Assembly: GCA_023252195.1 (NCBI GenBank)
Contig: JAHEXI010000004.1
Coordinates: forward strand, 62,001 to 126,000
DNA: 64,000 nucleotides
Origin: Pseudonocardiales bacterium
Lineage (GTDB): Bacteria > Actinomycetota > Actinomycetes > Mycobacteriales > Pseudonocardiaceae
Direction: 5' to 3'
A model generated the notes under the pieces. It searched no databases. It was given only the letters and a program-made list of their open reading frames with translations, and had not been told where the DNA came from. Positions 1 to 64,000 of this stretch are shown here, in pieces. Both the position numbers and the translations under genes were made by a program. Each line of letters begins with the position of its first letter. Position 1 is the stretch's first letter.

Positions 1-57
1 GTCGCTGGCAGCATCGATCCGGCTGGTACGGAGCGGGTGCGGGAGGTGGCCTCATGA
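1..57 (+). CDS. C-terminal end of an upstream gene (partial)
   Basis: An open frame enters from the left edge and ends at TGA 55-57, overlapping the next gene's ATG by the usual ATGA four bases. Only 18 codons are visible, too few to name a product. The overlap suggests it belongs to the same exopolysaccharide operon as the aminotransferase that follows. Confidence 0.5.
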   Translation, partial: VAGSIDPAGTERVREVAS

Positions 58-1169
58 CCGTCGCGTCCAATGTTCCCTTTCTTGATCTGCAAGGCGTCAA
101 CAACGTGCTGCGCGAGGAGTTCGATCTCGCCTGGAAGACCGTGCTGGACCACGGTCACTTCGTCGGCGGCCCCGAGGTCGAGCGCTTCGAAAACGAATTC
201 GCCACCTACTGCGAGGCGAAGGCCTGCATCGGGGTGGCTAATGGAACCGATGCGCTGGAACTCATCCTGTCCGGGCTGGGAATCGGCCGTGGCGACGAGG
301 TCATCGTCCCGACGAATACCTTCATCGCGACGGCCGAGGCGGTATGCGCGACCGGCGCGCGGCCCCGGTTCCTCGACGTGTGCCCCGACACCCTGCTGAT
401 CGACCCAGCCGCCGCACAAGCCGCGATAAACAGCTCGACCGCCGCGATCATCGCCGTGCACCTGTACGGCCAGATGGTGGATCCTGAGCCGATCTCCGCG
501 ATCGCCGCCGCACACGGGCTGGCCCTCATCGAGGACGCCGCGCAGGCCCACGGCGCCCGGCACCGGGGGACCAGCGCGGGCAGCGTGGGCATCGCCGCCG
601 GGTTCAGCTTCTACCCCGGTAAGAACCTCGGCGCTTTGGGCGACGGCGGTGCGGTGGTCACCAGCGATCTAGCCCTGGCCGCCCGGATCCGTAGCATGGC
701 CAACCACGGCCGGTCAGTGAGCGATCGCTACCTGCACGACCTGGCCGGGCGAAACAGCCGGCTCGACACGCTGCAGGCGGCGCTGCTGTCCGCGAAACTA
801 CCGCGGCTGGCCGCCGGTAATTCCCGGCGCGCGGCGGCGATGGCGGCCTACCGCGAGATGCTGCCGCAGGGCTGCACTCCAGTAACGGTGGCGCCGGGCG
901 CCGCGCCGGTGTACCACTTGGCGGTCGTCCAGGTCGATGACCGCAGCGGAATCGGCGCCAATCTCACCGCGGCTGGTATCGGCTGGGGCGTGCATTATCC
1001 GATTCCTTGCCATCAGCAGCCGGCGCTGGCCGGCCGGTATGCGCCGGTGTCCGATGACTTCGCGGTAGCGGAGCGCGCGGCCGGCCGGATCCTATCCCTC
1101 CCGATGTCCCCGACGCTGACTGTCGAGCAGGTTGCGCGGGTCTGCGATGTGCTCGGAGGTGCGCTGTGA
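54..1169 (+). CDS. DegT/DnrJ/EryC1/StrS family sugar aminotransferase
   Basis: A 371-residue PLP-dependent enzyme of the DegT/DnrJ/EryC1/StrS family, which typically transaminates nucleotide-linked 3- or 4-keto sugars to amino sugars. The N-terminal FLDLQGVNN and GGPEVERFENEFA stretches, VANGTDALEL near 62-71, IEDAAQAHGA near 159 and the PLP-lysine motif SFYPGKNLGALGDGG (Lys190) are all present, and the length is normal. The ATG overlaps the preceding stop by four bases and its own TGA overlaps the next GTG. It is therefore translationally coupled to the Wzz-like gene and probably supplies an amino sugar for that polymer. The exact substrate cannot be read from the sequence. Confidence 0.9.
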   Translation: MTVASNVPFLDLQGVNNVLREEFDLAWKTVLDHGHFVGGPEVERFENEFATYCEAKACIGVANGTDALELILSGLGIGRGDEVIVPTNTFIATAEAVCATGARPRFLDVCPDTLLIDPAAAQAAINSSTAAIIAVHLYGQMVDPEPISAIAAAHGLALIEDAAQAHGARHRGTSAGSVGIAAGFSFYPGKNLGALGDGGAVVTSDLALAARIRSMANHGRSVSDRYLHDLAGRNSRLDTLQAALLSAKLPRLAAGNSRRAAAMAAYREMLPQGCTPVTVAPGAAPVYHLAVVQVDDRSGIGANLTAAGIGWGVHYPIPCHQQPALAGRYAPVSDDFAVAERAAGRILSLPMSPTLTVEQVARVCDVLGGAL

Positions 1170-2104
1170 GCGATGTTTCCCATGTCTTCCAATACGGGGC
1201 TAGCGAGTCGAATGGACGTTCGATGGGCTACGAGGAGAAACTGCAGCAGTCCCCGGGGACTGGCCCTCACGAGACCGGCGTGGTGCCACCGCAGCGCTCG
1301 GAGAGTCGGTTCGACAGCCTCCCCGAAGACAGCGGCGGTGGCTGGCTGACGACGCGCCTGGTGATACTGACCTTGACGATCATCCTGCTCGGCACTGCTG
1401 CCGGGCTGGTCGGCGCGCTGGTATTGCCCAAAACCTACGGTGCTCGCGCGGAGATCCTGTACTCCAACGGGCAAGGCCAGCAGGGTGGCGGCGACCCGCT
1501 GAAGCAGGATCGGCAGTTGTCCACCCAGCTGGTGTATCTACAGAGCCGGGCCGTGCTCGGGCCGGTCGCGCAGAAGCAGGGCCGGGACTTCAAGGATCTC
1601 ACCAAAGATGTCAGCGTGGCGGTCCTGGACAACAGCGACGTCATCCAGGTCGAGGCGCACGGTGCCACCAAGCTGGCTGCGATGCAGACGCTGCAGGCCA
1701 TCATGGACGGGTACATGACGCTCATCGGTCAGCCCACCGGGGTGTCCCGCAATCTCAGCACCCAGCTGGCGGACGCCCACACGAACACCACCCAGCTCCA
1801 GACGCAGGTGCAGCAACTCACCACCGCGGTGACGGCCGGAACCGCCACTCAGGTCTCCCTCAACGATGCCCGGGCCCAGCTGACCGCGTCGCAGGATTTG
1901 GAAAAGGCGATCCAGGGTCGGATCGATCAGATCAAACTCACCGGTCAGGACGGGCCAGATGCTCAGCTGCTGACACCGCCGTACTCGATGCCCGACGCCG
2001 TGTTCCCGCAGCCGCTGATCGCGGCCGGCACCGGTGCACTGGTCGGACTGATCGTGGCCGGTGGGGTCGTGGCGATGGGTGCCCGGCGCCGGACCAGGCC
2101 GTGA
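1166..2104 (+). CDS. Wzz-like polysaccharide chain-length regulator / membrane protein
   Basis: A 312-residue protein starting at a GTG that overlaps the aminotransferase stop. The first 55 residues are polar. A membrane segment follows at about 63-88 (rich in L, I, T, G), then an extracytoplasmic part with a Gln/Thr-rich helical section near 195-260 likely to form a coiled coil, and a second membrane segment near 282-305 ending in RRR. Two flanking membrane helices around a helical outer domain is the Wzz/Wzc-N architecture that sets polymer length. No kinase domain is attached. The position between aminotransferase and flippase supports a role in polymer export. Confidence 0.7.
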   Translation: MSDVSHVFQYGASESNGRSMGYEEKLQQSPGTGPHETGVVPPQRSESRFDSLPEDSGGGWLTTRLVILTLTIILLGTAAGLVGALVLPKTYGARAEILYSNGQGQQGGGDPLKQDRQLSTQLVYLQSRAVLGPVAQKQGRDFKDLTKDVSVAVLDNSDVIQVEAHGATKLAAMQTLQAIMDGYMTLIGQPTGVSRNLSTQLADAHTNTTQLQTQVQQLTTAVTAGTATQVSLNDARAQLTASQDLEKAIQGRIDQIKLTGQDGPDAQLLTPPYSMPDAVFPQPLIAAGTGALVGLIVAGGVVAMGARRRTRP

Positions 2105-2114
2105 GGGTCCGGTT

Positions 2115-3740
2115 GTGGCCGCCTCAACGGTGACAGCGATCGACGACCCACCTCCCACCACCACAGCCCGGAACTCGGCCACGGTTGCAGGTTGGACGCT
2201 GGTCAGCAGGGCCACCGGGCTGCTGCGTGTGGTGGTGATCGGGGCGGTGCTGGGGCCAACCTACTTCGCCAACGCCTTCCAGGCCGGCTACGTAGTCCCG
2301 AACCTGGTGTTCACCATGGTCGCCGGCCCAGTGCTGGCGATGGTGCTGGTGCCCAGTGTGGTCCGGGCCATCGGTGCCGGCGGCGTTGCGCGGGGCCGGG
2401 AAGTACTTGGTGGGGCGGCCGGGTGGCTGCTCGGCGTTTCCGGCGCCGTGGTTGCGCTGCTGATGATCCTGTCTCCGGCGGTGGCCTGGACGCTGACCTT
2501 CGGAATCCCGGATCCCGCTGCGCGGGCGCGGGGTTTGTGGCTCACCACCGTGCTGGTTTTGCTCGTCGCACCTCAAGTTCTGCTTTACATTGTGGCGCAC
2601 CTAGGCATGGCCGCCCAGCAATCCCGCGGTCGCTTCGCGTTGGCCGCCGGCGCACCCGCCGCGGAGAACGTCATCCTGATCGCGACGGTCGTCTCGGCCG
2701 GCTGGTACTACGGAACCGGTCTCGACGTCGAGCACGTGCCGATCGATATGGTGCTTGCGCTCGGCGTGGGCAGCACGGCCGCCGTCACGCTACATATGGC
2801 GCTGCAGCTGTTCGGCGCCGCGCGGGTGGGTTTACTGACGTGGCCGTCGATGGGTTGGCGGCACGACTCCGAGGCCCGCGCGGTCAGCCGCCGGCTGGTG
2901 CGTTCGGTCGGCGTGGCGGCGTGGCCGGCGGCGGCGATGTACGTGCTGCTTGCCCTGGCCGGCTCGGTGCCCGGTGGCGTGTTCGTCGTGCAGCTTTCCT
3001 ATTCGGTGTTCTATTCGCTGTCCTACGTCAGTGCCCGTGCCGTTTCCATGGCCGCGCTGCCTGGGCTGGCCCACGCCGCCCATCGGGAGGACGGTGCGAC
3101 ATTCGGTTCGACGTGGCGGCAAGGTCTGTCCTACGCCATCATCGCCAGCCTGCCGCTGCTGGTGCTGCTCGCGATGAACTCCGTACCCACCGCGAACATC
3201 CTTGCCAACGGTGAGTTGCGGCACGCCGCGCTGATCGGCCCCCTCGCCACCTGCCTGGGGGTGGTGGCGGTGGCTCAGCTGGTCGGCGGGGTGCACGACA
3301 TCGGCCGCCAGGCGATGTTCGCCCGGCTGGACGACCGCATTCCGCGCCGGGCGAGCGAAGTCGCGTTCGGCGTGATCCTGGTGGCCGCGGCTGCGTCGCT
3401 GCTACTGCCCGCCGACGGATCCCGGCTGATCTGGTTGGTGGCGGCCATCCTGGCCGGCGAACTCGCCGCCGCGGGAACGGTGTTGACCCGACTGCGCCGG
3501 TCGATCCAGCCTGAGCGGTTCTTCGAACCCCGAATGTTGGCCGCTGCGCTGGTGGCCACCCTCGCGTTGGCGCCGGTGGCCGCCGCGATGTGGTGGCTGG
3601 CGCACATCACTGGTGGCGACCGGCTGGCTGGCGACCAGCTCGCCGACTTCGCACTTCTCGCCCTGGGTGGAGTTGTGGCGCTCGGGATATACGTCCTGGT
3701 GCTCCGTGTCGCGGTACGACGGATAGGTGGTGGGTCATGA
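2115..3740 (+). CDS. MurJ/MviN/Wzx-like lipid-linked oligosaccharide flippase
   Basis: About 541 residues with around 14 hydrophobic segments, beginning NSATVAGWTLVSRATGLLRV, the typical MurJ/MviN opening. The family flips polyprenyl-linked saccharides across the membrane. I chose GTG 2115 because a GAGGG lies about eight bases upstream and it follows the previous stop at 2104 cleanly; an in-frame GTG at 2061 would overlap the Wzz-like gene by 44 bases. It ends in ATGA shared with the polymerase gene. Given the setting this is more likely the flippase for the local exopolysaccharide than the housekeeping lipid II flippase, though the family alone does not decide it. Confidence 0.8.
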   Translation: MAASTVTAIDDPPPTTTARNSATVAGWTLVSRATGLLRVVVIGAVLGPTYFANAFQAGYVVPNLVFTMVAGPVLAMVLVPSVVRAIGAGGVARGREVLGGAAGWLLGVSGAVVALLMILSPAVAWTLTFGIPDPAARARGLWLTTVLVLLVAPQVLLYIVAHLGMAAQQSRGRFALAAGAPAAENVILIATVVSAGWYYGTGLDVEHVPIDMVLALGVGSTAAVTLHMALQLFGAARVGLLTWPSMGWRHDSEARAVSRRLVRSVGVAAWPAAAMYVLLALAGSVPGGVFVVQLSYSVFYSLSYVSARAVSMAALPGLAHAAHREDGATFGSTWRQGLSYAIIASLPLLVLLAMNSVPTANILANGELRHAALIGPLATCLGVVAVAQLVGGVHDIGRQAMFARLDDRIPRRASEVAFGVILVAAAASLLLPADGSRLIWLVAAILAGELAAAGTVLTRLRRSIQPERFFEPRMLAAALVATLALAPVAAAMWWLAHITGGDRLAGDQLADFALLALGGVVALGIYVLVLRVAVRRIGGGS

Positions 3741-5254
3741 CCCGAACCCTCCCGCCCAGCTCTGGTCGATCTTCCGCCCCCGGTGGGGGGAGTCCATCGT
3801 CCGCCGGAGGTGGGTCCAGCCCGGTTCCCACGCGCGGTCAGAGCCCGCCAACGCCTGCGGTCAGCCGCTGGCTGGGGCTGGGGGCCGCCGGCTGCACCGT
3901 GGCGGGCGGGATCCTCGCGGTGGCGGTCGGGCCGCTGATCGCACTGGCTGCCATCGGGGTGCTGGTTCTGGTCGGTCTGTTCGCCGCGGCGGTCTACCGA
4001 CCGGTCTTTGCGACTTACGCCTATCTAGGCACGCTGCCCCTGATCGCCGGCATCGACCGGGGCAACCTGATCCCGTTGATGCGCCCCAACGAGGCGCTGC
4101 TGGTCGTGCTGATAGCTGGTGCGCTGGTCGGCGGTTATCTTCGATGGTGCCGGGGCGATCGGGTCTCATTGCAGCTGAACCAACTCGATATCCCGCTCGG
4201 TTTTTTCCTGTTGATGTCAACGGCGTGGCCGCTGCTGTCCATGATGCTGCGCGGGCACACCCCGCTGACCTCCGATCTGGCGGCAGTACTGCCGGTCTGC
4301 AAACTCGTCGCCATCTACCTGCTGGTTCGGTTCAGTGTCGGTACTGAGGGCCAGCTGGTGCGGTGTTTCCGGCTGATCATCTGGCCGGGAGCAGTGGTCG
4401 CGGTGATCGCAATCCTGCAGACCCTGCATTTCGGTCCGGTCGTGTCGATGCTGCAAGCCGTCTGGACGCCCGACAGCAACGCCGCAGCACTCGCCGAGCG
4501 GGGCACTACCACCCTCGGCTCGCCACTGGCCACCGGCGACTACCTCGTTATCTGCTTGACCTTGGTGATCTGTTGCGGAATGAAGAGGCTGTTGGACCGC
4601 CGGGAGCGGTTGGCGTTAGGGGTGCTGCTCGGTGCGGGTGTCCTAGCCACCGGCCAGTTCTCGACCTGGATCTCCGCAGTGGTGGCGGCCGGGGTAATCC
4701 TGTGGCGCTTCAGCGTCGTGCGCCGCAACTCGCTTCGGTTTCTGTGGCTGGTCCCGGTCGCGATGGCGGTCGGCGCGCCGGCGTTGATCGGCCGGTTGCA
4801 GGGGTTCGGCGAGTTCGGCGTGCCACGCAGCTGGATCGGTCGCTGGAGCAACCTGTCCACCTTCTACCTACCGCAATTCCACTTCATCAACGTCCTGCTG
4901 GGGGTGTCGCCCAACTCGGTGCTGCCGGCGCCGGAGAGGTGGCGCGATGTCATCTACCTGGAGAGCGGTTACCTGGACTTGCTGTGGATCGGCGGGATCC
5001 CGCTGCTGCTCGCGTTCGGCTGGCTGTCGGTGGTGGTGCTGCGCAGAACCGGCAAGCTCGTCGCCCAGTCGGACGACCCGTCAGACGGTCAGCCCCGTGC
5101 GCTGTCCGCGGCGGCCTCAGCGCTCTGGGTTTCCTGGTGGTTCATGGTCATCCTCACCGTCCTCGATCCGCATCTGACGTTCCGAGGTTCCGGGGACTTG
5201 CTGTTCGTGCTGATCGGAATGACCACGGGGAGGCTTAGTGTCCAGCGGCATTGA
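3737..5254 (+). CDS. O-antigen ligase/polymerase-like (Wzy) membrane protein
   Basis: A 505-residue polytopic protein with about ten hydrophobic helices after a Ser/Gly/Pro-rich cytoplasmic tail of about 40 residues. A long extracytoplasmic loop before the last helices, followed by a terminal DPHLTFRGSGDLLFVL stretch, resembles the Wzy/WaaL (O-antigen ligase) family that polymerises or transfers undecaprenyl-linked repeat units outside the membrane. ATG 3737 overlaps the flippase stop by four bases; an upstream in-frame start at 3590 lies inside the flippase gene and is rejected. The 3' end overlaps the next gene by 17 bases. Confidence 0.75.
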   Translation: MTRTLPPSSGRSSAPGGGSPSSAGGGSSPVPTRGQSPPTPAVSRWLGLGAAGCTVAGGILAVAVGPLIALAAIGVLVLVGLFAAAVYRPVFATYAYLGTLPLIAGIDRGNLIPLMRPNEALLVVLIAGALVGGYLRWCRGDRVSLQLNQLDIPLGFFLLMSTAWPLLSMMLRGHTPLTSDLAAVLPVCKLVAIYLLVRFSVGTEGQLVRCFRLIIWPGAVVAVIAILQTLHFGPVVSMLQAVWTPDSNAAALAERGTTTLGSPLATGDYLVICLTLVICCGMKRLLDRRERLALGVLLGAGVLATGQFSTWISAVVAAGVILWRFSVVRRNSLRFLWLVPVAMAVGAPALIGRLQGFGEFGVPRSWIGRWSNLSTFYLPQFHFINVLLGVSPNSVLPAPERWRDVIYLESGYLDLLWIGGIPLLLAFGWLSVVVLRRTGKLVAQSDDPSDGQPRALSAAASALWVSWWFMVILTVLDPHLTFRGSGDLLFVLIGMTTGRLSVQRH

Positions 5255-5894
5255 ACAGGCACGTCTGCCCGCCCGATGGGAGCCGGTTGCGCGGCGCGCC
5301 GTCGATCTGGTGGTGGTGGTGATTGCGTTAACGGTGCTGGTGATCCCGATGCTGCTCATCGCGCTGATGATCAGGGTCGGGAGCCCGGGGCAAGCTTTTT
5401 ATCGTCAGCGGCGGATCGGCCGGGGGGGCCGGCCGTTCACGATGTACAAGTTCCGCACCATGCGGGTGGGCTGCTCGGACTCGCAGCACCGCGAGCTCAT
5501 CGCTCGCGAGCTGCGGGGCGAGGACACCTCGGTCGGCGGTAGTTGGAAGATCGACAGCGATCCGCGGGTGACCCGGGTCGGCTCGATGTTGCGACGTACC
5601 AGTCTCGACGAGCTTCCCCAGCTACTGAACGTTCTGCTGGGGCAGATGTCCTTGGTCGGGCCGCGTCCTTGTTTGGACTGGGAAGCGGAGATGTTCCCGG
5701 CCAAATTCGCCCAGCGCTTCGACGTCCCACCTGGCCTCACCGGGCTCTGGCAGGTCAGCGGGCGCAGCACCATGGGCACGCTGGAGATGCTTGAACTCGA
5801 TCTGGCCTATGTGCGTAGTTGGAGTTTCTGGACTGACCTCATGATCTTGATGCGAACCGTTCCGACGCTGTTGCGGGGGCACGGCGCTCGTTAA
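5238..5894 (+). CDS. Undecaprenyl-phosphate sugar-1-phosphate transferase (short type)
   Basis: A 218-residue bacterial sugar transferase that would start repeat-unit synthesis by moving a sugar-1-phosphate from a nucleotide sugar to undecaprenyl phosphate. One membrane anchor (about 25-48) precedes the catalytic core with YRQRRIGRGG, FTMYKFRTM, RVTRVGSMLRRTSLDELPQ, SLVGPRPC and PPGLTGLWQVSGRS, all hallmarks of the family. It lacks the N-terminal multi-helix and Rossmann-like region of long enzymes such as the one at 27047-28402. GTG 5238 has a GGGGAGG upstream. It is the last gene of the first exopolysaccharide operon. Confidence 0.9.
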   Translation: MSSGIEQARLPARWEPVARRAVDLVVVVIALTVLVIPMLLIALMIRVGSPGQAFYRQRRIGRGGRPFTMYKFRTMRVGCSDSQHRELIARELRGEDTSVGGSWKIDSDPRVTRVGSMLRRTSLDELPQLLNVLLGQMSLVGPRPCLDWEAEMFPAKFAQRFDVPPGLTGLWQVSGRSTMGTLEMLELDLAYVRSWSFWTDLMILMRTVPTLLRGHGAR

Positions 5895-5930
5895 CTAAAG
5901 ATCGTCTTTTGGCAGCTGGGGGGAGCAGCC

Positions 5931-6569
5931 GTGACGGCCATAGCAGCGACGATTTTTACGATCCCACGACTATCGCGCAGGGCTCGAGCAGCCGTGCTCA
6001 CCGTCCATGTCGCGATGTCGGTCGGGTGGCTTGGACTCGATGGCGCATTGGTGGCGCTGGAGGTAGCTGGACTGTCCACCGCTAACGCGGAAATACGGGC
6101 TGGGATCGGCGCCGCCATGGCCGTGATCGCGTGCTGGGTGCTGATACCGGTGGTCTTCGCCTCGCTGACCAGTGGGCTGGTGCTGGCGCTGTCCACCCCG
6201 TGGGGCCTGGGCCGGTACTGGTGGGTGCTCGCCAAGTGTGGCATCGCCGGCGCGTTGACCGCGGCTGGGTTGACGTTTCTGCTACCGCAGTTGCCTTCAC
6301 TCGTCGCCGGCGGTGGTGAGCTCGCCGGGATACAGACGCTGATCGCGAGGGCGCTGGCGCTGGTACTGCTGCTCGCGGCGACTGGGCTCTCGGTGGTCAA
6401 GCCGTGGGGGAAGACACCCCGTGGCCGGGCGGTGGCGCCAGCCGGTCGGCGGTCAGCGAAGCAGGCCAGCACACACCCCGACCACGCCCACGTGCCCGCA
6501 CCACGGTACGAACAGCAACACGGTCGAGTGCCCGGGACAAAGCCCAGCGTCCTGGCTCAGCAGAAGTAG
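5931..6569 (+). CDS. DUF2269-like small integral membrane protein
   Basis: A 212-residue protein with four predicted membrane helices (about 20-42, 57-85, 98-120, 130-155) and a basic, polar tail rich in R, A and H. The HVAMSVGWLGLDGALVALE opening and PWGLGRYWWVLAKC segment are characteristic of actinobacterial DUF2269-like membrane proteins, whose function is unknown. It is separated from the operon in front by 36 bases and its end overlaps the convergent acyltransferase gene by 13 bases. Nothing in it ties it to polysaccharide synthesis apart from position. Confidence 0.65.
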   Translation: MTAIAATIFTIPRLSRRARAAVLTVHVAMSVGWLGLDGALVALEVAGLSTANAEIRAGIGAAMAVIACWVLIPVVFASLTSGLVLALSTPWGLGRYWWVLAKCGIAGALTAAGLTFLLPQLPSLVAGGGELAGIQTLIARALALVLLLAATGLSVVKPWGKTPRGRAVAPAGRRSAKQASTHPDHAHVPAPRYEQQHGRVPGTKPSVLAQQK

Positions 6570-7615
6570 CGGTACAGCAGCGCCCCCGCCTGCCTGGTTA
6601 CCTCATCGGGCACCGAATCGTCGGTGAGTAACCGGGTGAGCTCGCCGAGCATCGCGCCGGCCTGGGCGCTGCTGCGGGCGTGTTCACCGCCGGCGCGCAG
6701 GGTGACGATCTGCCGCTGTTCGGTCGCCCACTTGCGTTTGTAGGCGATCAGTCCTGGCTGATCCAGGTCGGACAGGCCCCAGTCGACCAGCCGGGCTCCG
6801 TGCTGCACACCCCACCGGATCCCGGCCCAGAAGATCGCATCGTTAGGGCGCAGCGCCAGGTGTTCGTGGCGGGACGCCCCGAACTTGTAGTACAGCGTGT
6901 CACTCCAGGCCAGAAAGACCGCGCCGGCGATCAGCTCATCGCCTGCGTGGGCGAGCATCGTGACGATCGCACCGTCGGGGGCGAAGGCCTCCCAGACGTG
7001 ATCGAACAGCTCGACGGGCTGGGCGAGCAGGTGGTACTTGCGCTTGCGCAGCCTGACGTGCAATCCGTGGAATCGGTGCACGGCGTCCCGGTCGGTGTGC
7101 GCCTCGACCCTGACCCCTTCGCGCTCCGAGATCACGATGTTGCGCCGGGCATGCTGGGACAGCCGCCGCCGGATCTCCTCGACGTCGCCGGTCAGCGGCG
7201 TACCGTGCCACGCTGCCGCCGCGACCTGCTCGAAGCGGGGGTCGCGGGCGGCTACGGCGGTGTCGAAGCATCGCAGGTTCACCGGGGCAGCGGCGGTGAT
7301 GATCCCGTCCACGAGCGCTTTCCAGTCGCCCTGGTCATCGGTCAGGGGCTCCGCCCGATCGGAGAACGGCAGGCTGGACAACCGGTCGCCGCGGATGTCG
7401 CTGATCGGGACCCAGGCCAATCCCGCGCGCGGTTGCCCGTCCCAGTCGAGCCGGATAGCGCTGGCGGGGGTGAAGCCGTAAGTGGCGCACACCGCGGCGA
7501 TCCACGGCGGCGACGTGAAAACGCAGCCGTGCGGCCCGAGGGCGAGCTGGCGCCAGCGGGAGTCGCTGCGCGGATCGGTGAGCACGGTCTCCGGCTGAGC
7601 TGCGGCCACATTCAC
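6557..7615 (-). CDS. BioF2/FemAB-like GNAT acyltransferase
   Basis: A 352-residue protein of the GNAT-fold BioF2/CelD/FemAB-like superfamily. Recognisable parts are the N-terminal VFTSPPWIAAVCATYGF, the central LSQHARRNIVISEREGVRVE, and the C-terminal block with LYYKFGASRHEHLALRPND and GIRWGVQHGARLVDWGLSD. The last block is the most conserved part of these enzymes. Relatives transfer acyl or aminoacyl groups to sugars, peptidoglycan precursors or polysaccharides. Placed between exopolysaccharide genes it may acylate a polymer, but no substrate can be assigned. The end overlaps the convergent membrane protein gene. Confidence 0.75.
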   Translation of the reverse strand: MNVAAAQPETVLTDPRSDSRWRQLALGPHGCVFTSPPWIAAVCATYGFTPASAIRLDWDGQPRAGLAWVPISDIRGDRLSSLPFSDRAEPLTDDQGDWKALVDGIITAAAPVNLRCFDTAVAARDPRFEQVAAAAWHGTPLTGDVEEIRRRLSQHARRNIVISEREGVRVEAHTDRDAVHRFHGLHVRLRKRKYHLLAQPVELFDHVWEAFAPDGAIVTMLAHAGDELIAGAVFLAWSDTLYYKFGASRHEHLALRPNDAIFWAGIRWGVQHGARLVDWGLSDLDQPGLIAYKRKWATEQRQIVTLRAGGEHARSSAQAGAMLGELTRLLTDDSVPDEVTRQAGALLYRYFC

Positions 7616-7682
7616 GGCCCCGACGCTACCGATCCGAGTGGCGGCTGTCGCCAGCGGAGCGTCCCGACCAACTCTCGCGGCC

Positions 7683-8534
7683 TCACCGGCCGTACATGCG
7701 GGCCCAGTCGACGTGCATGGTCACTTCGGCGGGGTTGCTGTTGACGCTGGGCAGCGGATTTCCCTCGTCGTCCCCGAGCACGTCCTGTTGCAACGCAAGA
7801 TGCATGGGCGCATGAGGAATCGCCGCCGAGTCGGTCGTATTGTAGACTGGAACGCCGTCTACAAACATGGTCAAGTGGTCAGGTTCCCATTCAACGGCGT
7901 AGTCGTGCCATTGAGAGAAGTCACCCATCAGCGTTGCTGAGTCCTGCGAGTTGTCTGTTCCCCAGTGGACCGTGAAATTGTTTCGGTCACGGCTCGCAGC
8001 GGTAATTTCGGCGAAGTCGACTTCGCCATCGGCCGGCCACCGGTCCGAGTCCGGCCACAGCAAGCTGACGGCGGAGTAACCAACTCCCGGATCTGCTCTC
8101 ATCCGAACCTCCCAGCGACCGTAGGTGGTCGCGGGTCCCACCCAGGCCATGCCGCCAGAGACCGCACCTCGCGCCGTGATGCGCAGTTCACCGCCACTGA
8201 CGCTGATGGCGCTCGGGCGCCGCAGGCCCACGCCACCGCTCCCGGGGCCGTTATAGAGGACCCAGTGCCTCGCGTCTATGCACGTGCCAGCGAACTCGTC
8301 GCGATGCGTCAGATGCCAGCTGAACTTCGCCGCTGCGCTGTGTTCGTCAACCCCCGTCGACGCATTCTGGTTCGACGGGGGCAGGCAGGATCCTGAGCCA
8401 CGCGGCGGGGCGGTAACGCTGTCGTCGGGAGCGCACCCTATGGTCATAACCATCATCATCATCACCACCACCGCCGCGAACCGGATGTTGAAAAGGGTCC
8501 GTCGAACGAGCAGAAATGCCAACTGCGTCACCTC
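7683..8534 (-). CDS. Glycoside hydrolase family 16 lipoprotein
   Basis: About 283 residues: a short hydrophobic signal with a lipobox (TIGC, Cys33), a linker, and a beta-jelly-roll GH16 domain. The catalytic signature ExDxxE is present as EVDFAE (Glu170, Asp172, Glu175), with YGRWEVRMRAD, WHDYAVEWEPDHL and the closing VDWARMYGR. GH16 enzymes cut beta-1,3/1,4-glucans or galactans, so this is probably an anchored extracellular polysaccharide hydrolase or transglycosylase. I took GTG 8534 because the longer frame back to 8645 puts an uncoding-like stretch before the signal peptide. A GAGGAG directly abuts this GTG, so the start is uncertain. The signal contains four consecutive ATG codons. Confidence 0.8.
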   Translation of the reverse strand, partial: EVTQLAFLLVRRTLFNIRFAAVVVMMMMVMTIGCAPDDSVTAPPRGSGSCLPPSNQNASTGVDEHSAAAKFSWHLTHRDEFAGTCIDARHWVLYNGPGSGGVGLRRPSAISVSGGELRITARGAVSGGMAWVGPATTYGRWEVRMRADPGVGYSAVSLLWPDSDRWPADGEVDFAEITAASRDRNNFTVHWGTDNSQDSATLMGDFSQWHDYAVEWEPDHLTMFVDGVPVYNTTDSAAIPHAPMHLALQQDVLGDDEGNPLPSVNSNPAEVTMHVDWARMYGR

Positions 8535-8877
8535 CTCGGCGGAGCACGAGCTCGCTTGACCGTCAACACTCCGACACTGGAGGTCGAAAAACTGTGTCGG
8601 GGTGGTTTCACGGTACCGGACAGAGTTAGGTGTTGCCGCCTCCAAAGTTACGGCTGATCATCAAAGTGGTATGTCCGGGCAAGTGGAGGCAGCGTGAATG
8701 AGCGTCACCAGATGTGTCGCTGTGGCCACGGGCGGCAAGCCCATCAGCACTACAGGAGAGGTACCGACTGCGCATTCTGTGGTCCACAGGACTGTCCTCG
8801 GTTCCGATCCTCCTGTCCACTGGACTTCTTGCGCCGGTGGTGTCGGACCCGCGGAAAGAACGGACCGACCTAACCGG
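8535..8877. other. Intergenic region upstream of the GH16 gene
   Basis: About 340 bases with no convincing gene. Short open frames here lack ribosome sites and recognisable protein features. It holds the inverted repeat listed at 8571-8600 and presumably the promoter of the minus-strand GH16 gene. I saw no riboswitch fold that I could name. Confidence 0.5.
8571..8600. repeat. Inverted repeat upstream of GH16 gene
   Basis: CCGACAC (8571-8577) and GTGTCGG (8594-8600) form a perfect 7-base inverted repeat with a 16-base spacer, about 40 bases upstream of the chosen GH16 start. It could be a 5' leader hairpin or an operator; nothing distinguishes the two. Confidence 0.4.
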
Positions 8878-9108
8878 TCAGCCGACGGTACCGAGAACGA
8901 CGCGCAAGATGCCGAGTGTCACCGCTGAGAAGGCAAGCGCAGCGCATGCGATATCGAGGCTGCGGACGAGAGTCGGCCGTTCAAACGCGCGGGCTGGCTC
9001 CGAACCGGTGCCGGCAGATTGTTCGGCTAGCACCGTCCGAATCACCAGCGTGACAGCGAGACTCACCAAGAGAACGGCTGAGAGTGACACAAGCAGTTTG
9101 TCAGCCAT
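8878..9108 (-). CDS. Small two-helix membrane protein
   Basis: A 76-residue protein starting MADKLLVSLSA with membrane helices at about 4-24 and 52-74, separated by a short charged loop. ATG 9108 is preferred over an upstream in-frame ATG at 9147: a GGAG lies about seven bases upstream and the ATG overlaps the stop of the preceding gene by eight bases, so the two are probably translationally coupled. I do not recognise a family. It may assist the large GT-C-like membrane protein encoded just before it. Confidence 0.55.
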   Translation of the reverse strand: MADKLLVSLSAVLLVSLAVTLVIRTVLAEQSAGTGSEPARAFERPTLVRSLDIACAALAFSAVTLGILRVVLGTVG

Positions 9109-10909
9109 GTGGCGCTCCGAGGGTCTCAGCGAGTACCCGGCCGCCATTCTGGTCGTACACGAGCCGGTATTTGCCTGAAGTGACGAGCTGGTGGATCAGC
9201 TGGCTGGTCCACCCGGCGGGAAAGCCATATAAGATTTGTCCGGCATTTTCCTGCGAGGGCGTCACGACGAGGAAATCGCTCGCCTGGGCCACGACGCAGG
9301 CGTCTATGGCCGCGAAATCAGGACAGGTGGCTTCGACCGTGAGTGGCCGCACGGCGCCGATCCGTTTGTAGCCCAGAGGTAAGTCAGCTGTCAGCGCGCC
9401 AACCGTCTGGCCATCCGCCGCGTGCTGGTAGGCGTAGTCGACGGCGGCAAGGTCAGCCCGGCTGAAGCTTGTGTATGCGTCATTGCCACCTCGGGCGGTG
9501 ACGGTTGCGAGACCAAGCGCGGTGAGCAGCACCACCGGGACAGCCAGGGCGGTGCGCCTGCTGTCCAGCCAGGTGCTGGTCAGGAGAGCGTCCACCGCCA
9601 CGCTGGCGAGGATCGCGGCGAAGGGCAGGGCGAACAGGTAGCTGCGGAGGATAACCTCCCCACCGTAGGACTGCAGGATAATGAGTCCAAATGGCGCGAT
9701 GGCGAGCAGCGCCAGCGTCCATGAGCGGGTCGTGCGCCTGTGCAGTGACCACCATCCAGCGGCCGCGAGGAGGCCGACCGTGCAGGTCAGCGCCACTCGG
9801 ACGGTCAAGATGACAATCCGCCCACCGTCACCGACGAACCGCTGGCTCAGGCCTTGTTGCACTGAGAAGTTGATCTGTCCGACGTGACCGATCACCAGGT
9901 CGAGGTGGTCTTTCCAGAAGTCTTTAGCGCCAAGGCAGAACCACAACAGGCTGAGTATCAGCACAACCCAGGGCAGCCATGCCGGCCACAGCCAGCCAGT
10001 CAGGAGCATCACCAGCAGCAGACCGCCGAGCACGAACAGAGTGAGCTGGTGGGAGGGAGCAAGCGCCAGTGCGATCAGGAGAATGGCGGCTTGCGCCAGG
10101 AGGCGATCCAGCGGTGAGTCCAACGGCACCAACCGGCCGCGCAAGCCGGCTCGCGGTGACGTAGCGGGCAGCGGTCGCACCAGGTAGCGGGCGGTAAGGG
10201 CCAATCCGCCGAGCATGAGCACATAGGTGACGGCCTGTGGCGAGAAGTAGTCCTGTTCGGTCCACTGCGTGAGCAGGAATAGCCAGGTCGCGATCCATGC
10301 TCGCCGCTCGGACCCGAGGACCGCAGTGGCGAGCGCACGCATCCCGAGGACGGCGAGCCCGGCGAGCACTGCCGGAGCCCACTGTAACAACGGTGTCATG
10401 TCGGTTTGACCGCTGGCCCGTGACACGAAGGCAACCAGTGAGAAGAAGCCTGGCCAGGAGAAACGACCGTCGTAGCCGTTGAGCACTTGCCCATGAGCGG
10501 CGATGTATTGGGCAAACCCGACATGCAGCCACGCCACCGACAACCGCGCGGTCTCTTCGCTGGCCGGTTGCAGGCCGTAGACGAGCAGCACACCAGCTGT
10601 GGCATAGGCCGTCAGCAGGCGTTCTCGTGGCCGGTCAGCTACCAGCTCGAGTACGACGGCCGCGAGCAGGATCGGGTACGACAGCAGCAGTATCGGCGAT
10701 AGCTGGTTGATCAATCCCAGGCTGCCCATCTGGCCGGGGGTGACCGGGTGCAGCCCCACCAGCCAGAGAATTACCGACAGGGCTGCGAGCGCTGGCGTGA
10801 CGGATCGGTTCAGCGCTTTCCACCGGTCAGAGACAGCGGTCGGCGTGGATGGATTGATCGCTTCTGGCACTGCCAGGAATGGAATCGTGGTGGTGGTGTC
10901 GGGGGTCAT
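9101..10909 (-). CDS. Polytopic GT-C-like membrane glycosyltransferase candidate
   Basis: About 602 residues with some 12-13 membrane helices and a C-terminal soluble domain of about 110 residues. The region GQVLNGYDGRFSWPGFFSL and the later LLTQWTEQDYFSPQAVTYVL look like periplasmic loops carrying acidic and aromatic residues as in GT-C glycosyltransferases, but I cannot point to a proven catalytic motif. ATG 10909 shares ATGA with the gene before; the open frame back to 11293 runs through that gene and is rejected. It sits in a minus-strand chain of overlapping genes (13484-9101) with two GT2 proteins, which supports a role in assembling a surface glycan. Confidence 0.6.
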   Translation of the reverse strand: MTPDTTTTIPFLAVPEAINPSTPTAVSDRWKALNRSVTPALAALSVILWLVGLHPVTPGQMGSLGLINQLSPILLLSYPILLAAVVLELVADRPRERLLTAYATAGVLLVYGLQPASEETARLSVAWLHVGFAQYIAAHGQVLNGYDGRFSWPGFFSLVAFVSRASGQTDMTPLLQWAPAVLAGLAVLGMRALATAVLGSERRAWIATWLFLLTQWTEQDYFSPQAVTYVLMLGGLALTARYLVRPLPATSPRAGLRGRLVPLDSPLDRLLAQAAILLIALALAPSHQLTLFVLGGLLLVMLLTGWLWPAWLPWVVLILSLLWFCLGAKDFWKDHLDLVIGHVGQINFSVQQGLSQRFVGDGGRIVILTVRVALTCTVGLLAAAGWWSLHRRTTRSWTLALLAIAPFGLIILQSYGGEVILRSYLFALPFAAILASVAVDALLTSTWLDSRRTALAVPVVLLTALGLATVTARGGNDAYTSFSRADLAAVDYAYQHAADGQTVGALTADLPLGYKRIGAVRPLTVEATCPDFAAIDACVVAQASDFLVVTPSQENAGQILYGFPAGWTSQLIHQLVTSGKYRLVYDQNGGRVLAETLGAPHG

Positions 10910-11286
10910 CGCGGCACTAAAGGTGGAGGGGAAGAACTTGGGACAGGACGGCGAACCAGGTGGTTTACCAGTGCCGCGAAGGTCAGCCCTACGAGGACGA
11001 GCAGCGCGCCGGTCGGGTACCAGACTCCGACGGAAACCATGGTCTGCGCGACCAGAATGCCTAGGGCGATACTCAGGCTGACCGCAACCGACCACGTAAG
11101 CGCTGGCTCGGCGGCCGGAAAGTATGCGGCCAGCGCCCAGCCTGGGGCGAGGACAACGAAGGCCAATGTGATCCACAACCGCAACGGGGTGTGGAAGTCC
11201 GCGGCGGTGAGCACTCCGGTGAGCAGGGTGAGCAGGGCTAGGGTGGCGGCAACGACCTGCCGAGTAGTCGGGATACGGGCGCTCAT
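10906..11286 (-). CDS. Small four-helix membrane protein
   Basis: A 126-residue, very hydrophobic protein with about four membrane helices (roughly 9-30, 36-56, 61-82, 88-110) and a short proline-rich tail. Start ATG 11286 overlaps the stop of the tandem GT2 gene, and its stop overlaps the next ATG, so it is locked into the operon. No family recognised. It may form part of a membrane complex with the polytopic protein that follows. Confidence 0.6.
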   Translation of the reverse strand: MSARIPTTRQVVAATLALLTLLTGVLTAADFHTPLRLWITLAFVVLAPGWALAAYFPAAEPALTWSVAVSLSIALGILVAQTMVSVGVWYPTGALLVLVGLTFAALVNHLVRRPVPSSSPPPLVPR

Positions 11287-13487
11287 CGAGCACGCACCCA
11301 TGGGGTAGGCATCACTCGGATCCGTCGGTCGCGGACGGCGCTGCGGATTAACGCGATCGGTCCGTAGGCCAGGCCTCGGAGCTGGTCGAACATGAGGCCC
11401 CAACGAAGGTTGTCGCCGACGGCTGCCGCGGCCTGACCGTCGCGGTCCGGGTTGAACAGAACCACCTGGCTGAACCGTCCCGGTAGCGTACGTGCGAGCG
11501 GGATGAGGTCGCCGGGCCGGCGTAGTACGTGCAGAACAAGCATGGCTGCCAGGCCGACGCCGTAACCTCGGACTCGGCTGCGCAGATCGGGCCACTCGTC
11601 GCCGTGGTCATGCCAAGCAACCGCGTCCGGAGCGTAAATCACGGAGCCACCCTCGCGGACCAGCTGCAGAAACAGATAGAGATCTTCGCCTGCCCGGCTG
11701 AAGGTTCCGGGACCGAGCAGCGGGTCGAACCCGCCAAGGCGTTCCAGCGTCGACCGCCGCCACAGCGCGCACCCGCCAGGGCCGAACCTGCCTGGGGTCA
11801 GCGCTTGACGGGGTTGCTGCTCCCATAGCCTCGGGCCGAATCGGCGGCGCTGAACGCCTCTACCGAAGCCTTTCATCTCTTCGAAGGCCCGCTGCGCGCT
11901 GGTGTCCAGGCGGGCTGGTAGGACCAGGCTCGTCACACAGTCGATCTCATGATCTGCGAGCTCTGCCGTGAGGTTATGTAGCCACCAGGGGTCGACTTCG
12001 ATGTCGTCGTCGACAAAACCCACGTATTGGCCGCGCGCGGCCGCAAGACCTGTGTTGCGCGCGTTGCTTGCGCCGGTGCGGGGTTCGCTCAGATAGCGGA
12101 TGCGGGTGTCGGTCGAAACAAGGTCGGGCCACCGGCGGTCTGCCGTGGCGTCCGGGCGGTTGTCCACCACGAGAATTTCGAGAGCTGGATACCCGGTGCT
12201 CAGCAACGACTTGACGCATCGGGTGAGGGCTTGGGGACGGTTCACCGTCGGTATCACGATGCTGACTGCCGGAAGATCAACCGCGCGGCGACCGTACTTC
12301 TCCGCAAGCCCGGCCCGGGCTGGCCGGGCAAGGCCAGTGACATCCACCACTCCATCGCGGACGGGCAGCCGGACGAGATCGACTGTCCGGCTGCCGTCCC
12401 GCAGGAGCACCTGCGCCCACCGGTAGCGACGCCCCGGCAGGTCGGGAACCCGCAACTGGCCGGGCGGGTGCTGGAGATCCAGCTCAGTCACGTAGATCGC
12501 CTCGGGGTCCGTGCTGGTGCGGACCGTGGTCGAGGTCCGTGACGACAGGGCGCCAATGATGTAGCCGGATGCCGTCCAGAGCACCGCGACGACGATCGCC
12601 AGCGCACCGCTCCACCCACCGCGATGGCCGCTGAGCCCTCGCGCCACCTGGCGTAGCAGGGCCCTGGGCAGCACCTGCGCGACGTACGCGCGTTCGGTGG
12701 ATAGCGCGATGTCGGGACCGACCAGACGTGCAACCGTCGCCTTCGACAGCCCCTCCGACCAGCAGCGTCGGCGAAGATATAACCAACTCATCCGTGCCGG
12801 GTGAACCTGGTGATCGACCGTGGCGTGCGGTTGGAACAGGAGCCGAGCCTGCGGCCGGTGCCGCCGCAGCTGTATACACAGTTCGGTCTCCTCGCAGCCC
12901 AGCATGGTCGAGCCGACCCTGCCGATCCCTTCTGCGAAGCCGCCGGTCAGTGTGAGTACCTCACGACGGAAGGACATGTTGCAGCCCATCAAATTGCGGA
13001 CCGTGGCCAACCGGGTGGGTAGCCCAGAATAGGTACAGCCCACCACCCAGTCCAGCTCGCCGGTGCCGGCGTTGTCGGCGGGAAGGAATGCCGGACGGTC
13101 GAATCCGGTCGGCCATACCGGACGGGCTGACCCGCCTACTCCCATGACCGTGGGATCTCGATACATCACTAGCAACCGTTCTAGCCAGTCCGGGCGTGCG
13201 GCAGCGTCGTCATCAATGAAGGCGACAACCTCGCCCGTGGCAGCGTGAAATCCGGTGTTGCGCGCCCCCGATAGGCCGGTGCGGTAGGTGTTCTCAACTA
13301 CGATGACTCCGGTCAACGCGGTGCGGGCTCGTGCCGCCAGGTCCGGGTTGTGATCGACCACCAACAGCACCTCGTGCGCAGGCGCGGTCTGCGCGTGCAC
13401 CGAGGCGACCGCCCGGACGATGCTGGACCAGCGGTGATCGGTGTAAGCGCACAGCACGACCGATGCGGACAGCATGGGGGTGGTCAT
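11283..13487 (-). CDS. Tandem two-domain GT2 glycosyltransferase
   Basis: A 734-residue protein with two complete family 2 glycosyltransferase domains. The first (about 5-260) has the nucleotide-sugar metal site in FIDDDAAARPDW (Asp92-94) and an acidic EETELC near 199. A hydrophobic segment lies near 291-313. The second domain (about 406-640) starts SIVIPTVNRPQAL, has FVDDDIEVDPWW (Asp493-495) and GEDLYLF. Both active sites look intact, so the protein may add two sugars in turn or build an alternating disaccharide. ATG 13487 overlaps the preceding gene's stop. The fusion is unusual but both halves are standard GT-A folds. Confidence 0.85.
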   Translation of the reverse strand: MTTPMLSASVVLCAYTDHRWSSIVRAVASVHAQTAPAHEVLLVVDHNPDLAARARTALTGVIVVENTYRTGLSGARNTGFHAATGEVVAFIDDDAAARPDWLERLLVMYRDPTVMGVGGSARPVWPTGFDRPAFLPADNAGTGELDWVVGCTYSGLPTRLATVRNLMGCNMSFRREVLTLTGGFAEGIGRVGSTMLGCEETELCIQLRRHRPQARLLFQPHATVDHQVHPARMSWLYLRRRCWSEGLSKATVARLVGPDIALSTERAYVAQVLPRALLRQVARGLSGHRGGWSGALAIVVAVLWTASGYIIGALSSRTSTTVRTSTDPEAIYVTELDLQHPPGQLRVPDLPGRRYRWAQVLLRDGSRTVDLVRLPVRDGVVDVTGLARPARAGLAEKYGRRAVDLPAVSIVIPTVNRPQALTRCVKSLLSTGYPALEILVVDNRPDATADRRWPDLVSTDTRIRYLSEPRTGASNARNTGLAAARGQYVGFVDDDIEVDPWWLHNLTAELADHEIDCVTSLVLPARLDTSAQRAFEEMKGFGRGVQRRRFGPRLWEQQPRQALTPGRFGPGGCALWRRSTLERLGGFDPLLGPGTFSRAGEDLYLFLQLVREGGSVIYAPDAVAWHDHGDEWPDLRSRVRGYGVGLAAMLVLHVLRRPGDLIPLARTLPGRFSQVVLFNPDRDGQAAAAVGDNLRWGLMFDQLRGLAYGPIALIRSAVRDRRIRVMPTPWVRAR

Positions 13488-14464
13488 CGGGTACCTCCGG
13501 CCTCGGGGCCGGTCTCTGGGCCGCACAACGATGCTTCTCCCAGGGTGGCAACTCCGATCAGACCAGACGGCAGGCAGTGTCGACCTTTGCGTACCGCTTT
13601 CATTTCGTGCATCGAACGGTGCCACTCGGTGGTGATTGTACGCAGCACCCGTGCCCCATCTGAAAACGTTCTTAGCTGGGTCTCACCGACGATTCTCGAG
13701 CGTTCCCTGCTGGGTATTTCGGTGGTCGCCAGTCCGACCGTGACGACCCGGCAGGTGATCAGCGTCTCGATCTCGAATCCATCTCCCCACTGCACGCGGT
13801 TCCCAGTGGCCACGTTGTCGATCGGCGGCAGCTGCAGCAATGGGATGATATCCCGCCATAATGCGTTGTAGCCGTAGCACAGATCACTGAAACGCGTCCG
13901 GAGTGCGAAGTTGGCGACGCCCCTCAGGCACGCGTTTCCGGCCCTCCGCAGCCTCGTGATGTCAGCACTACCGGCACGCCGGTGAAAGCGGGTTCCCTTC
14001 GCGAAGTCAGCGCCCGATACTAATGCTTCAACGAATGCGGGTATTTCGGCTGGGTTTGCCGATCCATCCGCGTCCAATGTGACGATGATGTCACCCTTTG
14101 CGGCCGCAAAACCGCAGGCTAGGGCGTTTCCTTTACCGTTTCTAGTCTGCTGGACTAACGTGATGTCTGGCCGGATTCGCTTGGCGACCGCCACAGTGTC
14201 GTCCACTGAGTGGCCGTCGACCAGCACGAGTTGGTCGACTTGGGGTAATTCTGGGAGAACGATTTCTAAATTTCTCGCTTCGTTGCGTGCTGGCATCACA
14301 ATACTGATCGTAGGGTCTGCGCTGCGCCGCACCACGCCGGTGAGCAACGCGCTCGCCGGGCGGTCATACGTTACCTGCTCGGGCAGGTTGGGTACCGGGT
14401 GCTGCGGTTCCAATGGACGTAACGGCGATGACCATTGTGCCGGTTCATCGTGCGTGGCATGCAT
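13484..14464 (-). CDS. DPM1/GtrB-like GT2 glycosyltransferase
   Basis: A 326-residue family 2 glycosyltransferase resembling dolichol- or polyprenyl-phosphate mannose/glucose synthases: ISIVMPARNEARNL, VDGHSVDDTVAVAK, QQTRNGKGNALACGF and the TLDADGSANP metal site. About 45 residues precede the catalytic domain, and no C-terminal membrane helices are obvious. It may charge polyprenyl phosphate with a hexose that the GT-C-like protein at 9101-10909 then uses. The start ATG 14464 has AAGGGAG seven bases upstream. It heads the five-gene chain 14464-8878. Confidence 0.85.
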   Translation of the reverse strand: MHATHDEPAQWSSPLRPLEPQHPVPNLPEQVTYDRPASALLTGVVRRSADPTISIVMPARNEARNLEIVLPELPQVDQLVLVDGHSVDDTVAVAKRIRPDITLVQQTRNGKGNALACGFAAAKGDIIVTLDADGSANPAEIPAFVEALVSGADFAKGTRFHRRAGSADITRLRRAGNACLRGVANFALRTRFSDLCYGYNALWRDIIPLLQLPPIDNVATGNRVQWGDGFEIETLITCRVVTVGLATTEIPSRERSRIVGETQLRTFSDGARVLRTITTEWHRSMHEMKAVRKGRHCLPSGLIGVATLGEASLCGPETGPEAGGTR

Positions 14465-14536
14465 CTGCAGCTCCCTTGGCTTCCCCTACATTGCAGCGTA
14501 TCGGCAACCGCCATCCTGTTGTTACCACGAAGACAT

Positions 14537-14542
14537 AGTTTA
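14537..14542 (-). promoter_or_regulatory. Candidate -10 element in AT-rich intergenic gap
   Basis: The 154-base gap 14465-14618 is clearly more AT-rich than its surroundings and precedes the GT2 operon. TAAACT on the minus strand fits a TANNNT -10 box. I did not find a good -35 at the usual spacing, so this is a weak call. Confidence 0.25.
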
Positions 14543-14618
14543 TCTGGCGTCATTGTTCCGTTGGTGATTGTTCAATCTTGACCTCGAAAAGATGCATGAT
14601 ACGTAAGCGGCGTGGCTT

Positions 14619-15398
14619 TCAGCGGAGAAACCACGGAACCAACTGGGGTGTGCCGTGAACAAGTGCCTGAGTGAGGCTGCATCCGGCCAACCCGCGCTCG
14701 GCCATGCCGTCCAGGATCCGGCGCAGGAGGTCCGCCCGGTCTATACGCGGCACCGGAGCGTCGTCTGCGCCGTCCTGCTCGAGGGCGAACCCATCGTGGG
14801 CCAGCAACACAGCGCCTCGACCGAGGCCCCGGAGCGCCTCAGCGGCGAGTTGAGCTTCGGTCAACGGCAGCCAGTCCCAGGCGCATGGGCCCCACAGCAC
14901 GGGTTCAAGTCCTTGCCGGCGTACCGATCGCCACACAGACGGCGTCTGTGCGCCGTACGGGGGCCGAAACCAGCGGACGCGCGCTCCGAGCAGATCTTGC
15001 AGCTCCGCGTGCCCGTCGGCCAAGCTTCGGCGCACCTCGTCACGGCCCATCCGGCTAAGCCGGCGGTGGTCGATGCCGTGCAGCCCAATCTCGTGCCCGG
15101 CTGCCACAATCTCGTCAAGCAGTGCCCGGTGCCGCTGAGCGCGGCGGACCAGGACGAAGAAGGTGGCCGTCGTGCGGCGTTCGGTGAGCACGGCCAGCAC
15201 CCGGTCGGTCCCACCCGGCTCGGGACCGTCATCGAAGGTGAGCACGGCATGCGGCTGCTCCGTGCGGACGGCGACAAGGGACCCCACCGCAGTGGTGATC
15301 GGACCGACCGCGTGGAGGGCAGCTCGGTGAAGCCGGGAGATCCGAGTGTTGGCCGCGGGGATCCCGACCGGGTCGTTCTGGGGCGTATCACCGGCCAC
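14619..15398 (-). CDS. NodB/CE4 polysaccharide deacetylase
   Basis: A 259-residue carbohydrate esterase 4 domain, acting on N-acetylated sugars of a polymer or glycolipid. The motifs are complete: LTFDDGPEP (catalytic Asp and metal Asp), LHGIDHRRLS (metal His pair), WFRPPYGAQ and the LLAHDG-like final His block. No clear signal peptide is seen, so the protein may act on a lipid-linked intermediate in the cytoplasm or need another export route. Start GTG 15398 follows the flippase-kinase gene by four bases with GAGGTGA upstream, placing it in the same transcript. Confidence 0.85.
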   Translation of the reverse strand: MAGDTPQNDPVGIPAANTRISRLHRAALHAVGPITTAVGSLVAVRTEQPHAVLTFDDGPEPGGTDRVLAVLTERRTTATFFVLVRRAQRHRALLDEIVAAGHEIGLHGIDHRRLSRMGRDEVRRSLADGHAELQDLLGARVRWFRPPYGAQTPSVWRSVRRQGLEPVLWGPCAWDWLPLTEAQLAAEALRGLGRGAVLLAHDGFALEQDGADDAPVPRIDRADLLRRILDGMAERGLAGCSLTQALVHGTPQLVPWFLR

Positions 15399-15402
15399 GG
15401 CG

Positions 15403-17697
15403 TCACCTCACCCGCGAGCCGAAGGACCGCAACACGGTGTGAACGTTATGCCGCATCCACACGGGGTTGGCGGCGTAGCGCGACGACTTGGCGAGGTTGC
15501 CGGACACCATGTGCAGCCATCCGAACAGCACCACTGTATGGGTGTCGAGCTGATCAGCGCCAAGTCCGCGTTGGACGACGGTCAGGGTTGCCGAGGCGAC
15601 CGGAGACTCCACGCCGAGCCAGCTCCGCACGACCTGACCCAATTCCTGTCTGCTCGCCTCCGCCTCGGTAGCCAGCAGCAGGGTGACCACATCGGTGAGG
15701 ACCAGCCCCTCGCGCTCCGCCTGTCCCCAGTCGACGACGCCGGTGATTCGCGCTGCTGCGTCCAGCAGGATGTTGTCGGGCGAGTAATCCCCGTGCCGCC
15801 AGCCGACAGCCACCCGACGTCCCCGCAACTTTGTGGTCAAGCTTTCGGTGAGAAGCTCGAGGCTGAGCTGATGCCGTGTGGAGATCACGCCTCGAATGCG
15901 AGCCACGGGTTGGTGGATCCACCGATCCAAAATGTCCTCGTCTACGAGCATCGAATGCGCGGTCCGCCGGTGCAAGTCCGTGATCGTGGCGACGGCGGCG
16001 GCCACGAATCGCTCGCGTTGGATAGCATTGGTGAGGTTTGCTCGTGCGTCGTGCCCGGGCAACCTGCTCTCCACCACGTAGTAGCTGCAGCCACTCTGGC
16101 CGGAACTCAGGATGCGGGGCGCCAATTCGCGCCATTCGCCGATGCGGTCGTCGGCATGCACGGCCGCCAAAATCGCGCTTTGGTGCTGCAGTGCGAGCCG
16201 ACCGCTCGGCGACTCGGCCACTTTCAGCAGCGCCACCTTCTTGCCGTCAGGGCCGACTAGCCCGGTCGCGGTGTCGGAGCGGCCCGGTAGCCGGCCCTGG
16301 ACTCGCCACTGCCGGCCCGCGTCCTGGGTAAGGGGTGCGAGCGCTATCGGAGCCACGCGAGCGAGCGGCCCGGCGTTCCGAAGCCTGGCGAAGGACCCGA
16401 TCGGCCGGGGCAACCAGCCAGCCGCCAATATCAGCAGAACGCTACCGACCACTGATTGGGCGACGAGTAATGCCAGGCCCACTCCAGCGATGCCCATGAT
16501 CGGCATCAGGATGACTGACAGGACGATCACAAGCGTCGACAGGCTGCCCAGCACCGCCACCACTACGCTCATTCGGCGCTGTACCCGGGCCGCACTGACC
16601 GCGACCGACGTGATCACGTTGGGCAGCGCGGAGAGCGCGGCCCACCGCAGCGTCCAGCTGCCAGTCTCGGCATAGCCGGGCCCCAGAACTCGCAGGACAA
16701 CGGGCGCTGCCCCGAAGAGCACCGCCACCACCGGAATGAGCAGCATCAGCGCACGCCGCGTCACCCCTCGGCGGGTGTCCTCGAGGGTCGCGATATCGAC
16801 GGACGCATAGGCGACCAGGGATTGACCCATCCCGGCCGGCACCAGGTAGAGGGTGTAGGCGATGGTCCAGGCCATTGCGAAGACCGCGGTCCCAGCCGTT
16901 CCTACCCCGCCGAGCACCAGGACCGGCAGCAGCTGGGTGCAGGCCAGCCAGCACAGTGTGCCCAGGTAGTCGCCACCGATATACCGGGCGATCCCGCCAA
17001 GCGGTATCGGCTTCGTCGCATCGTCTGACGTAGCGGGAGCTTTCAGGACCCGAGTGAACAGATAGGCGTTGGTGAGTACCACCATGACCGTGGCCGCCGC
17101 CATCCACGAGATCGCGATGCCGGTCGTCGACACGATCCCGGCGAGGACCACCACCAGGCCGAGTTTGATCATCGAGAAGATCAGATTCTCAACCGGTACC
17201 ACTCGCGCCCGCCGGACTGCGGTGAGCACTCCATCTTGCATCACGAAGATCGCCCACACGCCGCAGGCGAGGGCGAACGTGACCACTGACCATCTGGTGT
17301 TTAGCACCTTCGCGAGGTCTGGCGACCACAGTTGCGTCCCGATGGCGAAACCCAATCCGACCATCGTGGCCAGACTGCCGCCGACGATGTACGAGGTGAT
17401 CACGAGCCAGCGGCTACGCAATCCGGCCACCGGCACGAACCGCACTAGAACGTTGATCAGATTGAGCTGTGCGACGCCAGCTAGAAACATGATCGCGTAT
17501 ATGAGGGCTGAGTTCGCTCCGACTTCCTCCTGGCTGTATTGGCGGGCCGCAACAATCCAGAACAGAAAGCCGACGCTTGAGGTCAGTCCGGAACTCAAGA
17601 CCAGCGCATAACCGCTGCTGTAGACCGGTCGACGCCCGGTAGGTTCGGTGGTCGTGGATAGGGCCGCTCGGCCCGCCACCGACGCGCCGGAAGTCAT
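15403..17697 (-). CDS. Wzx-like flippase fused to an APH-type kinase domain
   Basis: A 764-residue two-part protein. Residues 28-435 contain about 12-14 membrane helices of the polysaccharide-biosynthesis (MATE/MVF-clan) flippase type. Residues 470-764 form an aminoglycoside-phosphotransferase-like kinase: the nucleotide-binding lysine in VALLKVAES (Lys492), the catalytic loop WRHGDYSPDN (Asp637, Asn642) and the metal-binding VVDWGQ (Asp656) are all present, so the kinase looks active. Start ATG 17697 overlaps the stop of the HAD/PRT gene; the open frame before it is inside that gene. The kinase might phosphorylate the flipped sugar, a lipid carrier or a partner protein. I know of no established function for this fusion. 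Confidence 0.8.
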   Translation of the reverse strand: MTSGASVAGRAALSTTTEPTGRRPVYSSGYALVLSSGLTSSVGFLFWIVAARQYSQEEVGANSALIYAIMFLAGVAQLNLINVLVRFVPVAGLRSRWLVITSYIVGGSLATMVGLGFAIGTQLWSPDLAKVLNTRWSVVTFALACGVWAIFVMQDGVLTAVRRARVVPVENLIFSMIKLGLVVVLAGIVSTTGIAISWMAAATVMVVLTNAYLFTRVLKAPATSDDATKPIPLGGIARYIGGDYLGTLCWLACTQLLPVLVLGGVGTAGTAVFAMAWTIAYTLYLVPAGMGQSLVAYASVDIATLEDTRRGVTRRALMLLIPVVAVLFGAAPVVLRVLGPGYAETGSWTLRWAALSALPNVITSVAVSAARVQRRMSVVVAVLGSLSTLVIVLSVILMPIMGIAGVGLALLVAQSVVGSVLLILAAGWLPRPIGSFARLRNAGPLARVAPIALAPLTQDAGRQWRVQGRLPGRSDTATGLVGPDGKKVALLKVAESPSGRLALQHQSAILAAVHADDRIGEWRELAPRILSSGQSGCSYYVVESRLPGHDARANLTNAIQRERFVAAAVATITDLHRRTAHSMLVDEDILDRWIHQPVARIRGVISTRHQLSLELLTESLTTKLRGRRVAVGWRHGDYSPDNILLDAAARITGVVDWGQAEREGLVLTDVVTLLLATEAEASRQELGQVVRSWLGVESPVASATLTVVQRGLGADQLDTHTVVLFGWLHMVSGNLAKSSRYAANPVWMRHNVHTVLRSFGSRVR

Positions 17698-20369
17698 CGG
17701 GTCCGCTGCGAACGTTGCAGCAGCCCGCGGATCACCGCGAAAGGCAGGCCATGCGCACCGGCCCGCTGAGCGTCGAGCAGCGTCAGCAGCGCACGACTGC
17801 GAGAAGTGGGTTTTGGCGGTCGGCATACCGAACAGGCCCCTGCTCGGTGGCCGAGCAGCCGCTGCACCGCCTGGGCCAAGCCCTCCGCGAATCCTCGCGG
17901 CAGCACTGTCACGCCTGCCGCGCGAACCTCGGCGTCCGCGTTGGCCGGTGCGAATGCTCGGTCGGCCATGGCGAGCATGGGCAGGTCCGCAGCGGAATCC
18001 CCGATCGCCAAAGCGATGCCCCGCGGATCTGCAGAGCTACCGAGCATGGCGGCCAAGCGGCGCAGCCCGTCGCCCTTGTGCACGCATGCCGCGACCAGAT
18101 CGGTCTGTCCGTTTCCACGGATTACCCGGACTCGATCGGCAGTCGCGATCTTGTCAAGCACGCTGCGAACCGCTTCTGGTGGCAGTGACCGGCGTTGCCC
18201 GTCCGGACCGGTCCGGTACGCCCGCACGATGTTGCGGTAGTCGTCGTCCACGAACAGCCCAGGGGTTGCCCGCACGATTCCCCGCACCTCGGTGAGGACC
18301 CGCAGCTCCGCCGCTGGCACCAGGTTGCGGACGCTTCCGGTGCCGTGGTCATAGGCGACTGCGCCGTACTCGGCGACACCGCCGGCGAGACCGTAGCTCT
18401 CGCACCGTTCCGCGACCTCGTCCAGGCAACGACCGGTGACCAGGACCGGTCGATGACCATGTGTGATCAGGGACCGTAGGGCCAGCGCCGCCAACGGCGT
18501 GATGATCGGGAAACCGAGCGCGTCGGACTCCAGCACGCCGTCCACGTCCACGGCGCACAACGGACCGACCGCAGATCTGACCACCCCGGCGAGGAGCTGG
18601 TCGGCGACATAGCGTTGGACCGCCCGAGCGCACGCCCTGTGGGCGTCGAGACCGGCTCGCTGCCGATCCCACAGGTGTACCAATTCGTAGATCAGGAAGC
18701 GTTCACCGTCACACGGCATGGCTTGGCGCAGGGCAGCCACGGCCGCGCGGTCGTGGCTGCCGGGATCGATTCCCGCGAGGTCGTAGACCGCGTCATAGCA
18801 GGTCAGGTCGGTGTTGGCGAAGGCGCGCAGGTCGGCTTTGACCTTGCGCAGCGCGCCCCGCTCGTGGAACCAGTGACCGAGCTCGGTGGCGCCGTCGATC
18901 ACCGAAGGGCGCTGCACCGAGCACAGACCGCGCAGCAACGGATCGAGCAGCACCGGGCGTAGCAGCACCCCGAGCCGTCCGTACCCCGGTTGCAGTATCC
19001 GACTCGCGGCCTCCCACACCGGCTGGCGACCTACCAGCCCGGCGCTGTGGTCCTTGGCCGCGGGCAGCGCCGTTGCCCTTGCCTGCACATACTCTGCCAG
19101 CGGGGGCATCTCGTCCGCGTCCAACGCAGACAGCCGGCGGTCGTCTGGGATCCAGTCACGAAAGACGACACCCTCGACGAAGCCGTAGGTTCTGGGCGCG
19201 TACTGAGGTAAGGCCCGGGCCACCGCGAGCGCATATCGGCCGAAATATCCCATCCCCGCGCCGGTCGCGGCAATCGTCCGGTGCTCGCCGTCGGACAACA
19301 CAACATCGAAAAGCGCGCGGACATGGCCCCTACTGGTCTCGCCGGTGCGGCTGGGCCGTCGGCGCCCGATCCGAATGGGCTGACCCAAAAGGAACGACAA
19401 CGCCGCCCCTGCCGCAGCGGACTCGAGCCGTTCGTGGATCGACCACTCGGGCGAGCGCAGTGCAATCGAGTCGTAGCTCTGCAGCGACGCAGGCACTTCA
19501 TCGTCGAATAGGGGCAGCAGCAAAGTGACCGCCTGCTCGGCGGTCCCACTGCGGATCAGCTGCCGGGTGATATCCCGTAGCGCTTTTCCGGTTCTCGGCG
19601 GATCATCGACGACCGCGACCCGCCCGCCCCGGCGAGCCACCGCCCGGCTGCTCTTGCGCACCGGTGTCCGCAACCGGTGCTGGGGACGGGCGGTTTCGGT
19701 CCGCACGTCGGCGAAGCCCTCGGCGTGCAGCGCGGCAGCGACAAGCGGAGCAAGGTAGCTACCGGAGGTTCGCACTCCCAGCACGAGCACAGCCCGGTCT
19801 CGGGCGGGGTACCTGCTGGCGTACCGGTCTGCCAGCACGACCATGTCGTCCGGATGCTGGTCGAAGCTGCGAAAACAGGACGGGATACGAAGCACCGCAC
19901 CGGCCAGCTGAGAGTCCAGCGCCGCAAGCTGGTCGCCCAGCCGCCGCGCCATATCGAACTCCGCTTCTTCCTGGGAGATCGCTCCGTCGCGAGAAGTGAC
20001 CAGCCTGCGGGCAAGGGCGTCCCGCAGCCGCGCGGACTCATCTCGCCAGCGCGCGGCCCGCCGTTCGGCCGGTCGCAGACCCCGCAGCAGCTCGCACCCG
20101 GTGGAGATAATGGTCAGCGCAACGGAAAGCGGTGAGAGCAGCCCTCGATCGCGCAGGTAACTCGCTGCCCGGCGCAGGGCGAGCGAGTCACGCTGCAGGT
20201 GATCCTCGACAATCTGCACCGCGCCTGCCGCGAGCAGATACGCGTCGAGCGCATCACCCGCCGCCAGCCGCTCGGACAGTCGGTGAGTGATCTCAACCAG
20301 ATCAGCGAGTAGATCGGTGACCACCTCCGCCTCGACGGACGCGTCTGCTGTCGTCGTCGGCGGTCTCAT
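17694..20369 (-). CDS. PRTase-like / HAD phosphatase multidomain protein
   Basis: An 891-residue protein. Residues about 1-170 are mostly helical. Residues about 190-330 resemble a type I phosphoribosyltransferase: VLVLGVRTSGSYLAPLVAAAL followed by VAVVDDPPRTGKAL, equivalent to the PRPP-binding acidic loop. Residues about 340-590 are unassigned. Residues about 600-840 are a HAD phosphatase with the nucleophile in CAVDVDGVLES, motif II VLVTGR and motif IV AIGDSAADLPML (Cof-like). Start ATG 20369 has AAAGGG five bases upstream; an in-frame GTG at 20402 is the alternative. The stop overlaps the flippase-kinase start, so the two are coupled. A role in making or recycling a phosphorylated sugar is inferred. 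Confidence 0.7.
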   Translation of the reverse strand: MRPPTTTADASVEAEVVTDLLADLVEITHRLSERLAAGDALDAYLLAAGAVQIVEDHLQRDSLALRRAASYLRDRGLLSPLSVALTIISTGCELLRGLRPAERRAARWRDESARLRDALARRLVTSRDGAISQEEAEFDMARRLGDQLAALDSQLAGAVLRIPSCFRSFDQHPDDMVVLADRYASRYPARDRAVLVLGVRTSGSYLAPLVAAALHAEGFADVRTETARPQHRLRTPVRKSSRAVARRGGRVAVVDDPPRTGKALRDITRQLIRSGTAEQAVTLLLPLFDDEVPASLQSYDSIALRSPEWSIHERLESAAAGAALSFLLGQPIRIGRRRPSRTGETSRGHVRALFDVVLSDGEHRTIAATGAGMGYFGRYALAVARALPQYAPRTYGFVEGVVFRDWIPDDRRLSALDADEMPPLAEYVQARATALPAAKDHSAGLVGRQPVWEAASRILQPGYGRLGVLLRPVLLDPLLRGLCSVQRPSVIDGATELGHWFHERGALRKVKADLRAFANTDLTCYDAVYDLAGIDPGSHDRAAVAALRQAMPCDGERFLIYELVHLWDRQRAGLDAHRACARAVQRYVADQLLAGVVRSAVGPLCAVDVDGVLESDALGFPIITPLAALALRSLITHGHRPVLVTGRCLDEVAERCESYGLAGGVAEYGAVAYDHGTGSVRNLVPAAELRVLTEVRGIVRATPGLFVDDDYRNIVRAYRTGPDGQRRSLPPEAVRSVLDKIATADRVRVIRGNGQTDLVAACVHKGDGLRRLAAMLGSSADPRGIALAIGDSAADLPMLAMADRAFAPANADAEVRAAGVTVLPRGFAEGLAQAVQRLLGHRAGACSVCRPPKPTSRSRALLTLLDAQRAGAHGLPFAVIRGLLQRSQRTR

Positions 20370-20406
20370 CGTCGCCCTTTTTGTCAGAATCTCTGCCCGC
20401 ACGTCT

Positions 20407-20430
20407 GGAACTCGGCCTCCTGCGGTCGTT
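20407..20430 (+). promoter_or_regulatory. Candidate ECF-sigma promoter for the Alg13/14-like gene
   Basis: GGAAC (20407-20411) and CGTT (20427-20430) are separated by 15 bases, matching the GGAAC-N15/16-CGTT pattern of SigE-type ECF promoters. It points toward the glycosyltransferase start at 20654, leaving a leader of over 200 bases. GGAACTC (20407-20413) and GAGTTCC (20439-20445) also form an inverted repeat, so an operator is an alternative reading. Confidence 0.35.
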
Positions 20431-20653
20431 CGTTACCTGAGTTCCATAACGTCATGAACGCGACACCCCACCGCTACCTATGAGCGCCCTCGGTCATTCA
20501 TCAGGCGCGTGCGGTGATGGCCGCTGGTGCGTGGTGTCCCCCTCGCCGTCGTCCCCAAGCGCGCGGGCCTGCGGTAGTGTGAATGTGACGCGCTGGATGC
20601 GGGTCGTCGCGGTGAGTGCTCACCGCTGTACGCGGCCGATGAGGGGAAAAGGC

Positions 20654-21628
20654 ATGACCACGCTGTTTGTCGCCACGGCAGGAGGGCATCTGACCCAGCT
20701 CGACAGCCTCGCGAGCCGGATCCCGCCCAATGGCGACGCGCTGTGGGTCACCCATGCCAATGAGCAGAGCCGGTCGATGCTGGCGGATCGGGACGTGGAG
20801 TTCGTGCCCTACGTCGGGGTGCGCAACGTGCCCGATGTCCTTCGCTGCATTCCTTATGCGCGCCGGCTGCTGGAGCACCGCAAAGTGACCAGGGCGGTGT
20901 CGACGGGGTCCGGGATCGCACTGGGGTACCTGCCTTATTTGGCCGCCCGCGGTGTGGAATGCCACTACATCGAGAGCGCCACGCGGGTAAGCGGACCGTC
21001 GGTCACCGGCCGCGTGCTGCAGTGGGTTCCCGGGGTGCGTACCTACACCCAGTACCAGAGTTGGGCGGACCGGCGCTGGGCTTACGCCGGCAGCGTGTTC
21101 GACGGTTATCAGAGCGCCGCAGTGACGCGGGTGCCCCACGCAGTACTGCGCGTGGTGGTCACGGTGGGCGCGGCGACCCAGTACCCGTTCCGCCGGCTGT
21201 TCGAGCACCTTGCGCCGTTGCTGGCAGCCGACGGTGCGCTGGCGCAGGCCATTGGGCTGCCGGTGGAGGTGTTGTGGCAGACCGGGGACACCCCGGTGGA
21301 CGATCTGCCCATCCAGGCCACGCTGGCGTTGCCCGCCGCCGAGCTGGGTGCCGCGCAGGGCAAGGCGGATCTCGTGATCAGCCATGCCGGTACCGGCTCC
21401 GCGCTGGCCGCGCTCAACGCCGGGCGCTACCCGATCCTGGCCACCAGGGACAGCGCCCGCGGCGAGCAGGTCGATGACCACCAGCACCAGTTGGCCACCG
21501 AACTCGCCCGACGAGGCCTGGCCATGCACCGCGACGCGCAAGCCATCACCATCGACGACATGATCGAGGCCATGGGCACCTCAATCCGACGCACCGCGTC
21601 GCCCCCACCATTCCCGCTACGTGCGTAG
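20654..21628 (+). CDS. Alg13/Alg14-like (GT28-type) glycosyltransferase
   Basis: A 324-residue protein combining an Alg14-like N-terminal half (TLFVATAGGHLTQLDSL, then SYIESATR-like YIESATRVSGPS near 115) with an Alg13/MurG-C-like UDP-sugar binding half containing VVTVGAATQYPF and the signature ISHAGTGSALAALNAG. In bacteria such proteins (PssD/PssE, CpsF/CpsG types) add the second sugar to lipid-linked exopolysaccharide precursors. ATG 20654 is preferred over an upstream frame start at 20480 because GAGGGG lies seven bases before it. It is divergent from the HAD/PRT gene and convergent with the LuxR gene, so it forms its own transcript. Confidence 0.8.
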   Translation: MTTLFVATAGGHLTQLDSLASRIPPNGDALWVTHANEQSRSMLADRDVEFVPYVGVRNVPDVLRCIPYARRLLEHRKVTRAVSTGSGIALGYLPYLAARGVECHYIESATRVSGPSVTGRVLQWVPGVRTYTQYQSWADRRWAYAGSVFDGYQSAAVTRVPHAVLRVVVTVGAATQYPFRRLFEHLAPLLAADGALAQAIGLPVEVLWQTGDTPVDDLPIQATLALPAAELGAAQGKADLVISHAGTGSALAALNAGRYPILATRDSARGEQVDDHQHQLATELARRGLAMHRDAQAITIDDMIEAMGTSIRRTASPPPFPLRA

Positions 21629-21676
21629 CGGGGTCGTGAGTGGGAAACAGTGTTATGGCACCTAATGCCACTCACG
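21615..21676. repeat. Two palindromic hairpins between convergent genes
   Basis: CGCTACG-TG-CGTAGCG (21615-21630) overlaps the glycosyltransferase stop codon. It is followed by a longer hairpin with a perfect 9-base stem, CGTGAGTGG (21635-21643) and CCACTCACG (21668-21676), whose loop can alternatively pair as TGGCA/TGCCA. They lie between convergent genes and probably act as a bidirectional terminator, although there is no U-tract. The long hairpin looks like a dispersed palindromic element and may occur elsewhere in the genome. Confidence 0.6.
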
Positions 21677-21678
21677 AG

Positions 21679-22416
21679 TCAGTCAGCGACGGGCCGTAAG
21701 CCGGCGGCGCGGGCGACGCTGACCGCTTCGAGGCGGCTGCGCACGCCGAGCTTGGTCAGGATGCTGCGCACGTGGGTGCGGACGGTGCTGGTGGACACCA
21801 CTGACTCCAGGGCGATCCGGTGCACCGGCATGCCGTCGACCATGTGTCGCAGTACCTCGCGCTCACGCTGGGACAGCACGTCGAGGCGTGCGCTGCAGTC
21901 GCGGGCGCGTCGGACGTCGTCACGCAACTCGCGCAGCACCACGCCGAGTTGGCGGGGTGGGTAGAAGGCATAACCGAGCGGGACCCCCCGCAGGACTTCG
22001 AGCAAGTGAGCCAGGGAGCTCTCCTTCGACACCCAGGCGGCGGCACCGGCCCGCGCCGCCGCGACGGCATGGGCGCAGTCGTGGCTGCCGGTGAGGACGA
22101 CGAGCTGTGCCGGGGGATAGGCGGCGTGTAGTTTCCGGAGCATCCCGCCGGTCGCGACGGTCGCCGAGCCGATCTCGGTCGTCACGACGTCCGGGCGCAG
22201 GGTGCGGACCATATCCAGCAGGCGCGGGTCATCCGGTGTGGCGCTACCCACGACCCACAGATCTGTGGTGGTGGACAGCTGGACGGTCAGGGCATCGGTC
22301 AGCATCGTGTGACTGTCCACGAGGAGAACCCGCAAGAACGTCACGGGCACAACTGTGCCCGGCAGTGCCTCTGAGCGGCAACTACCGATCTGCGTGACGT
22401 TGTCGAATCCGTCCAT
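21679..22416 (-). CDS. LuxR/NarL-type regulator with degenerate receiver (1)
   Basis: About 245 residues: a receiver-like domain (about 27-150) and a LuxR helix-turn-helix (about 175-235: LSQREREVLRHMVDG, STVRTHVRSILTKLGV). The usual phospho-acceptor Asp is replaced by Glu (PDVVTTEIGS) and the acidic pocket is reduced to VDS, while Thr (VVLTGS) and Lys (WVSKESS) remain. It is a close paralogue of the regulator at 34371-35108. The start is uncertain: ATG 22416 or GTG 22344; a 6-base-stem hairpin (22345-22360) lies just before the latter. It follows the GT2 gene by 14 bases, at the far end of the exopolysaccharide operon. Confidence 0.75.
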   Translation of the reverse strand: MDGFDNVTQIGSCRSEALPGTVVPVTFLRVLLVDSHTMLTDALTVQLSTTTDLWVVGSATPDDPRLLDMVRTLRPDVVTTEIGSATVATGGMLRKLHAAYPPAQLVVLTGSHDCAHAVAAARAGAAAWVSKESSLAHLLEVLRGVPLGYAFYPPRQLGVVLRELRDDVRRARDCSARLDVLSQREREVLRHMVDGMPVHRIALESVVSTSTVRTHVRSILTKLGVRSRLEAVSVARAAGLRPVAD

Positions 22417-22430
22417 GTCGGCGAATGCGT

Positions 22431-23771
22431 CTATTCCGTCGACGATGCTCTCACCGCCGCCGACACGGTCATCTGGTCGCTGAATGTCGGGCGCATCCCC
22501 ACCGCCCGGCGAGCCGGACTGGTCCAGCGTCCGGTGGAGCTCAACCAGGCCCGCGGGAACGCATACAGCGCGATCGCGGCGTCGAGCACCCGCAGGAGCG
22601 GGAAGAAGATCCAGAGCAGCAGGAAACGCAGTCTGCGTTCGATCAACGCGACCACACAGGTCAGCGCCAGGTCGGCACCGGTCACCGCGAGCAGTAGCAC
22701 TTGCAGGGTCATGTGCGCGGCGACCGCGTCGTGCGCAGTCGCTATCCCGGGCCAAAGCAGGGCGTCCGGGTACACCGCGGGCAGGGCCAGAACAACCACC
22801 AGCAACGGCAGCAGCAGGAAGAACATGCTGCTGGTCAGCAGCTCGAGCAGCAATACCGTGAGCATGGCGCTGAACAGGTTGCACCGCGGCGGATGCCGGC
22901 GCACCGTCTGCCACAGACCCAGCCCCCAGCGCTTGATCTGGCGGACGTAGTCACGGAGATTGTCGGGATCCTGAGTCACCGCGACCGCTCCGAGGCTGAA
23001 CGCCACCTTGCCCAGCCGCTTCTGGTAGATCTCGAACGTCATGTTGAAGTCCTCGATCACCAGGCCGGGCGGATTCATCTCGATCTGCGGCAGCACAGCT
23101 GTGCGATACATGCTGGCGAAACCGGGCACGATATGGGTGGCGTTGGTGAACCGCCAGGTCTGCCCGAACTTCAGCAGCCGCTGGCTGATCGCGTAAATGC
23201 GCTCCCGGTGGCACACCAAGATCTTGCCGACCATCGACAGCGCGCGGCCATGCCAGTGGGTCCGGACCGCGCCGGCGACGGCGACGACCTGGGGGTCGTC
23301 GAAATGCGGCAGAGCGGCGTCGAAATATCCCGGCTCGATGGTGGTATCAGCATCCAGCAGCAACACCGCTCGGAAGCGCTGCACCAACCCGAAGCGCTCG
23401 ATCGCCTCTTCAAGGGCGCCGGCCTTGCCGACGTTGGTGCGCGTTTCGATGACGTTGACACCGGTCTGACGGGCCAGCTCGGCGGTCCGGTCGGTGGAGC
23501 CGTCGGAGACCACGTGAACGTTGCCCCGGGGCACCAGCGCGGCAATCGCCGCGATGCTGGCCTCGATCACCAGTTCCTCGTTGTGCGCGGGGATCAGCAC
23601 CGCCACGTCCTGCACGGTCATCGATGGACCGCGACGAAGCCCAAGCCGTCTCAACCGGCCGCGGAGTGTCTTGGTGGCCCAGGTCTCCTCGAGTAGCCGC
23701 GCCAGACCAACGCTCGCCCACAGCACGAAGTTCACGCCGAAGACGATGATTGCCACCGACCACCAGGGCAT
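22431..23771 (-). CDS. Processive-type GT2 glycosyltransferase with membrane helices
   Basis: A 446-residue membrane glycosyltransferase of the BcsA/PgaC/HasA type. There is one N-terminal helix (about 5-25), a GT-A domain with VAVLIPAHNEELVIEASI, the LLLDADTTIEPGYF metal site, acidic VIEDFNMTFEIYQ and the QIKRWGLGLWQ motif corresponding to Q(Q/R)xRW of processive enzymes, then about four C-terminal helices. It probably polymerises a beta-linked hexosamine or hexose polymer while exporting it. ATG 23771 shares its A with the GH18 stop (TGATG), so the two are coupled, as often seen for a synthase and its cognate hydrolase. Confidence 0.85.
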   Translation of the reverse strand: MPWWSVAIIVFGVNFVLWASVGLARLLEETWATKTLRGRLRRLGLRRGPSMTVQDVAVLIPAHNEELVIEASIAAIAALVPRGNVHVVSDGSTDRTAELARQTGVNVIETRTNVGKAGALEEAIERFGLVQRFRAVLLLDADTTIEPGYFDAALPHFDDPQVVAVAGAVRTHWHGRALSMVGKILVCHRERIYAISQRLLKFGQTWRFTNATHIVPGFASMYRTAVLPQIEMNPPGLVIEDFNMTFEIYQKRLGKVAFSLGAVAVTQDPDNLRDYVRQIKRWGLGLWQTVRRHPPRCNLFSAMLTVLLLELLTSSMFFLLLPLLVVVLALPAVYPDALLWPGIATAHDAVAAHMTLQVLLLAVTGADLALTCVVALIERRLRFLLLWIFFPLLRVLDAAIALYAFPRAWLSSTGRWTSPARRAVGMRPTFSDQMTVSAAVRASSTE

Positions 23772-24931
23772 CAGCGGGACGACCCGTCAGCACCGGGAGC
23801 GGCCACGGGCAGGATGTTGTGCAGCGTCGCCCAGGTCCGGTCGTCCTCCGAGCTGATCATCCACAGGTAGACACCGCGGATCCCGGCAGCCTTCGCGGCC
23901 TCGAGCTTGGTCGCGGTGCTCTCGGCGTTCTCGAACCAGACCTCGTGCTGGTGGCCTTGGGCGTCGGTGTACTTGAAATATGGTGACTGGCTGAGCCGGT
24001 CAAACTGCGAGGTGGCGTGAAACGCCCTGGCGCGTCCGAAACATTGGATCCAGGTGACCACTTCGCCTTGACCGCCGTCCACCCAGTCGTAGCCAGAGAC
24101 CGGAATTCCGAGCACGATCTTCTCGGCAGGCATCTGAGTCTTGGCGTAGGTCAGCACATCGCGGACCCAGGGCAGCGGCGCGACCGCTCCCGGCGTCGAC
24201 TCTGACCAGTGGTAGTCGTATGCCATCAGCCGGACCTCGTCGGCCGCCGCACCGATGGCTGCGTAGTCCTGCCCGTAGTTGCGCCCGTCCTCGCCGGCAT
24301 CGGTGGTCTTGGCGAACACGGCGATCGTGAGGATCTTGTTCTTATCGTGTAACGCGTCGGCCAGGCGGGTCACGAACGTGCTGAACACCTGCCGGTCGGT
24401 GGCCGGCAGATCTTCGTAGTCGATGTCTATCCCGTCGTAGCGCTCGCGCTGCACCAGTGCGACGACGTCGTTGATGTGCCGGGTCATCGCGGCGGGATCG
24501 TGCAGCATGTTCGCGACCGGTTCGTAGGCCCACCGGCCGTTGGCCCTATTCGCGATCGACGGCACCAGCGGGATTCCCAACTTGCGCAGCTGCGCCATGC
24601 CGGCCCCGGTTTGGGCGGCGACCTCGGGCGCCTGCGGAACGATCTGACCGTTGCTGGCGATCTCGTAGATCCACGGGGAGACCTCGTTGAAGGTGCCCCG
24701 GTTGGCTGCCAGGACGGTCTGACCGGCGCTGAGGTTCCAGAACGGCAGGGATGCCACCGCGAGGCTGGCTGTTTTTTCGGCGGGGCCGAGCATCCGCGGC
24801 ACCGTGACCAGCAACGCCACCGCGCCCAGGAACAGCAGAACGAGGAAACTTGACCCGGTCAGCACGCGTCTCCTGGACCGCCGCGGCTTCCCCGTTCGGG
24901 GCGGCTGCGGGTGGATGCTGGTATTGATCAT
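23771..24931 (-). CDS. Membrane-anchored GH18 glycoside hydrolase (YaaH/chitinase-like)
   Basis: A 386-residue protein with a basic N-terminus, one membrane anchor (about 28-47) and an extracytoplasmic GH18 barrel. The catalytic DxxDxDxE motif is intact in YDGIDIDYED (Asp166, Asp169, Asp171, Glu173), followed by VRLMAYDYHWSES and VYLWMISSEDD. GH18 members cleave beta-1,4-GlcNAc-containing polymers; the YaaH-like subgroup acts on peptidoglycan or exopolysaccharide. It sits between an epimerase and a synthase-type GT2 with single-base stop/start overlaps, so trimming or releasing the polymer made by the neighbouring GT2 is the likely role. Confidence 0.85.
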   Translation of the reverse strand: MINTSIHPQPPRTGKPRRSRRRVLTGSSFLVLLFLGAVALLVTVPRMLGPAEKTASLAVASLPFWNLSAGQTVLAANRGTFNEVSPWIYEIASNGQIVPQAPEVAAQTGAGMAQLRKLGIPLVPSIANRANGRWAYEPVANMLHDPAAMTRHINDVVALVQRERYDGIDIDYEDLPATDRQVFSTFVTRLADALHDKNKILTIAVFAKTTDAGEDGRNYGQDYAAIGAAADEVRLMAYDYHWSESTPGAVAPLPWVRDVLTYAKTQMPAEKIVLGIPVSGYDWVDGGQGEVVTWIQCFGRARAFHATSQFDRLSQSPYFKYTDAQGHQHEVWFENAESTATKLEAAKAAGIRGVYLWMISSEDDRTWATLHNILPVAAPGADGSSR

Positions 24932-25917
24932 CAGCTCACCGCTGCCGGGGTCAGATTCGGCCGGCTCTGCTCGTCGATCACTGAGCGCAGGATGTCGTCC
25001 AGCGTCCGGGTCGGCCGGAAATCGATCAGCTTCCGAGCCCTGGTGCAGTCCGGGACGCGTCGCTGGAGGTCCTCATATCCTGGGCCGATGCCCTGCTCGT
25101 AGGTCAGGTGCACGATATCGCTGGACGACCCGGTCAACGCCCGTACCCGCAACGCCAGGTCGGCGATGGACACCTGTTCGGTGCTGCCGACGTTGACGGC
25201 GGTGCCGTACGCGTCGCGCGCGTCCACCAGCGCCACCAACGCCGGTACTACGTCGTGCACATGGCAGAAGCAGCGGATCTGCGCGCCCGTCCCGAAGACG
25301 GTCAGCGGCATCCCGGCCAGGGCTTGGGTGACGAACCGGGGGATGACCATGCCGTAGCGCCCGCTCTGCCGGGGCCCCACCGTGTTGAACAGCCGGACGA
25401 TCACCGCCTGCATACCGAGCTCAGTGACGTAGGCGTGGGTGAAACTCTCATCCACCGCCTTGGCCTCGGAGTACGACCACCGGTGCAGCAGTGGCGATCC
25501 CACTACCCGGTCGTCGTCCTCGGACAGGCCGATCTTGGTGTTCTTGCCGTAGACCTCGCTGCTGGAGGCGATCAGCACCCGGTTGCCGTGCCGGTGCGCG
25601 GCGGTGAGGACGTTCTCGGTGCCGTGGATGTTGGTGCGCAGGCTCTGCAAGGTCCGGTCCCGGATGACGAACGATCCGACGGCCGCGGCGAGGTGGAAGA
25701 TCGTGTCGACTCCGCTGGCGAGCGTGTCGACCAGCGCCTCATCCAGCACCGAGCCCTCGACGTAGCGAAACCGGGGATGGTCGCTGATCGACGACAGGTT
25801 GGCGAGTGATCCGGTGGCCAGGTCGTCGAGCACGACGACGTCATGTCCCGCGGCCAGCAGGTGGTCGGCCAGGTGCGAGCCGATGAAGCCCGCTCCACCG
25901 GTGATCAGGGTTTTCAT
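24931..25917 (-). CDS. NAD-dependent sugar epimerase/dehydratase
   Basis: A 328-residue extended short-chain dehydrogenase: Rossmann motif TGGAGFIGSHL (7-17), and a catalytic Tyr/Lys pair in WSYSEAK (Tyr149, Lys153) with the Ser in IASSSEVYG. This family epimerises or dehydrates UDP/dTDP/GDP sugars (GalE, RmlB, UXS relatives). The fold is clear but the reaction cannot be fixed. Located downstream of a UDP-sugar dehydrogenase gene, it may act on a uronic acid or its precursor, for example as a UDP-glucuronate decarboxylase or epimerase. Its ATG overlaps the upstream GT4 stop. Confidence 0.85.
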   Translation of the reverse strand: MKTLITGGAGFIGSHLADHLLAAGHDVVVLDDLATGSLANLSSISDHPRFRYVEGSVLDEALVDTLASGVDTIFHLAAAVGSFVIRDRTLQSLRTNIHGTENVLTAAHRHGNRVLIASSSEVYGKNTKIGLSEDDDRVVGSPLLHRWSYSEAKAVDESFTHAYVTELGMQAVIVRLFNTVGPRQSGRYGMVIPRFVTQALAGMPLTVFGTGAQIRCFCHVHDVVPALVALVDARDAYGTAVNVGSTEQVSIADLALRVRALTGSSSDIVHLTYEQGIGPGYEDLQRRVPDCTRARKLIDFRPTRTLDDILRSVIDEQSRPNLTPAAVS

Positions 25918-27050
25918 CGGTTGTCTCCGATCGGGTCGGGCAGAATGGGGGAGACGCTCGGCCGGCGCCGGGCCATCAGCCGGTCGTAGAGGTCGTCGAT
26001 CCGGCGGGCCACCGCCTCGATGCCGTAGCGCTCCCGAATGGCGGGCACGCCCTCCCGTGGGCGGCGCCCGATGGCGATCTCGGTGGCGATCTCGCGGCGC
26101 ATCCCGTCGACCTCTCCGGGTACCTGCCGGGCCCGCGCAGTGTCGATGCCGTCGAGCGCCGGGCAGGTTGTGTAGAGCGCCGGGATGCCGTTGGCCAACG
26201 CCTCCAGCACCGACAACCCGAAGGTCTCCTGCTCGGAGGAGGCGATGAAAAGATCCAGGGACGACAGTAGGGCGGCCACGTCGTGGCGTTCACCGGCGAA
26301 GGTCACCAGCTCCGAGACACCTTGGCGAGCCGCCTCGGCCTCCAGCTCTGGCCGCATCTGCCCGTCGCCCACGATCAGCAGTCGGTGCTGGTCGTCGAGT
26401 AGTGGCGCGGCAGCCTTGATCACCATGTCGAAGCGCTTCATCGGGTCCAGCCGGCCCAGCACGCCGAGGACGTAGGCGTCGCCGGGCAGGGCGAACTCGT
26501 CGCGGATCCGGTCTCGGGCGGCGACGTCGTAGGCGACCCGGCCGAAGTCCAGACCATTGGGAATGATCTCGATCTTGCGAGCGGCCACGCCCCACTTCGT
26601 CAGCCGGTGCGCCACTGCGTCCGACACCGCGATGGTGGCATCGGAGCACAAGTCGGTGCCCAGATACAGGGCGCGCACCCCGAGGCTCATCCGGCGGCGC
26701 TCGAGGTGTGTCTCGCCGATGGAGTGCTCGGTGGTCACCACCACCGGCGTGCCCGCCAGCCTGGCCGCGAGCCGTCCGTAGATGCACGAGCGGTACAGGT
26801 GGGCGTGCACCACGTCATAACCGTCGGCGCGGATCAGCCGCGCCAACTTCAACAGTGCGGACAGCTCGGTGTTGCGCGTCATGCCCAGATCGCGCACTCG
26901 CACGCCGTCCCCGGAGATCATCCCGGCGACCGGGCCCGGGTTGTAGAGCGTCACCACGTCGGACTGGTGACAGGTGTGTTGGAGCAGCGACCGCAGCTGC
27001 AGCTCCGCCCCTCCCACACCCAGCCCGGTGATCACGTGGAGAACTTTCAC
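25914..27050 (-). CDS. GT4 glycosyltransferase
   Basis: A 378-residue GT-B fold family 4 glycosyltransferase. The N-terminal VLHVITGLGVGGAELQL is the acceptor-side glycine loop; VVTTEHS, IPNGLDFGRV, LGVLGRLDPMKRFD and the nucleotide-sugar-binding FIASSEQETFGLSVLEALANG (E-x7-E) follow. I chose GTG 27050, which forms a GTGA overlap with the initiating transferase gene and has GAGGAAG upstream, rather than an ATG at 27110 inside that gene. It would add an internal sugar to the lipid-linked repeat unit begun by the neighbouring transferase. Confidence 0.9.
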   Translation of the reverse strand: MKVLHVITGLGVGGAELQLRSLLQHTCHQSDVVTLYNPGPVAGMISGDGVRVRDLGMTRNTELSALLKLARLIRADGYDVVHAHLYRSCIYGRLAARLAGTPVVVTTEHSIGETHLERRRMSLGVRALYLGTDLCSDATIAVSDAVAHRLTKWGVAARKIEIIPNGLDFGRVAYDVAARDRIRDEFALPGDAYVLGVLGRLDPMKRFDMVIKAAAPLLDDQHRLLIVGDGQMRPELEAEAARQGVSELVTFAGERHDVAALLSSLDLFIASSEQETFGLSVLEALANGIPALYTTCPALDGIDTARARQVPGEVDGMRREIATEIAIGRRPREGVPAIRERYGIEAVARRIDDLYDRLMARRRPSVSPILPDPIGDNR

Positions 27051-28402
27051 TTGCTTCCTCCTGAGGACACTGTGCACAGGGTGCGAGCCAAGATCACCAG
27101 ATCCATCCATGGCGACCAGTACTCGATGTAGAAGTTGTCGAACCGGATCCGTTCGGCGATCGAGGTGTCTCCGTGCAGGCCATTGACCGCGGCCCAGCCG
27201 GTCAGCCCGGTGCGCATCCGGTGCCGGTCGCCGTATCGCGGTATCTGCTGCTCGAATTGAGCCGCAAAGTACGGGCGTTCTGGCCGTGGCCCCACCAGCG
27301 ACATCTGTCCACGCAGCACGTTGACCAGTTGCGGTAGCTCATCGAAATGCGTGCTGCGCAACCATCGACCGAGGCCGCTGGTGTGCTCGGGGAGCACCGC
27401 CCAGCGGGTATCTGAGTCTGGGTGGTCGATCATGGAGCGAAGCTTGAGCAGCTCCATCGTCTGACCGGCTCGGGTGACCCGGGTTTGCCGAAACAGCACG
27501 GGGCCGCCACCGTCGATCCGGACCGCGGCGGCAAGCGCGAGCAGCACCGGCGTGACCGCGATGAGCAACGCCGTTGCGGCCACGAAGTCGAAGGTGGCTT
27601 TCACCCCGGCGCCCAGCCGACCCGCCCCGAGACGGCGCAGCGGGACCAGCGGTATGTCGCCCAGCTCGTCGAGGTAACCGCGGGGCAGCGCGGCGCCGAG
27701 CTCGTACATTCGCGGCACGACGCAGACGTCTACCGGCAACGGTCGGCAGGCTCGCAACAGCGGCACCAGGTCGGCATCCCGGGCGGCCGGGAAGCAGACG
27801 ATGACGCGTTGGATGCGGTACCGCGCGATCACGTCGGCCAGTTCCGACAGCTCACCGAGCAACGGCAGCCCGATCCGGTGCCGTGGTGGCTGGCTGTCGA
27901 GGAACCCTTGGGGCGCCAACCCAAGCTCGGGATGGTGGCGCAGCAGTTGCCCGACCCGCATCGCGGTGGCACCGGTGCCGATCACCAGAGTCGGTTCGAG
28001 CAGCCGCCCGCGGCGGTGCGCGGCCTTCAGCACCGTGCAGGCCCCGGTGCGCACGGCGACCAACGACGCGGCGGAGAACAGCGCGAGGGACAGCTCGTCG
28101 GGTCCGACGCCAGGCCCCACCCATGGCAGCACCGCGAGCAGCGGGATCGCCGCCACCGCCACGGTCCGCGGCAGCTGATCGGACACCCGCCGGCAGATCC
28201 GCAGCCGGTGCTGCCCGTCGGCCACCAACAGCATCAGCACCGCGCAGGCATAGGCCGCCGTTGCCCACCCCGACGTCCCGACCAGCAGGCCGGCCGTGGC
28301 GAGTCCGGCGATGTCCGCCACGGGCAGAACCATCGGGAGCGCAGCTGCCGGCGCGCCGCGACGCAGCTGTCCCGCTGGCGCCGGGGCGAGTGAGGTGGTC
28401 AC
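27047..28402 (-). CDS. Long-type polyprenyl glycosylphosphotransferase (initiating enzyme)
   Basis: A 451-residue WbaP/CpsE-like enzyme: four or five N-terminal membrane helices, a Rossmann/CoA-binding-like middle (VIGTGATAMRVGQLL, RVIVCFPAARDADLV), a fifth helix near 255-285 and the catalytic bacterial sugar transferase core with VLFRQTRVTRAGQ, MELLKLRSM, STHFDELPQLVNVLRGQ, SLVGPRPERP and TGLTGWAAVNG. It starts repeat-unit synthesis on undecaprenyl phosphate. GTG 28402 overlaps the monooxygenase stop. It is the second initiating enzyme in the window, so the 22-34 kb polymer is probably distinct from the one encoded at 54-5894. Confidence 0.9.
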   Translation of the reverse strand: MTTSLAPAPAGQLRRGAPAAALPMVLPVADIAGLATAGLLVGTSGWATAAYACAVLMLLVADGQHRLRICRRVSDQLPRTVAVAAIPLLAVLPWVGPGVGPDELSLALFSAASLVAVRTGACTVLKAAHRRGRLLEPTLVIGTGATAMRVGQLLRHHPELGLAPQGFLDSQPPRHRIGLPLLGELSELADVIARYRIQRVIVCFPAARDADLVPLLRACRPLPVDVCVVPRMYELGAALPRGYLDELGDIPLVPLRRLGAGRLGAGVKATFDFVAATALLIAVTPVLLALAAAVRIDGGGPVLFRQTRVTRAGQTMELLKLRSMIDHPDSDTRWAVLPEHTSGLGRWLRSTHFDELPQLVNVLRGQMSLVGPRPERPYFAAQFEQQIPRYGDRHRMRTGLTGWAAVNGLHGDTSIAERIRFDNFYIEYWSPWMDLVILARTLCTVSSGGSK

Positions 28403-29637
28403 CGGCGGGTTCCTACGGTGGATCGTGGCCTGGCGATGGCGGTGAGTGCGTGGGTCACCGTGCGGGCCGCATAGTCGGCGCCGTAGACGAAGCGCATGAC
28501 CGGTCCGAAGGTCGGTGCCACGGCGGGTCCGACGAAGTACAGGTCCGGCGCCGACGACTGGAAATCCGGACCGACATCTGGAGTGCCGGCCAGAGTCCGC
28601 ACGGCTGACCGCAACTGGGCGTCGAGGAAGGTCAGCCGATCCAGTTGGGGGCGGTAGCCGGTGGCGGCCAGCACGTGTTCGGCCGTGATCTCCGTGGTAC
28701 TTCCGCCATTCACCGCGCCGTTGACGTGCAGTCCGAGCCGCAGGCCTCCCGGTTCCGGCTCCGCCCACCGCACCGAGTGACCGACCAGCGTGCGGATCTT
28801 GCCGTCCACCCGCGGACGCAGCCAGAAGGCGCCGGCCGGTCCCAGCGCGGTCCGCGCCGTCCGGACCCGCCGGGCGGCCGGCAGTCGGCGGTACAGGTCG
28901 GGCTGGTTGGAGTAGAACCAGGTGGCCCAGCCCGAACCGAGCCCGGCTTCCGGCTCCCGGAGCCGACGACGGATCGAGCGCTGGGCGGACAGTGGAGCGC
29001 CGCTCCACACAAGTTCCGGTGCGCGGGCGACTAAGGTGACCTTCGCTCCGGACTCGTGCAGCAGGGCCGCTGATTCCAGCGCGGACTGGCCGGCGCCGAG
29101 CACCGCGACCTCACGGTCGGCGAATACCCCCAGATCGCGATGTGCGCTGGCATGGGTACACATGTCCGCAGGCAGCGTCGCTAGCGAGTCGGGTCGATGA
29201 GCGAAGTGCTGAACTCCGGTGGCCACCACGACCCTGCGCGCCACCGCCGTCCCGCCGTCGGACAGAGTCAGCTGGTAGTTCCTGCCGGTCCTGGTCACGT
29301 CGGTGACCATCTGCTCTTCCAGGTGCGGGATCTCCGCTCGCTGGAACCAGTCTCCGTAGGCCACGAAGGTCTCCAGCGGCACCGGCAGCCCGTAGTCGGC
29401 GTAGTCGCGACCGGTCGACGCGCAGAACGCGCGTAACGTGTGCCGGCCCGCCGGGTCGGACAGGTTGGAGGCGAATCCCTGCGACTTGAGGAACATCCCG
29501 GCCGGCATCGCGTCGCGCCACAGCTGCATCGGCAGCCCGAACTGGCGAAACGGCACGCTGGCGGCACGCAGATGCGCACCGATTGACAGGCCGTAGGGAC
29601 CGGCGCCCACGATGGCAACCTCGACCGGATCGTTCAT
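28399..29637 (-). CDS. FAD/NAD(P)-dependent monooxygenase-like oxidoreductase
   Basis: A 412-residue flavoprotein with an N-terminal FAD-binding GxGxxG (VAIVGAGPYGLSIGAHL), a second dinucleotide motif VAVLGAGQSALESAALL, and a late ATGYRPQLDRL motif. This is the layout of class B flavin monooxygenases, closest in pattern to lysine/ornithine N-hydroxylases and related proteins. Start ATG 29637 shares ATGA with the ATP-grasp gene. Its presence inside an exopolysaccharide operon beside an ATP-grasp ligase suggests oxidation or N-hydroxylation of an amino-acid or amino-sugar decoration; this is inference. Confidence 0.75.
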   Translation of the reverse strand: MNDPVEVAIVGAGPYGLSIGAHLRAASVPFRQFGLPMQLWRDAMPAGMFLKSQGFASNLSDPAGRHTLRAFCASTGRDYADYGLPVPLETFVAYGDWFQRAEIPHLEEQMVTDVTRTGRNYQLTLSDGGTAVARRVVVATGVQHFAHRPDSLATLPADMCTHASAHRDLGVFADREVAVLGAGQSALESAALLHESGAKVTLVARAPELVWSGAPLSAQRSIRRRLREPEAGLGSGWATWFYSNQPDLYRRLPAARRVRTARTALGPAGAFWLRPRVDGKIRTLVGHSVRWAEPEPGGLRLGLHVNGAVNGGSTTEITAEHVLAATGYRPQLDRLTFLDAQLRSAVRTLAGTPDVGPDFQSSAPDLYFVGPAVAPTFGPVMRFVYGADYAARTVTHALTAIARPRSTVGTRR

Positions 29638-30911
29638 GTTCGGACCTTCCGTGCGGATAGCTGTGTGGTGGCGGGCCGAGGTGCGCCGCGCAGCGGGCGG
29701 GTCAGCGCCCGCCAGCCCATCCACAGGCACATCAGCCCAAACGGTGCGGGATCATCTTTGGCGAACCAGGCGAGCTCGTCGGCCCCGCGAAGCGACGTCA
29801 CCCAAGACCGGAAATCCAGGCCGCAGCGCCGGTAGGCCAGCGCGGCGAAAGGGTCGTAGTTCTCCACCAGGAAGCGGCGACCGTGCTGAGGCGCACCGGG
29901 TGGCACCGGGCGGCCGGTCAGGTCCAGGTGCGCCGCGACCACCACGTCGACGCCCGCGGTGTCGCAGAACAGCCGGAACTGCGCCCCTAGGCGCGGGTTG
30001 AAGTCCAGCAGCTTGTACTGGCCATCCCTGGGGTCGAAGCGGTAGTCGAGGTCGACGATGCCCCGGAACCCCAGCCGGGTTAAGAGCTCGGTGGTCTGGT
30101 GGTGCAGCTGCGGGTTGTCCACCCAGCGCCCGAGGCTGGTCAGCCCGGCGTGCGCCGGGTAGGACCGTTCCTTGATGCCGACGAAACCGGGCCGGCAGCG
30201 CGACTGGGCGTCGCAGTAGCCGTGAAAGAAGTAGTCCTGGCCGCCGACGTACTCCTGGAGCATCAGTTCCTGATCGCCGCAGGCTTGCCAGGTATCGGCG
30301 AGTTCCGCACGGCTGTGCACGACCGAGGTGCTGCGCAGCCCCGTTGCGCTGCTGGACCGCCACGGCGTGGCCAGTTTGGCCACCAGCGGGAACCCCACCC
30401 GGTCAGCGAAGCCCTGGGCTTCGAGTAAGGATCCGGTCAACGCGGCCGCCGGGCACGGCACACCGAGCTGGCGGCATAGCTGGTACAGCGTGTACTTGCC
30501 GGCCAGCTGGCGGGGCAGGTCGCTGGGCGGGTCCGGGAACCGGAACCATTGCCGCAGCTCGGCGCCGTGCTCAGCGAGGAAGATCGCGCCGGCGTCGTCG
30601 GTGGGGATCAGGACGGCCGGGCGGCCGATCCGCTGGGCGAGCGTCACCAGCCCGGCGTGCACCCGTTCGGCATCATCGGCCGGTGGCCGCCAGACCCATC
30701 GGTCGTGCAGGTAACGGGATCTGGCCGCGGGTGCCCACGCGTCCTCGTGCACGCCGTAGACCGGTACGCCCAAGCGCCCGAGGCTGCGGATCGCGCCCAG
30801 CCCGCCGTGGTGCATGACGTTGCAGTCGAGTTTGAGGATGACTGCCGGTGTCGTGGTGTCCAGCTCGGCGTGCGGTGCGTAGGTCACTGACTTTCGGGTC
30901 ACCGGGCTCAC
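29634..30911 (-). CDS. ATP-grasp carboxylate-amine ligase-like protein
   Basis: A 425-residue ATP-grasp protein. The N-terminal pre-ATP-grasp part contains VPVYGVHEDAWAPAARSRY and ILPTDD-like VLIPTDDAG; the ATP-grasp core has FPLVAKLATPW, MLQEYVGGQDYFFHGY and the metal-binding LLDFNPRLGAQF. The overall pattern resembles D-aspartate-ligase and carbamoyl-phosphate-synthase-like ligases that activate a carboxylate as an acyl phosphate and join it to an amine. With a uronic-acid-forming dehydrogenase directly upstream (GTGA overlap), amide decoration of a uronic acid is a reasonable hypothesis. The substrate is unknown. Confidence 0.75.
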   Translation of the reverse strand: MSPVTRKSVTYAPHAELDTTTPAVILKLDCNVMHHGGLGAIRSLGRLGVPVYGVHEDAWAPAARSRYLHDRWVWRPPADDAERVHAGLVTLAQRIGRPAVLIPTDDAGAIFLAEHGAELRQWFRFPDPPSDLPRQLAGKYTLYQLCRQLGVPCPAAALTGSLLEAQGFADRVGFPLVAKLATPWRSSSATGLRSTSVVHSRAELADTWQACGDQELMLQEYVGGQDYFFHGYCDAQSRCRPGFVGIKERSYPAHAGLTSLGRWVDNPQLHHQTTELLTRLGFRGIVDLDYRFDPRDGQYKLLDFNPRLGAQFRLFCDTAGVDVVVAAHLDLTGRPVPPGAPQHGRRFLVENYDPFAALAYRRCGLDFRSWVTSLRGADELAWFAKDDPAPFGLMCLWMGWRALTRPLRGAPRPATTQLSARKVRT

Positions 30912-32287
30912 ACCACGCTGCGCTGCACTGGGCTGTCCAACAGGCCCTCGAACAGGTACGTGGCGTCGAGCACCCGCGGGCAGTCCCGTACCCAGGTGTA
31001 GTCGGCGTCGGGATGCACCACGTGGATGATCGCCAGGTCCCAGTCGGCTCCGGTGGGGGCTGCGACGCTGTGCAGCGAGCCTTCCGGAGTCGCCACGACC
31101 GGTACGAGGGAGTCGTGGTAGCCGACGTCGACGCCGCGCCGCGCGAGGCCGTCGATGATCAGCAACGCCGGTGACTCCCGGACATCGCTGACCCCGGCTT
31201 TGTAGCTGACGCCGACTACCATCACCTTGGCGCCGCCGAGGGCTCGTCCGTCGGCGGCGAGCACCTCAGCGGCCCGCTCGACGACGCGGGCCGGCCGCGC
31301 GTGGATCGACTGCATGGCCTGCTCGATCAGCGGCGTCGGCCGGTTACGCCCGTGCAGCTGCCACAGCAGGTAGTGCGGATCGCACGGGATGCAGTGCCCA
31401 CCCACCCCGGGTCCGGGAAACGCGGCGAGGAAGCCGTAGGGCTTGGTCGCCGCCGCGAGCGTGACCTCGATGGGATCGAGCCCGAGCGTGCCGCACACGT
31501 CGCTGAACTCGTTGGCCAACGCCAGGGTGACCGCGCGGAAGATGTTCTCATACAGCTTGGTCAGCTCGGCGGCTTCCGGGGAGCTCACCAGGTAGACCGA
31601 GTCGGTCAACTGCCCGATCACTCGCGCGGCGCGCAGGGCGCACTGCGTGGTGGCGCCGCCCACCACCCGCGGCGTCTCGCGCTGCAGGTGGTCGGCATTG
31701 CCGGGGTCGATGCGCTCCGGGCTGAAGGCGACGTAGACGTCCGTGCCGGCGACCAGACCGCGGGTGTGTAGGGGTTCGGCGAGCAGCTGCCGGGTGGTGC
31801 CGACGAAGCTCGTCGAGGTCAGGATGACCGTCTGCCCCGGGTGGGCGTGCGCGACGACGGTCTGACAGGCGCTGCGCAGTGCAGACAGGTTCGGAAGGTG
31901 GTTTTCGTCCACCGGGGTGGGCACGCAGACGATCACGGCGTCGGCCTCGGCCAGAGCGGCACTGTCGCTGGTGAGCCGGAAGCTGTCGTCGCCGCTGGCT
32001 TTTTCCAACCGGGCCACATCGAGATCGCTGAGGTCGACGTCGCCGGTTTCGATAGCCCGCAGCCGATCCTCGCTCACGTCGAAGCCGGTGATCTGCGCTG
32101 CGCTGCCCAACAATGCCAACGCCGTCGGCAGCCCGACGTATCCAAGGCCCACAATTGCGACCGACCCCAACCGGGCCTGCCCGTTACCGGCTGCTGGCAG
32201 CTCAGCTGGCATGGAGAACGGCACCAGCCGCTTCTCCAGGAGTCGCTCACGCCCGTTGATCGCGAGCGAAAGCCGGTGCTCGGCCAC
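30908..32287 (-). CDS. UDP-sugar 6-dehydrogenase (WecC/Ugd family)
   Basis: A 459-residue nucleotide-sugar dehydrogenase oxidising the C6 alcohol of a UDP-sugar to a uronic acid with two NAD+. It has the Rossmann motif VAIVGLGYVGLPTAL (43-57), FSPERIDPG, ELTKLYENIFRAV and the catalytic cysteine in VGGHCIPCDPHY (Cys299). The LYEN and IPCDPHYL wording resembles the WecC/UDP-ManNAc type more than UDP-glucose dehydrogenase. About 40 extra residues precede the Rossmann fold. Start GTG 32287 has GGGGGGAA upstream, and a 42-base gap separates it from the preceding GT4 gene, so a secondary promoter could exist here. Confidence 0.9.
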   Translation of the reverse strand: MAEHRLSLAINGRERLLEKRLVPFSMPAELPAAGNGQARLGSVAIVGLGYVGLPTALALLGSAAQITGFDVSEDRLRAIETGDVDLSDLDVARLEKASGDDSFRLTSDSAALAEADAVIVCVPTPVDENHLPNLSALRSACQTVVAHAHPGQTVILTSTSFVGTTRQLLAEPLHTRGLVAGTDVYVAFSPERIDPGNADHLQRETPRVVGGATTQCALRAARVIGQLTDSVYLVSSPEAAELTKLYENIFRAVTLALANEFSDVCGTLGLDPIEVTLAAATKPYGFLAAFPGPGVGGHCIPCDPHYLLWQLHGRNRPTPLIEQAMQSIHARPARVVERAAEVLAADGRALGGAKVMVVGVSYKAGVSDVRESPALLIIDGLARRGVDVGYHDSLVPVVATPEGSLHSVAAPTGADWDLAIIHVVHPDADYTWVRDCPRVLDATYLFEGLLDSPVQRSVV

Positions 32288-32329
32288 AATTCCCCCCGAC
32301 TGTGGATATGTGCTGTGCCGACCGTGGCA

Positions 32330-33571
32330 TCACCCAGACGCCCGGTCCTCCCTCATCCGGACTAGCCCGCCTACGCCACCCGCACGACGCTCGCCGCTTG
32401 TGCCGCCATTCGGAGCCGAATCGCGGTCTGGCATGGGCTCAGGAGCGCCATTCGGAGCTGAATCGCAGCCTGAACGGGCGACTTGGGTTGTGATGGCGGC
32501 TAGGTGGTTGTGGGTTTGGTGGATGTTGTAGGTGTGCGCGGCTAGTGCGGCGGCGTGTCCTTCGGCTTCGCGTAGGTCGGCATCGGTGAGCCGGCGCGTG
32601 AGCGCGTGGGCCAGCGCGCGGACGTCGCCGGCTGCCACCCGGGCACCCACTGCCGGGATGACCGCTTCCGCGAGGCCCGGGATGTCGGCAGCTACCACGG
32701 AGCAACCGCTGGCCAGCGCCTCGAGCAGGGTCAGCGACAGGCCCTCCCAGCGAGATGGCAGCACCACCACGTCGGCCGCCGCGTACCAAGGTCGGGGATC
32801 GGTGACCGATGGCACGTATCGCAGGCCAGGCACGGTGGCGCCACGCAATGTGGGCAGCAGGTCGCCGTCGCCGACGATGCACAGCGTGGCTGTCGGGCAG
32901 GACTCGCGCACCTGGGACCACGCCGTGACCAGGATGTCCTGCCCCTTCTGCCGGGTGACCCGACCGAGACAGACCGCCAGCGGCGCATCCCGGTCGATTC
33001 CCAGCCGATGCCGGGATGCGACGCGCGTTTGCTCGTCAGCCGGCGCGAAGTATCCGAGGTCGACGCCGTTGCGGACCACGACGTGGCGGCTCTTTATTCG
33101 CCGGTGCCGGGCGTGGGCGGCCTCACCCTCGCCGACGCACACGCACACGTCGGTCCAGCGCGCCGCAAGGCGTTCCCACGCCAGCGCCCCCAGTGCGGTC
33201 GCGCCCCGAGCTGCCAGCCATGACCAGCCATGCGGTTGGAACAATGTGCAGCGGGTCCCGCGCACCGCGAGCCGCCCGGCCAAACCTGCCTTGGCTGAGT
33301 GCAGGTGCACGACGTCGGGGTCGAACTGGCTGATCAGCCGGCCCAACCGCTGCGTCTCGCCGACCGTGTCCACGCTGGGAGAACGGGTCGCGGGCCAGTG
33401 CAGCCGCGGCACCCCGGATGCGCTGCACTCGGCGGCGAGCTGACCGCTGGACGGGCACACGACCACCACCCGCCAGCCTCGGGCAAGCTGGTCAAGGGTC
33501 GCCGCAGCGACATATCTGGCCACCCCAGCGTCGGTGGGCTGCGCCGCATGCAGCACGGTCAGCGGCCTCAC
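32330..33571 (-). CDS. GT4 glycosyltransferase with repeat-extended C-terminus
   Basis: A 413-residue GT-B enzyme: VLHAAQPTDAGVARYV, HLHSAKAGLAGRLA, VVRNGVDLGYF, AVCLGRVTRQKGQDIL and VVLPSRWEGLSLTLLEALASG (E-x7-E sugar-nucleotide site) define a complete family 4 enzyme ending near residue 365. About 45 further residues are low-complexity (G, R, P, S) and contain two copies of DSAPNG 14 codons apart, coded by the DNA repeat at 32404-32472. GTG 33571 overlaps the deacetylase stop. The tail is probably an accretion from a dispersed repeat rather than a functional domain. Confidence 0.85.
   Translation of the reverse strand: MRPLTVLHAAQPTDAGVARYVAAATLDQLARGWRVVVVCPSSGQLAAECSASGVPRLHWPATRSPSVDTVGETQRLGRLISQFDPDVVHLHSAKAGLAGRLAVRGTRCTLFQPHGWSWLAARGATALGALAWERLAARWTDVCVCVGEGEAAHARHRRIKSRHVVVRNGVDLGYFAPADEQTRVASRHRLGIDRDAPLAVCLGRVTRQKGQDILVTAWSQVRESCPTATLCIVGDGDLLPTLRGATVPGLRYVPSVTDPRPWYAAADVVVLPSRWEGLSLTLLEALASGCSVVAADIPGLAEAVIPAVGARVAAGDVRALAHALTRRLTDADLREAEGHAAALAAHTYNIHQTHNHLAAITTQVARSGCDSAPNGAPEPMPDRDSAPNGGTSGERRAGGVGGLVRMREDRASG
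32404..32472. repeat. Two direct copies of a 27-base palindrome-containing repeat
   Basis: Copies at 32404-32430 and 32446-32472 share 23 of 27 bases by eye. Each holds a near-palindrome (ATTCGG AG CCGAAT in the first copy, one mismatch in the second). They lie in frame in the 3' end of the GT4 gene, 42 bases apart start to start. They look like members of a dispersed palindromic family. Confidence 0.55.
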
Positions 33572-34356
33572 CGGCGCAGGTGGTGCCGGTACCACTTGGC
33601 GAGCAGCCGCAGCGATCCATCGCGGTCCCCGACGTAGCTGCGCGCCAGTGCGTGCACACCGGTCAGCGGCGAGCGCCAGATCGCACATCCGTAGTGGTAG
33701 CCGGCAGCGCGCACCGCATCCACGGCCGGCGCATCTACGTGTCCATACGGGTAGCAGAACCCGGAGACCTCCTGTCCGGACACTTCTTGCAGGATGGTTC
33801 GGCTCCCGGAAACCTCAGCGGTGAGGTTGGCGGTGGTGATCGAGGTCAGCGACACGTGCCGCCGACTGTGCGAACCGATCTCCATGCCGCACGCGGCGAT
33901 GTGGCGGATCTGCGCGGCCGTCATGAGGGTTTTGCGGGGACCCGGCTGGTCCCAGTAGTTGGTGCCGCCGAGCAGGTCGGCGATGACGAACACGGTGGCG
34001 GTGAAGCCGAATCGCGCCAACACCGGCAGCGCATGCTCGCAGAAGTCGGCGTAGCCGTCGTCGAAGGTGAGTCCGACCAGCCCCCGGCCGGTGCCATAAC
34101 GCCGGGCAGCCAGCAGCTCGCGCATCGAGGTGGCCCGCAGGCCGCGCCGGTACAACCAGCGCAGCTGCTGTTCGAACCGTTGCGGACGCACGGTGACCAG
34201 ATACGGATCGTGGTCATACGGTGCCACAGAGTGATACATCAAGACTGGGGGCAGCGTGCCATAGTCGCGGGACGGCGACCTGGGCGACCGGCTGGGTCGC
34301 GTTGAACGGTTGTCCCAGCCGTCGTTGGGACAGATTTCGTCGATCGCTTCGCTCAT
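33568..34356 (-). CDS. Polysaccharide deacetylase (NodB/CE4, PgaB-like type)
   Basis: A 262-residue CE4 esterase: VLMYHSVAPYDHD, GLTFDDGYADFCEHALP (catalytic and metal Asp), EIGSHSRRHVSL (metal His pair) and FCYPYGHVDA. This YHS...FDDG wording is typical of the PgaB/IcaB side of the family, which deacetylates poly-N-acetylglucosamine-type polymers. No signal peptide is visible from ATG 34356; the longer frame back to 34449 runs into the regulator gene and is rejected. With the GT2 synthase and the GH18 hydrolase further down the operon it would complete a PNAG-like synthesis, deacetylation and trimming set. Confidence 0.85.
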   Translation of the reverse strand: MSEAIDEICPNDGWDNRSTRPSRSPRSPSRDYGTLPPVLMYHSVAPYDHDPYLVTVRPQRFEQQLRWLYRRGLRATSMRELLAARRYGTGRGLVGLTFDDGYADFCEHALPVLARFGFTATVFVIADLLGGTNYWDQPGPRKTLMTAAQIRHIAACGMEIGSHSRRHVSLTSITTANLTAEVSGSRTILQEVSGQEVSGFCYPYGHVDAPAVDAVRAAGYHYGCAIWRSPLTGVHALARSYVGDRDGSLRLLAKWYRHHLRR

Positions 34357-34370
34357 GGTGCAACCCGACG

Positions 34371-35108
34371 CTACGGCCGCACGCTCGCGGCGGGCTCCTG
34401 CGCCAAGAGGGCAACAGCTACGTCTGTTGGGGGAGGCTGGCCGCTGCACAGCGCTCCGCGCGCCACCGCAACAGCCTCCAGCCGGCTGTGCACACCCAGC
34501 TTTGTGAAGATCTTGTTGGTGTGGGTACGGACGGTGTTCGCCGACATCCCGAGTTCGTCGGCGATCTCTGCCGGGCGGCGGCCTTGCGCCAGGCAGGTCA
34601 GGACGGCGTGCTCCCGGGGCGTCAGGACGTCCAGCGGGCCTTCCCGGCGCCGCACCCGGCCGACGTCTGCCCGCAGGTCCCGCAGAACGTGGCCTAGCTG
34701 CTCCGGTGGAAAGTAAGAATGCCCCCGGCTCGCGCCGCGCAGGGCGTCGGCGAGGGTGCCGATCGAGGACTCCTTCGATACCCAGCCGTCAGCTCCCGCC
34801 CGCGCCGCTTCGACAGCCTGCTGCGGGTCCCGGCTCGCGGTGAGGACCACGACGCGTGCCGGCGGGCACGCCGCGTGAAACGACGCCAGCAGGGTAGCCG
34901 CGTCATGCGCCTGCGCGACCTCGATGGTGATCACATCAGGACGCAGCAGGGTGGCGAGCGCATCGGGATGCGGATCCCGCGTCGTGCAGTGCCCGACGAC
35001 CACGATGTCGGGCGTGCTGGCCAACCTGGCGGCGAGCGCCTCGATCAGCATCTGCTGATCGTCGACGAGCAGCACCCGAACCGGGGTCATCGGTATCGCC
35101 CTGCTCAT
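34371..35108 (-). CDS. LuxR/NarL-type regulator with degenerate receiver (2)
   Basis: A 245-residue protein with a receiver-like domain (about 10-130) and LuxR helix-turn-helix (about 155-220: LTPREHAVLTCLAQG, NTVRTHTNKIFTKLGV). The acidic pair is intact (LLVDDQQML), and Thr (VVLTAS) and Lys (WVSKESS) are present, but the acceptor Asp is Glu (PDVITIEVAQ). A Glu here often mimics phosphorylation, so it may be constitutively active or tuned by another signal. It is a paralogue of the regulator at 21679-22416. ATG 35108 follows the previous stop by two bases, with ATG 35090 as an alternative. Confidence 0.8.
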   Translation of the reverse strand: MSRAIPMTPVRVLLVDDQQMLIEALAARLASTPDIVVVGHCTTRDPHPDALATLLRPDVITIEVAQAHDAATLLASFHAACPPARVVVLTASRDPQQAVEAARAGADGWVSKESSIGTLADALRGASRGHSYFPPEQLGHVLRDLRADVGRVRRREGPLDVLTPREHAVLTCLAQGRRPAEIADELGMSANTVRTHTNKIFTKLGVHSRLEAVAVARGALCSGQPPPTDVAVALLAQEPAASVRP

Positions 35109-35110
35109 GG

Positions 35111-35776
35111 CTACCCCGTCTTCGTCTGACCCTCCGGGCCGTGTTGCTCGTGGTCGACGAGGTCATAGCGAACCGCAAAGGTGGCCGCCTCGAGCCGGGA
35201 GTGCACTCCGAGCTTGGTCAATAGTGCCTGCACATGACTGCGCACGGTAGTCGTCGACACGCCGAGCCGCAGCGTCATCGCCGGGGTATCGAGCCCCTCG
35301 ACGAGCAATCCGAGGCATTCCCGCTCGCGAGCGGTCAGATGAGCGGCGAGCCGGCGTGCTTCGGAGACGTCGGAGCGCGCACTGGTAGCAGCCCGGGGTG
35401 CGTCCAGCACGACCGCGCCGTCGACCACGCGTTCCAGCGCGTGGACCAACTTGCGGACGCCACATGTCTTGTGAATATATCCGGCCGCCCCGAGCCGGAC
35501 GGCCCGGCGCATCGCGTCGTTATCGCCGTCTGCTGCCAGAATGAGTACCCGAGTCGCCGGGCTTACCGCGATAACGTGAGCGATTGCACTAATTCCATCG
35601 CCATCGGAAAAACGTCGACCCAGTAGGCAGATATCGGGGCGATGACGGCGGACCGCCTCGATTGTACCGGCGAGGCTTCGGGCGACCGCAGGTACGCGGA
35701 ATCCCTGCCCTACCAGTACTGCGACCAACGATTCTACGAACACCGCGTGGTCGTCGCCCAGTACGATACTAGTCAT
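35111..35776 (-). CDS. LuxR/NarL-type regulator with degenerate receiver (3)
   Basis: A 221-residue protein, receiver-like (about 1-120) plus LuxR helix-turn-helix (about 145-205: LTARERECLGLLVEG, TTVRSHVQALLTKLGV). The acidic pair is kept (LGDDHAVF), but the acceptor Asp is Gly (PDICLLGRRF), the conserved Thr/Ser is Ala (LILAAD) and only the Lys (IHKTCG) remains. Phosphorelay control is therefore unlikely. It heads the minus-strand exopolysaccharide gene run and is divergent from mfd. No histidine kinase is encoded nearby. The start ATG 35776 lacks a clear ribosome site. Confidence 0.8.
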   Translation of the reverse strand: MTSIVLGDDHAVFVESLVAVLVGQGFRVPAVARSLAGTIEAVRRHRPDICLLGRRFSDGDGISAIAHVIAVSPATRVLILAADGDNDAMRRAVRLGAAGYIHKTCGVRKLVHALERVVDGAVVLDAPRAATSARSDVSEARRLAAHLTARERECLGLLVEGLDTPAMTLRLGVSTTTVRSHVQALLTKLGVHSRLEAATFAVRYDLVDHEQHGPEGQTKTG

Positions 35777-36092
35777 GGCGGATCATGTCGAACTGACCGA
35801 ATTGCCGCAGTCAGCCCGCCCCCCGACGGTCGCCAATATCCCCACCCCATCATGAGTATTTCGTCGCGAACAAGTTCCGCTAGATAAGCGATTGAACGCT
35901 TTCAGCTTACAACGGCGGACGACCACTGGTTACCGAGATCGCCGATCAGGGCACGTATTATCCCCACCGAGGACTACCAACTGCACTCGCCGCTGCCGCC
36001 GACCACTACCAACCCAGCCGATCGCGCAGGAACACGATCGCCTACTGTGGGTACTCGACCCCGTGCGCCGGTCGCGTCCCGGGGAGGGGTCC
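35777..36092. other. Divergent intergenic region between regulator and mfd
   Basis: About 315 bases, AT-richer near 35860-35960. It must hold the promoters for the minus-strand exopolysaccharide operon and for mfd. TATTAT at 35956-35961 is a possible plus-strand -10 for mfd, without a convincing -35. GAACTTGTTC at 35868-35877 is a small palindrome. No protein-coding feature is apparent. Confidence 0.4.
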
Positions 36093-39722
<3,630 letters not shown>

Positions 39723-39726
39723 CGCG

Positions 39727-39887
39727 CTACGGAGCCCGCTGCAGGTACGCATCGACTGCGCGCGCGAAGTCCTCGAGATCGCCGAGCCGGCCCAGGCGCT
39801 CTCGCCGTGCGAGCAAATGTCGCGGAGTGCACCCAGCCGGCGGCCGATCTCGCGCAGCCGCCGGTTAACGACCTCAGTGTCGACCAA
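39727..39887 (-). pseudogene. Remnant of a HEPN-domain (DUF86) gene
   Basis: From a TTG at 39887 the frame reads VDTEVVNRRLREIGRRLGALRD, a typical HEPN/DUF86 N-terminus. The reading then continues only after a frame change as ERLGRLGDLEDFARAVDAYLQRAP, a typical HEPN C-terminus, ending at TAG 39727-39729. The central roughly 80 residues, including the R-x4-6-H RNase motif, are missing. An internal deletion with frameshift is therefore inferred. It overlaps the end of the MNT gene by 14 bases, the usual arrangement of the pair. Confidence 0.7.
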
Positions 39888-40317
39888 AACGGGCCTGACG
39901 CAGCCGGTTGCGCGTGCCGGCCGCCAGCAATCGCCGGGCCGGAGCCATATCCAGGTAGCGGTCGACAGTCCGGACCCAGTGGTCGACGCGGGCCTTGTCA
40001 TCGCGGGAGACGAGGACCGTGCCATCGCGGAGCACCCGGTAGGACAGCGCGACTGGTGCGTCGTTGAGGATGACGACGTCCGCACGCATCGGCGCCACCG
40101 CGTGTGCGATCCCTGCCGTGAGTTCGAGCCTGCGCTGCTCGTCGTCGCTGTCGAGGAGCAGCGCGGCGTCGACGTCGGACAGCGGCCCGGCCCGACCGCG
40201 GGCGTGCGAGCCGTACAGGTAGGCGACGAGCACGCCGGGCGCGCCGATCAGCAGGCGACGGAGTCGCTCGGTGAGATCGTGCGTCGACACCGCCGTGCTT
40301 CCGCTGGCCTCGATCAC
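39874..40317 (-). CDS. MNT-type minimal nucleotidyltransferase (HEPN-MNT antitoxin)
   Basis: A 147-residue minimal nucleotidyltransferase. The active site YGSHARGRAGPLSDVDAALL has the GS motif (36-37) and both metal aspartates (Asp48, Asp50); the third carboxylate is likely in RADVVILND. MNT proteins of this class pair with HEPN RNases and can AMPylate the toxin. Here the HEPN gene downstream is decayed, so the antitoxin may be a relic or have another use. Convergent with mfd. Confidence 0.8.
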   Translation of the reverse strand: MIEASGSTAVSTHDLTERLRRLLIGAPGVLVAYLYGSHARGRAGPLSDVDAALLLDSDDEQRRLELTAGIAHAVAPMRADVVILNDAPVALSYRVLRDGTVLVSRDDKARVDHWVRTVDRYLDMAPARRLLAAGTRNRLRQARFGRH

Positions 40318-40350
40318 TGGATCGAGGTAGCCGTGCCTTCGTCGCCGACG

Positions 40351-41160
40351 CTATCCATCCAGTGCACGTGAGATGGCGGATCGGCCGGTGGGTAGGTGAG
40401 GGTTACCGCTGGCTTGGGCGGCTATGGCGTCCTTCAGTGCACTGAATACCTCATCGAGGTGGCGCAGCAGCGGCATCAGGTTCTTGATGGTGCGGAGCAG
40501 TTTGAGGATCAGTTCAGAGATCTTGGTTGCCCACTCGGCGATCAGGGTCATGGCCTGCTCGGCCACCACTGGAGCCGCGAGCCCGCCGCTGCCGAGCAGC
40601 TCAGCGGCATACTCGATCAGATAGCCGACGAGCTCGCTGATCATTTTTCGGATCTCCTCGCGGATCGCGGCGACGATCATTCCGCTCATGGTGACGGCGA
40701 CGCGGATGCCGTCGGCTGCGATCGCCATCGCTTCGAGCAGGTGGTCGCTGCCCTGGGCGTGGCCCCGGTAGGCTTCGGCGGCCGCGCCCTGCCACGTCGT
40801 GAGATCGCCGGCGACGGCGTGCGCGTAGTCCTGCCGCGCCGCGGATACCGCATCGGCGACGTTGCCCCAGGTCTGGGCGTGGGCCGTGATCGCATCGGGG
40901 CTGCCGGCCAGCCAGTCCAGCGGCTCGGCGAGGATCTCGACGTGCTCAATCAGCCACCCGACGCCGTAGGAGAGCAACGCGCCGGCCGGATTGGAGACGT
41001 AACTGAGAGCGTCCAGGGTCGCCGACGCGGTGTCGATTCCGACCTCAACCCAATCTCCGCTGGAGATGGCATTGACGCACTGGATTGCTGGATCAAGGAT
41101 GCCTATCCCTGCATAGGCAGTGGGGTGCTCCTCGTCAGCGACCAGAGGGTTCGCCGTCAT
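40351..41160 (-). CDS. WXG100-like ESX-associated protein
   Basis: A 269-residue, largely helical protein. A WXG-type turn occurs in LTTWQGAAAEAYRGH (about 119-133), between helices such as DAVSAARQDYAHAVAG and HLLEAMAIAADGIRVAVT. The C-terminal part is strongly helical with hydrophobic stretches (about 155-240). Its size resembles the longer WXG100/EspB-like type VII secretion substrates of Pseudonocardiaceae rather than ESAT-6-size proteins. Its ATG directly follows the stop of the EspC-like gene. No ESX core gene is present in the window. Confidence 0.65.
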   Translation of the reverse strand: MTANPLVADEEHPTAYAGIGILDPAIQCVNAISSGDWVEVGIDTASATLDALSYVSNPAGALLSYGVGWLIEHVEILAEPLDWLAGSPDAITAHAQTWGNVADAVSAARQDYAHAVAGDLTTWQGAAAEAYRGHAQGSDHLLEAMAIAADGIRVAVTMSGMIVAAIREEIRKMISELVGYLIEYAAELLGSGGLAAPVVAEQAMTLIAEWATKISELILKLLRTIKNLMPLLRHLDEVFSALKDAIAAQASGNPHLPTGRSAISRALDG

Positions 41161-41475
41161 CTATTCAGATCCCCTCATCTGGTACAAGGCCATCGCGTTG
41201 GCGTCATCGATATCTGCATAGTCCACGGCGGTTGCCCTGACGTTGACCGCGGTGCTGCTCAGGCGTTTGGCGCTGCTGTCCAGCACGGTCGCTCCCAAGT
41301 GCTGTAGCGGGTTGAGCAACATCGGCAGGCTCTGGCAGTAGGAGCCGTAAGCATCCGTGGGCAGGCTCATCTCCCGTGCTGCGTCCACCGCCGCAGCCAA
41401 CCTGTCGCTGATCCGGTCGACTTTCTTGGCGTGTTCCCGTAGTGCCTCAGTAAGCACCTCGTACTGGTCGGCCAC
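41161..41475 (-). CDS. EspC-like ESX secretion-associated protein (DUF2580)
   Basis: A 104-residue helical protein beginning DQYEVLTEALREHAKKVDRI, matching ESX-1 secretion-associated DUF2580/EspC-like proteins: two amphipathic helices with a turn after SLPTDAYGSYCQSLPMLL. GTG 41475 has AAGGGG eight bases upstream; the open frame back to 41589 runs inside the YbaB-like gene. Sandwiched between a YbaB-like gene and a WXG100-like gene, which is the common arrangement of small ESX substrate operons in this group. Confidence 0.75.
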   Translation of the reverse strand: MADQYEVLTEALREHAKKVDRISDRLAAAVDAAREMSLPTDAYGSYCQSLPMLLNPLQHLGATVLDSSAKRLSSTAVNVRATAVDYADIDDANAMALYQMRGSE

Positions 41476-41485
41476 ATCGTGCCCC

Positions 41486-42007
41486 TTAGCGCAGGTAATC
41501 CCGGTCGGCGAAGTACTCCTCATCGTCAGGCGGCGCCGCGCGGGGCTGGCGCCCCGGCGGTGGCGAGTAACGCTGCGGCGCAGTGTCATCTTTGATCGCG
41601 CCCAATCCGAGCACCATCGGGTCCGGTGCCGTGCTCAGGTCTTCACCGAAGCGCTCCCGGTAGCCCGACACCACCTTTTCGACAACGGGTTGGTCGCCAC
41701 CGACGGTGGCCTGCATGGCGTCCTGGACCAGCGGGGCGAGCTGGCGCTGCGCGCGCCGCAAACAGGCCATCACCTGCACGGCGAGTTCCGGGGCCGACAT
41801 CTCGCGGATCCTGTCGGTGAAGGCCAGTTCGGTCAGCGCCCCGCGTGAGTCGACTGTGACCCGGACCGCGCCGTCCCTGGACGCTTCGGACACCTGAACC
41901 TGCTCGACCTGCGAACGCATGGCGTGAAACTGCTCGGCCTTAGCGGCGAACCCCTGCGTCCACTGCGACAGCCGGCGCTGCGCCTCGTCGGGGTCGATGT
42001 CGTACAT
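41486..42007 (-). CDS. YbaB/EbfC-like protein, ESX-accessory type
   Basis: A 173-residue protein whose first 110 residues match the YbaB/EbfC fold (a helix with AEQFHAMRSQVEQVQV, then strands VRVTVDSRGALTELAFTDRI, then a helix). The tail is acidic and proline-rich. The core family binds DNA or associates with nucleoids; variants like this are found next to EspC/WXG100 genes where their job is unclear. ATG 42007 has GAGGAG five bases upstream. It is the first gene of the three-gene ESX-accessory operon 42007-40351. Confidence 0.75.
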   Translation of the reverse strand: MYDIDPDEAQRRLSQWTQGFAAKAEQFHAMRSQVEQVQVSEASRDGAVRVTVDSRGALTELAFTDRIREMSAPELAVQVMACLRRAQRQLAPLVQDAMQATVGGDQPVVEKVVSGYRERFGEDLSTAPDPMVLGLGAIKDDTAPQRYSPPPGRQPRAAPPDDEEYFADRDYLR

Positions 42008-42255
42008 GGGTCTCCTCAGGCTGCGCCCGGTAACCGGTGTGTTGCCCGGGGTCGGACAAGCATCGGACGAGCAGAGTACGCAACGGAGAGCAGCTTCGAG
42101 CCTGCCGGTGCTGGTGATGGCTCCATAGGGGCGCTGCTCGACCGGGGCTAGGCATGCGATGAGGCAATTGCCAGCGGCCTCGTATTTTTTGCCGTCCGGG
42201 GTCTCTCTTACAGGGTAGTGGCGAGGACGCGGCGGTTCGTGTCGGGAGGCTGGCC

Positions 42256-44574
42256 GTGAATGTGAGCTGGCCCCTGGTCGGGCGAGTCGATGAGCTGGCA
42301 GCATGCCATCGAGTACTGCGTGGGGCGGGTAAAGGCGGGGCGCGTCCGGAAGGTGTGGTGTTGGCAGGGGCACCGGGGGTTGGGAAGACCCGGCTGGCTC
42401 GCGAAGCGCTGGCTACCGCCGAAGCCGCGGGATGCGCGCCATGGTGGGTGGTGGCGTCCCGAGCGGCTGCGTCGATCCCATTCGGCGCTGTGGCACATGT
42501 CGTCCCACCTGTACTCGACGGCGGCATGGACCGATTTGCGGTGCTGCAACGTGCTGGTGATTGGCTCACTGCATCGGCCTCAGGTCGTCGGCCAGTGCTG
42601 GGGATCGATGATGCGCATTGGCTCGATGATGGGTCAGCGGCTCTGATCCATCATCTGACCCTCACAGGCGTGGCATCGGTGGTCGTTACCGTGCGGTTGG
42701 GAGAACCGGCCCCTGACCCGGTGACCGCGCTGTGGAAGGAGGGATTGGCCGAACGGATTGACGTTGCGGCGCTCAGCAGAGCCCAGAGCGCCGCGCTGGT
42801 AGAGGCAGGCCTGGGCGGGCCGGTGGACGGGCTGACTGTCGAGCGGCTCTGGCAGTTCAGCCAGGGCAATGCGCTGTATCTACGGGAACTGGTCCGAGGA
42901 TGGGCAGAAAGCGGCGCGCTGGTCTGCACGGACCGGGTCTGGCGCTGGCAGGGGCCGATACTGGCGCCTGCGCGTCTGGTCGAGCTGCTGGAAGCCCGCG
43001 TCGGCAAGGAGCCTGTGCCCGTGCGGCAGCTGGCGGAACTGGTGGCCTTCGGTGAACCCCTCGACGTCGAGGCCCTGCAGCAGGTAGGGATAGACCCGAC
43101 GATTGTGCAGGCCGCTGAGGACGCTGGACTGCTGTGCAGTGAGTCGATTGGCGCCGGGATCCAGGTCCGGCTGGCTCATCCGTTGTACGGGGAGGTGCTG
43201 CGAATGCGGACCTCGCCGCTGCGGGCCCGAGCTGTGTACGCGTCGCTGGCCAGGACGCTGACCTCGGTTGGAGCTACCCAGCCCAATGCTGCGCTGCGGC
43301 TGGCCGTGTGGCACCTCAACGCCGGGCTCAGGTGTGAGCCGGATGTGCTGGTGGCCGGCTCGAGCGCGGCGCTGGCCGGTTTCGACTACCGGCTCGCCGA
43401 GCGGCTGGCGCGATCCGCGATCGTGGCCGGTGGCGGTATGGCCGCCAACCAGGCGTTGGCTGAGACGTTGGTCGCTCAGGGGCAGGCCGAGCAGGCCGAG
43501 GCCATCTTTGTCGGCTTGCCCTTGGACGGCGTCACTGACCAGGTGCGTGCAGCGGTGGCTCGCACCAGGGTGTTGAATCTGCACTGGGGTCTGGGCCGAC
43601 CGGTGGATGCCGAGGCGGTGCTGAGCGAGACAGAGGCGGAGATCGCCGACCCGGCGTGCCGGGATGAGCTTGCGTGTCTACGGGCCAAGTTCCTCCAACA
43701 CGCCGGACAGTGCGCCGACGCGATCGAACTGGCGAACAAGATCCTGGCGCGTCCGAAGGCGACTGAGGCCGCAGTCTCGACCAGCCTCGCTGTCCGGGCT
43801 CAAGCTCTGACCGCCTTGGGACAATATGATCAGTCCGTCGACGCTGCGCAACGGGGTGTTGAGTTCGAACGCAAGCGAAACAACGGATTATGGTCGTTAG
43901 CCGAAGACGAAGTGGTCTCGGGTTCGTGCATCGGGTATCTGTGGGCCGGGCAGCTGGCGCCGGCTGAGGCAGTGGCGAGGTCTTGTTACCAGCGGGCGGT
44001 CGCGATGAGCTGGCCGATGGGCACCGCAGCGTGGGCCATGTGGCTGGGTGAGATCGAGCGCGCGCGGGGACGCCTTACCGACGCGTTGCGCTGGTTCCGG
44101 GAAGCGGCGGCGGTCGCGCGGGGTGACGCTTTCCGCCACCCGTACTGGTCGTTCCTCGACCGTCATGTGCTCGCCGGCCTGGTCCGCGCGGCGGCCCAGG
44201 CCGGCGAGTCGGCCAGAGGCCGCCGCCGCGTTGGCTGGTGCTGGCGGGCGCGGCCTGTCATCCCTGGAGTTCCTGGACTCCTTCTTCGGATCGGTCCACG
44301 CCTGGGTTGCGGCGGCCAGGGGGGAAATCACGGCCGGGATAGAGCTTGCGCTCAACGCAGCCGAGGTCGCGCGGCACCGCGGCCACGCAGGGTTCGAGAT
44401 CATCGCGTTGCACGATGTGGTCCGGTTGGGAGCACCGGCCCGAGTCGTGCGGCGCCTGGCGGAGCTGGCCACGGTGGTGGAGGGCCGGTTGGCCCCGCTC
44501 TATGCCATCCACGCCGGTGCACTGGCCGCTGGGGATGGTACCCGACTCGACGCGGTCGCCGCGGCGTTCGCTGA
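42256..44574 (+). CDS. AAA ATPase/TPR regulator, C-terminus frameshifted
   Basis: A LuxR-family (LAL-type) regulator-like ATPase. The N-terminal AAA module has Walker A GAPGVGKT (38-45) and Walker B VLGIDDAHWLDDGS (114-127), followed by TPR-like helices to about residue 650. From about 44209 the expected sequence continues in the next frame (see 44210-44980), and this frame degenerates into R/G/P-rich sequence to 44574. An extra T at 44209 (after GGCGAG) would explain the shift. No LuxR helix-turn-helix is found in any frame before the SARP gene. Start GTG 42256 has GGGAGG six bases upstream. It is probably inactive as a regulator unless the shift is an assembly error. Confidence 0.75.
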   Translation: MNVSWPLVGRVDELAACHRVLRGAGKGGARPEGVVLAGAPGVGKTRLAREALATAEAAGCAPWWVVASRAAASIPFGAVAHVVPPVLDGGMDRFAVLQRAGDWLTASASGRRPVLGIDDAHWLDDGSAALIHHLTLTGVASVVVTVRLGEPAPDPVTALWKEGLAERIDVAALSRAQSAALVEAGLGGPVDGLTVERLWQFSQGNALYLRELVRGWAESGALVCTDRVWRWQGPILAPARLVELLEARVGKEPVPVRQLAELVAFGEPLDVEALQQVGIDPTIVQAAEDAGLLCSESIGAGIQVRLAHPLYGEVLRMRTSPLRARAVYASLARTLTSVGATQPNAALRLAVWHLNAGLRCEPDVLVAGSSAALAGFDYRLAERLARSAIVAGGGMAANQALAETLVAQGQAEQAEAIFVGLPLDGVTDQVRAAVARTRVLNLHWGLGRPVDAEAVLSETEAEIADPACRDELACLRAKFLQHAGQCADAIELANKILARPKATEAAVSTSLAVRAQALTALGQYDQSVDAAQRGVEFERKRNNGLWSLAEDEVVSGSCIGYLWAGQLAPAEAVARSCYQRAVAMSWPMGTAAWAMWLGEIERARGRLTDALRWFREAAAVARGDAFRHPYWSFLDRHVLAGLVRAAAQAGESARGRRRVGWCWRARPVIPGVPGLLLRIGPRLGCGGQGGNHGRDRACAQRSRGRAAPRPRRVRDHRVARCGPVGSTGPSRAAPGGAGHGGGGPVGPALCHPRRCTGRWGWYPTRRGRRGVR

Positions 44575-44980
44575 GCTGGGCTATCTCCTACTGGCCGCTG
44601 AAGCAGCTACCCAGGCTGCCGCGGCACACCGTGGTGCCGGTTACCGGACCCGGGCGGGAGCTTCGCGCTACTCGCGACGCCGCGATGCCGGTCGACATAG
44701 CGTCGAGCCATGCACTGCAAGGCTCGACAGAGATGAACAGCTCCCCGGAAGCTCTCCGGGCAGCATTGGATGGGCTGTGGCGCAGCGCCCAGGAGAGCTC
44801 CGATGGCATCCTGTCGGGTGCGATCACGGCTGGCCAGCGAGCGCTGGAGGAATGGCAGCAGGCGGTCGCCAGCCTGCGTCACCACGAAGAGGTGCGCAGC
44901 CTGGCCGCATCGACCGAGCTGCGGGCCAGGGACCGACTGAACTCGGTGCTGGAGTTGCTCACCAAGCTCTCCGGTCATAG
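44210..44980 (+). pseudogene. Out-of-frame continuation of the AAA/TPR regulator
   Basis: In the frame starting CGG at 44210 the sequence reads clean TPR-like protein, with EFLDSFFGSVHAWVAAARGE, ELALNAAEVARHRGHAGFEI and ALHDVVRLGAPARVVRRLAE, up to about 44640. It then loses protein character and stops at 44980. This is the missing C-terminal portion of the regulator beginning at 42256. The final LuxR domain expected for this family is absent, so there is also a 3' deletion or replacement. Confidence 0.65.
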
Positions 44981-45887
44981 TGAGATGATCGGGCCGTCAG
45001 CCGATCGCAGCCAGCGATCCCAGTCGGCCTCGACCAGCCGCCCCTGGCCCGGACTCGCCGTGCGGATGCTGGGCAATTTCGAGCTCGACTTTGACGGGCA
45101 GCCGGTGCGGGATTGGCATGGCAAGCGTGCTGTCTCGATCATGCAGTTTCTCTTGTCGAATCGTCGACACGGAGTATGTCGCGAAACGCTGATCGATGCG
45201 ATCTGGTCGGAAATCCCGGCGGACCGCGGGCGCCGAAGGCTCCACCAGGGCATCTACGACCTTCGCGGCACGTTGCGCGCCGCCGATCCAGGGCGAACTC
45301 ACATAATCTGTGTCGATGGCTCGTATCGATTGGACCCCACTATTAAGATCTGGGTCGATGTGGAGGAGTTCGATCGGCTCGTGTCCGCGGCCGCGGACAG
45401 TCAGGCGAATAACCATCTCGATGAAGCCTTCGAATTTTGCCGGGCGGCCAAGAGGCTCTACCGCGCCGATTTCCTCTCCGATGCCACCGGTCTCGATTGG
45501 GCCACGGCCGAACGCCATCGGCTGCGGACCCGCTACATTGTGCTGTGCAATCAGCTCGCCACGCTGCACGCCGCGCGCGGTGAGCCTCGTTGCGCTATCG
45601 CGGTTCTTGAGCGCGTCCTCGCCAAGGATCCGTGGAACGAGGATAGCGCAAGAATCATGATGCAATGCTACGTCGAGATGGGCCAGCTATCGTTGGCGCT
45701 GCGGGTCTTCAAATCCTGCGAAGGAGCCCTGGAGCGGGAACTGGGCGTTCGGCCTGCCGCCGAGACTCTTAAGCTCTACCGCCGGATCCTCGCCGAGCCG
45801 GGCAGCGCCGTCACGTCTGCTGCGCACCGACCACAATCTCGACCACCGCGGGCCGCAGTCCCCGCCGCAGCGGCGCCGGGCCATTGA
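44733..45887 (+). CDS. SARP/AfsR-type regulator with BTAD domain
   Basis: A 384-residue transcriptional activator. Residues 1-100 are helical and charged (coiled-coil-like). Residues about 108-200 form an OmpR-like winged helix (LAVRMLGNFELDFDGQPVRD, RHGVCRETLIDAIWSE). Residues about 215-365 are the bacterial transcriptional activation domain (VDVEEFDRLVSAA, CNQLATLHAARGE, ALRVFKSCEGALERELGVRP). SARPs activate biosynthetic or secretion genes by binding direct or inverted heptamers. ATG 44733 is taken as the start; ATG 44685 is in frame too. It overlaps the decayed end of the preceding regulator. Confidence 0.8.
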   Translation: MNSSPEALRAALDGLWRSAQESSDGILSGAITAGQRALEEWQQAVASLRHHEEVRSLAASTELRARDRLNSVLELLTKLSGHSEMIGPSADRSQRSQSASTSRPWPGLAVRMLGNFELDFDGQPVRDWHGKRAVSIMQFLLSNRRHGVCRETLIDAIWSEIPADRGRRRLHQGIYDLRGTLRAADPGRTHIICVDGSYRLDPTIKIWVDVEEFDRLVSAAADSQANNHLDEAFEFCRAAKRLYRADFLSDATGLDWATAERHRLRTRYIVLCNQLATLHAARGEPRCAIAVLERVLAKDPWNEDSARIMMQCYVEMGQLSLALRVFKSCEGALERELGVRPAAETLKLYRRILAEPGSAVTSAAHRPQSRPPRAAVPAAAAPGH

Positions 45888-46049
45888 TCAGTGCTGGCGT
45901 CACCGCGGGCCCAACGCACCGGCCTCGATAACGGGTCGGCCGGGCGGCGTACCCTCAGGCTGCGTCGCAGGTTCGTCGTGCACCTGTCGACCTCCGTCGC
46001 CTCGATGGGTCAGGCCGCTCGGCCGAGCCGGTCCGGCTACCTGACTTGA

Positions 46050-46541
46050 TCAGTTGTCGGGGTGGTCCTTGACTGCTGGCAGCACGGAGATGTGGAAGTC
46101 CTTGCAGCTGTCGAAAACGAACCCCGGAATGCCACAGCAGTCCCGAGATCCCAGCGTGATGCAGATGTCGTACTGCTTTCCGCAGGGCCCGGCGATCAAT
46201 GTGCCGCCGGGCAGGTCGAACTCGAACACGAAGCAGTGGGTGTTGCAGGGATCGTAGTCGCCCTCGAGCGTGATGTTCTGGCAGAACTCGCCCTCCGGGC
46301 CGCTGCCGCAGGATTCGAAGGCAAGGCAGACGCACAGCTCAGTGTCACAGAGGTAGTTCACAAGCGTGCCGTTCAGGGTAACGGTGACCTGAACTTTGAG
46401 ATCCTGGTCTTCGTGGACAAAGCCGACCGGTTCGTCGGGGTCGGTCACGTTGAAGACTTTGGTGGACAGGTCGGCTGTGAGGGTCAAGAAAACCGGCGAA
46501 ACGTCGATGGTACAAGTGGTGATGTCAGTGCTCGTGGTCAT
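46050..46541 (-). CDS. Orphan cysteine-rich protein
   Basis: A 163-residue acidic protein with 13 cysteines, grouped as LCDTELCVC, DPCNTHC, GPCGKQYDIC and SRDCCG, in an otherwise beta-strand-like, Thr/Val-rich sequence. No signal peptide is present despite its secreted-protein look; the N-terminus is MTTSTDITTCTIDVS. ATG 46541 has a GGGAAG six bases upstream. I do not recognise the family. It is convergent with the SARP gene and carries an operator-like inverted repeat about 140 bases upstream, so control by the SARP is plausible. Metal binding or disulfide-stabilised structural roles are both possible. Confidence 0.65.
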   Translation of the reverse strand: MTTSTDITTCTIDVSPVFLTLTADLSTKVFNVTDPDEPVGFVHEDQDLKVQVTVTLNGTLVNYLCDTELCVCLAFESCGSGPEGEFCQNITLEGDYDPCNTHCFVFEFDLPGGTLIAGPCGKQYDICITLGSRDCCGIPGFVFDSCKDFHISVLPAVKDHPDN

Positions 46542-46876
46542 GGCACTTCCCGTTCATTGATTCGCGCTGGGCGCGGCGCCGGCGACTGTCGCCGACAGAA
46601 CAGGTATCCACCACTGCCCTCACATCGTGTTCTGGTGAACCGCGGACGATCGACCGTGCAGCGCTCGGCGCACTCCTGTTCCGTTCACGGAAATCACTGA
46701 CAGAGCCAACCGTGAACGGTCTCGCCCCCCGCCGGTCCTGCGGATGCACAACAACACCATCACTGTCCGGCACTCGGCGCAGCGATGACCGACGATGACG
46801 GGGTCGTCTGCGTCTCCGCAGAGATCGCCCGGTGCGGCACCGGCCGATGTCGGACTATTACGCTAGACTCGAACGT
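46542..46876. other. Divergent intergenic region, Cys-rich gene / 13E12 gene
   Basis: About 335 bases without a convincing gene. It contains several GTTCA/TGAAC cores (near 46551, GTTCTGGTGAAC at 46629-46640, and the perfect repeat at 46681-46719) and, at 46864-46869, TAGACT positioned to start a leaderless transcript at the HNH gene's ATG 46877. Confidence 0.5.
46681..46719. promoter_or_regulatory. Perfect 10-base inverted repeat, candidate operator
   Basis: CCGTTCACGG (46681-46690) and CCGTGAACGG (46710-46719) are exact reverse complements separated by 19 bases, about 140-180 bases upstream of the Cys-rich gene. The GTTCAC core resembles half-sites reported for AfsR/SARP-type activators, and a SARP is encoded next door. 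Binding is inferred only. Confidence 0.45.
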
Positions 46877-48160
46877 ATGTTCGATACGGAGACTCCGGTG
46901 CCGCCTGGCCTGCTGCCTGGCGTGCCGTGGTCGCAGTTCGAACCATCCGGTCTGCTCACCGATCTGTTGTCCAGCCTGGATGTCGACGGGTGCGACGCCG
47001 ACGACGCGTTGGAGACCGCGGCCGGGTGGGAGCGGCTGATCGCACACGCTGCGGCCCAGCAGCTGCGGGCGCTGGCTCGTTTCGCCGCCCTGCGAGCGGG
47101 CACGGAGCTCGACGAATTCGCCACCGCCGAACTCGCCCCGGTGCTTCATCTGTCCCGAGGCGCGGCCGACGCACGGCTGCATCTGGCCACCCGATTGTCG
47201 ACCCAACTGCCCGACACCCTCGCCGCCCTTCAGTCCGGGGCGATTGACATACCCCGAGCCCGCGCGATCAGTGAGGCCACCGAGGTACTCGACGCACCCA
47301 CCACCGCAGCAGTACAAGCCCGAGTGCTATCCAGGGCGCCCGGGCAGACCGTCGGGGAACTGCGCACCGCGCTGGCCCGAGCGGTATTGGCCGCCGACCC
47401 CGATGCCACCGACCGCCGCCACCGTGCCGCCCGCAACGACCGCCGCATCCAACTGCACCCCCATCCCGACGGGATGGCCGCCCTGTGGGCTTTTCTCCCG
47501 GCCGACGACGCCACCGCGGCCTACGCGCGGCTCGACGCTCTGGCCCGCGACCTGCCCGGCGACGACCCGCGCGGGATCGACGCCCGCCGCGCCGACATCC
47601 TCACCGACCTGCTACTCGGCCGCGACGTGCCCGGCGCAGCGCAGACCACCGTGGAGCTGCAAGTCAACATCGACGCCGCAACCCTGTCCGGGCTGGCCGA
47701 TAACCCTGGTGAGCTCGCCGGATTCGGCCCCATCCCCGCCCAGATGGCCCGCGACCTCGCCACCGCCGCCAGCCGCTGGCGCGCCGCTCTGATCGACGAG
47801 CACACCGGACAACTCAAAGACCTGTCGGCCGCCTACCGGCCCCGCCGGCTGCTCGACCTGACCATCCGAGCCCGGGACCGAACCTGTTGCTTTCCCGGCT
47901 GCCGCCAACCCGCTCACCGCTGCGACCTCGACCACACCATCCCGCACGACCAGGACGGCCCCACCGAGCCAGGCAATCTGGGTCCGCTATGCCGGTATCA
48001 CCACCGCCTCAAGACCCACACCAGCTGGTCACTGTCTCAACCCGAACCCGGCCTGTTCATCTGGACCAGCCCGACCGGCCGCGTCTACCACTTCCGTGCA
48101 CCACCGCGCATCGAGTTCTACACAGACATCCGGCCGCACCCCGGACCACCGCCCTTCTGA
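46877..48160 (+). CDS. DUF222/13E12-repeat family HNH endonuclease
   Basis: A 427-residue protein with an N-terminal DUF222 helical region (about 25-290; LRALARFAALRAGTELDEFA, SRGAADARLHLATRLSTQLP) and a C-terminal HNH nuclease: RDRTCCFPGCRQPAHRCDLD, H in DLDHTIPHDQDGPTEPGNL, and CRYHHRLKTHTSW. Zinc-binding Cys pairs and catalytic His are intact. This is the 13E12 family, common and multicopy in mycobacteria and relatives, with an unclear role often linked to mobile DNA. ATG 46877 is preferred with a -10-like box seven bases upstream; in-frame starts at 46832 and 46847 are alternatives. Confidence 0.85.
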   Translation: MFDTETPVPPGLLPGVPWSQFEPSGLLTDLLSSLDVDGCDADDALETAAGWERLIAHAAAQQLRALARFAALRAGTELDEFATAELAPVLHLSRGAADARLHLATRLSTQLPDTLAALQSGAIDIPRARAISEATEVLDAPTTAAVQARVLSRAPGQTVGELRTALARAVLAADPDATDRRHRAARNDRRIQLHPHPDGMAALWAFLPADDATAAYARLDALARDLPGDDPRGIDARRADILTDLLLGRDVPGAAQTTVELQVNIDAATLSGLADNPGELAGFGPIPAQMARDLATAASRWRAALIDEHTGQLKDLSAAYRPRRLLDLTIRARDRTCCFPGCRQPAHRCDLDHTIPHDQDGPTEPGNLGPLCRYHHRLKTHTSWSLSQPEPGLFIWTSPTGRVYHFRAPPRIEFYTDIRPHPGPPPF

Positions 48161-48316
48161 TTCGTCGCCGCGGTGGGCGTCGCGTGGACCATTCGCGAAA
48201 CCAGGTCGGCACACGCCCTGGTCAACCTTGCGCCCGGCGCCAGAGCCCTAGCCAGCCATCCTCAGCCAGCGCGGTGCCAGGTACGGTGCCCGGGGTCTGA
48301 CAGAGGAGGGCAGGCG

Positions 48317-48706
48317 ATGGCGGGCAGCGTAGAGCAGGCGGGTGGGCAGCTGGATGGTGTCGCCCAGCAGCAGAACACTCTGGCGGCCGCGGTGGCGGCA
48401 GGTGAGCTGTGGCTGGAGTCCGGCGTAGCCGAACGCGCCGCCGCCCGCTGCGAACAGGCCGTGAGGGAGATAGACAAGTTGTGCAGGGACGCGCACCAGC
48501 TCACCCGCAAGCGCAAGTTCGGTGACAATGCGGACGGCCACGCGGCCGCTGCGCGGTTCGCCCAGGCCGGCCAAGACTACATCGACACGATGCGAAACGC
48601 TCAACAGGTGTTTAAGAATATGGCGGCGACTTACAGAGCGGCCGGGCGCACTGTCACCGAGGCTGATGCGGCGAACGAGCAGATGTTCCGGGGCCAATCC
48701 CGGTGA
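48317..48706 (+). CDS. WXG100-superfamily-like small helical protein
   Basis: A 129-residue helical protein: a first helix with GGQLDGVAQQQNTLAAAVAAG, ELWLESGVAERAAARCEQAV in place of a strict WxG turn, then a long helix with QAGQDYIDTMRNAQQVFKNM and an EADAANEQMF tail. Size and position at the head of an operon with DUF3558, PPE-like and EspG genes indicate an ESX/type VII substrate or partner. ATG 48317 has GAGGAGGG upstream. The canonical WxG is not evident, so the family assignment is moderate. Confidence 0.6.
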   Translation: MAGSVEQAGGQLDGVAQQQNTLAAAVAAGELWLESGVAERAAARCEQAVREIDKLCRDAHQLTRKRKFGDNADGHAAAARFAQAGQDYIDTMRNAQQVFKNMAATYRAAGRTVTEADAANEQMFRGQSR

Positions 48707-49215
48707 GGCACGCACTGTTGGTCATGCTGGCGCTGCTTGCGGCCGGCTGTAGTTCCCAGATCGCCGGGGCACCTGCGGCACCCGCTGTGGCCGACGCCAG
48801 CCAGGTGGACATGTGCACCATCCTGACTGATCCGGAGTTGATGGGGCTCGGTATCGAACTGAAGAGCCGCGAGCCGGTGAACAGGCTCGGCTTGGTAGGC
48901 TGTGGGTGGCTGGGTACGCGCTACACGCTGGACCTAGAACGCGATAAGGACACCGTCGCCCAGTACCAAGCCCGCAGGCATGATCCGGCGTTTACCAGCT
49001 TCGCCGACAACACGGTAAATGGGCGCACCGGGGCGCGCCTCTCAGTAGACCGGGACCACAGCGACTGCACGCAGTTGATCGACGGTGGGCCGGTGTCGCT
49101 GACGGTGAGCGTGTCGCCGGCTGGCCTCTATACCGGTCCGAAGATCGATTCTTGTGCTGAGGCGTTGCGGATCGCGCAGATGATCGAACCGCGACTGCCG
49201 AAGGCGGGGAGTTGA
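48703..49215 (+). CDS. DUF3558 family lipoprotein
   Basis: A 170-residue lipoprotein with signal peptide and lipobox LLAAGC (about 12-17), then a DUF3558-type domain: MCTILTDPELMGLGI, VGCGWLGTRYTLDLER, and paired cysteines (DCTQL, DSCAEAL) likely forming a disulfide. DUF3558 lipoproteins are widespread in Pseudonocardiaceae and often sit beside ESX-accessory genes. Start GTG 48703 overlaps the upstream stop. Confidence 0.8.
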   Translation: MRHALLVMLALLAAGCSSQIAGAPAAPAVADASQVDMCTILTDPELMGLGIELKSREPVNRLGLVGCGWLGTRYTLDLERDKDTVAQYQARRHDPAFTSFADNTVNGRTGARLSVDRDHSDCTQLIDGGPVSLTVSVSPAGLYTGPKIDSCAEALRIAQMIEPRLPKAGS

Positions 49216-49216
49216 G

Positions 49217-50509
49217 ATGGCCGGAGCATGGGATGTGGTGGCCGATGCGCTGGGCTTCGGGCCCAGCGGCAATGATCACGCGTCGAGTAACTGGGCGGCG
49301 TGGGGGCATGAGGAGATCTGCTCGATGCTGCAGACCTCAGTCGATCCCGCCGATATCGACGATGCCGCCAGAGCATGGCGCCAGCAGGGCAGCAACACAA
49401 CCGATGCCATCACCGGGCTCACCCGTGACCTGCAGGCGATCGTGTTCGATGGCTGGCGTGGCGCGTCGGCCGTCGCGGCGCTCACCGCGTTGGGTCCGAT
49501 CAACCAGTGGTCTGCTGAGCAGGCCGATACCGCGGACCGGACCACCCAGCTGATGGATGACTCGGCATCCTCCACGGCGCAGGCAAAGTCAGCGGTGCCG
49601 CCGCCGGTGTCGCATGACTGGGGTGAGTCGTTGCGCAGCTTCAGCATCGCCGGTGGGGTAGGCGTTTTCGTCGACGCGGTCGCGCAGGAGCAGCAGAAAG
49701 TCGACGCGCACGCCGAGGCGGTGCGGGTGATGACCACCGTGTACTCCGCGCCGATCAATGATCACCAGGCCGCGGTCCCCACCTATCCGCAGCTGGCCGA
49801 CCCGACAGTGCAGCCAGCCGAGCAGCCCCCGGACACCGGCCCGGTACCCGGCACCCTCTATTCCGCTCCCGGGGGCGCCGCCACCAGGGCAGCGGCGACA
49901 GGGAGAGCGGCCACCGACGCACACATCGCCGGCGAATCGGGCGGCGGCAGCGCGCACGGCAGCGGTCACGTGGCCTACCCACCACCGACCGCCGCCACGT
50001 TGCAGGGCGTGGCCGGCGACCCGGCATCGCAGCACGGCGCCCAGGTGGCGCCCGACCAGACCGTCCGCCGATCCCAGAACGTCGGTGGGCAGGTCGCCGC
50101 GGCTGCCGCAGCAGCCGGTGTTCCGATCATGGCGCCGATTGCCGAAAGTCGTATCCGGCGCGCTCTGTCACCCGGTGGGGGAGTCCGAGTCGGCGGCCAC
50201 CCAAGCGGTGCCAGCCACCTGGGCAGCAGCCACCTCAGCGGTGAAAGGCAGCTGAGTGGGCGTGCCAGCACGGGAGACACCACCGAGTTCGGTCCGCGCC
50301 CGACGGGCGCAGCCGCTGAAGTCGGTCGCGGTGCCGGCACCCGGGCGGGCGATCTGATGGCGCCGATGGGCGCGGGACGCGGCAAGGAGGGTGAGGACTC
50401 CGAGCATCGGCGGCCTTCCTACCTGATCGAGATGGACGACATTTTCACCGACGGTCGCAAAGTCGCCCCGGCGGTGATCGGCGCAGACCCGGCTGAACAG
50501 GACGGCTGA
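49217..50509 (+). CDS. PPE-like ESX-associated protein
   Basis: A 430-residue protein. Residues about 30-190 form the helical PPE/WXG100-like part, with a WxG-type turn in IVFDGWRGASAVAAL. The rest is low-complexity, rich in P, A, G, S and T, as in PPE family C-termini. EspG, the PPE-specific chaperone, is encoded immediately downstream, which strongly supports the assignment. No PE partner is found. It ends in a polar acidic segment (YLIEMDDIFTDGRK). Confidence 0.75.
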   Translation: MAGAWDVVADALGFGPSGNDHASSNWAAWGHEEICSMLQTSVDPADIDDAARAWRQQGSNTTDAITGLTRDLQAIVFDGWRGASAVAALTALGPINQWSAEQADTADRTTQLMDDSASSTAQAKSAVPPPVSHDWGESLRSFSIAGGVGVFVDAVAQEQQKVDAHAEAVRVMTTVYSAPINDHQAAVPTYPQLADPTVQPAEQPPDTGPVPGTLYSAPGGAATRAAATGRAATDAHIAGESGGGSAHGSGHVAYPPPTAATLQGVAGDPASQHGAQVAPDQTVRRSQNVGGQVAAAAAAAGVPIMAPIAESRIRRALSPGGGVRVGGHPSGASHLGSSHLSGERQLSGRASTGDTTEFGPRPTGAAAEVGRGAGTRAGDLMAPMGAGRGKEGEDSEHRRPSYLIEMDDIFTDGRKVAPAVIGADPAEQDG

Positions 50510-50511
50510 CC

Positions 50512-51282
50512 GTGCAACCGCTGGGATGGCGGCTCAGCGCCGCGCAGTGGGCCGTACTCACCGGAGCGCTTGGGCTGGACGGCTACCCAGCGCCTATTCA
50601 GGTGCGCCGGTTCGGACGTCCCGACGCCGAGGCGGGTGACGAGCTCAGGTGGCTCGGACTGCTGCAGGCGGGCCGGGTGGACGCCGATTTGGAGGCCGCG
50701 CTGCGGCTGCTGAATTGGCCGGCGAGTTGGCTGGACTCGGTGTGGTTCGCCGATGCGGCGGCCGAACAGCCGGTTCGAGTGGTCGCGGCTCGGGGCGGCA
50801 CGATTGGCGTCTGCGCGCTGCAGCACCCGGATCAACCTGGCGCGACGGTCTTAGACATCATCCCAGCGGCGGGACTGGCCGCGGCGGTGGTGAGCCGGCT
50901 CCCGCCGCATCCTCCAGGGCACCTCCCCACGGCGACGATCACGCTGGCAGCGAACCCGGGCCGTACCGCGCAGTCCGCTGGTGCGGTGCTGGTATCAGCG
51001 TCCGCCGCGCGGACCGCAGCCGAGCGCGACAACGCCGTCGCGTCCGCGATCCTGGACCAGCCGCACGCGCGTGCCGGGCAGATCGGCGCCAACGTGCGGG
51101 TCCCGTCCGGTCAGCTGCACCGCTCGCAGGTGCTGCGCTGGTGTGACAACCCAGACGGGCGTTACCAGATCAGGGTCACACACCGACCCGACGCGTCGAG
51201 GTCGCTGACTGTCAGCCCAGGCGACGCACAGCGGCTCGGCGACGCGGTGCAGCGGCTGCTCGACGCGCTGCAACCCAGCTGA
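50512..51282 (+). CDS. EspG-family ESX secretion chaperone
   Basis: A 256-residue EspG-like protein: an opening with LSAAQWAVLTGALGLDGYP, central VRVVAARGGTIGVCALQ, and the C-terminal RGRYQI-like DGRYQIRVTHRPDASRSLTV. EspG binds the tip of PPE proteins in the cytosol and keeps them soluble before secretion. GTG 50512 follows the PPE-like gene by two bases. Together with the three genes before it this forms an ESX-accessory operon lacking the secretion machinery itself. Confidence 0.8.
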   Translation: MQPLGWRLSAAQWAVLTGALGLDGYPAPIQVRRFGRPDAEAGDELRWLGLLQAGRVDADLEAALRLLNWPASWLDSVWFADAAAEQPVRVVAARGGTIGVCALQHPDQPGATVLDIIPAAGLAAAVVSRLPPHPPGHLPTATITLAANPGRTAQSAGAVLVSASAARTAAERDNAVASAILDQPHARAGQIGANVRVPSGQLHRSQVLRWCDNPDGRYQIRVTHRPDASRSLTVSPGDAQRLGDAVQRLLDALQPS

Positions 51283-51317
51283 CCGGCGACTGAACACTGC
51301 GTGAGAAGCTTGCGCCT

Positions 51318-52286
51318 GTGCGAAGCGTCCCGCGAGCCGTCGGCGCCGCCCGTCGTGCCGCCCTCGGAGTCGTCGGGGTCGCTGCCGTGGGGCTGGTGAT
51401 CGGCGGTTGCGGCCTTGGCCCTAGCCAGCTCAGTGCCGCCGCATTCGTCAACGGCACCGAAATCCCGCTGGGCCAGGTGCACGGCCAGCTGCTGACAGTG
51501 CTGGCCAAGGAGGGTCCACAAGCCCGCGCCCAGCTTGAGGCCGGGCACCAGCTCGACGACATCTCGCGCAAGATCCTCACCGTCCGGATCCGGCACCAGC
51601 TGCTCGACATCGCCGCTCGGCGGGCCGGCGTCACCGTCGATCAGGCCCAGGTGAACCGGCTGATCAAAGAGGTCGGGGGCGCGCAGGCCGCGTCCAAGGG
51701 AACGATCTACGACGCCAACGGCTACCGGCAGCGGGCCAAGGACCAGCTGTTGATGGCCGCGCTGGGCCGGACCGCATTGCACAGCAGTGCGGTCACCGTC
51801 GACTACACCACCGCCGACACCCGAACCGCCGCCAAACAGCGGGTGGAGCAGCTTGCCCAGGCTGGGTCCAAGGCAGCCCGGCAGTCGATCGATGCTGACG
51901 TTCGTGCCGGCAAGGACGCCGAGCTAGGCAAGCGGATCGTCGCCGCTGACGACCCGGTCTTCGCCACCACCCCGGCGTTCGGCGTCGCCGAGGGCACGGT
52001 GGTGGCCTTCCAGCTCGAGGACACCAAACCGTGGGTGATCATGGTGGTCAAAAACCGCGCCATTCGGGGAGTCCAGCCATCTGAGCATGCGCCGCAAATC
52101 GACCAGATCGACCCGGCCGTGCTGGAAGCAATCGGTCTGCGTCAGCTGGCCCTGGTGGGCGCAGACGTGGGAGTTCGGCTCAACCCCCGTTACGGCGTGT
52201 GGGATCCGGTGAGTCTGCAGGTCGTGTCCGACGAGAACGAGACCGGTGGTTTCGTCGCGCCATTACGCGCCACCGCCCGTACGTGA
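51318..52286 (+). CDS. SurA-like (PrsA-type) lipoprotein
   Basis: A 322-residue lipoprotein (lipobox LVIGGC, about 26-31) with a SurA N-terminal-like domain (FVNGTEIPLGQVHGQLLTVL, DISRKILTVRIRHQLLDIAA, VTVDQAQVNRLIKEVGG). The C-terminal part lacks an obvious parvulin active site, so a chaperone role without isomerase activity is likely. In relatives it lies between mfd and mazG; here it has been parted from mfd by the accessory island. GTGA overlap with mazG. Confidence 0.8.
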   Translation: MRSVPRAVGAARRAALGVVGVAAVGLVIGGCGLGPSQLSAAAFVNGTEIPLGQVHGQLLTVLAKEGPQARAQLEAGHQLDDISRKILTVRIRHQLLDIAARRAGVTVDQAQVNRLIKEVGGAQAASKGTIYDANGYRQRAKDQLLMAALGRTALHSSAVTVDYTTADTRTAAKQRVEQLAQAGSKAARQSIDADVRAGKDAELGKRIVAADDPVFATTPAFGVAEGTVVAFQLEDTKPWVIMVVKNRAIRGVQPSEHAPQIDQIDPAVLEAIGLRQLALVGADVGVRLNPRYGVWDPVSLQVVSDENETGGFVAPLRATART

Positions 52287-53260
52287 CTCCGAGTGCCCAG
52301 CCGGTTGTCGTAGCGCTGTCCCCAAGGCTCCGCGGGGTGCTCCCGGCGGCGGCGGCTCGACTGCTGCGGGACGGGACACCCGTGCACGCCGATATCGACG
52401 TGCCGGCCGAGCTGGCCCAGCTGTGCGGGGCCCATCCCGTCGGCGACGCCGTGGCGGGACTGCTGCTGACGCTGGATCCCAGCACCGGTGCGGCGGCCCG
52501 CTGGGTAGCGACCGGCGCCACGGTGCTGTCCACCCCTGAGCCCGCCGGGGCGGCGTTGCTGGATGCCGTCGCGGTGATGGACCGGTTGCGGTCGCCGGGT
52601 GGCTGCCCGTGGGACGCCGAGCAAACCCACCGCTCGCTGATGCCCTACCTCATCGAGGAGACCTACGAGCTGCACGAAGCCCTGGAGGACAGTGCCGCCA
52701 CCGGGGACACCACAGCGCTGCGCGAGGAGCTCGGTGATGTGCTGCTCCAGGTGCTATTCCACGCCCGGGTCGCGCAGGAGACACCCGGCGGTTTCGACAT
52801 CGACGCGGTGGCGACCGGGCTGGTGGCCAAGCTCGTCACCAGGCACCCGCACGTCTTCGCGGGTAGCGAGCAGGTACGCACCGCCAGCGAGCAGGAGATC
52901 CGCTGGGACGAACTCAAGCGCACCGAGAAGCGCCGTCAGTCGAGCGTCGACGGGGTCGCCTTGGGCCAACCCGCGGTGGCGCTGGCAGCCAAGCTGGTAT
53001 CCCGAGCGACGAAGGCGGCGCTGCCGGTAGATCTGCTTCCCGGAGCCGAGCTCACCGGCCCCGACAGTGATACCGGCAGGTCGTTGTTCGCGCGCTCCGC
53101 CGCGGCGAAGCTTGCTGGTGAGGACCCTGAGTCCGCACTACGCTGCGTTGCCCGACGCTTCGCCGACGACGTGCGCGCCGCGGAGGTTTCCGCTCGGGCC
53201 GCCGGGTTGGATGCCGAGCGGCTCACCGCTCAGCAGTGGCGGGAGCACTGGCCGGGCTAG
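52283..53260 (+). CDS. mazG: Nucleoside triphosphate pyrophosphohydrolase MazG
   Basis: A 325-residue MazG. The catalytic module has the opening RSPGGCPWDAEQTHRSL, EETYELHEALED and EELGDVLLQVLFHA (ExxE...ExxD metal-binding), then HPHVF and the second helical module. It hydrolyses non-canonical or oxidised NTPs. The N-terminal 95 residues form an extra domain found in actinobacterial MazG. GTG 52283 overlaps the SurA-like gene stop. Confidence 0.92.
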   Translation: MTPSAQPVVVALSPRLRGVLPAAAARLLRDGTPVHADIDVPAELAQLCGAHPVGDAVAGLLLTLDPSTGAAARWVATGATVLSTPEPAGAALLDAVAVMDRLRSPGGCPWDAEQTHRSLMPYLIEETYELHEALEDSAATGDTTALREELGDVLLQVLFHARVAQETPGGFDIDAVATGLVAKLVTRHPHVFAGSEQVRTASEQEIRWDELKRTEKRRQSSVDGVALGQPAVALAAKLVSRATKAALPVDLLPGAELTGPDSDTGRSLFARSAAAKLAGEDPESALRCVARRFADDVRAAEVSARAAGLDAERLTAQQWREHWPG

Positions 53261-53322
53261 CGTCGGATATCACTGTCCGCACTAGGCGTATCTCCGCTGT
53301 GTGACCGTCGTTGATCTGTCGT

Positions 53323-54270
53323 ATGAGCGGCGACGAGCGTGCCGGCGCGCGAACCGGGCGAATGGGACAATTGAGTTGCAAGCAGCTTCGTCGCGGGCTG
53401 CCCCGAGCGTCGCAGTACCTGCTGCGCGGGTTGTTGTCCGGCGGTGCACTGGCCTGTGCTGGCCTGGTGCTCACAGCTCTGGGTTCGGTAGCCGCTCCGC
53501 TGCCCGATCGCGGTCTCGCTGTGCCCGCGCCTGCGGCGATGGCCGCGCCCGCGGCATTGCCCGACGTCTCGGAACCCATCGCTGAGCCGGTCACCCAGCC
53601 GGTCACCACCCCTCAGCCCGCGGGGCAGTCTGCGCGCCAGACCGTCACCATCCCGATCCAGCTCCCCCCCGCGCCTGACCAGAAGCCGGTCGCCCCGCAG
53701 CTGGCGTTCGCTGATTGGGCCACCCGGATGTCCAAGGTCACAAGTATTCCGCAGCGTGCTCTGGAGGCATACGCGAATGCCCATGCCGTGTTGGCTGCTA
53801 GCCAACCGAATTGTCACATCACCTGGGTGACTCTGGCTGGCATCGCTGCCGTGGAGTCCAAGCACGGTGGTTTCGAGGGCCGCACTCTGGAACCCGATGG
53901 CCGGCCGTCATCGCCGATCATCGGGATACCGCTGAACGGCGCGCCCGGCGTCAAGTCCATCGCGGACACCGACAATGGGATCCTCGACGGTGACAAGATA
54001 TGGGACCACGCTGTCGGACCCTTCCAGTTCATCCCGTCCACGTGGGCGAAGTGGCGAGCCGACGGGAATCACGACGGGATCACCGATCCGCAAAACATCG
54101 ATGATGCGTCATTGGCTGCGGCGAACTACCTGTGCGCAGACAACCGGAACATGGGTTCCGGTGACGGCTGGTTGCGGGCAATCCTGTCCTACAACGATTC
54201 CCTCGACTACGCTCAAGAGGTTTACGGCTTCGCCCAGACCTACGCCCGCAGCGCTAAGGGCGTTACTTAA
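53323..54270 (+). CDS. LpqU-type lytic murein transglycosylase
   Basis: A 315-residue exported protein with a hydrophobic segment (about 35-60), a P/A/T-rich linker and a lytic transglycosylase domain. The domain contains ALEAYANAHAVL, the catalytic Glu in IAAVESKHGG, VGPFQFIPSTWAKW, DPQNIDDASLAAANYLC and a final ILSYNDS. In M. tuberculosis LpqU lies between mazG and eno, as here. ATG 53323 is chosen; an in-frame ATG at 53362 would also keep the signal. It cuts peptidoglycan glycan strands. Confidence 0.85.
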   Translation: MSGDERAGARTGRMGQLSCKQLRRGLPRASQYLLRGLLSGGALACAGLVLTALGSVAAPLPDRGLAVPAPAAMAAPAALPDVSEPIAEPVTQPVTTPQPAGQSARQTVTIPIQLPPAPDQKPVAPQLAFADWATRMSKVTSIPQRALEAYANAHAVLAASQPNCHITWVTLAGIAAVESKHGGFEGRTLEPDGRPSSPIIGIPLNGAPGVKSIADTDNGILDGDKIWDHAVGPFQFIPSTWAKWRADGNHDGITDPQNIDDASLAAANYLCADNRNMGSGDGWLRAILSYNDSLDYAQEVYGFAQTYARSAKGVT

Positions 54271-54273
54271 GCG

Positions 54274-56074
<1,801 letters not shown>

Positions 56075-56079
56075 GCCTG

Positions 56080-56547
56080 ATGGGCGGTGCCAGGCGCAGC
56101 GGTATGACCCAAGGCACAGTGCCGCCCGGTCCGTTGGCACGGCGGATCGGATATGCGGTGGGGATCACCACCGGACGCCGTGCGGCACTGCTCGCTGCGT
56201 TGGTCTGTGTGCTGATGCTGAGCGTGGCGGTGCCGCTGCGTAACTATGTGGGCCAGCGCGCCGAGTTGGCAGCGGTCTACGAGCAACAACAGATTTTGGC
56301 CGACAAGATCGCCGAGCTGGAGCGCCGGCGCGGCCTGCTGGCCGACCCGCAGCACATCGAGACCCAGGCTCGAGAGCGGTTGCGCTACGTGCTGCCTGGG
56401 GAAGCGCCGTACCTGGTGCAGCTTCCGCCCGGCCCCATTACTACCAGCAGCACTGGCGCGACCGACAGGGCCGGCGGTATCGGCACTGTCGAGTCGTCCG
56501 CACCGCCCTGGTACGGCCGGCTCTGGAAGTCGATCAATAGTGGGTGA
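56080..56547 (+). CDS. FtsB/DivIC-like septum formation initiator
   Basis: A 155-residue single-pass membrane protein: basic cytosolic N-terminus, one membrane helix (about 35-53), then a coiled coil (VYEQQQILADKIAELERRRG) and the typical FtsB tail YVLPGE. It belongs to the FtsQBL divisome complex. Located after eno and before DUF501/ppx as in mycobacteria (Rv1024). Confidence 0.88.
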   Translation: MGGARRSGMTQGTVPPGPLARRIGYAVGITTGRRAALLAALVCVLMLSVAVPLRNYVGQRAELAAVYEQQQILADKIAELERRRGLLADPQHIETQARERLRYVLPGEAPYLVQLPPGPITTSSTGATDRAGGIGTVESSAPPWYGRLWKSINSG

Positions 56548-57061
56548 GCCGGTGGACCGCGCCGACTGGGAGGCTGTCGCCGCGCAGCTGGGCCGGTCGC
56601 CGCGGGCGCTGCGGGCGGTCGCGCATCGCTGTCCCTGCGGGCTGCCCAGCGTGGTGCAGACCCAGCCACGGCTCGATGACGGCACCCCGTTTCCGACCCT
56701 CTATTACCTGACCTGCCGCCGCCTCGCCGGCCTGGTGGCGCGGATCGAGGCAGCCGGCGTGATGCAGGAGATGACCGAGCGCCTCGCGACGGATTCGCAG
56801 CTCGCTCAGGCCTACCGGATCGCGCACGAGGCCTATCTCGCCGAGCGCGACGCGGTGCAATCGCTGGGCACCCAAGTCAGCGCCGGCGGCATGCCGGACC
56901 GGGTGAAATGCCTGCACGTCCACGTCGCGCACGCCCTAGCCCGCGGCCCCGGCGTCAACCCCTTCGGCGACGAAACCCTAGCCGCCATCGGCAACTGGTG
57001 GCTACCCACCCCGTGCGTAGGCGGGGAGGAAGGTGGGAATGATGCGGGTTGCGGCGATTGA
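56540..57061 (+). CDS. DUF501 domain protein
   Basis: A 173-residue DUF501 protein: LGRSPRALRAVAHRCPCGLP, LDDGTPFPTLYYLTCRRL, and the C-terminal RVKCLHVHVAHALARGPGVN with conserved Cys/His. Function unknown; always between the FtsB-like gene and ppx in actinobacteria (Rv1025). The start is GTG 56540 or GTG 56552. The final residues overlap the ppx start. Confidence 0.85.
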   Translation: MGEPVDRADWEAVAAQLGRSPRALRAVAHRCPCGLPSVVQTQPRLDDGTPFPTLYYLTCRRLAGLVARIEAAGVMQEMTERLATDSQLAQAYRIAHEAYLAERDAVQSLGTQVSAGGMPDRVKCLHVHVAHALARGPGVNPFGDETLAAIGNWWLPTPCVGGEEGGNDAGCGD

Positions 57062-57977
57062 CTGTGGGACGAATTCCATCCGGCTGCTCGTGGCGGATGT
57101 TTGCGCTGGCATGGTGAGTGATGTGCATCGGGAGATGCGGATCGTGCGGCTCGGTCAGGACGTCGACGCCACTGGTCGGTTGGCGCCAGATGCCCTGGAT
57201 CGCACTCGGCTGGCACTGGCTGACTACGCCGCCATCGCGCGGGGCGCCGGGGCGCAGCGGGTCCGGATGGTGGCCACCTCGGCGACCCGCGATGCCGCCA
57301 ACCGGGAGGAGTTCTTCGCGATGGTCTGCCGAACCCTCGGTACCGACGCTGAGGTGATCACTGGAGATGAGGAGGCGCGGTTGTCTTTCACCGGGGCGGT
57401 CGGCGGTCTGGATCCCGCTGACGGTCCGTTCCTGATCGTTGATGTCGGTGGCGGGTCCACCGAGCTGGTACTGGGCCAGTGGGATGGTGTGCGGGCGGAT
57501 GTGACGGCGGCACGGTCGGTAGACATCGGATGTGTCCGGATCACCGAGCGGCACCTCCGCAGCGACCCCCCGACACCTGCCGAGATCAGTGCCGCTGAGC
57601 AGTTCGCGGCGGAAACCCTGCAGCCGGCGTTCGCCGCGGTACCGGTAGCCAAGGCGCGTACCTGGGTCGGCGTGGCGGGCACCGTCACCACGCTGTCCGC
57701 TATCGCCCAGCAGCTGCCCGCCTATGATCTCGACAGCACCCACCTGTCCCGGCTGTCGCTGCAGCAGGTGCGAGCCACCGCTGAGCAGCTGCTCGCGTCG
57801 ACGCACCAGCAGCGGGCAGCCAACCCGGTCATCCACCCCGGCAGGGTGGATGTGATCGCCGGCGGTGCACTCATCGTGCGGGTGCTCGCCGAGGAGTTGC
57901 ATACCCGGGCCGGCATCAGCGAGCTGGTGGTCAGCGAGCACGACATCCTCGACGGCATCACGCTCGGCCTCGCCTGA
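57039..57977 (+). CDS. ppx: Ppx/GppA exopolyphosphatase family protein
   Basis: A 312-residue Ppx/GppA protein of the short actinobacterial kind (Rv1026/Rv0496-like): the opening [60 protein letters not shown] and a late [15 protein letters not shown]. It degrades polyphosphate or pppGpp. ATG 57039 is preferred; GTG 57033 and ATG 57042 are also in frame. GGGGAGGA lies upstream. Confidence 0.9.
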
Positions 57978-58675
57978 TGGGCACCGAGCTGGACATGCTG
58001 GACGACGAGATAACCCGGTGCCGGGCCTGCCCGCGACTGGTGGCCTGGCGGGAGCAAGTCGCCGCCGACAAGCGCGCCGCCTACCGTGCTGAGACCTACT
58101 GGGGACGTCCGGTTCCAGGCTTCGGACCGCCCGACGCCGCGCTGGCCATCGTCGGGCTCGCGCCGGCCGCACACGGCGGCAACCGGACCGGCCGGATCTT
58201 CACCGGCGACCGCTCCGGCGATGTGCTCTTCGCCGCGCTGCACGCAGTCGGCCTGGCTAACCAGCCGATGGCCACCCACCGCGGTGACGGACTGACGCTG
58301 CACCGCACCAGGATCACCGCCCCGGTACGGTGCGCCCCCCCGGCCAACAAACCCACCCCCACTGAGCGCGACACCTGCCGACCGTGGCTGATCAGAGAGC
58401 TGCAGCTGTTGCGTCCGACGCTGCGCGCGGTGGTTGTGCTCGGTGCTTTCGGCTGGCAGGCGCTCTTGCCCGCGCTGAGCGCCGCCGGCTGGCCGCTGCC
58501 AACCCCGCGGCCCCGTTTCGGGCACGGCACCGAGGTCGTCCTGGATGGGCTGCACCTACTCGGCAGCTATCACGTCAGCCAGCAGAACACCTTCACCGGT
58601 CGGCTCACCCCGGCCATGCTGGTCGACGTGCTGCGCCGGGCGATCGAACTAGCCGGGATCGCAGCTCCTTCTTGA
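57977..58675 (+). CDS. Family 5 uracil-DNA glycosylase (UdgB type)
   Basis: A 232-residue Fe-S uracil-DNA glycosylase: N-terminal [12 protein letters not shown] (cluster cysteines), active-site [21 protein letters not shown] and the leucine-loop/His block [16 protein letters not shown]. Family 5 enzymes remove uracil and hypoxanthine and lack the usual polar catalytic residue, as seen here (GLAPA). The start ATG shares one base with the ppx stop. Confidence 0.88.
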
Positions 58676-58726
58676 TCGCTCGGGTTCTTGATCCGTCCCT
58701 GGGTGGCACGGTTACCCTTGGCGAAC

Positions 58727-58800
58727 GCCCCCGTAGCCCAACCGGCAGAGGCAGGTCCCTTAAAAGGGCCGCAGTGTGGGTTCGAATCCCACCGGGGGCA
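58727..58800 (+). tRNA. tRNA with UAA anticodon (Leu?), short variable loop
   Basis: A 74-base cloverleaf: acceptor GCCCCCG/CGGGGGC with A73, D-arm GCC/GGC, anticodon stem GGTCC/GGGCC around loop CTTAAAA (anticodon TAA), a 5-base variable region GCAGT and T-arm GTGGG-TTCGAAT-CCCAC. The anticodon reads UUA, i.e. leucine, but bacterial leucine tRNAs normally have a long variable arm, which is absent here. CCA is not encoded. Confidence 0.9.
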
Positions 58801-58833
58801 CGTACAGCAGTTCGAACAACGGCCGTGGCTTGA

Positions 58834-59232
58834 TCACGTCGACTCGCCGTGACGCGGCCGCGGCGCCGCCCGCATTTCGGCAGTCCAGATGGCAATGACG
58901 GCTGCTGCGGTGCTGCGGTGACGAACCGGGAGATCACCATCCCAGAGCAGGGTCCAGAGTCGGTCGATGTAAGGTGGCGCGCCGCTGACGGAATAGCGGG
59001 TTGCGTTCTCGGCGGCGGTGTGGCGAGTCTGGGTGACCAGGCCGAGGCCCCGAGCGGAGCAGAAGGTCATCTGGGCGAGATCGACGACCAGGTGGGCCGG
59101 ATGCTGATCGAGGCTGTGATCCAGCGCGGTCTGCAGAGTGGGCAGCGTGCACAGGTCGACTTCACCAGCAACGCGCAGCACGATGATCTCACCCGCAGTG
59201 CAGGGCAATGATTCTGTAGAGCAGGACAACAA
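58834..59232 (-). CDS. STAS-domain anti-sigma-factor antagonist-like protein
   Basis: A 132-residue STAS protein: IIVLRVAGEVDLCTLPTLQT, LVVDLAQMTFCSARGLGLV and a C-terminal TLLWDGDLPVRHRS. The usual phosphorylated Ser in the D-S-x-G motif is replaced (CSARG), so classic kinase control may not apply, though this variant is common in actinobacterial STAS proteins. Next to two GAF-ANTAR regulators, it may belong to a stress-signalling cluster. No anti-sigma kinase is seen. Confidence 0.8.
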   Translation of the reverse strand: MLSCSTESLPCTAGEIIVLRVAGEVDLCTLPTLQTALDHSLDQHPAHLVVDLAQMTFCSARGLGLVTQTRHTAAENATRYSVSGAPPYIDRLWTLLWDGDLPVRHRSTAAAVIAIWTAEMRAAPRPRHGEST

Positions 59233-59382
59233 ACACCGGAGTGCCGGGATCGTTGAGGTTGCCAGGGTCTCACCCTTCAGCAGACGGAATCGAGCGTCGC
59301 CGGGGTCTGGGGCTACCTCACCATGCTACAGATCTACCACCCGTATCACACTGCCCGAGTGTTAATGAAAACCAAATTACCG

Positions 59383-60147
59383 CTAGTCGACCGCGTTGCT
59401 GGGTGCTACGCGAGTGGCGAGCACCTCGCTGGCCAGGTCGGTCTCGACGACCTGGCGGGCCACTTCGGATAGCAGTGCATTGCGGTTGCGGGCGTAGCGG
59501 CGCAGCCGGTCGAAGGCGGCGTTCATGCTCAGGTTCCCGCGATGGGCGAGCACCCCCTTGGCCTGCTCTATGATCACTCGATTGTTCAGCGCGGTCTGCA
59601 ACTGCTCGGTGACCACCTCACCGCGGCGAGCGGCGCGTTCGGACAGGATCCCGATCGTCGCGACGTCGGCGAGTGCTTGACCCAGCACCAGATCAGCCTC
59701 GGGCAGTGTTCCCGGTTGGCGGTGGAACAGGTTCATCGCGCCGATCGCCTCGCCGCGCAACCGCAGCGGCAGCGCATGCACCGACCGGTAGGCCCCCCGG
59801 CTCTCGACGGCGGCCGCGAACACCGGCCACCGCCCGGCCGCGTCGATCAGATCCGGGACGCTCACCGGCGCCTGGGTGCGGAAGCACTCCACGCAGGGGC
59901 CCTGGTCGGCTTCGAGCTGCATCAGCTCCATCACATCGGCGTCTTCGTGCGAGGACGCAACCACCTGCAGGGTGCGCTGGGAGTCGACAAGCATGATCCC
60001 TGCCGCGTCGGCGGCCAGTAGCTCGACGCTGTAGCCCACCAACCGGTCCAGCAGATCGATGATGTCGTAGTCGTCGACCAGGGTGTCCGCGAGCCCGACA
60101 AATGCCCTACTCAGCAACTGTTCACGACTGCGTACCACCTGACTCAT
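59383..60147 (-). CDS. GAF-ANTAR RNA-binding regulator (1)
   Basis: A 254-residue protein with a GAF sensor (about 20-165; AAGIMLVDSQRTLQVVASS, QGPCVECFRTQAPVSVPDL, HALPLRLRGEAIGAMNLF) and a C-terminal ANTAR domain (about 175-235; LQTALNNRVIIEQAKGVLAH, AAFDRLRRYARNRNALLSEV). ANTAR proteins bind paired RNA hairpins to block transcription termination. ATG 60147 has AGAGGA upstream. A paralogue lies directly upstream. Confidence 0.9.
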   Translation of the reverse strand: MSQVVRSREQLLSRAFVGLADTLVDDYDIIDLLDRLVGYSVELLAADAAGIMLVDSQRTLQVVASSHEDADVMELMQLEADQGPCVECFRTQAPVSVPDLIDAAGRWPVFAAAVESRGAYRSVHALPLRLRGEAIGAMNLFHRQPGTLPEADLVLGQALADVATIGILSERAARRGEVVTEQLQTALNNRVIIEQAKGVLAHRGNLSMNAAFDRLRRYARNRNALLSEVARQVVETDLASEVLATRVAPSNAVD

Positions 60148-60211
60148 CAGATCCTCTTTCGCCACGCACTCGCCCTGGGTTCCTCCAGGAGCCGCTGTGT
60201 CATCTTTCGGG

Positions 60212-60952
60212 TCACGCCATGTCCTGGGTGAAGCACAATCGCCGGGACACCACATCGTGGGCTACGTCGCTGAGCAACCGCTGTTCGACGAAAGCATAGG
60301 CCCGCATCCGGGCCAGGGCGTCGGTCGCGCTGACGCCAAGCTGCACCAATATCATGCCGGTGGCCTGGTGGACCTCCGCGCGGCCGTGCAACGAATGGTC
60401 AAGCCACCGTCCATTACCGGGATCGCTTCGCACCCCGAGGAACATCAACGCGGCCATGTTCGCGGCGCTGATCGCCTCCCGTAGCTGCGCGCCGTTCAGC
60501 GAACCCGGAGCCGTGCGATACATGTCGAGCACCCCGAGGTTGATAGCCCCCCACTGCAGTGGCAACGCGAACAGCGCTCCCACATCGGACTGCTCCATCA
60601 CCGCGGCGGCGAAGATCGGCCAACGGATCGTCTGGGTGCTGTGGTGCAAGTCAGGTACCAGCACCGGCCGCCCGGTCAGCGCTGCCTCGATGCACGCGCC
60701 CTCGCCCAAGCTGAACTGCAGATCTTCCAGCAGCTCCGCCGTCGCATCAGAAGCGCACAACGTTTCGCGTGAGGCGCTCGCGGTCAGCAGCGAGATCGCC
60801 GCACCGTCGACGTCCACACCCAGCACACACGCTTGGCAGATCTGCTCGGCCAGCTCGTGATCTCCCCCGACTTCCCGAGCAATCGCCAGCATCGCCTGCG
60901 CCACCGAGCCCGGCTCAGCCACTCCGACCGACCGCACCACGCGGGCCCTCAC
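60212..60952 (-). CDS. GAF-ANTAR RNA-binding regulator (2)
   Basis: A 246-residue paralogue of the preceding entry: GAF domain (about 30-160; VDVDGAAISLLTASASRETL, LGEGACIEAALTGRPVLVPD) and ANTAR domain (about 180-240; AEVHQATGMILVQLGVSATD, ALARMRAYAFVEQRLLSDVA). Start GTG 60952. The 64-base gap to the next gene allows co-transcription. Ligands of the GAF domains are unknown. Confidence 0.88.
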   Translation of the reverse strand: MRARVVRSVGVAEPGSVAQAMLAIAREVGGDHELAEQICQACVLGVDVDGAAISLLTASASRETLCASDATAELLEDLQFSLGEGACIEAALTGRPVLVPDLHHSTQTIRWPIFAAAVMEQSDVGALFALPLQWGAINLGVLDMYRTAPGSLNGAQLREAISAANMAALMFLGVRSDPGNGRWLDHSLHGRAEVHQATGMILVQLGVSATDALARMRAYAFVEQRLLSDVAHDVVSRRLCFTQDMA

Positions 60953-61049
60953 CGAGCACTCTCATCGCAGCCAGCCCCCGTCAGTCCAGATCAGATCACA
61001 AAGCGGAGCACGACGGGGACTAGATCGGCGCCGACGGACTCCTTCCACG

Positions 61050-63218
61050 CTACACCGCCGGGACCCGGTCCGAGTGGCCTCCCGTCTGGGGTACGGATAG
61101 TCCCAGGTCGGCCGCGAGCCCGACGACGGCCTGGTCGATCCGGTGCAGGTGGCGCAACGCCGCGAGCACCTGCTCCCGCTCAGCGGGCGGGCAGTCGGTC
61201 ACCGCGTCCTCCGCGCGATCGAGTAGCCGTTGCGCGGAGCTCACCTCGCCGCTGCGGTCACCCTCGCTCACAGCAGCGGCCAGTGCGTCGACGTTGTGCC
61301 GCACCCGGAGCGCAGCTCCGGACAGTCCGGGGCGCAGCGTCGCCGGGTCGGCTACCGGGACGGTGCACAGCTGGGCAAGTCCCCGCGCGTAGTGGTCGCA
61401 GGCCTGCAGCACTCGCAGACCGTGGCGCACCCCGGAGCGCCCCGCGATCCCGGCCAGCCCGTCGGTGAGGGGCTTCGCGCTGGTCCGCAGCGTGCGCATG
61501 TTCTCACCCAGTTTGCGCGCCTCGCTGACCAGGCTGGTGCCATCAGCGTCGCCAAGCAGGCTGTCCACCGCATGGCACAGCAGCTCACCGACCCCATCCA
61601 GGACAGTGTGGGCGTTGCCGCCGATGGTGTTGCGGGTGCTCGTCGGCAGCACGACATAGGCCACCACGATGCCGATGGCCGCGCCCGCGGCGGTCTCCTC
61701 CAGGCGCACGAGCAGCAGCCCGACGCTGAACTGGCCGAGCAACCCGTACAGCAGCGCCAGCATCAGAGTGATCCAGAAGATCATCAGTGCCGGCGAGACC
61801 TGCACCAGGTAGAAGGCGAAGAAGATGCAGACACCGATGAGTACCAGCGAGATCGTGCCGTTGCCGCCGACCAGCACCGCGACGAGCACCCCGGCCACCA
61901 CGCCGCCGACCGTGCCCAGCACGCGCTGCCAGCCCTTGCTCAGAGTCTCACCGCTGGACACCGTGCCGGCGTAGATGACGAACGCGGTGATCGCTGCCCA
62001 GTACCAGCGGGTGGGCGAGATCAGCTCGCCCACCACGATGGCCAGCGTGCCGGCCACCCCGACCTGGACCGACTGCCGCGTCGTGACTCGCTGCCAGCCC
62101 GTGAGCTCACGATCCCCGGCTGGGCCGTCCTGATCACCGGAGTCGTCAGAATCGTTACCGGGCTGCTCGTTCGCGGCGGCCGGCGCCGCCTCCGTCAGCG
62201 GGATGGCCAACGCCGCGCGAACTACCGCCACCACGGCGATTCGCAGCCGGTTGACGATCGCGTCGTCAACCGGCTCGGTGGCTGCGAGCTGGTCGGCTAC
62301 GCCATTCACCCGGTCGATGAGCCCGGCGGGTCGCTCGGTGCGCAATGCGGCGCGCAGCTGCCCGAGCAAGTCGGCCAGCCGATGGAGATCTGCCCTATGG
62401 CGGTCTGGGCCGGGTGCGACGGGATCGCGGTCCAGGACCCGTACGGTCAGCCCCACTAGCCGCTCGGTAGCCAGCTCAGCATCGAACACGCGTAGTGCCG
62501 GCTCGCTGCCTACCGCGTCGTCGATGCGGTTCTCCACCATCAGCGCAGCATCATTGAGCCTGATCAGCAGGTGTTGCAGCCGCCCGCGAGAGCGTGGCGT
62601 CAGCGATCCGTCGACGAGCCCGTCGGCCGCCGCGCCGATAACCGCACCGAGCCGGGCGCGGAAGGCCCGCAGCAGCCGAGCCAGCTCCCGCTCCGGGCGA
62701 TCTCGCACCACGACGTTGCGCATCAGCAGGCTGCATGCCACCCCGATGACCACTGCGACCGCCAGCGCGGGCAGCTGTGCGAGGGTGGCGTGCAGGAAAA
62801 GTGCGAAGAAGTACGTGATGAACGCGACCATGCCCAGCGCCATCCCGCGAGGGCCGAACCGGCGCATGTACACCGTCGCCATCATGATCACCACAAATAC
62901 CGCATCGCTGCTGAACAAGTGCGGCGCCAGCAACGCCCCGAGCGTCACCGCCGCGACCGCTGGCAGCGGTAACAACGCCGTAGTGAGTACCCGCTGCCGC
63001 GGCTCCTGGTCGTTGACGGCCACCGAGGAAATCATCGCGACCACCACGCCGAGCAGCGCGACGGTGATCGGCTGACCGGTCAGGCCGGCCAGCTTGGCGA
63101 GTACCGCGAGAGCCAGCGCCACAGTGGCCACCGTGGTCGCGGCCATCCGCAGCCGCAACGACCCGGGATCGGCCGCGACCAGCCAGTCCCGGGCCCGGAT
63201 AACCACGTCGATCTGCAC
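61050..63218 (-). CDS. FUSC/YccS-family membrane protein
   Basis: A 722-residue protein with the two-fold FUSC layout: an N-terminal block of about six membrane helices (about 25-170), a soluble helical stretch (about 175-370), a second block of about six helices (about 380-540; QSVQVGVAGTLAIVVGELIS, RVLGTVGGVVAGVLVAVLVG) and a C-terminal cytosolic helical part. The family resembles aromatic-acid exporters and fusaric-acid resistance proteins. Start GTG 63218. Substrate unknown. Confidence 0.8.
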   Translation of the reverse strand: MQIDVVIRARDWLVAADPGSLRLRMAATTVATVALALAVLAKLAGLTGQPITVALLGVVVAMISSVAVNDQEPRQRVLTTALLPLPAVAAVTLGALLAPHLFSSDAVFVVIMMATVYMRRFGPRGMALGMVAFITYFFALFLHATLAQLPALAVAVVIGVACSLLMRNVVVRDRPERELARLLRAFRARLGAVIGAAADGLVDGSLTPRSRGRLQHLLIRLNDAALMVENRIDDAVGSEPALRVFDAELATERLVGLTVRVLDRDPVAPGPDRHRADLHRLADLLGQLRAALRTERPAGLIDRVNGVADQLAATEPVDDAIVNRLRIAVVAVVRAALAIPLTEAAPAAANEQPGNDSDDSGDQDGPAGDRELTGWQRVTTRQSVQVGVAGTLAIVVGELISPTRWYWAAITAFVIYAGTVSSGETLSKGWQRVLGTVGGVVAGVLVAVLVGGNGTISLVLIGVCIFFAFYLVQVSPALMIFWITLMLALLYGLLGQFSVGLLLVRLEETAAGAAIGIVVAYVVLPTSTRNTIGGNAHTVLDGVGELLCHAVDSLLGDADGTSLVSEARKLGENMRTLRTSAKPLTDGLAGIAGRSGVRHGLRVLQACDHYARGLAQLCTVPVADPATLRPGLSGAALRVRHNVDALAAAVSEGDRSGEVSSAQRLLDRAEDAVTDCPPAEREQVLAALRHLHRIDQAVVGLAADLGLSVPQTGGHSDRVPAV

Positions 63219-63307
63219 GCTTCGATCGTCGCACGCTGCGGTGCCGCGCCCGGCGTTATCGGGCCGAGGATGGTTAGCCGGCGGGCTCGGCGGGTACGTC
63301 TGGCGTC

Positions 63308-64000
63308 ATGACCAACACCAAGCCACTGGCGGTGGTGACCGGCGCCTCCAGCGGCATCGGTTTTGAACTCGCCAAGGTGTTCGCCGACAACGGCTACGAC
63401 CTGCTGGTCAACGCCGAGGACAACGGCTTGGAAGCGGCCGCTGAGCAGTTACGAGCCGCCGGCGCACACGTCCAGACAATCCAGACCGACCTCAGCACCT
63501 ACGACGGCGTCGAGCAGCTCTACGCCGCGATAGTGTCGACCGGGCGACCGGTGAGCGCTGCGGCGCTCAACGCGGGCGTCGGCCAGGGCGGCGCGTTCAT
63601 CGACACCGATCTCGCCGATGAGATCAGGATCATCGACCTCAACGTCACGTCAACCGTGCACCTGGCTAAGCGGCTGCTCAAGGACATGGTCACCCGTGAC
63701 GCCGGTCGGGTGCTGGTCACCTCGTCCATTGCGTCGACCATGCCGGGTTCCTTTCAGGCGGTCTACAACGCCTCCAAGTCTTTCCTGCAGTCGTTCGCCC
63801 AAGCGTTGGGCAACGAGCTCAAAGACACTGGCGTCACTATCACCGCGCTGATGCCCGGCCCCACTGACACCGACTTCTTCCACCGCGCCGACATGGAGGA
63901 TACGAAGATCGGTCAAGCAACGAAGGACGATCCGGCCCTGGTCGCCAAACAGGGCTTCGAGGCTCTGATGGGCGGCAAGAACAAGATTATTGCGGGCTCG
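63308..64000 (+). CDS. Short-chain dehydrogenase/reductase (3' truncated by window)
   Basis: The open frame from ATG 63308 runs off the right edge after 231 codons. It has the SDR cofactor motif VVTGASSGIGFELAKVFADN, the NAG equivalent AALNAGVG, the catalytic Ser in VTSSIAST and YNASK (Tyr/Lys). The order is that of classical SDRs (DltE/SDR3-type). The substrate cannot be told. It is divergent from the FUSC gene with an 89-base gap. Confidence 0.88.
   Translation, partial: MTNTKPLAVVTGASSGIGFELAKVFADNGYDLLVNAEDNGLEAAAEQLRAAGAHVQTIQTDLSTYDGVEQLYAAIVSTGRPVSAAALNAGVGQGGAFIDTDLADEIRIIDLNVTSTVHLAKRLLKDMVTRDAGRVLVTSSIASTMPGSFQAVYNASKSFLQSFAQALGNELKDTGVTITALMPGPTDTDFFHRADMEDTKIGQATKDDPALVAKQGFEALMGGKNKIIAGS

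Follow-up and report, generated by a model that had tools for sequence, protein, structure and literature searches.

A PRTase-phosphatase fusion protein and a co-inherited flippase in an actinobacterial glycan locus: a possible PRPP-dependent ribosylation-and-export module

The window analysed here is a stretch of 64,000 nucleotides on contig 5 of a 4.74 Mb draft genome. Open reading frames and Pfam matches place a run of minus-strand genes at 20369-9101, see Table 1, so the sugar operon described there in the initial annotation is confirmed. Read 5' to 3', the genes encode a PRTase/HAD fusion (P0001), a flippase-APH fusion (P0002), a NodB protein, an AglJ/DPM-like GT2, a tandem GT2, a DUF1616-like protein and a GT-C-like membrane protein, with GH16 and FemAB-like genes (8645-6557) downstream. 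All the genes that had been listed are present; only the DUF1616-like gene (10906-11286) had been overlooked. In related loci its homologs are neighbours of GT2 and GT-C-like genes, and GH16 homologs recur adjoining such loci. At four junctions in the operon the genes overlap by 4 bases (ATGA); flippase and NodB are separated by 4 bases, and NodB and the GT2 after it by 154. Wzz, MurJ-family and sugar transferase genes are present elsewhere in the window.

Table 1. Genes and predicted domains discussed in the text, with their positions in the window.
Feature	Coordinates	Strand	Evidence
P0001, PRTase - kinase-fold - HAD-IIB fusion protein, 891 aa	17694..20369	-	AlphaFold pLDDT 83.6, pTM 0.83; fold searches
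P0001 PRTase domain (predicted), residues about 190-330	19380..19802	-	PRPP loop VVDDPPRTG at about 19587-19619
P0001 APH/choline-kinase-fold middle domain (predicted), residues about 331-592	18594..19379	-	
P0001 HAD-IIB sugar-phosphatase domain (predicted), residues about 600-841	17847..18572	-	D608, D610, T645, K765, D791, D795 present
P0002, Wzx-like flippase (residues about 20-440) fused to APH-type kinase (about 481-764)	15403..17697	-	APH E 1.7e-15; kinase motifs; flippase relatives
NodB-type polysaccharide deacetylase	14619..15398	-	PF01522 E 3.4e-31
GT2 glycosyltransferase, AglJ/DPM-like	13484..14464	-	PF00535; best NCBIfam TIGR04182 AglJ, below cut-off
Tandem GT2 protein, AglG-like half and MftF-like half	11283..13487	-	NCBIfam scores below cut-off
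DUF1616-like small membrane protein	10906..11286	-	Pfam E 0.006, below cut-off
Large membrane protein, GT-C-like	9101..10909	-	No Pfam match
GH16 family protein	7683..8645	-	PF00722
FemAB/GNAT-like acyltransferase	6557..7615	-	PF13480
FAD oxidoreductase and ATP-grasp genes	28399..30911	-	Homologs in PRTase/flippase loci of Streptomycetaceae

From an AlphaFold model and fold searches, P0001 is predicted to consist of a helical N-terminus, a PRTase domain, a domain with the APH/choline-kinase fold and a HAD-IIB phosphatase. The best NCBIfam profiles for the HAD part are of the HAD-IIB, Cof, MPGP and SPP types, all below their cut-offs; by fold it matches HAD-IIB sugar phosphatases, and strands are present in the cap region of the model. 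Profile, PDB sequence and fold searches all show a resemblance to sugar-phosphate phosphatases. The middle domain lacks some of the usual catalytic residues in this genome, where it is probably a pseudokinase or an atypical kinase. Against viral structures, P0001 has only HAD matches at E<=0.001 (three), the kinase and PRTase rows being weaker. No PADLOC model matches P0001, P0002 or P0005 at E<=0.001, and a role in anti-phage defence is not supported.

The nearest folds to the PRTase domain are those of PyrR, a regulator, which counts against the ribosylation reading given below. In one alternative the domain would be a PyrR-like sensor of PRPP or nucleotides that regulates the flippase and kinase; the glycan would receive no ribose, and the HAD and kinase-fold domains would act on a phosphorylated intermediate to adjust it. 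We find this unlikely, as sensing alone leaves the fused phosphatase unexplained, and as the acidic pair of the PRPP loop, the adjacent D255-D256, is kept together with the HAD motifs. In an alignment of the 14 full-length copies studied, 13 retain every PRTase and HAD motif residue examined; in the exception, L150, D256 of the PRTase domain is replaced by Glu, and K765 and D791 of the HAD domain are altered.

Shorter relatives of P0001 provide a comparison. The Asp pair is lost in all ten short paralogs aligned, none of which has the middle and HAD domains. These ten form one clade (100/100), so the loss counts as one evolutionary event and not ten. A more distant PRTase family from Streptomyces (L030, L031, L039-L048) is homologous to P0001 over the PRTase domain and part of the middle domain (residues 80-534 for L039); its three aligned members still have the Asp pair. 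Its HAD is however a separate, HAD-IA-like protein, whose gene directly follows the PRTase gene in L030. Taking short paralogs, full-length copies and Streptomyces PRTases together, an intact PRPP loop and a phosphatase tend to co-occur. Unlike the locus in the window, L030 is not a glycan locus; its neighbours are AdoHcyase-like, methyltransferase and radical-SAM genes.

The kinase part of P0002 carries the motifs HGDYSPDN and VVDW, and the corresponding APH motifs HGD...N and DW are conserved in five aligned proteins. The flippase part has no direct match to PF01943 (Polysacc_synt). Two of its homologs, L107 and L117, do pass PF01943; over some 400 aligned residues they are 28% and 34% identical to the flippase of the window. 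Judged through these two sequences, the flippase is a distant Wzx-type homolog. The protein at 9101-10909 we tentatively take to be GT-C-like from its hydrophobicity. Its family has no convincing Pfam match and no relevant PDB sequence, and the protein itself matches no Wzy polymerase profile. For both P0002 and the GT-C-like protein, a crude hydropathy scan printed 17 overlapping hydrophobic segments, a figure that is neither a helix count nor a topology.

The full-length PRTase/HAD enzyme is rare. No full-length homolog was detected in 60 relatives (33 matched the HAD part only), in 395 other genomes of the phylum searched with residues 1-600, or in 396 other genomes of the order searched with a profile, where two candidates were scored per genome and low-ranking copies could be missed. 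Partial profile matches occur in 21 other order genomes, lying in the PRTase region for G729 and in the HAD region for the rest. A scan of genome contigs by exact pattern, which overlooked one copy or more (G803, later recovered through its neighbours), gave 17 loci, four of them with full-length copies: in Amycolatopsis circi, two Pseudonocardia genomes and Streptacidiphilus neutrinimicus. In the family of the latter 18 of 150 genomes matched, S. neutrinimicus included; ten of these have full-length copies (two as two pieces), seven have N-terminal and PRTase parts only and one, G867, is of the Streptomyces type. Full-length orthologs are thus found in 13 other genomes, which together with the window gives the 14 copies studied.

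Loci with a GT-C-like gene, GT2, DUF1616 and flippase are, by contrast, common in genomes of the order. The GT-C-like family is present in at least 76 of 397 order genomes, again with two candidates scored per genome, and in all four other PRTase/HAD genomes tested. As the full-length enzyme is rare and its GT-C-like neighbour common, the PRTase/HAD protein is an accessory to a widespread type of glycan locus. The pathway had been proposed to match neither known Wzx/Wzy loci nor known ABC loci; the Wzx-like flippase and the frequency of the surrounding kind of locus weaken that claim.

The gene order around the 13 other full-length copies was read by tblastn. Eight of the 14 loci (window, L032, L033, L129, L126, L151, L156 and L157) have a flippase no more than 5 kb from the PRTase/HAD gene, and nine (window, L129, L126, L151, L153, L154, L155, L156 and L157) have an APH kinase at such a distance. 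Downstream of the copies in L034 and L152 the contig ends, leaving 12 informative copies, and in 11 of these a flippase, a kinase or both are nearby. The one informative copy without either partner is L150, which also carries the altered active-site residues. No flippase is present in the stretch fetched for five loci (L150, L152, L153, L154 and L155), three of which (L152, L154 and L155) are close to the end of a contig; L034 is additionally cut off. In L033 there is no kinase nearby. Related flippases and kinases are also found in genomes without the PRTase/HAD gene.

G802, G803 and G876 share the order flippase, PRTase/HAD, kinase, GT-C-like and GH16; G830 has PRTase/HAD, then the fused flippase-kinase, GT-C-like and GH16. 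A. circi (L032 and L104) has PRTase/HAD, flippase, a contig break, kinase, a second flippase, NodB, GT2, tandem GT2, DUF1616 and GT-C-like genes. Streptacidiphilus (L129 and L126) has genes of these kinds in a different arrangement. Of the seven junctions examined, six show a four-base overlap between the stop of PRTase/HAD and the start of the gene that follows. In the order-wide search, with two candidates scored per genome, a match spanning flippase and kinase was found in one of 397 genomes only, the window's own; fused genes also occur in G830 and in both Pseudonocardia genomes, in the latter on contigs other than that of the PRTase/HAD gene. In Streptomycetaceae, homologs of the ATP-grasp and FAD-oxidoreductase genes share loci with PRTase and flippase genes. 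The ATP-grasp gene of the window, separate from the PRTase gene, matches ATPgrasp_Ter at 0.012 only.

In a tree of flippases with 48 rows, 18 rows from 17 genes (L156_5 and L180_12118 are the same gene) form a clade with support 100/99. All 17 genes come from genomes with a full-length or short PRTase protein, and three of them (L105_586, L127 and L156_5) do not adjoin a PRTase gene. Of the 30 rows outside the clade, 22 belong to genomes of the order that gave no full-length copy and eight to genomes with a PRTase protein. Among those outside are the second flippases that A. circi and both Pseudonocardia carry in their GT-C-like loci. The flippases of L036, L038, L164 and L178 are outside too, against the pattern, although these loci have a short PRTase no more than a few kb away. 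Taxonomy alone does not explain the clade, since L107, L108, L113, L122, L169 and L170, from the window's own family, fall outside it. The sampling was non-random, by likeness to the window flippase or nearness to GT-C-like or PRTase genes; the tree leaves out L115, L119, L128, L037 and tblastn pieces under 250 aa, and several of its rows are on long branches. An earlier tree with 39 rows had a PRTase-linked clade of 17 rows, with support 95/92. Pairwise distances of PRTase and flippase correlate at r 0.83 over 17 pairs (reached in 0 of 2000 permutations), a value that is uncorrected for shared species history.

The conserved neighbourhood, the recurring 4-base overlap and the separate flippase clade together give good support to the earlier idea that the two fusion proteins act together. 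The idea of one pathway is also supported, by the same gene set in largely the same order in A. circi, one extra flippase apart, and by the rearranged set in Streptacidiphilus. The fusion of flippase and kinase is not essential in itself, as separate flippase and kinase genes flank PRTase/HAD in G802, G803 and G876. The co-occurrence that had been put forward as a check is seen in one direction: genomes with the PRTase/HAD gene usually have an adjoining flippase or kinase, while related flippases and kinases also occur in genomes that lack it. The view of the operon as a second, separate sugar locus is doubtful, given the Streptomycetaceae loci that hold homologs of the ATP-grasp and FAD genes at 28-31 kb.

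In a different explanation, the module makes a phosphoglycan without ribose: the APH kinase would phosphorylate a lipid-linked sugar, the HAD domain would proofread or recycle it, and the PRTase would be a binding scaffold. The nearby kinase and flippase genes and the conserved APH motifs agree with this, but a scaffold does not fit the conservation of the PRPP loop in full-length copies, and we regard the explanation as improbable.

We suggest instead, tentatively and as somewhat short of probable, that the two fusions form a PRPP-dependent ribosylation-and-export module inserted in a widespread kind of actinobacterial exopolysaccharide locus, with a chemistry predicted from sequence and by analogy. 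In this mechanism, the cytoplasmic PRTase domain would transfer 5-phosphoribose from PRPP to a sugar acceptor, probably polyprenol-linked, built by the neighbouring GT2 enzymes, and the fused HAD-IIB domain would remove the 5-phosphate to give ribofuranose; the kinase-fold middle domain may bind or position the sugar substrate. The flippase would move the lipid-linked product outwards, and its fused APH kinase, placed on the cytoplasmic side because it needs ATP, would phosphorylate a sugar hydroxyl of the cargo or of a cargo precursor. The GT-C-like, NodB, FemAB and GH16 proteins could then transfer, deacetylate, acylate and trim the polymer.

O-ribosylation in butirosin is a precedent for ribose transfer. 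PRPP-dependent ribofuranose transfer to glycans has only recently been described. As far as open-licence PMC papers show, a PRTase-kinase-HAD enzyme with a co-inherited flippase appears to be new; a narrow literature query, with its terms required jointly, found no paper on ribose in such glycans. If the ribosylation reading is true, actinobacteria have a PRTase-phosphatase machine of different make, which would point to another origin of ribofuranose-transfer chemistry, and pentose and phosphate are predicted in the surface glycans of Amycolatopsis, Pseudonocardia and Streptacidiphilus. The PRTase-linked flippase clade would be a marker for finding such loci. A further claim, that this is a previously undescribed Gram-positive route to a phosphorylated, lipid-linked glycan with ribofuranose, in which a PRTase-kinase-phosphatase works with the co-inherited flippase and the fused kinase couples cargo phosphorylation to export, is at present an unlikely one.

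Among known systems, the Ter-associated PRTase/TRSP/HAD pathway is not supported, as PRTase_2, TRSP and ATPgrasp_Ter are absent from the 12 Pfam families matched by 13 members of the P0001 family at E<=5. Exopolysaccharide loci of the Wzx/Wzy type share with the operon and the genes beside it a Wzx-like flippase, GT2 enzymes, a deacetylase and a glycoside hydrolase, and with other parts of the window the Wzz, MurJ-family and sugar transferase genes. In the operon, however, the membrane protein is not recognised as Wzy, and the flippase has a kinase fused to it and a PRTase/HAD enzyme as its partner.

The three-component pentofuranose systems (Citrobacter youngae O1/O2, GT136) also bring together a PRPP-using enzyme with HAD, a flippase and a GT-C-like gene. 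By analogy, the PRTase could make polyprenyl-phospho-ribose from PRPP and polyprenyl phosphate, to be dephosphorylated by HAD and moved by the flippase before the GT-C-like protein adds the pentofuranose outside. The string of flippase, PRTase/HAD, kinase and GT-C-like genes in G802, G803 and G876 resembles the Citrobacter parts, which are a synthase-phosphatase, a flippase and a GT-C protein in the available portions of PMC11127046. According to the same portions, though, the known synthases are UbiA-type membrane proteins and the transporter has four helices. P0001 is predicted to be globular and soluble, Pfam gives it no UbiA match at E<=1, and the window has a Wzx-like flippase, kinase domains and a GT2-rich locus. 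Moreover, of the 75 other order genomes with GT-C-like relatives, none showed a full-length PRTase/HAD copy. This route is thus rather unlikely for the window, and the parallel is functional only.

The closest comparison for the ribosylation reading is with the gPRT-PRP ribofuranosyltransferases (Klebsiella O4/O7, Hib Bcs3 CriT-CrpP and C. jejuni Cj1432), which, like P0001, are single polypeptides that join a PRPP-type PRTase to a HAD phosphatase and are encoded in a surface-polysaccharide locus. Transfer by a PRPP-dependent PRTase followed by a HAD phosphatase is a known route to polysaccharide ribofuranose in the available parts of PMC11127046, PMC10299916, PMC12096443 and PMC11231755; the examples given there are Gram-negative (Citrobacter, Haemophilus, Klebsiella and Campylobacter), and the available text of PMC10299916 places Bcs3-like architecture in Gram-positive pathogens as well. 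P0001 has the PRTase fold with a PRPP site and the fused HAD phosphatase. However, Bcs3 and Cj1432 have HAD before PRTase, whereas the order in P0001 is PRTase, kinase fold, HAD. According to PMC10299916, the HAD of CrpP in Bcs3 has a mostly alpha-helical cap and the acidic pair is split between two loops (D680/E818), in contrast to the type IIB HAD and the adjacent DD in the PRPP loop of P0001. Bcs3 is absent from the 56 PDB sequences matched by the family profile at E<=1; it is likewise absent from the fold matches listed, which carries little weight. As the HAD type and the form of the acidic pair differ, and the domain order too, we do not file P0001 in this family. On the ribosylation reading it would work like the gPRT-PRP enzymes without some of their defining features, and it has in addition a kinase-fold domain and a co-inherited flippase partner.

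The short PRTase paralogs, i.e., relatives of the PRTase/HAD protein that lack its middle (kinase-fold) and HAD domains, have lost the Asp pair of the PRPP loop, the locus type nevertheless being retained, and in L158-L163 a flippase adjoins the paralog. The paralogs without the Asp pair are candidate pseudo-enzymes. Among the 14 full-length PRTase/HAD copies, window included, the one in locus L150 is apparently decaying; neither a flippase nor a kinase was found near this gene.

Loci and features in the window and in other genomes.
Feature	Location	Remarks
Short PRTase paralog	L158:9282-10490	Counterparts in L157, L159-L164, L036, L038
Full-length PRTase/HAD copy	L150:8186-11089	Active-site residues changed in both PRTase and HAD domains
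Fused flippase-kinase gene and next gene	L127:15857-19495; L124:17634-19901	Two Pseudonocardia genomes
Locus with a related PRTase protein	L030:5128-12728	Also L031, L039-L048; Streptomyces/Kitasatospora loci
Further polysaccharide gene set	window 54-5894	
Third block of sugar genes	window 22431-34449	
tRNA gene	window 58727-58800	Rfam, gathering threshold

In the two Pseudonocardia genomes, the protein encoded after the fused flippase-kinase presumably resembles an SGNH/GDSL hydrolase, judging by its motif.

The further polysaccharide set of the window encodes a DegT aminotransferase, Wzz, a MurJ-family flippase, a bacterial sugar transferase and one protein that no Pfam family matches. The third block encodes GT2, GH18, an epimerase, two GT4, a sugar transferase, UDP-glucose dehydrogenase and NodB, as well as an FAD oxidoreductase and an ATP-grasp protein. 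Across the whole window, Rfam gave no match at the gathering threshold besides the tRNA.

In Streptomycetaceae, homologs of these FAD and ATP-grasp genes are co-located with PRTase and flippase genes. The PRTase gene of L030 neighbours genes for an AdoHcyase-like protein, a methyltransferase, an HAD-IA-like phosphatase, a B12-binding radical SAM protein and a small unknown protein. The Streptomyces/Kitasatospora loci possibly represent an unexplored metabolite cluster.
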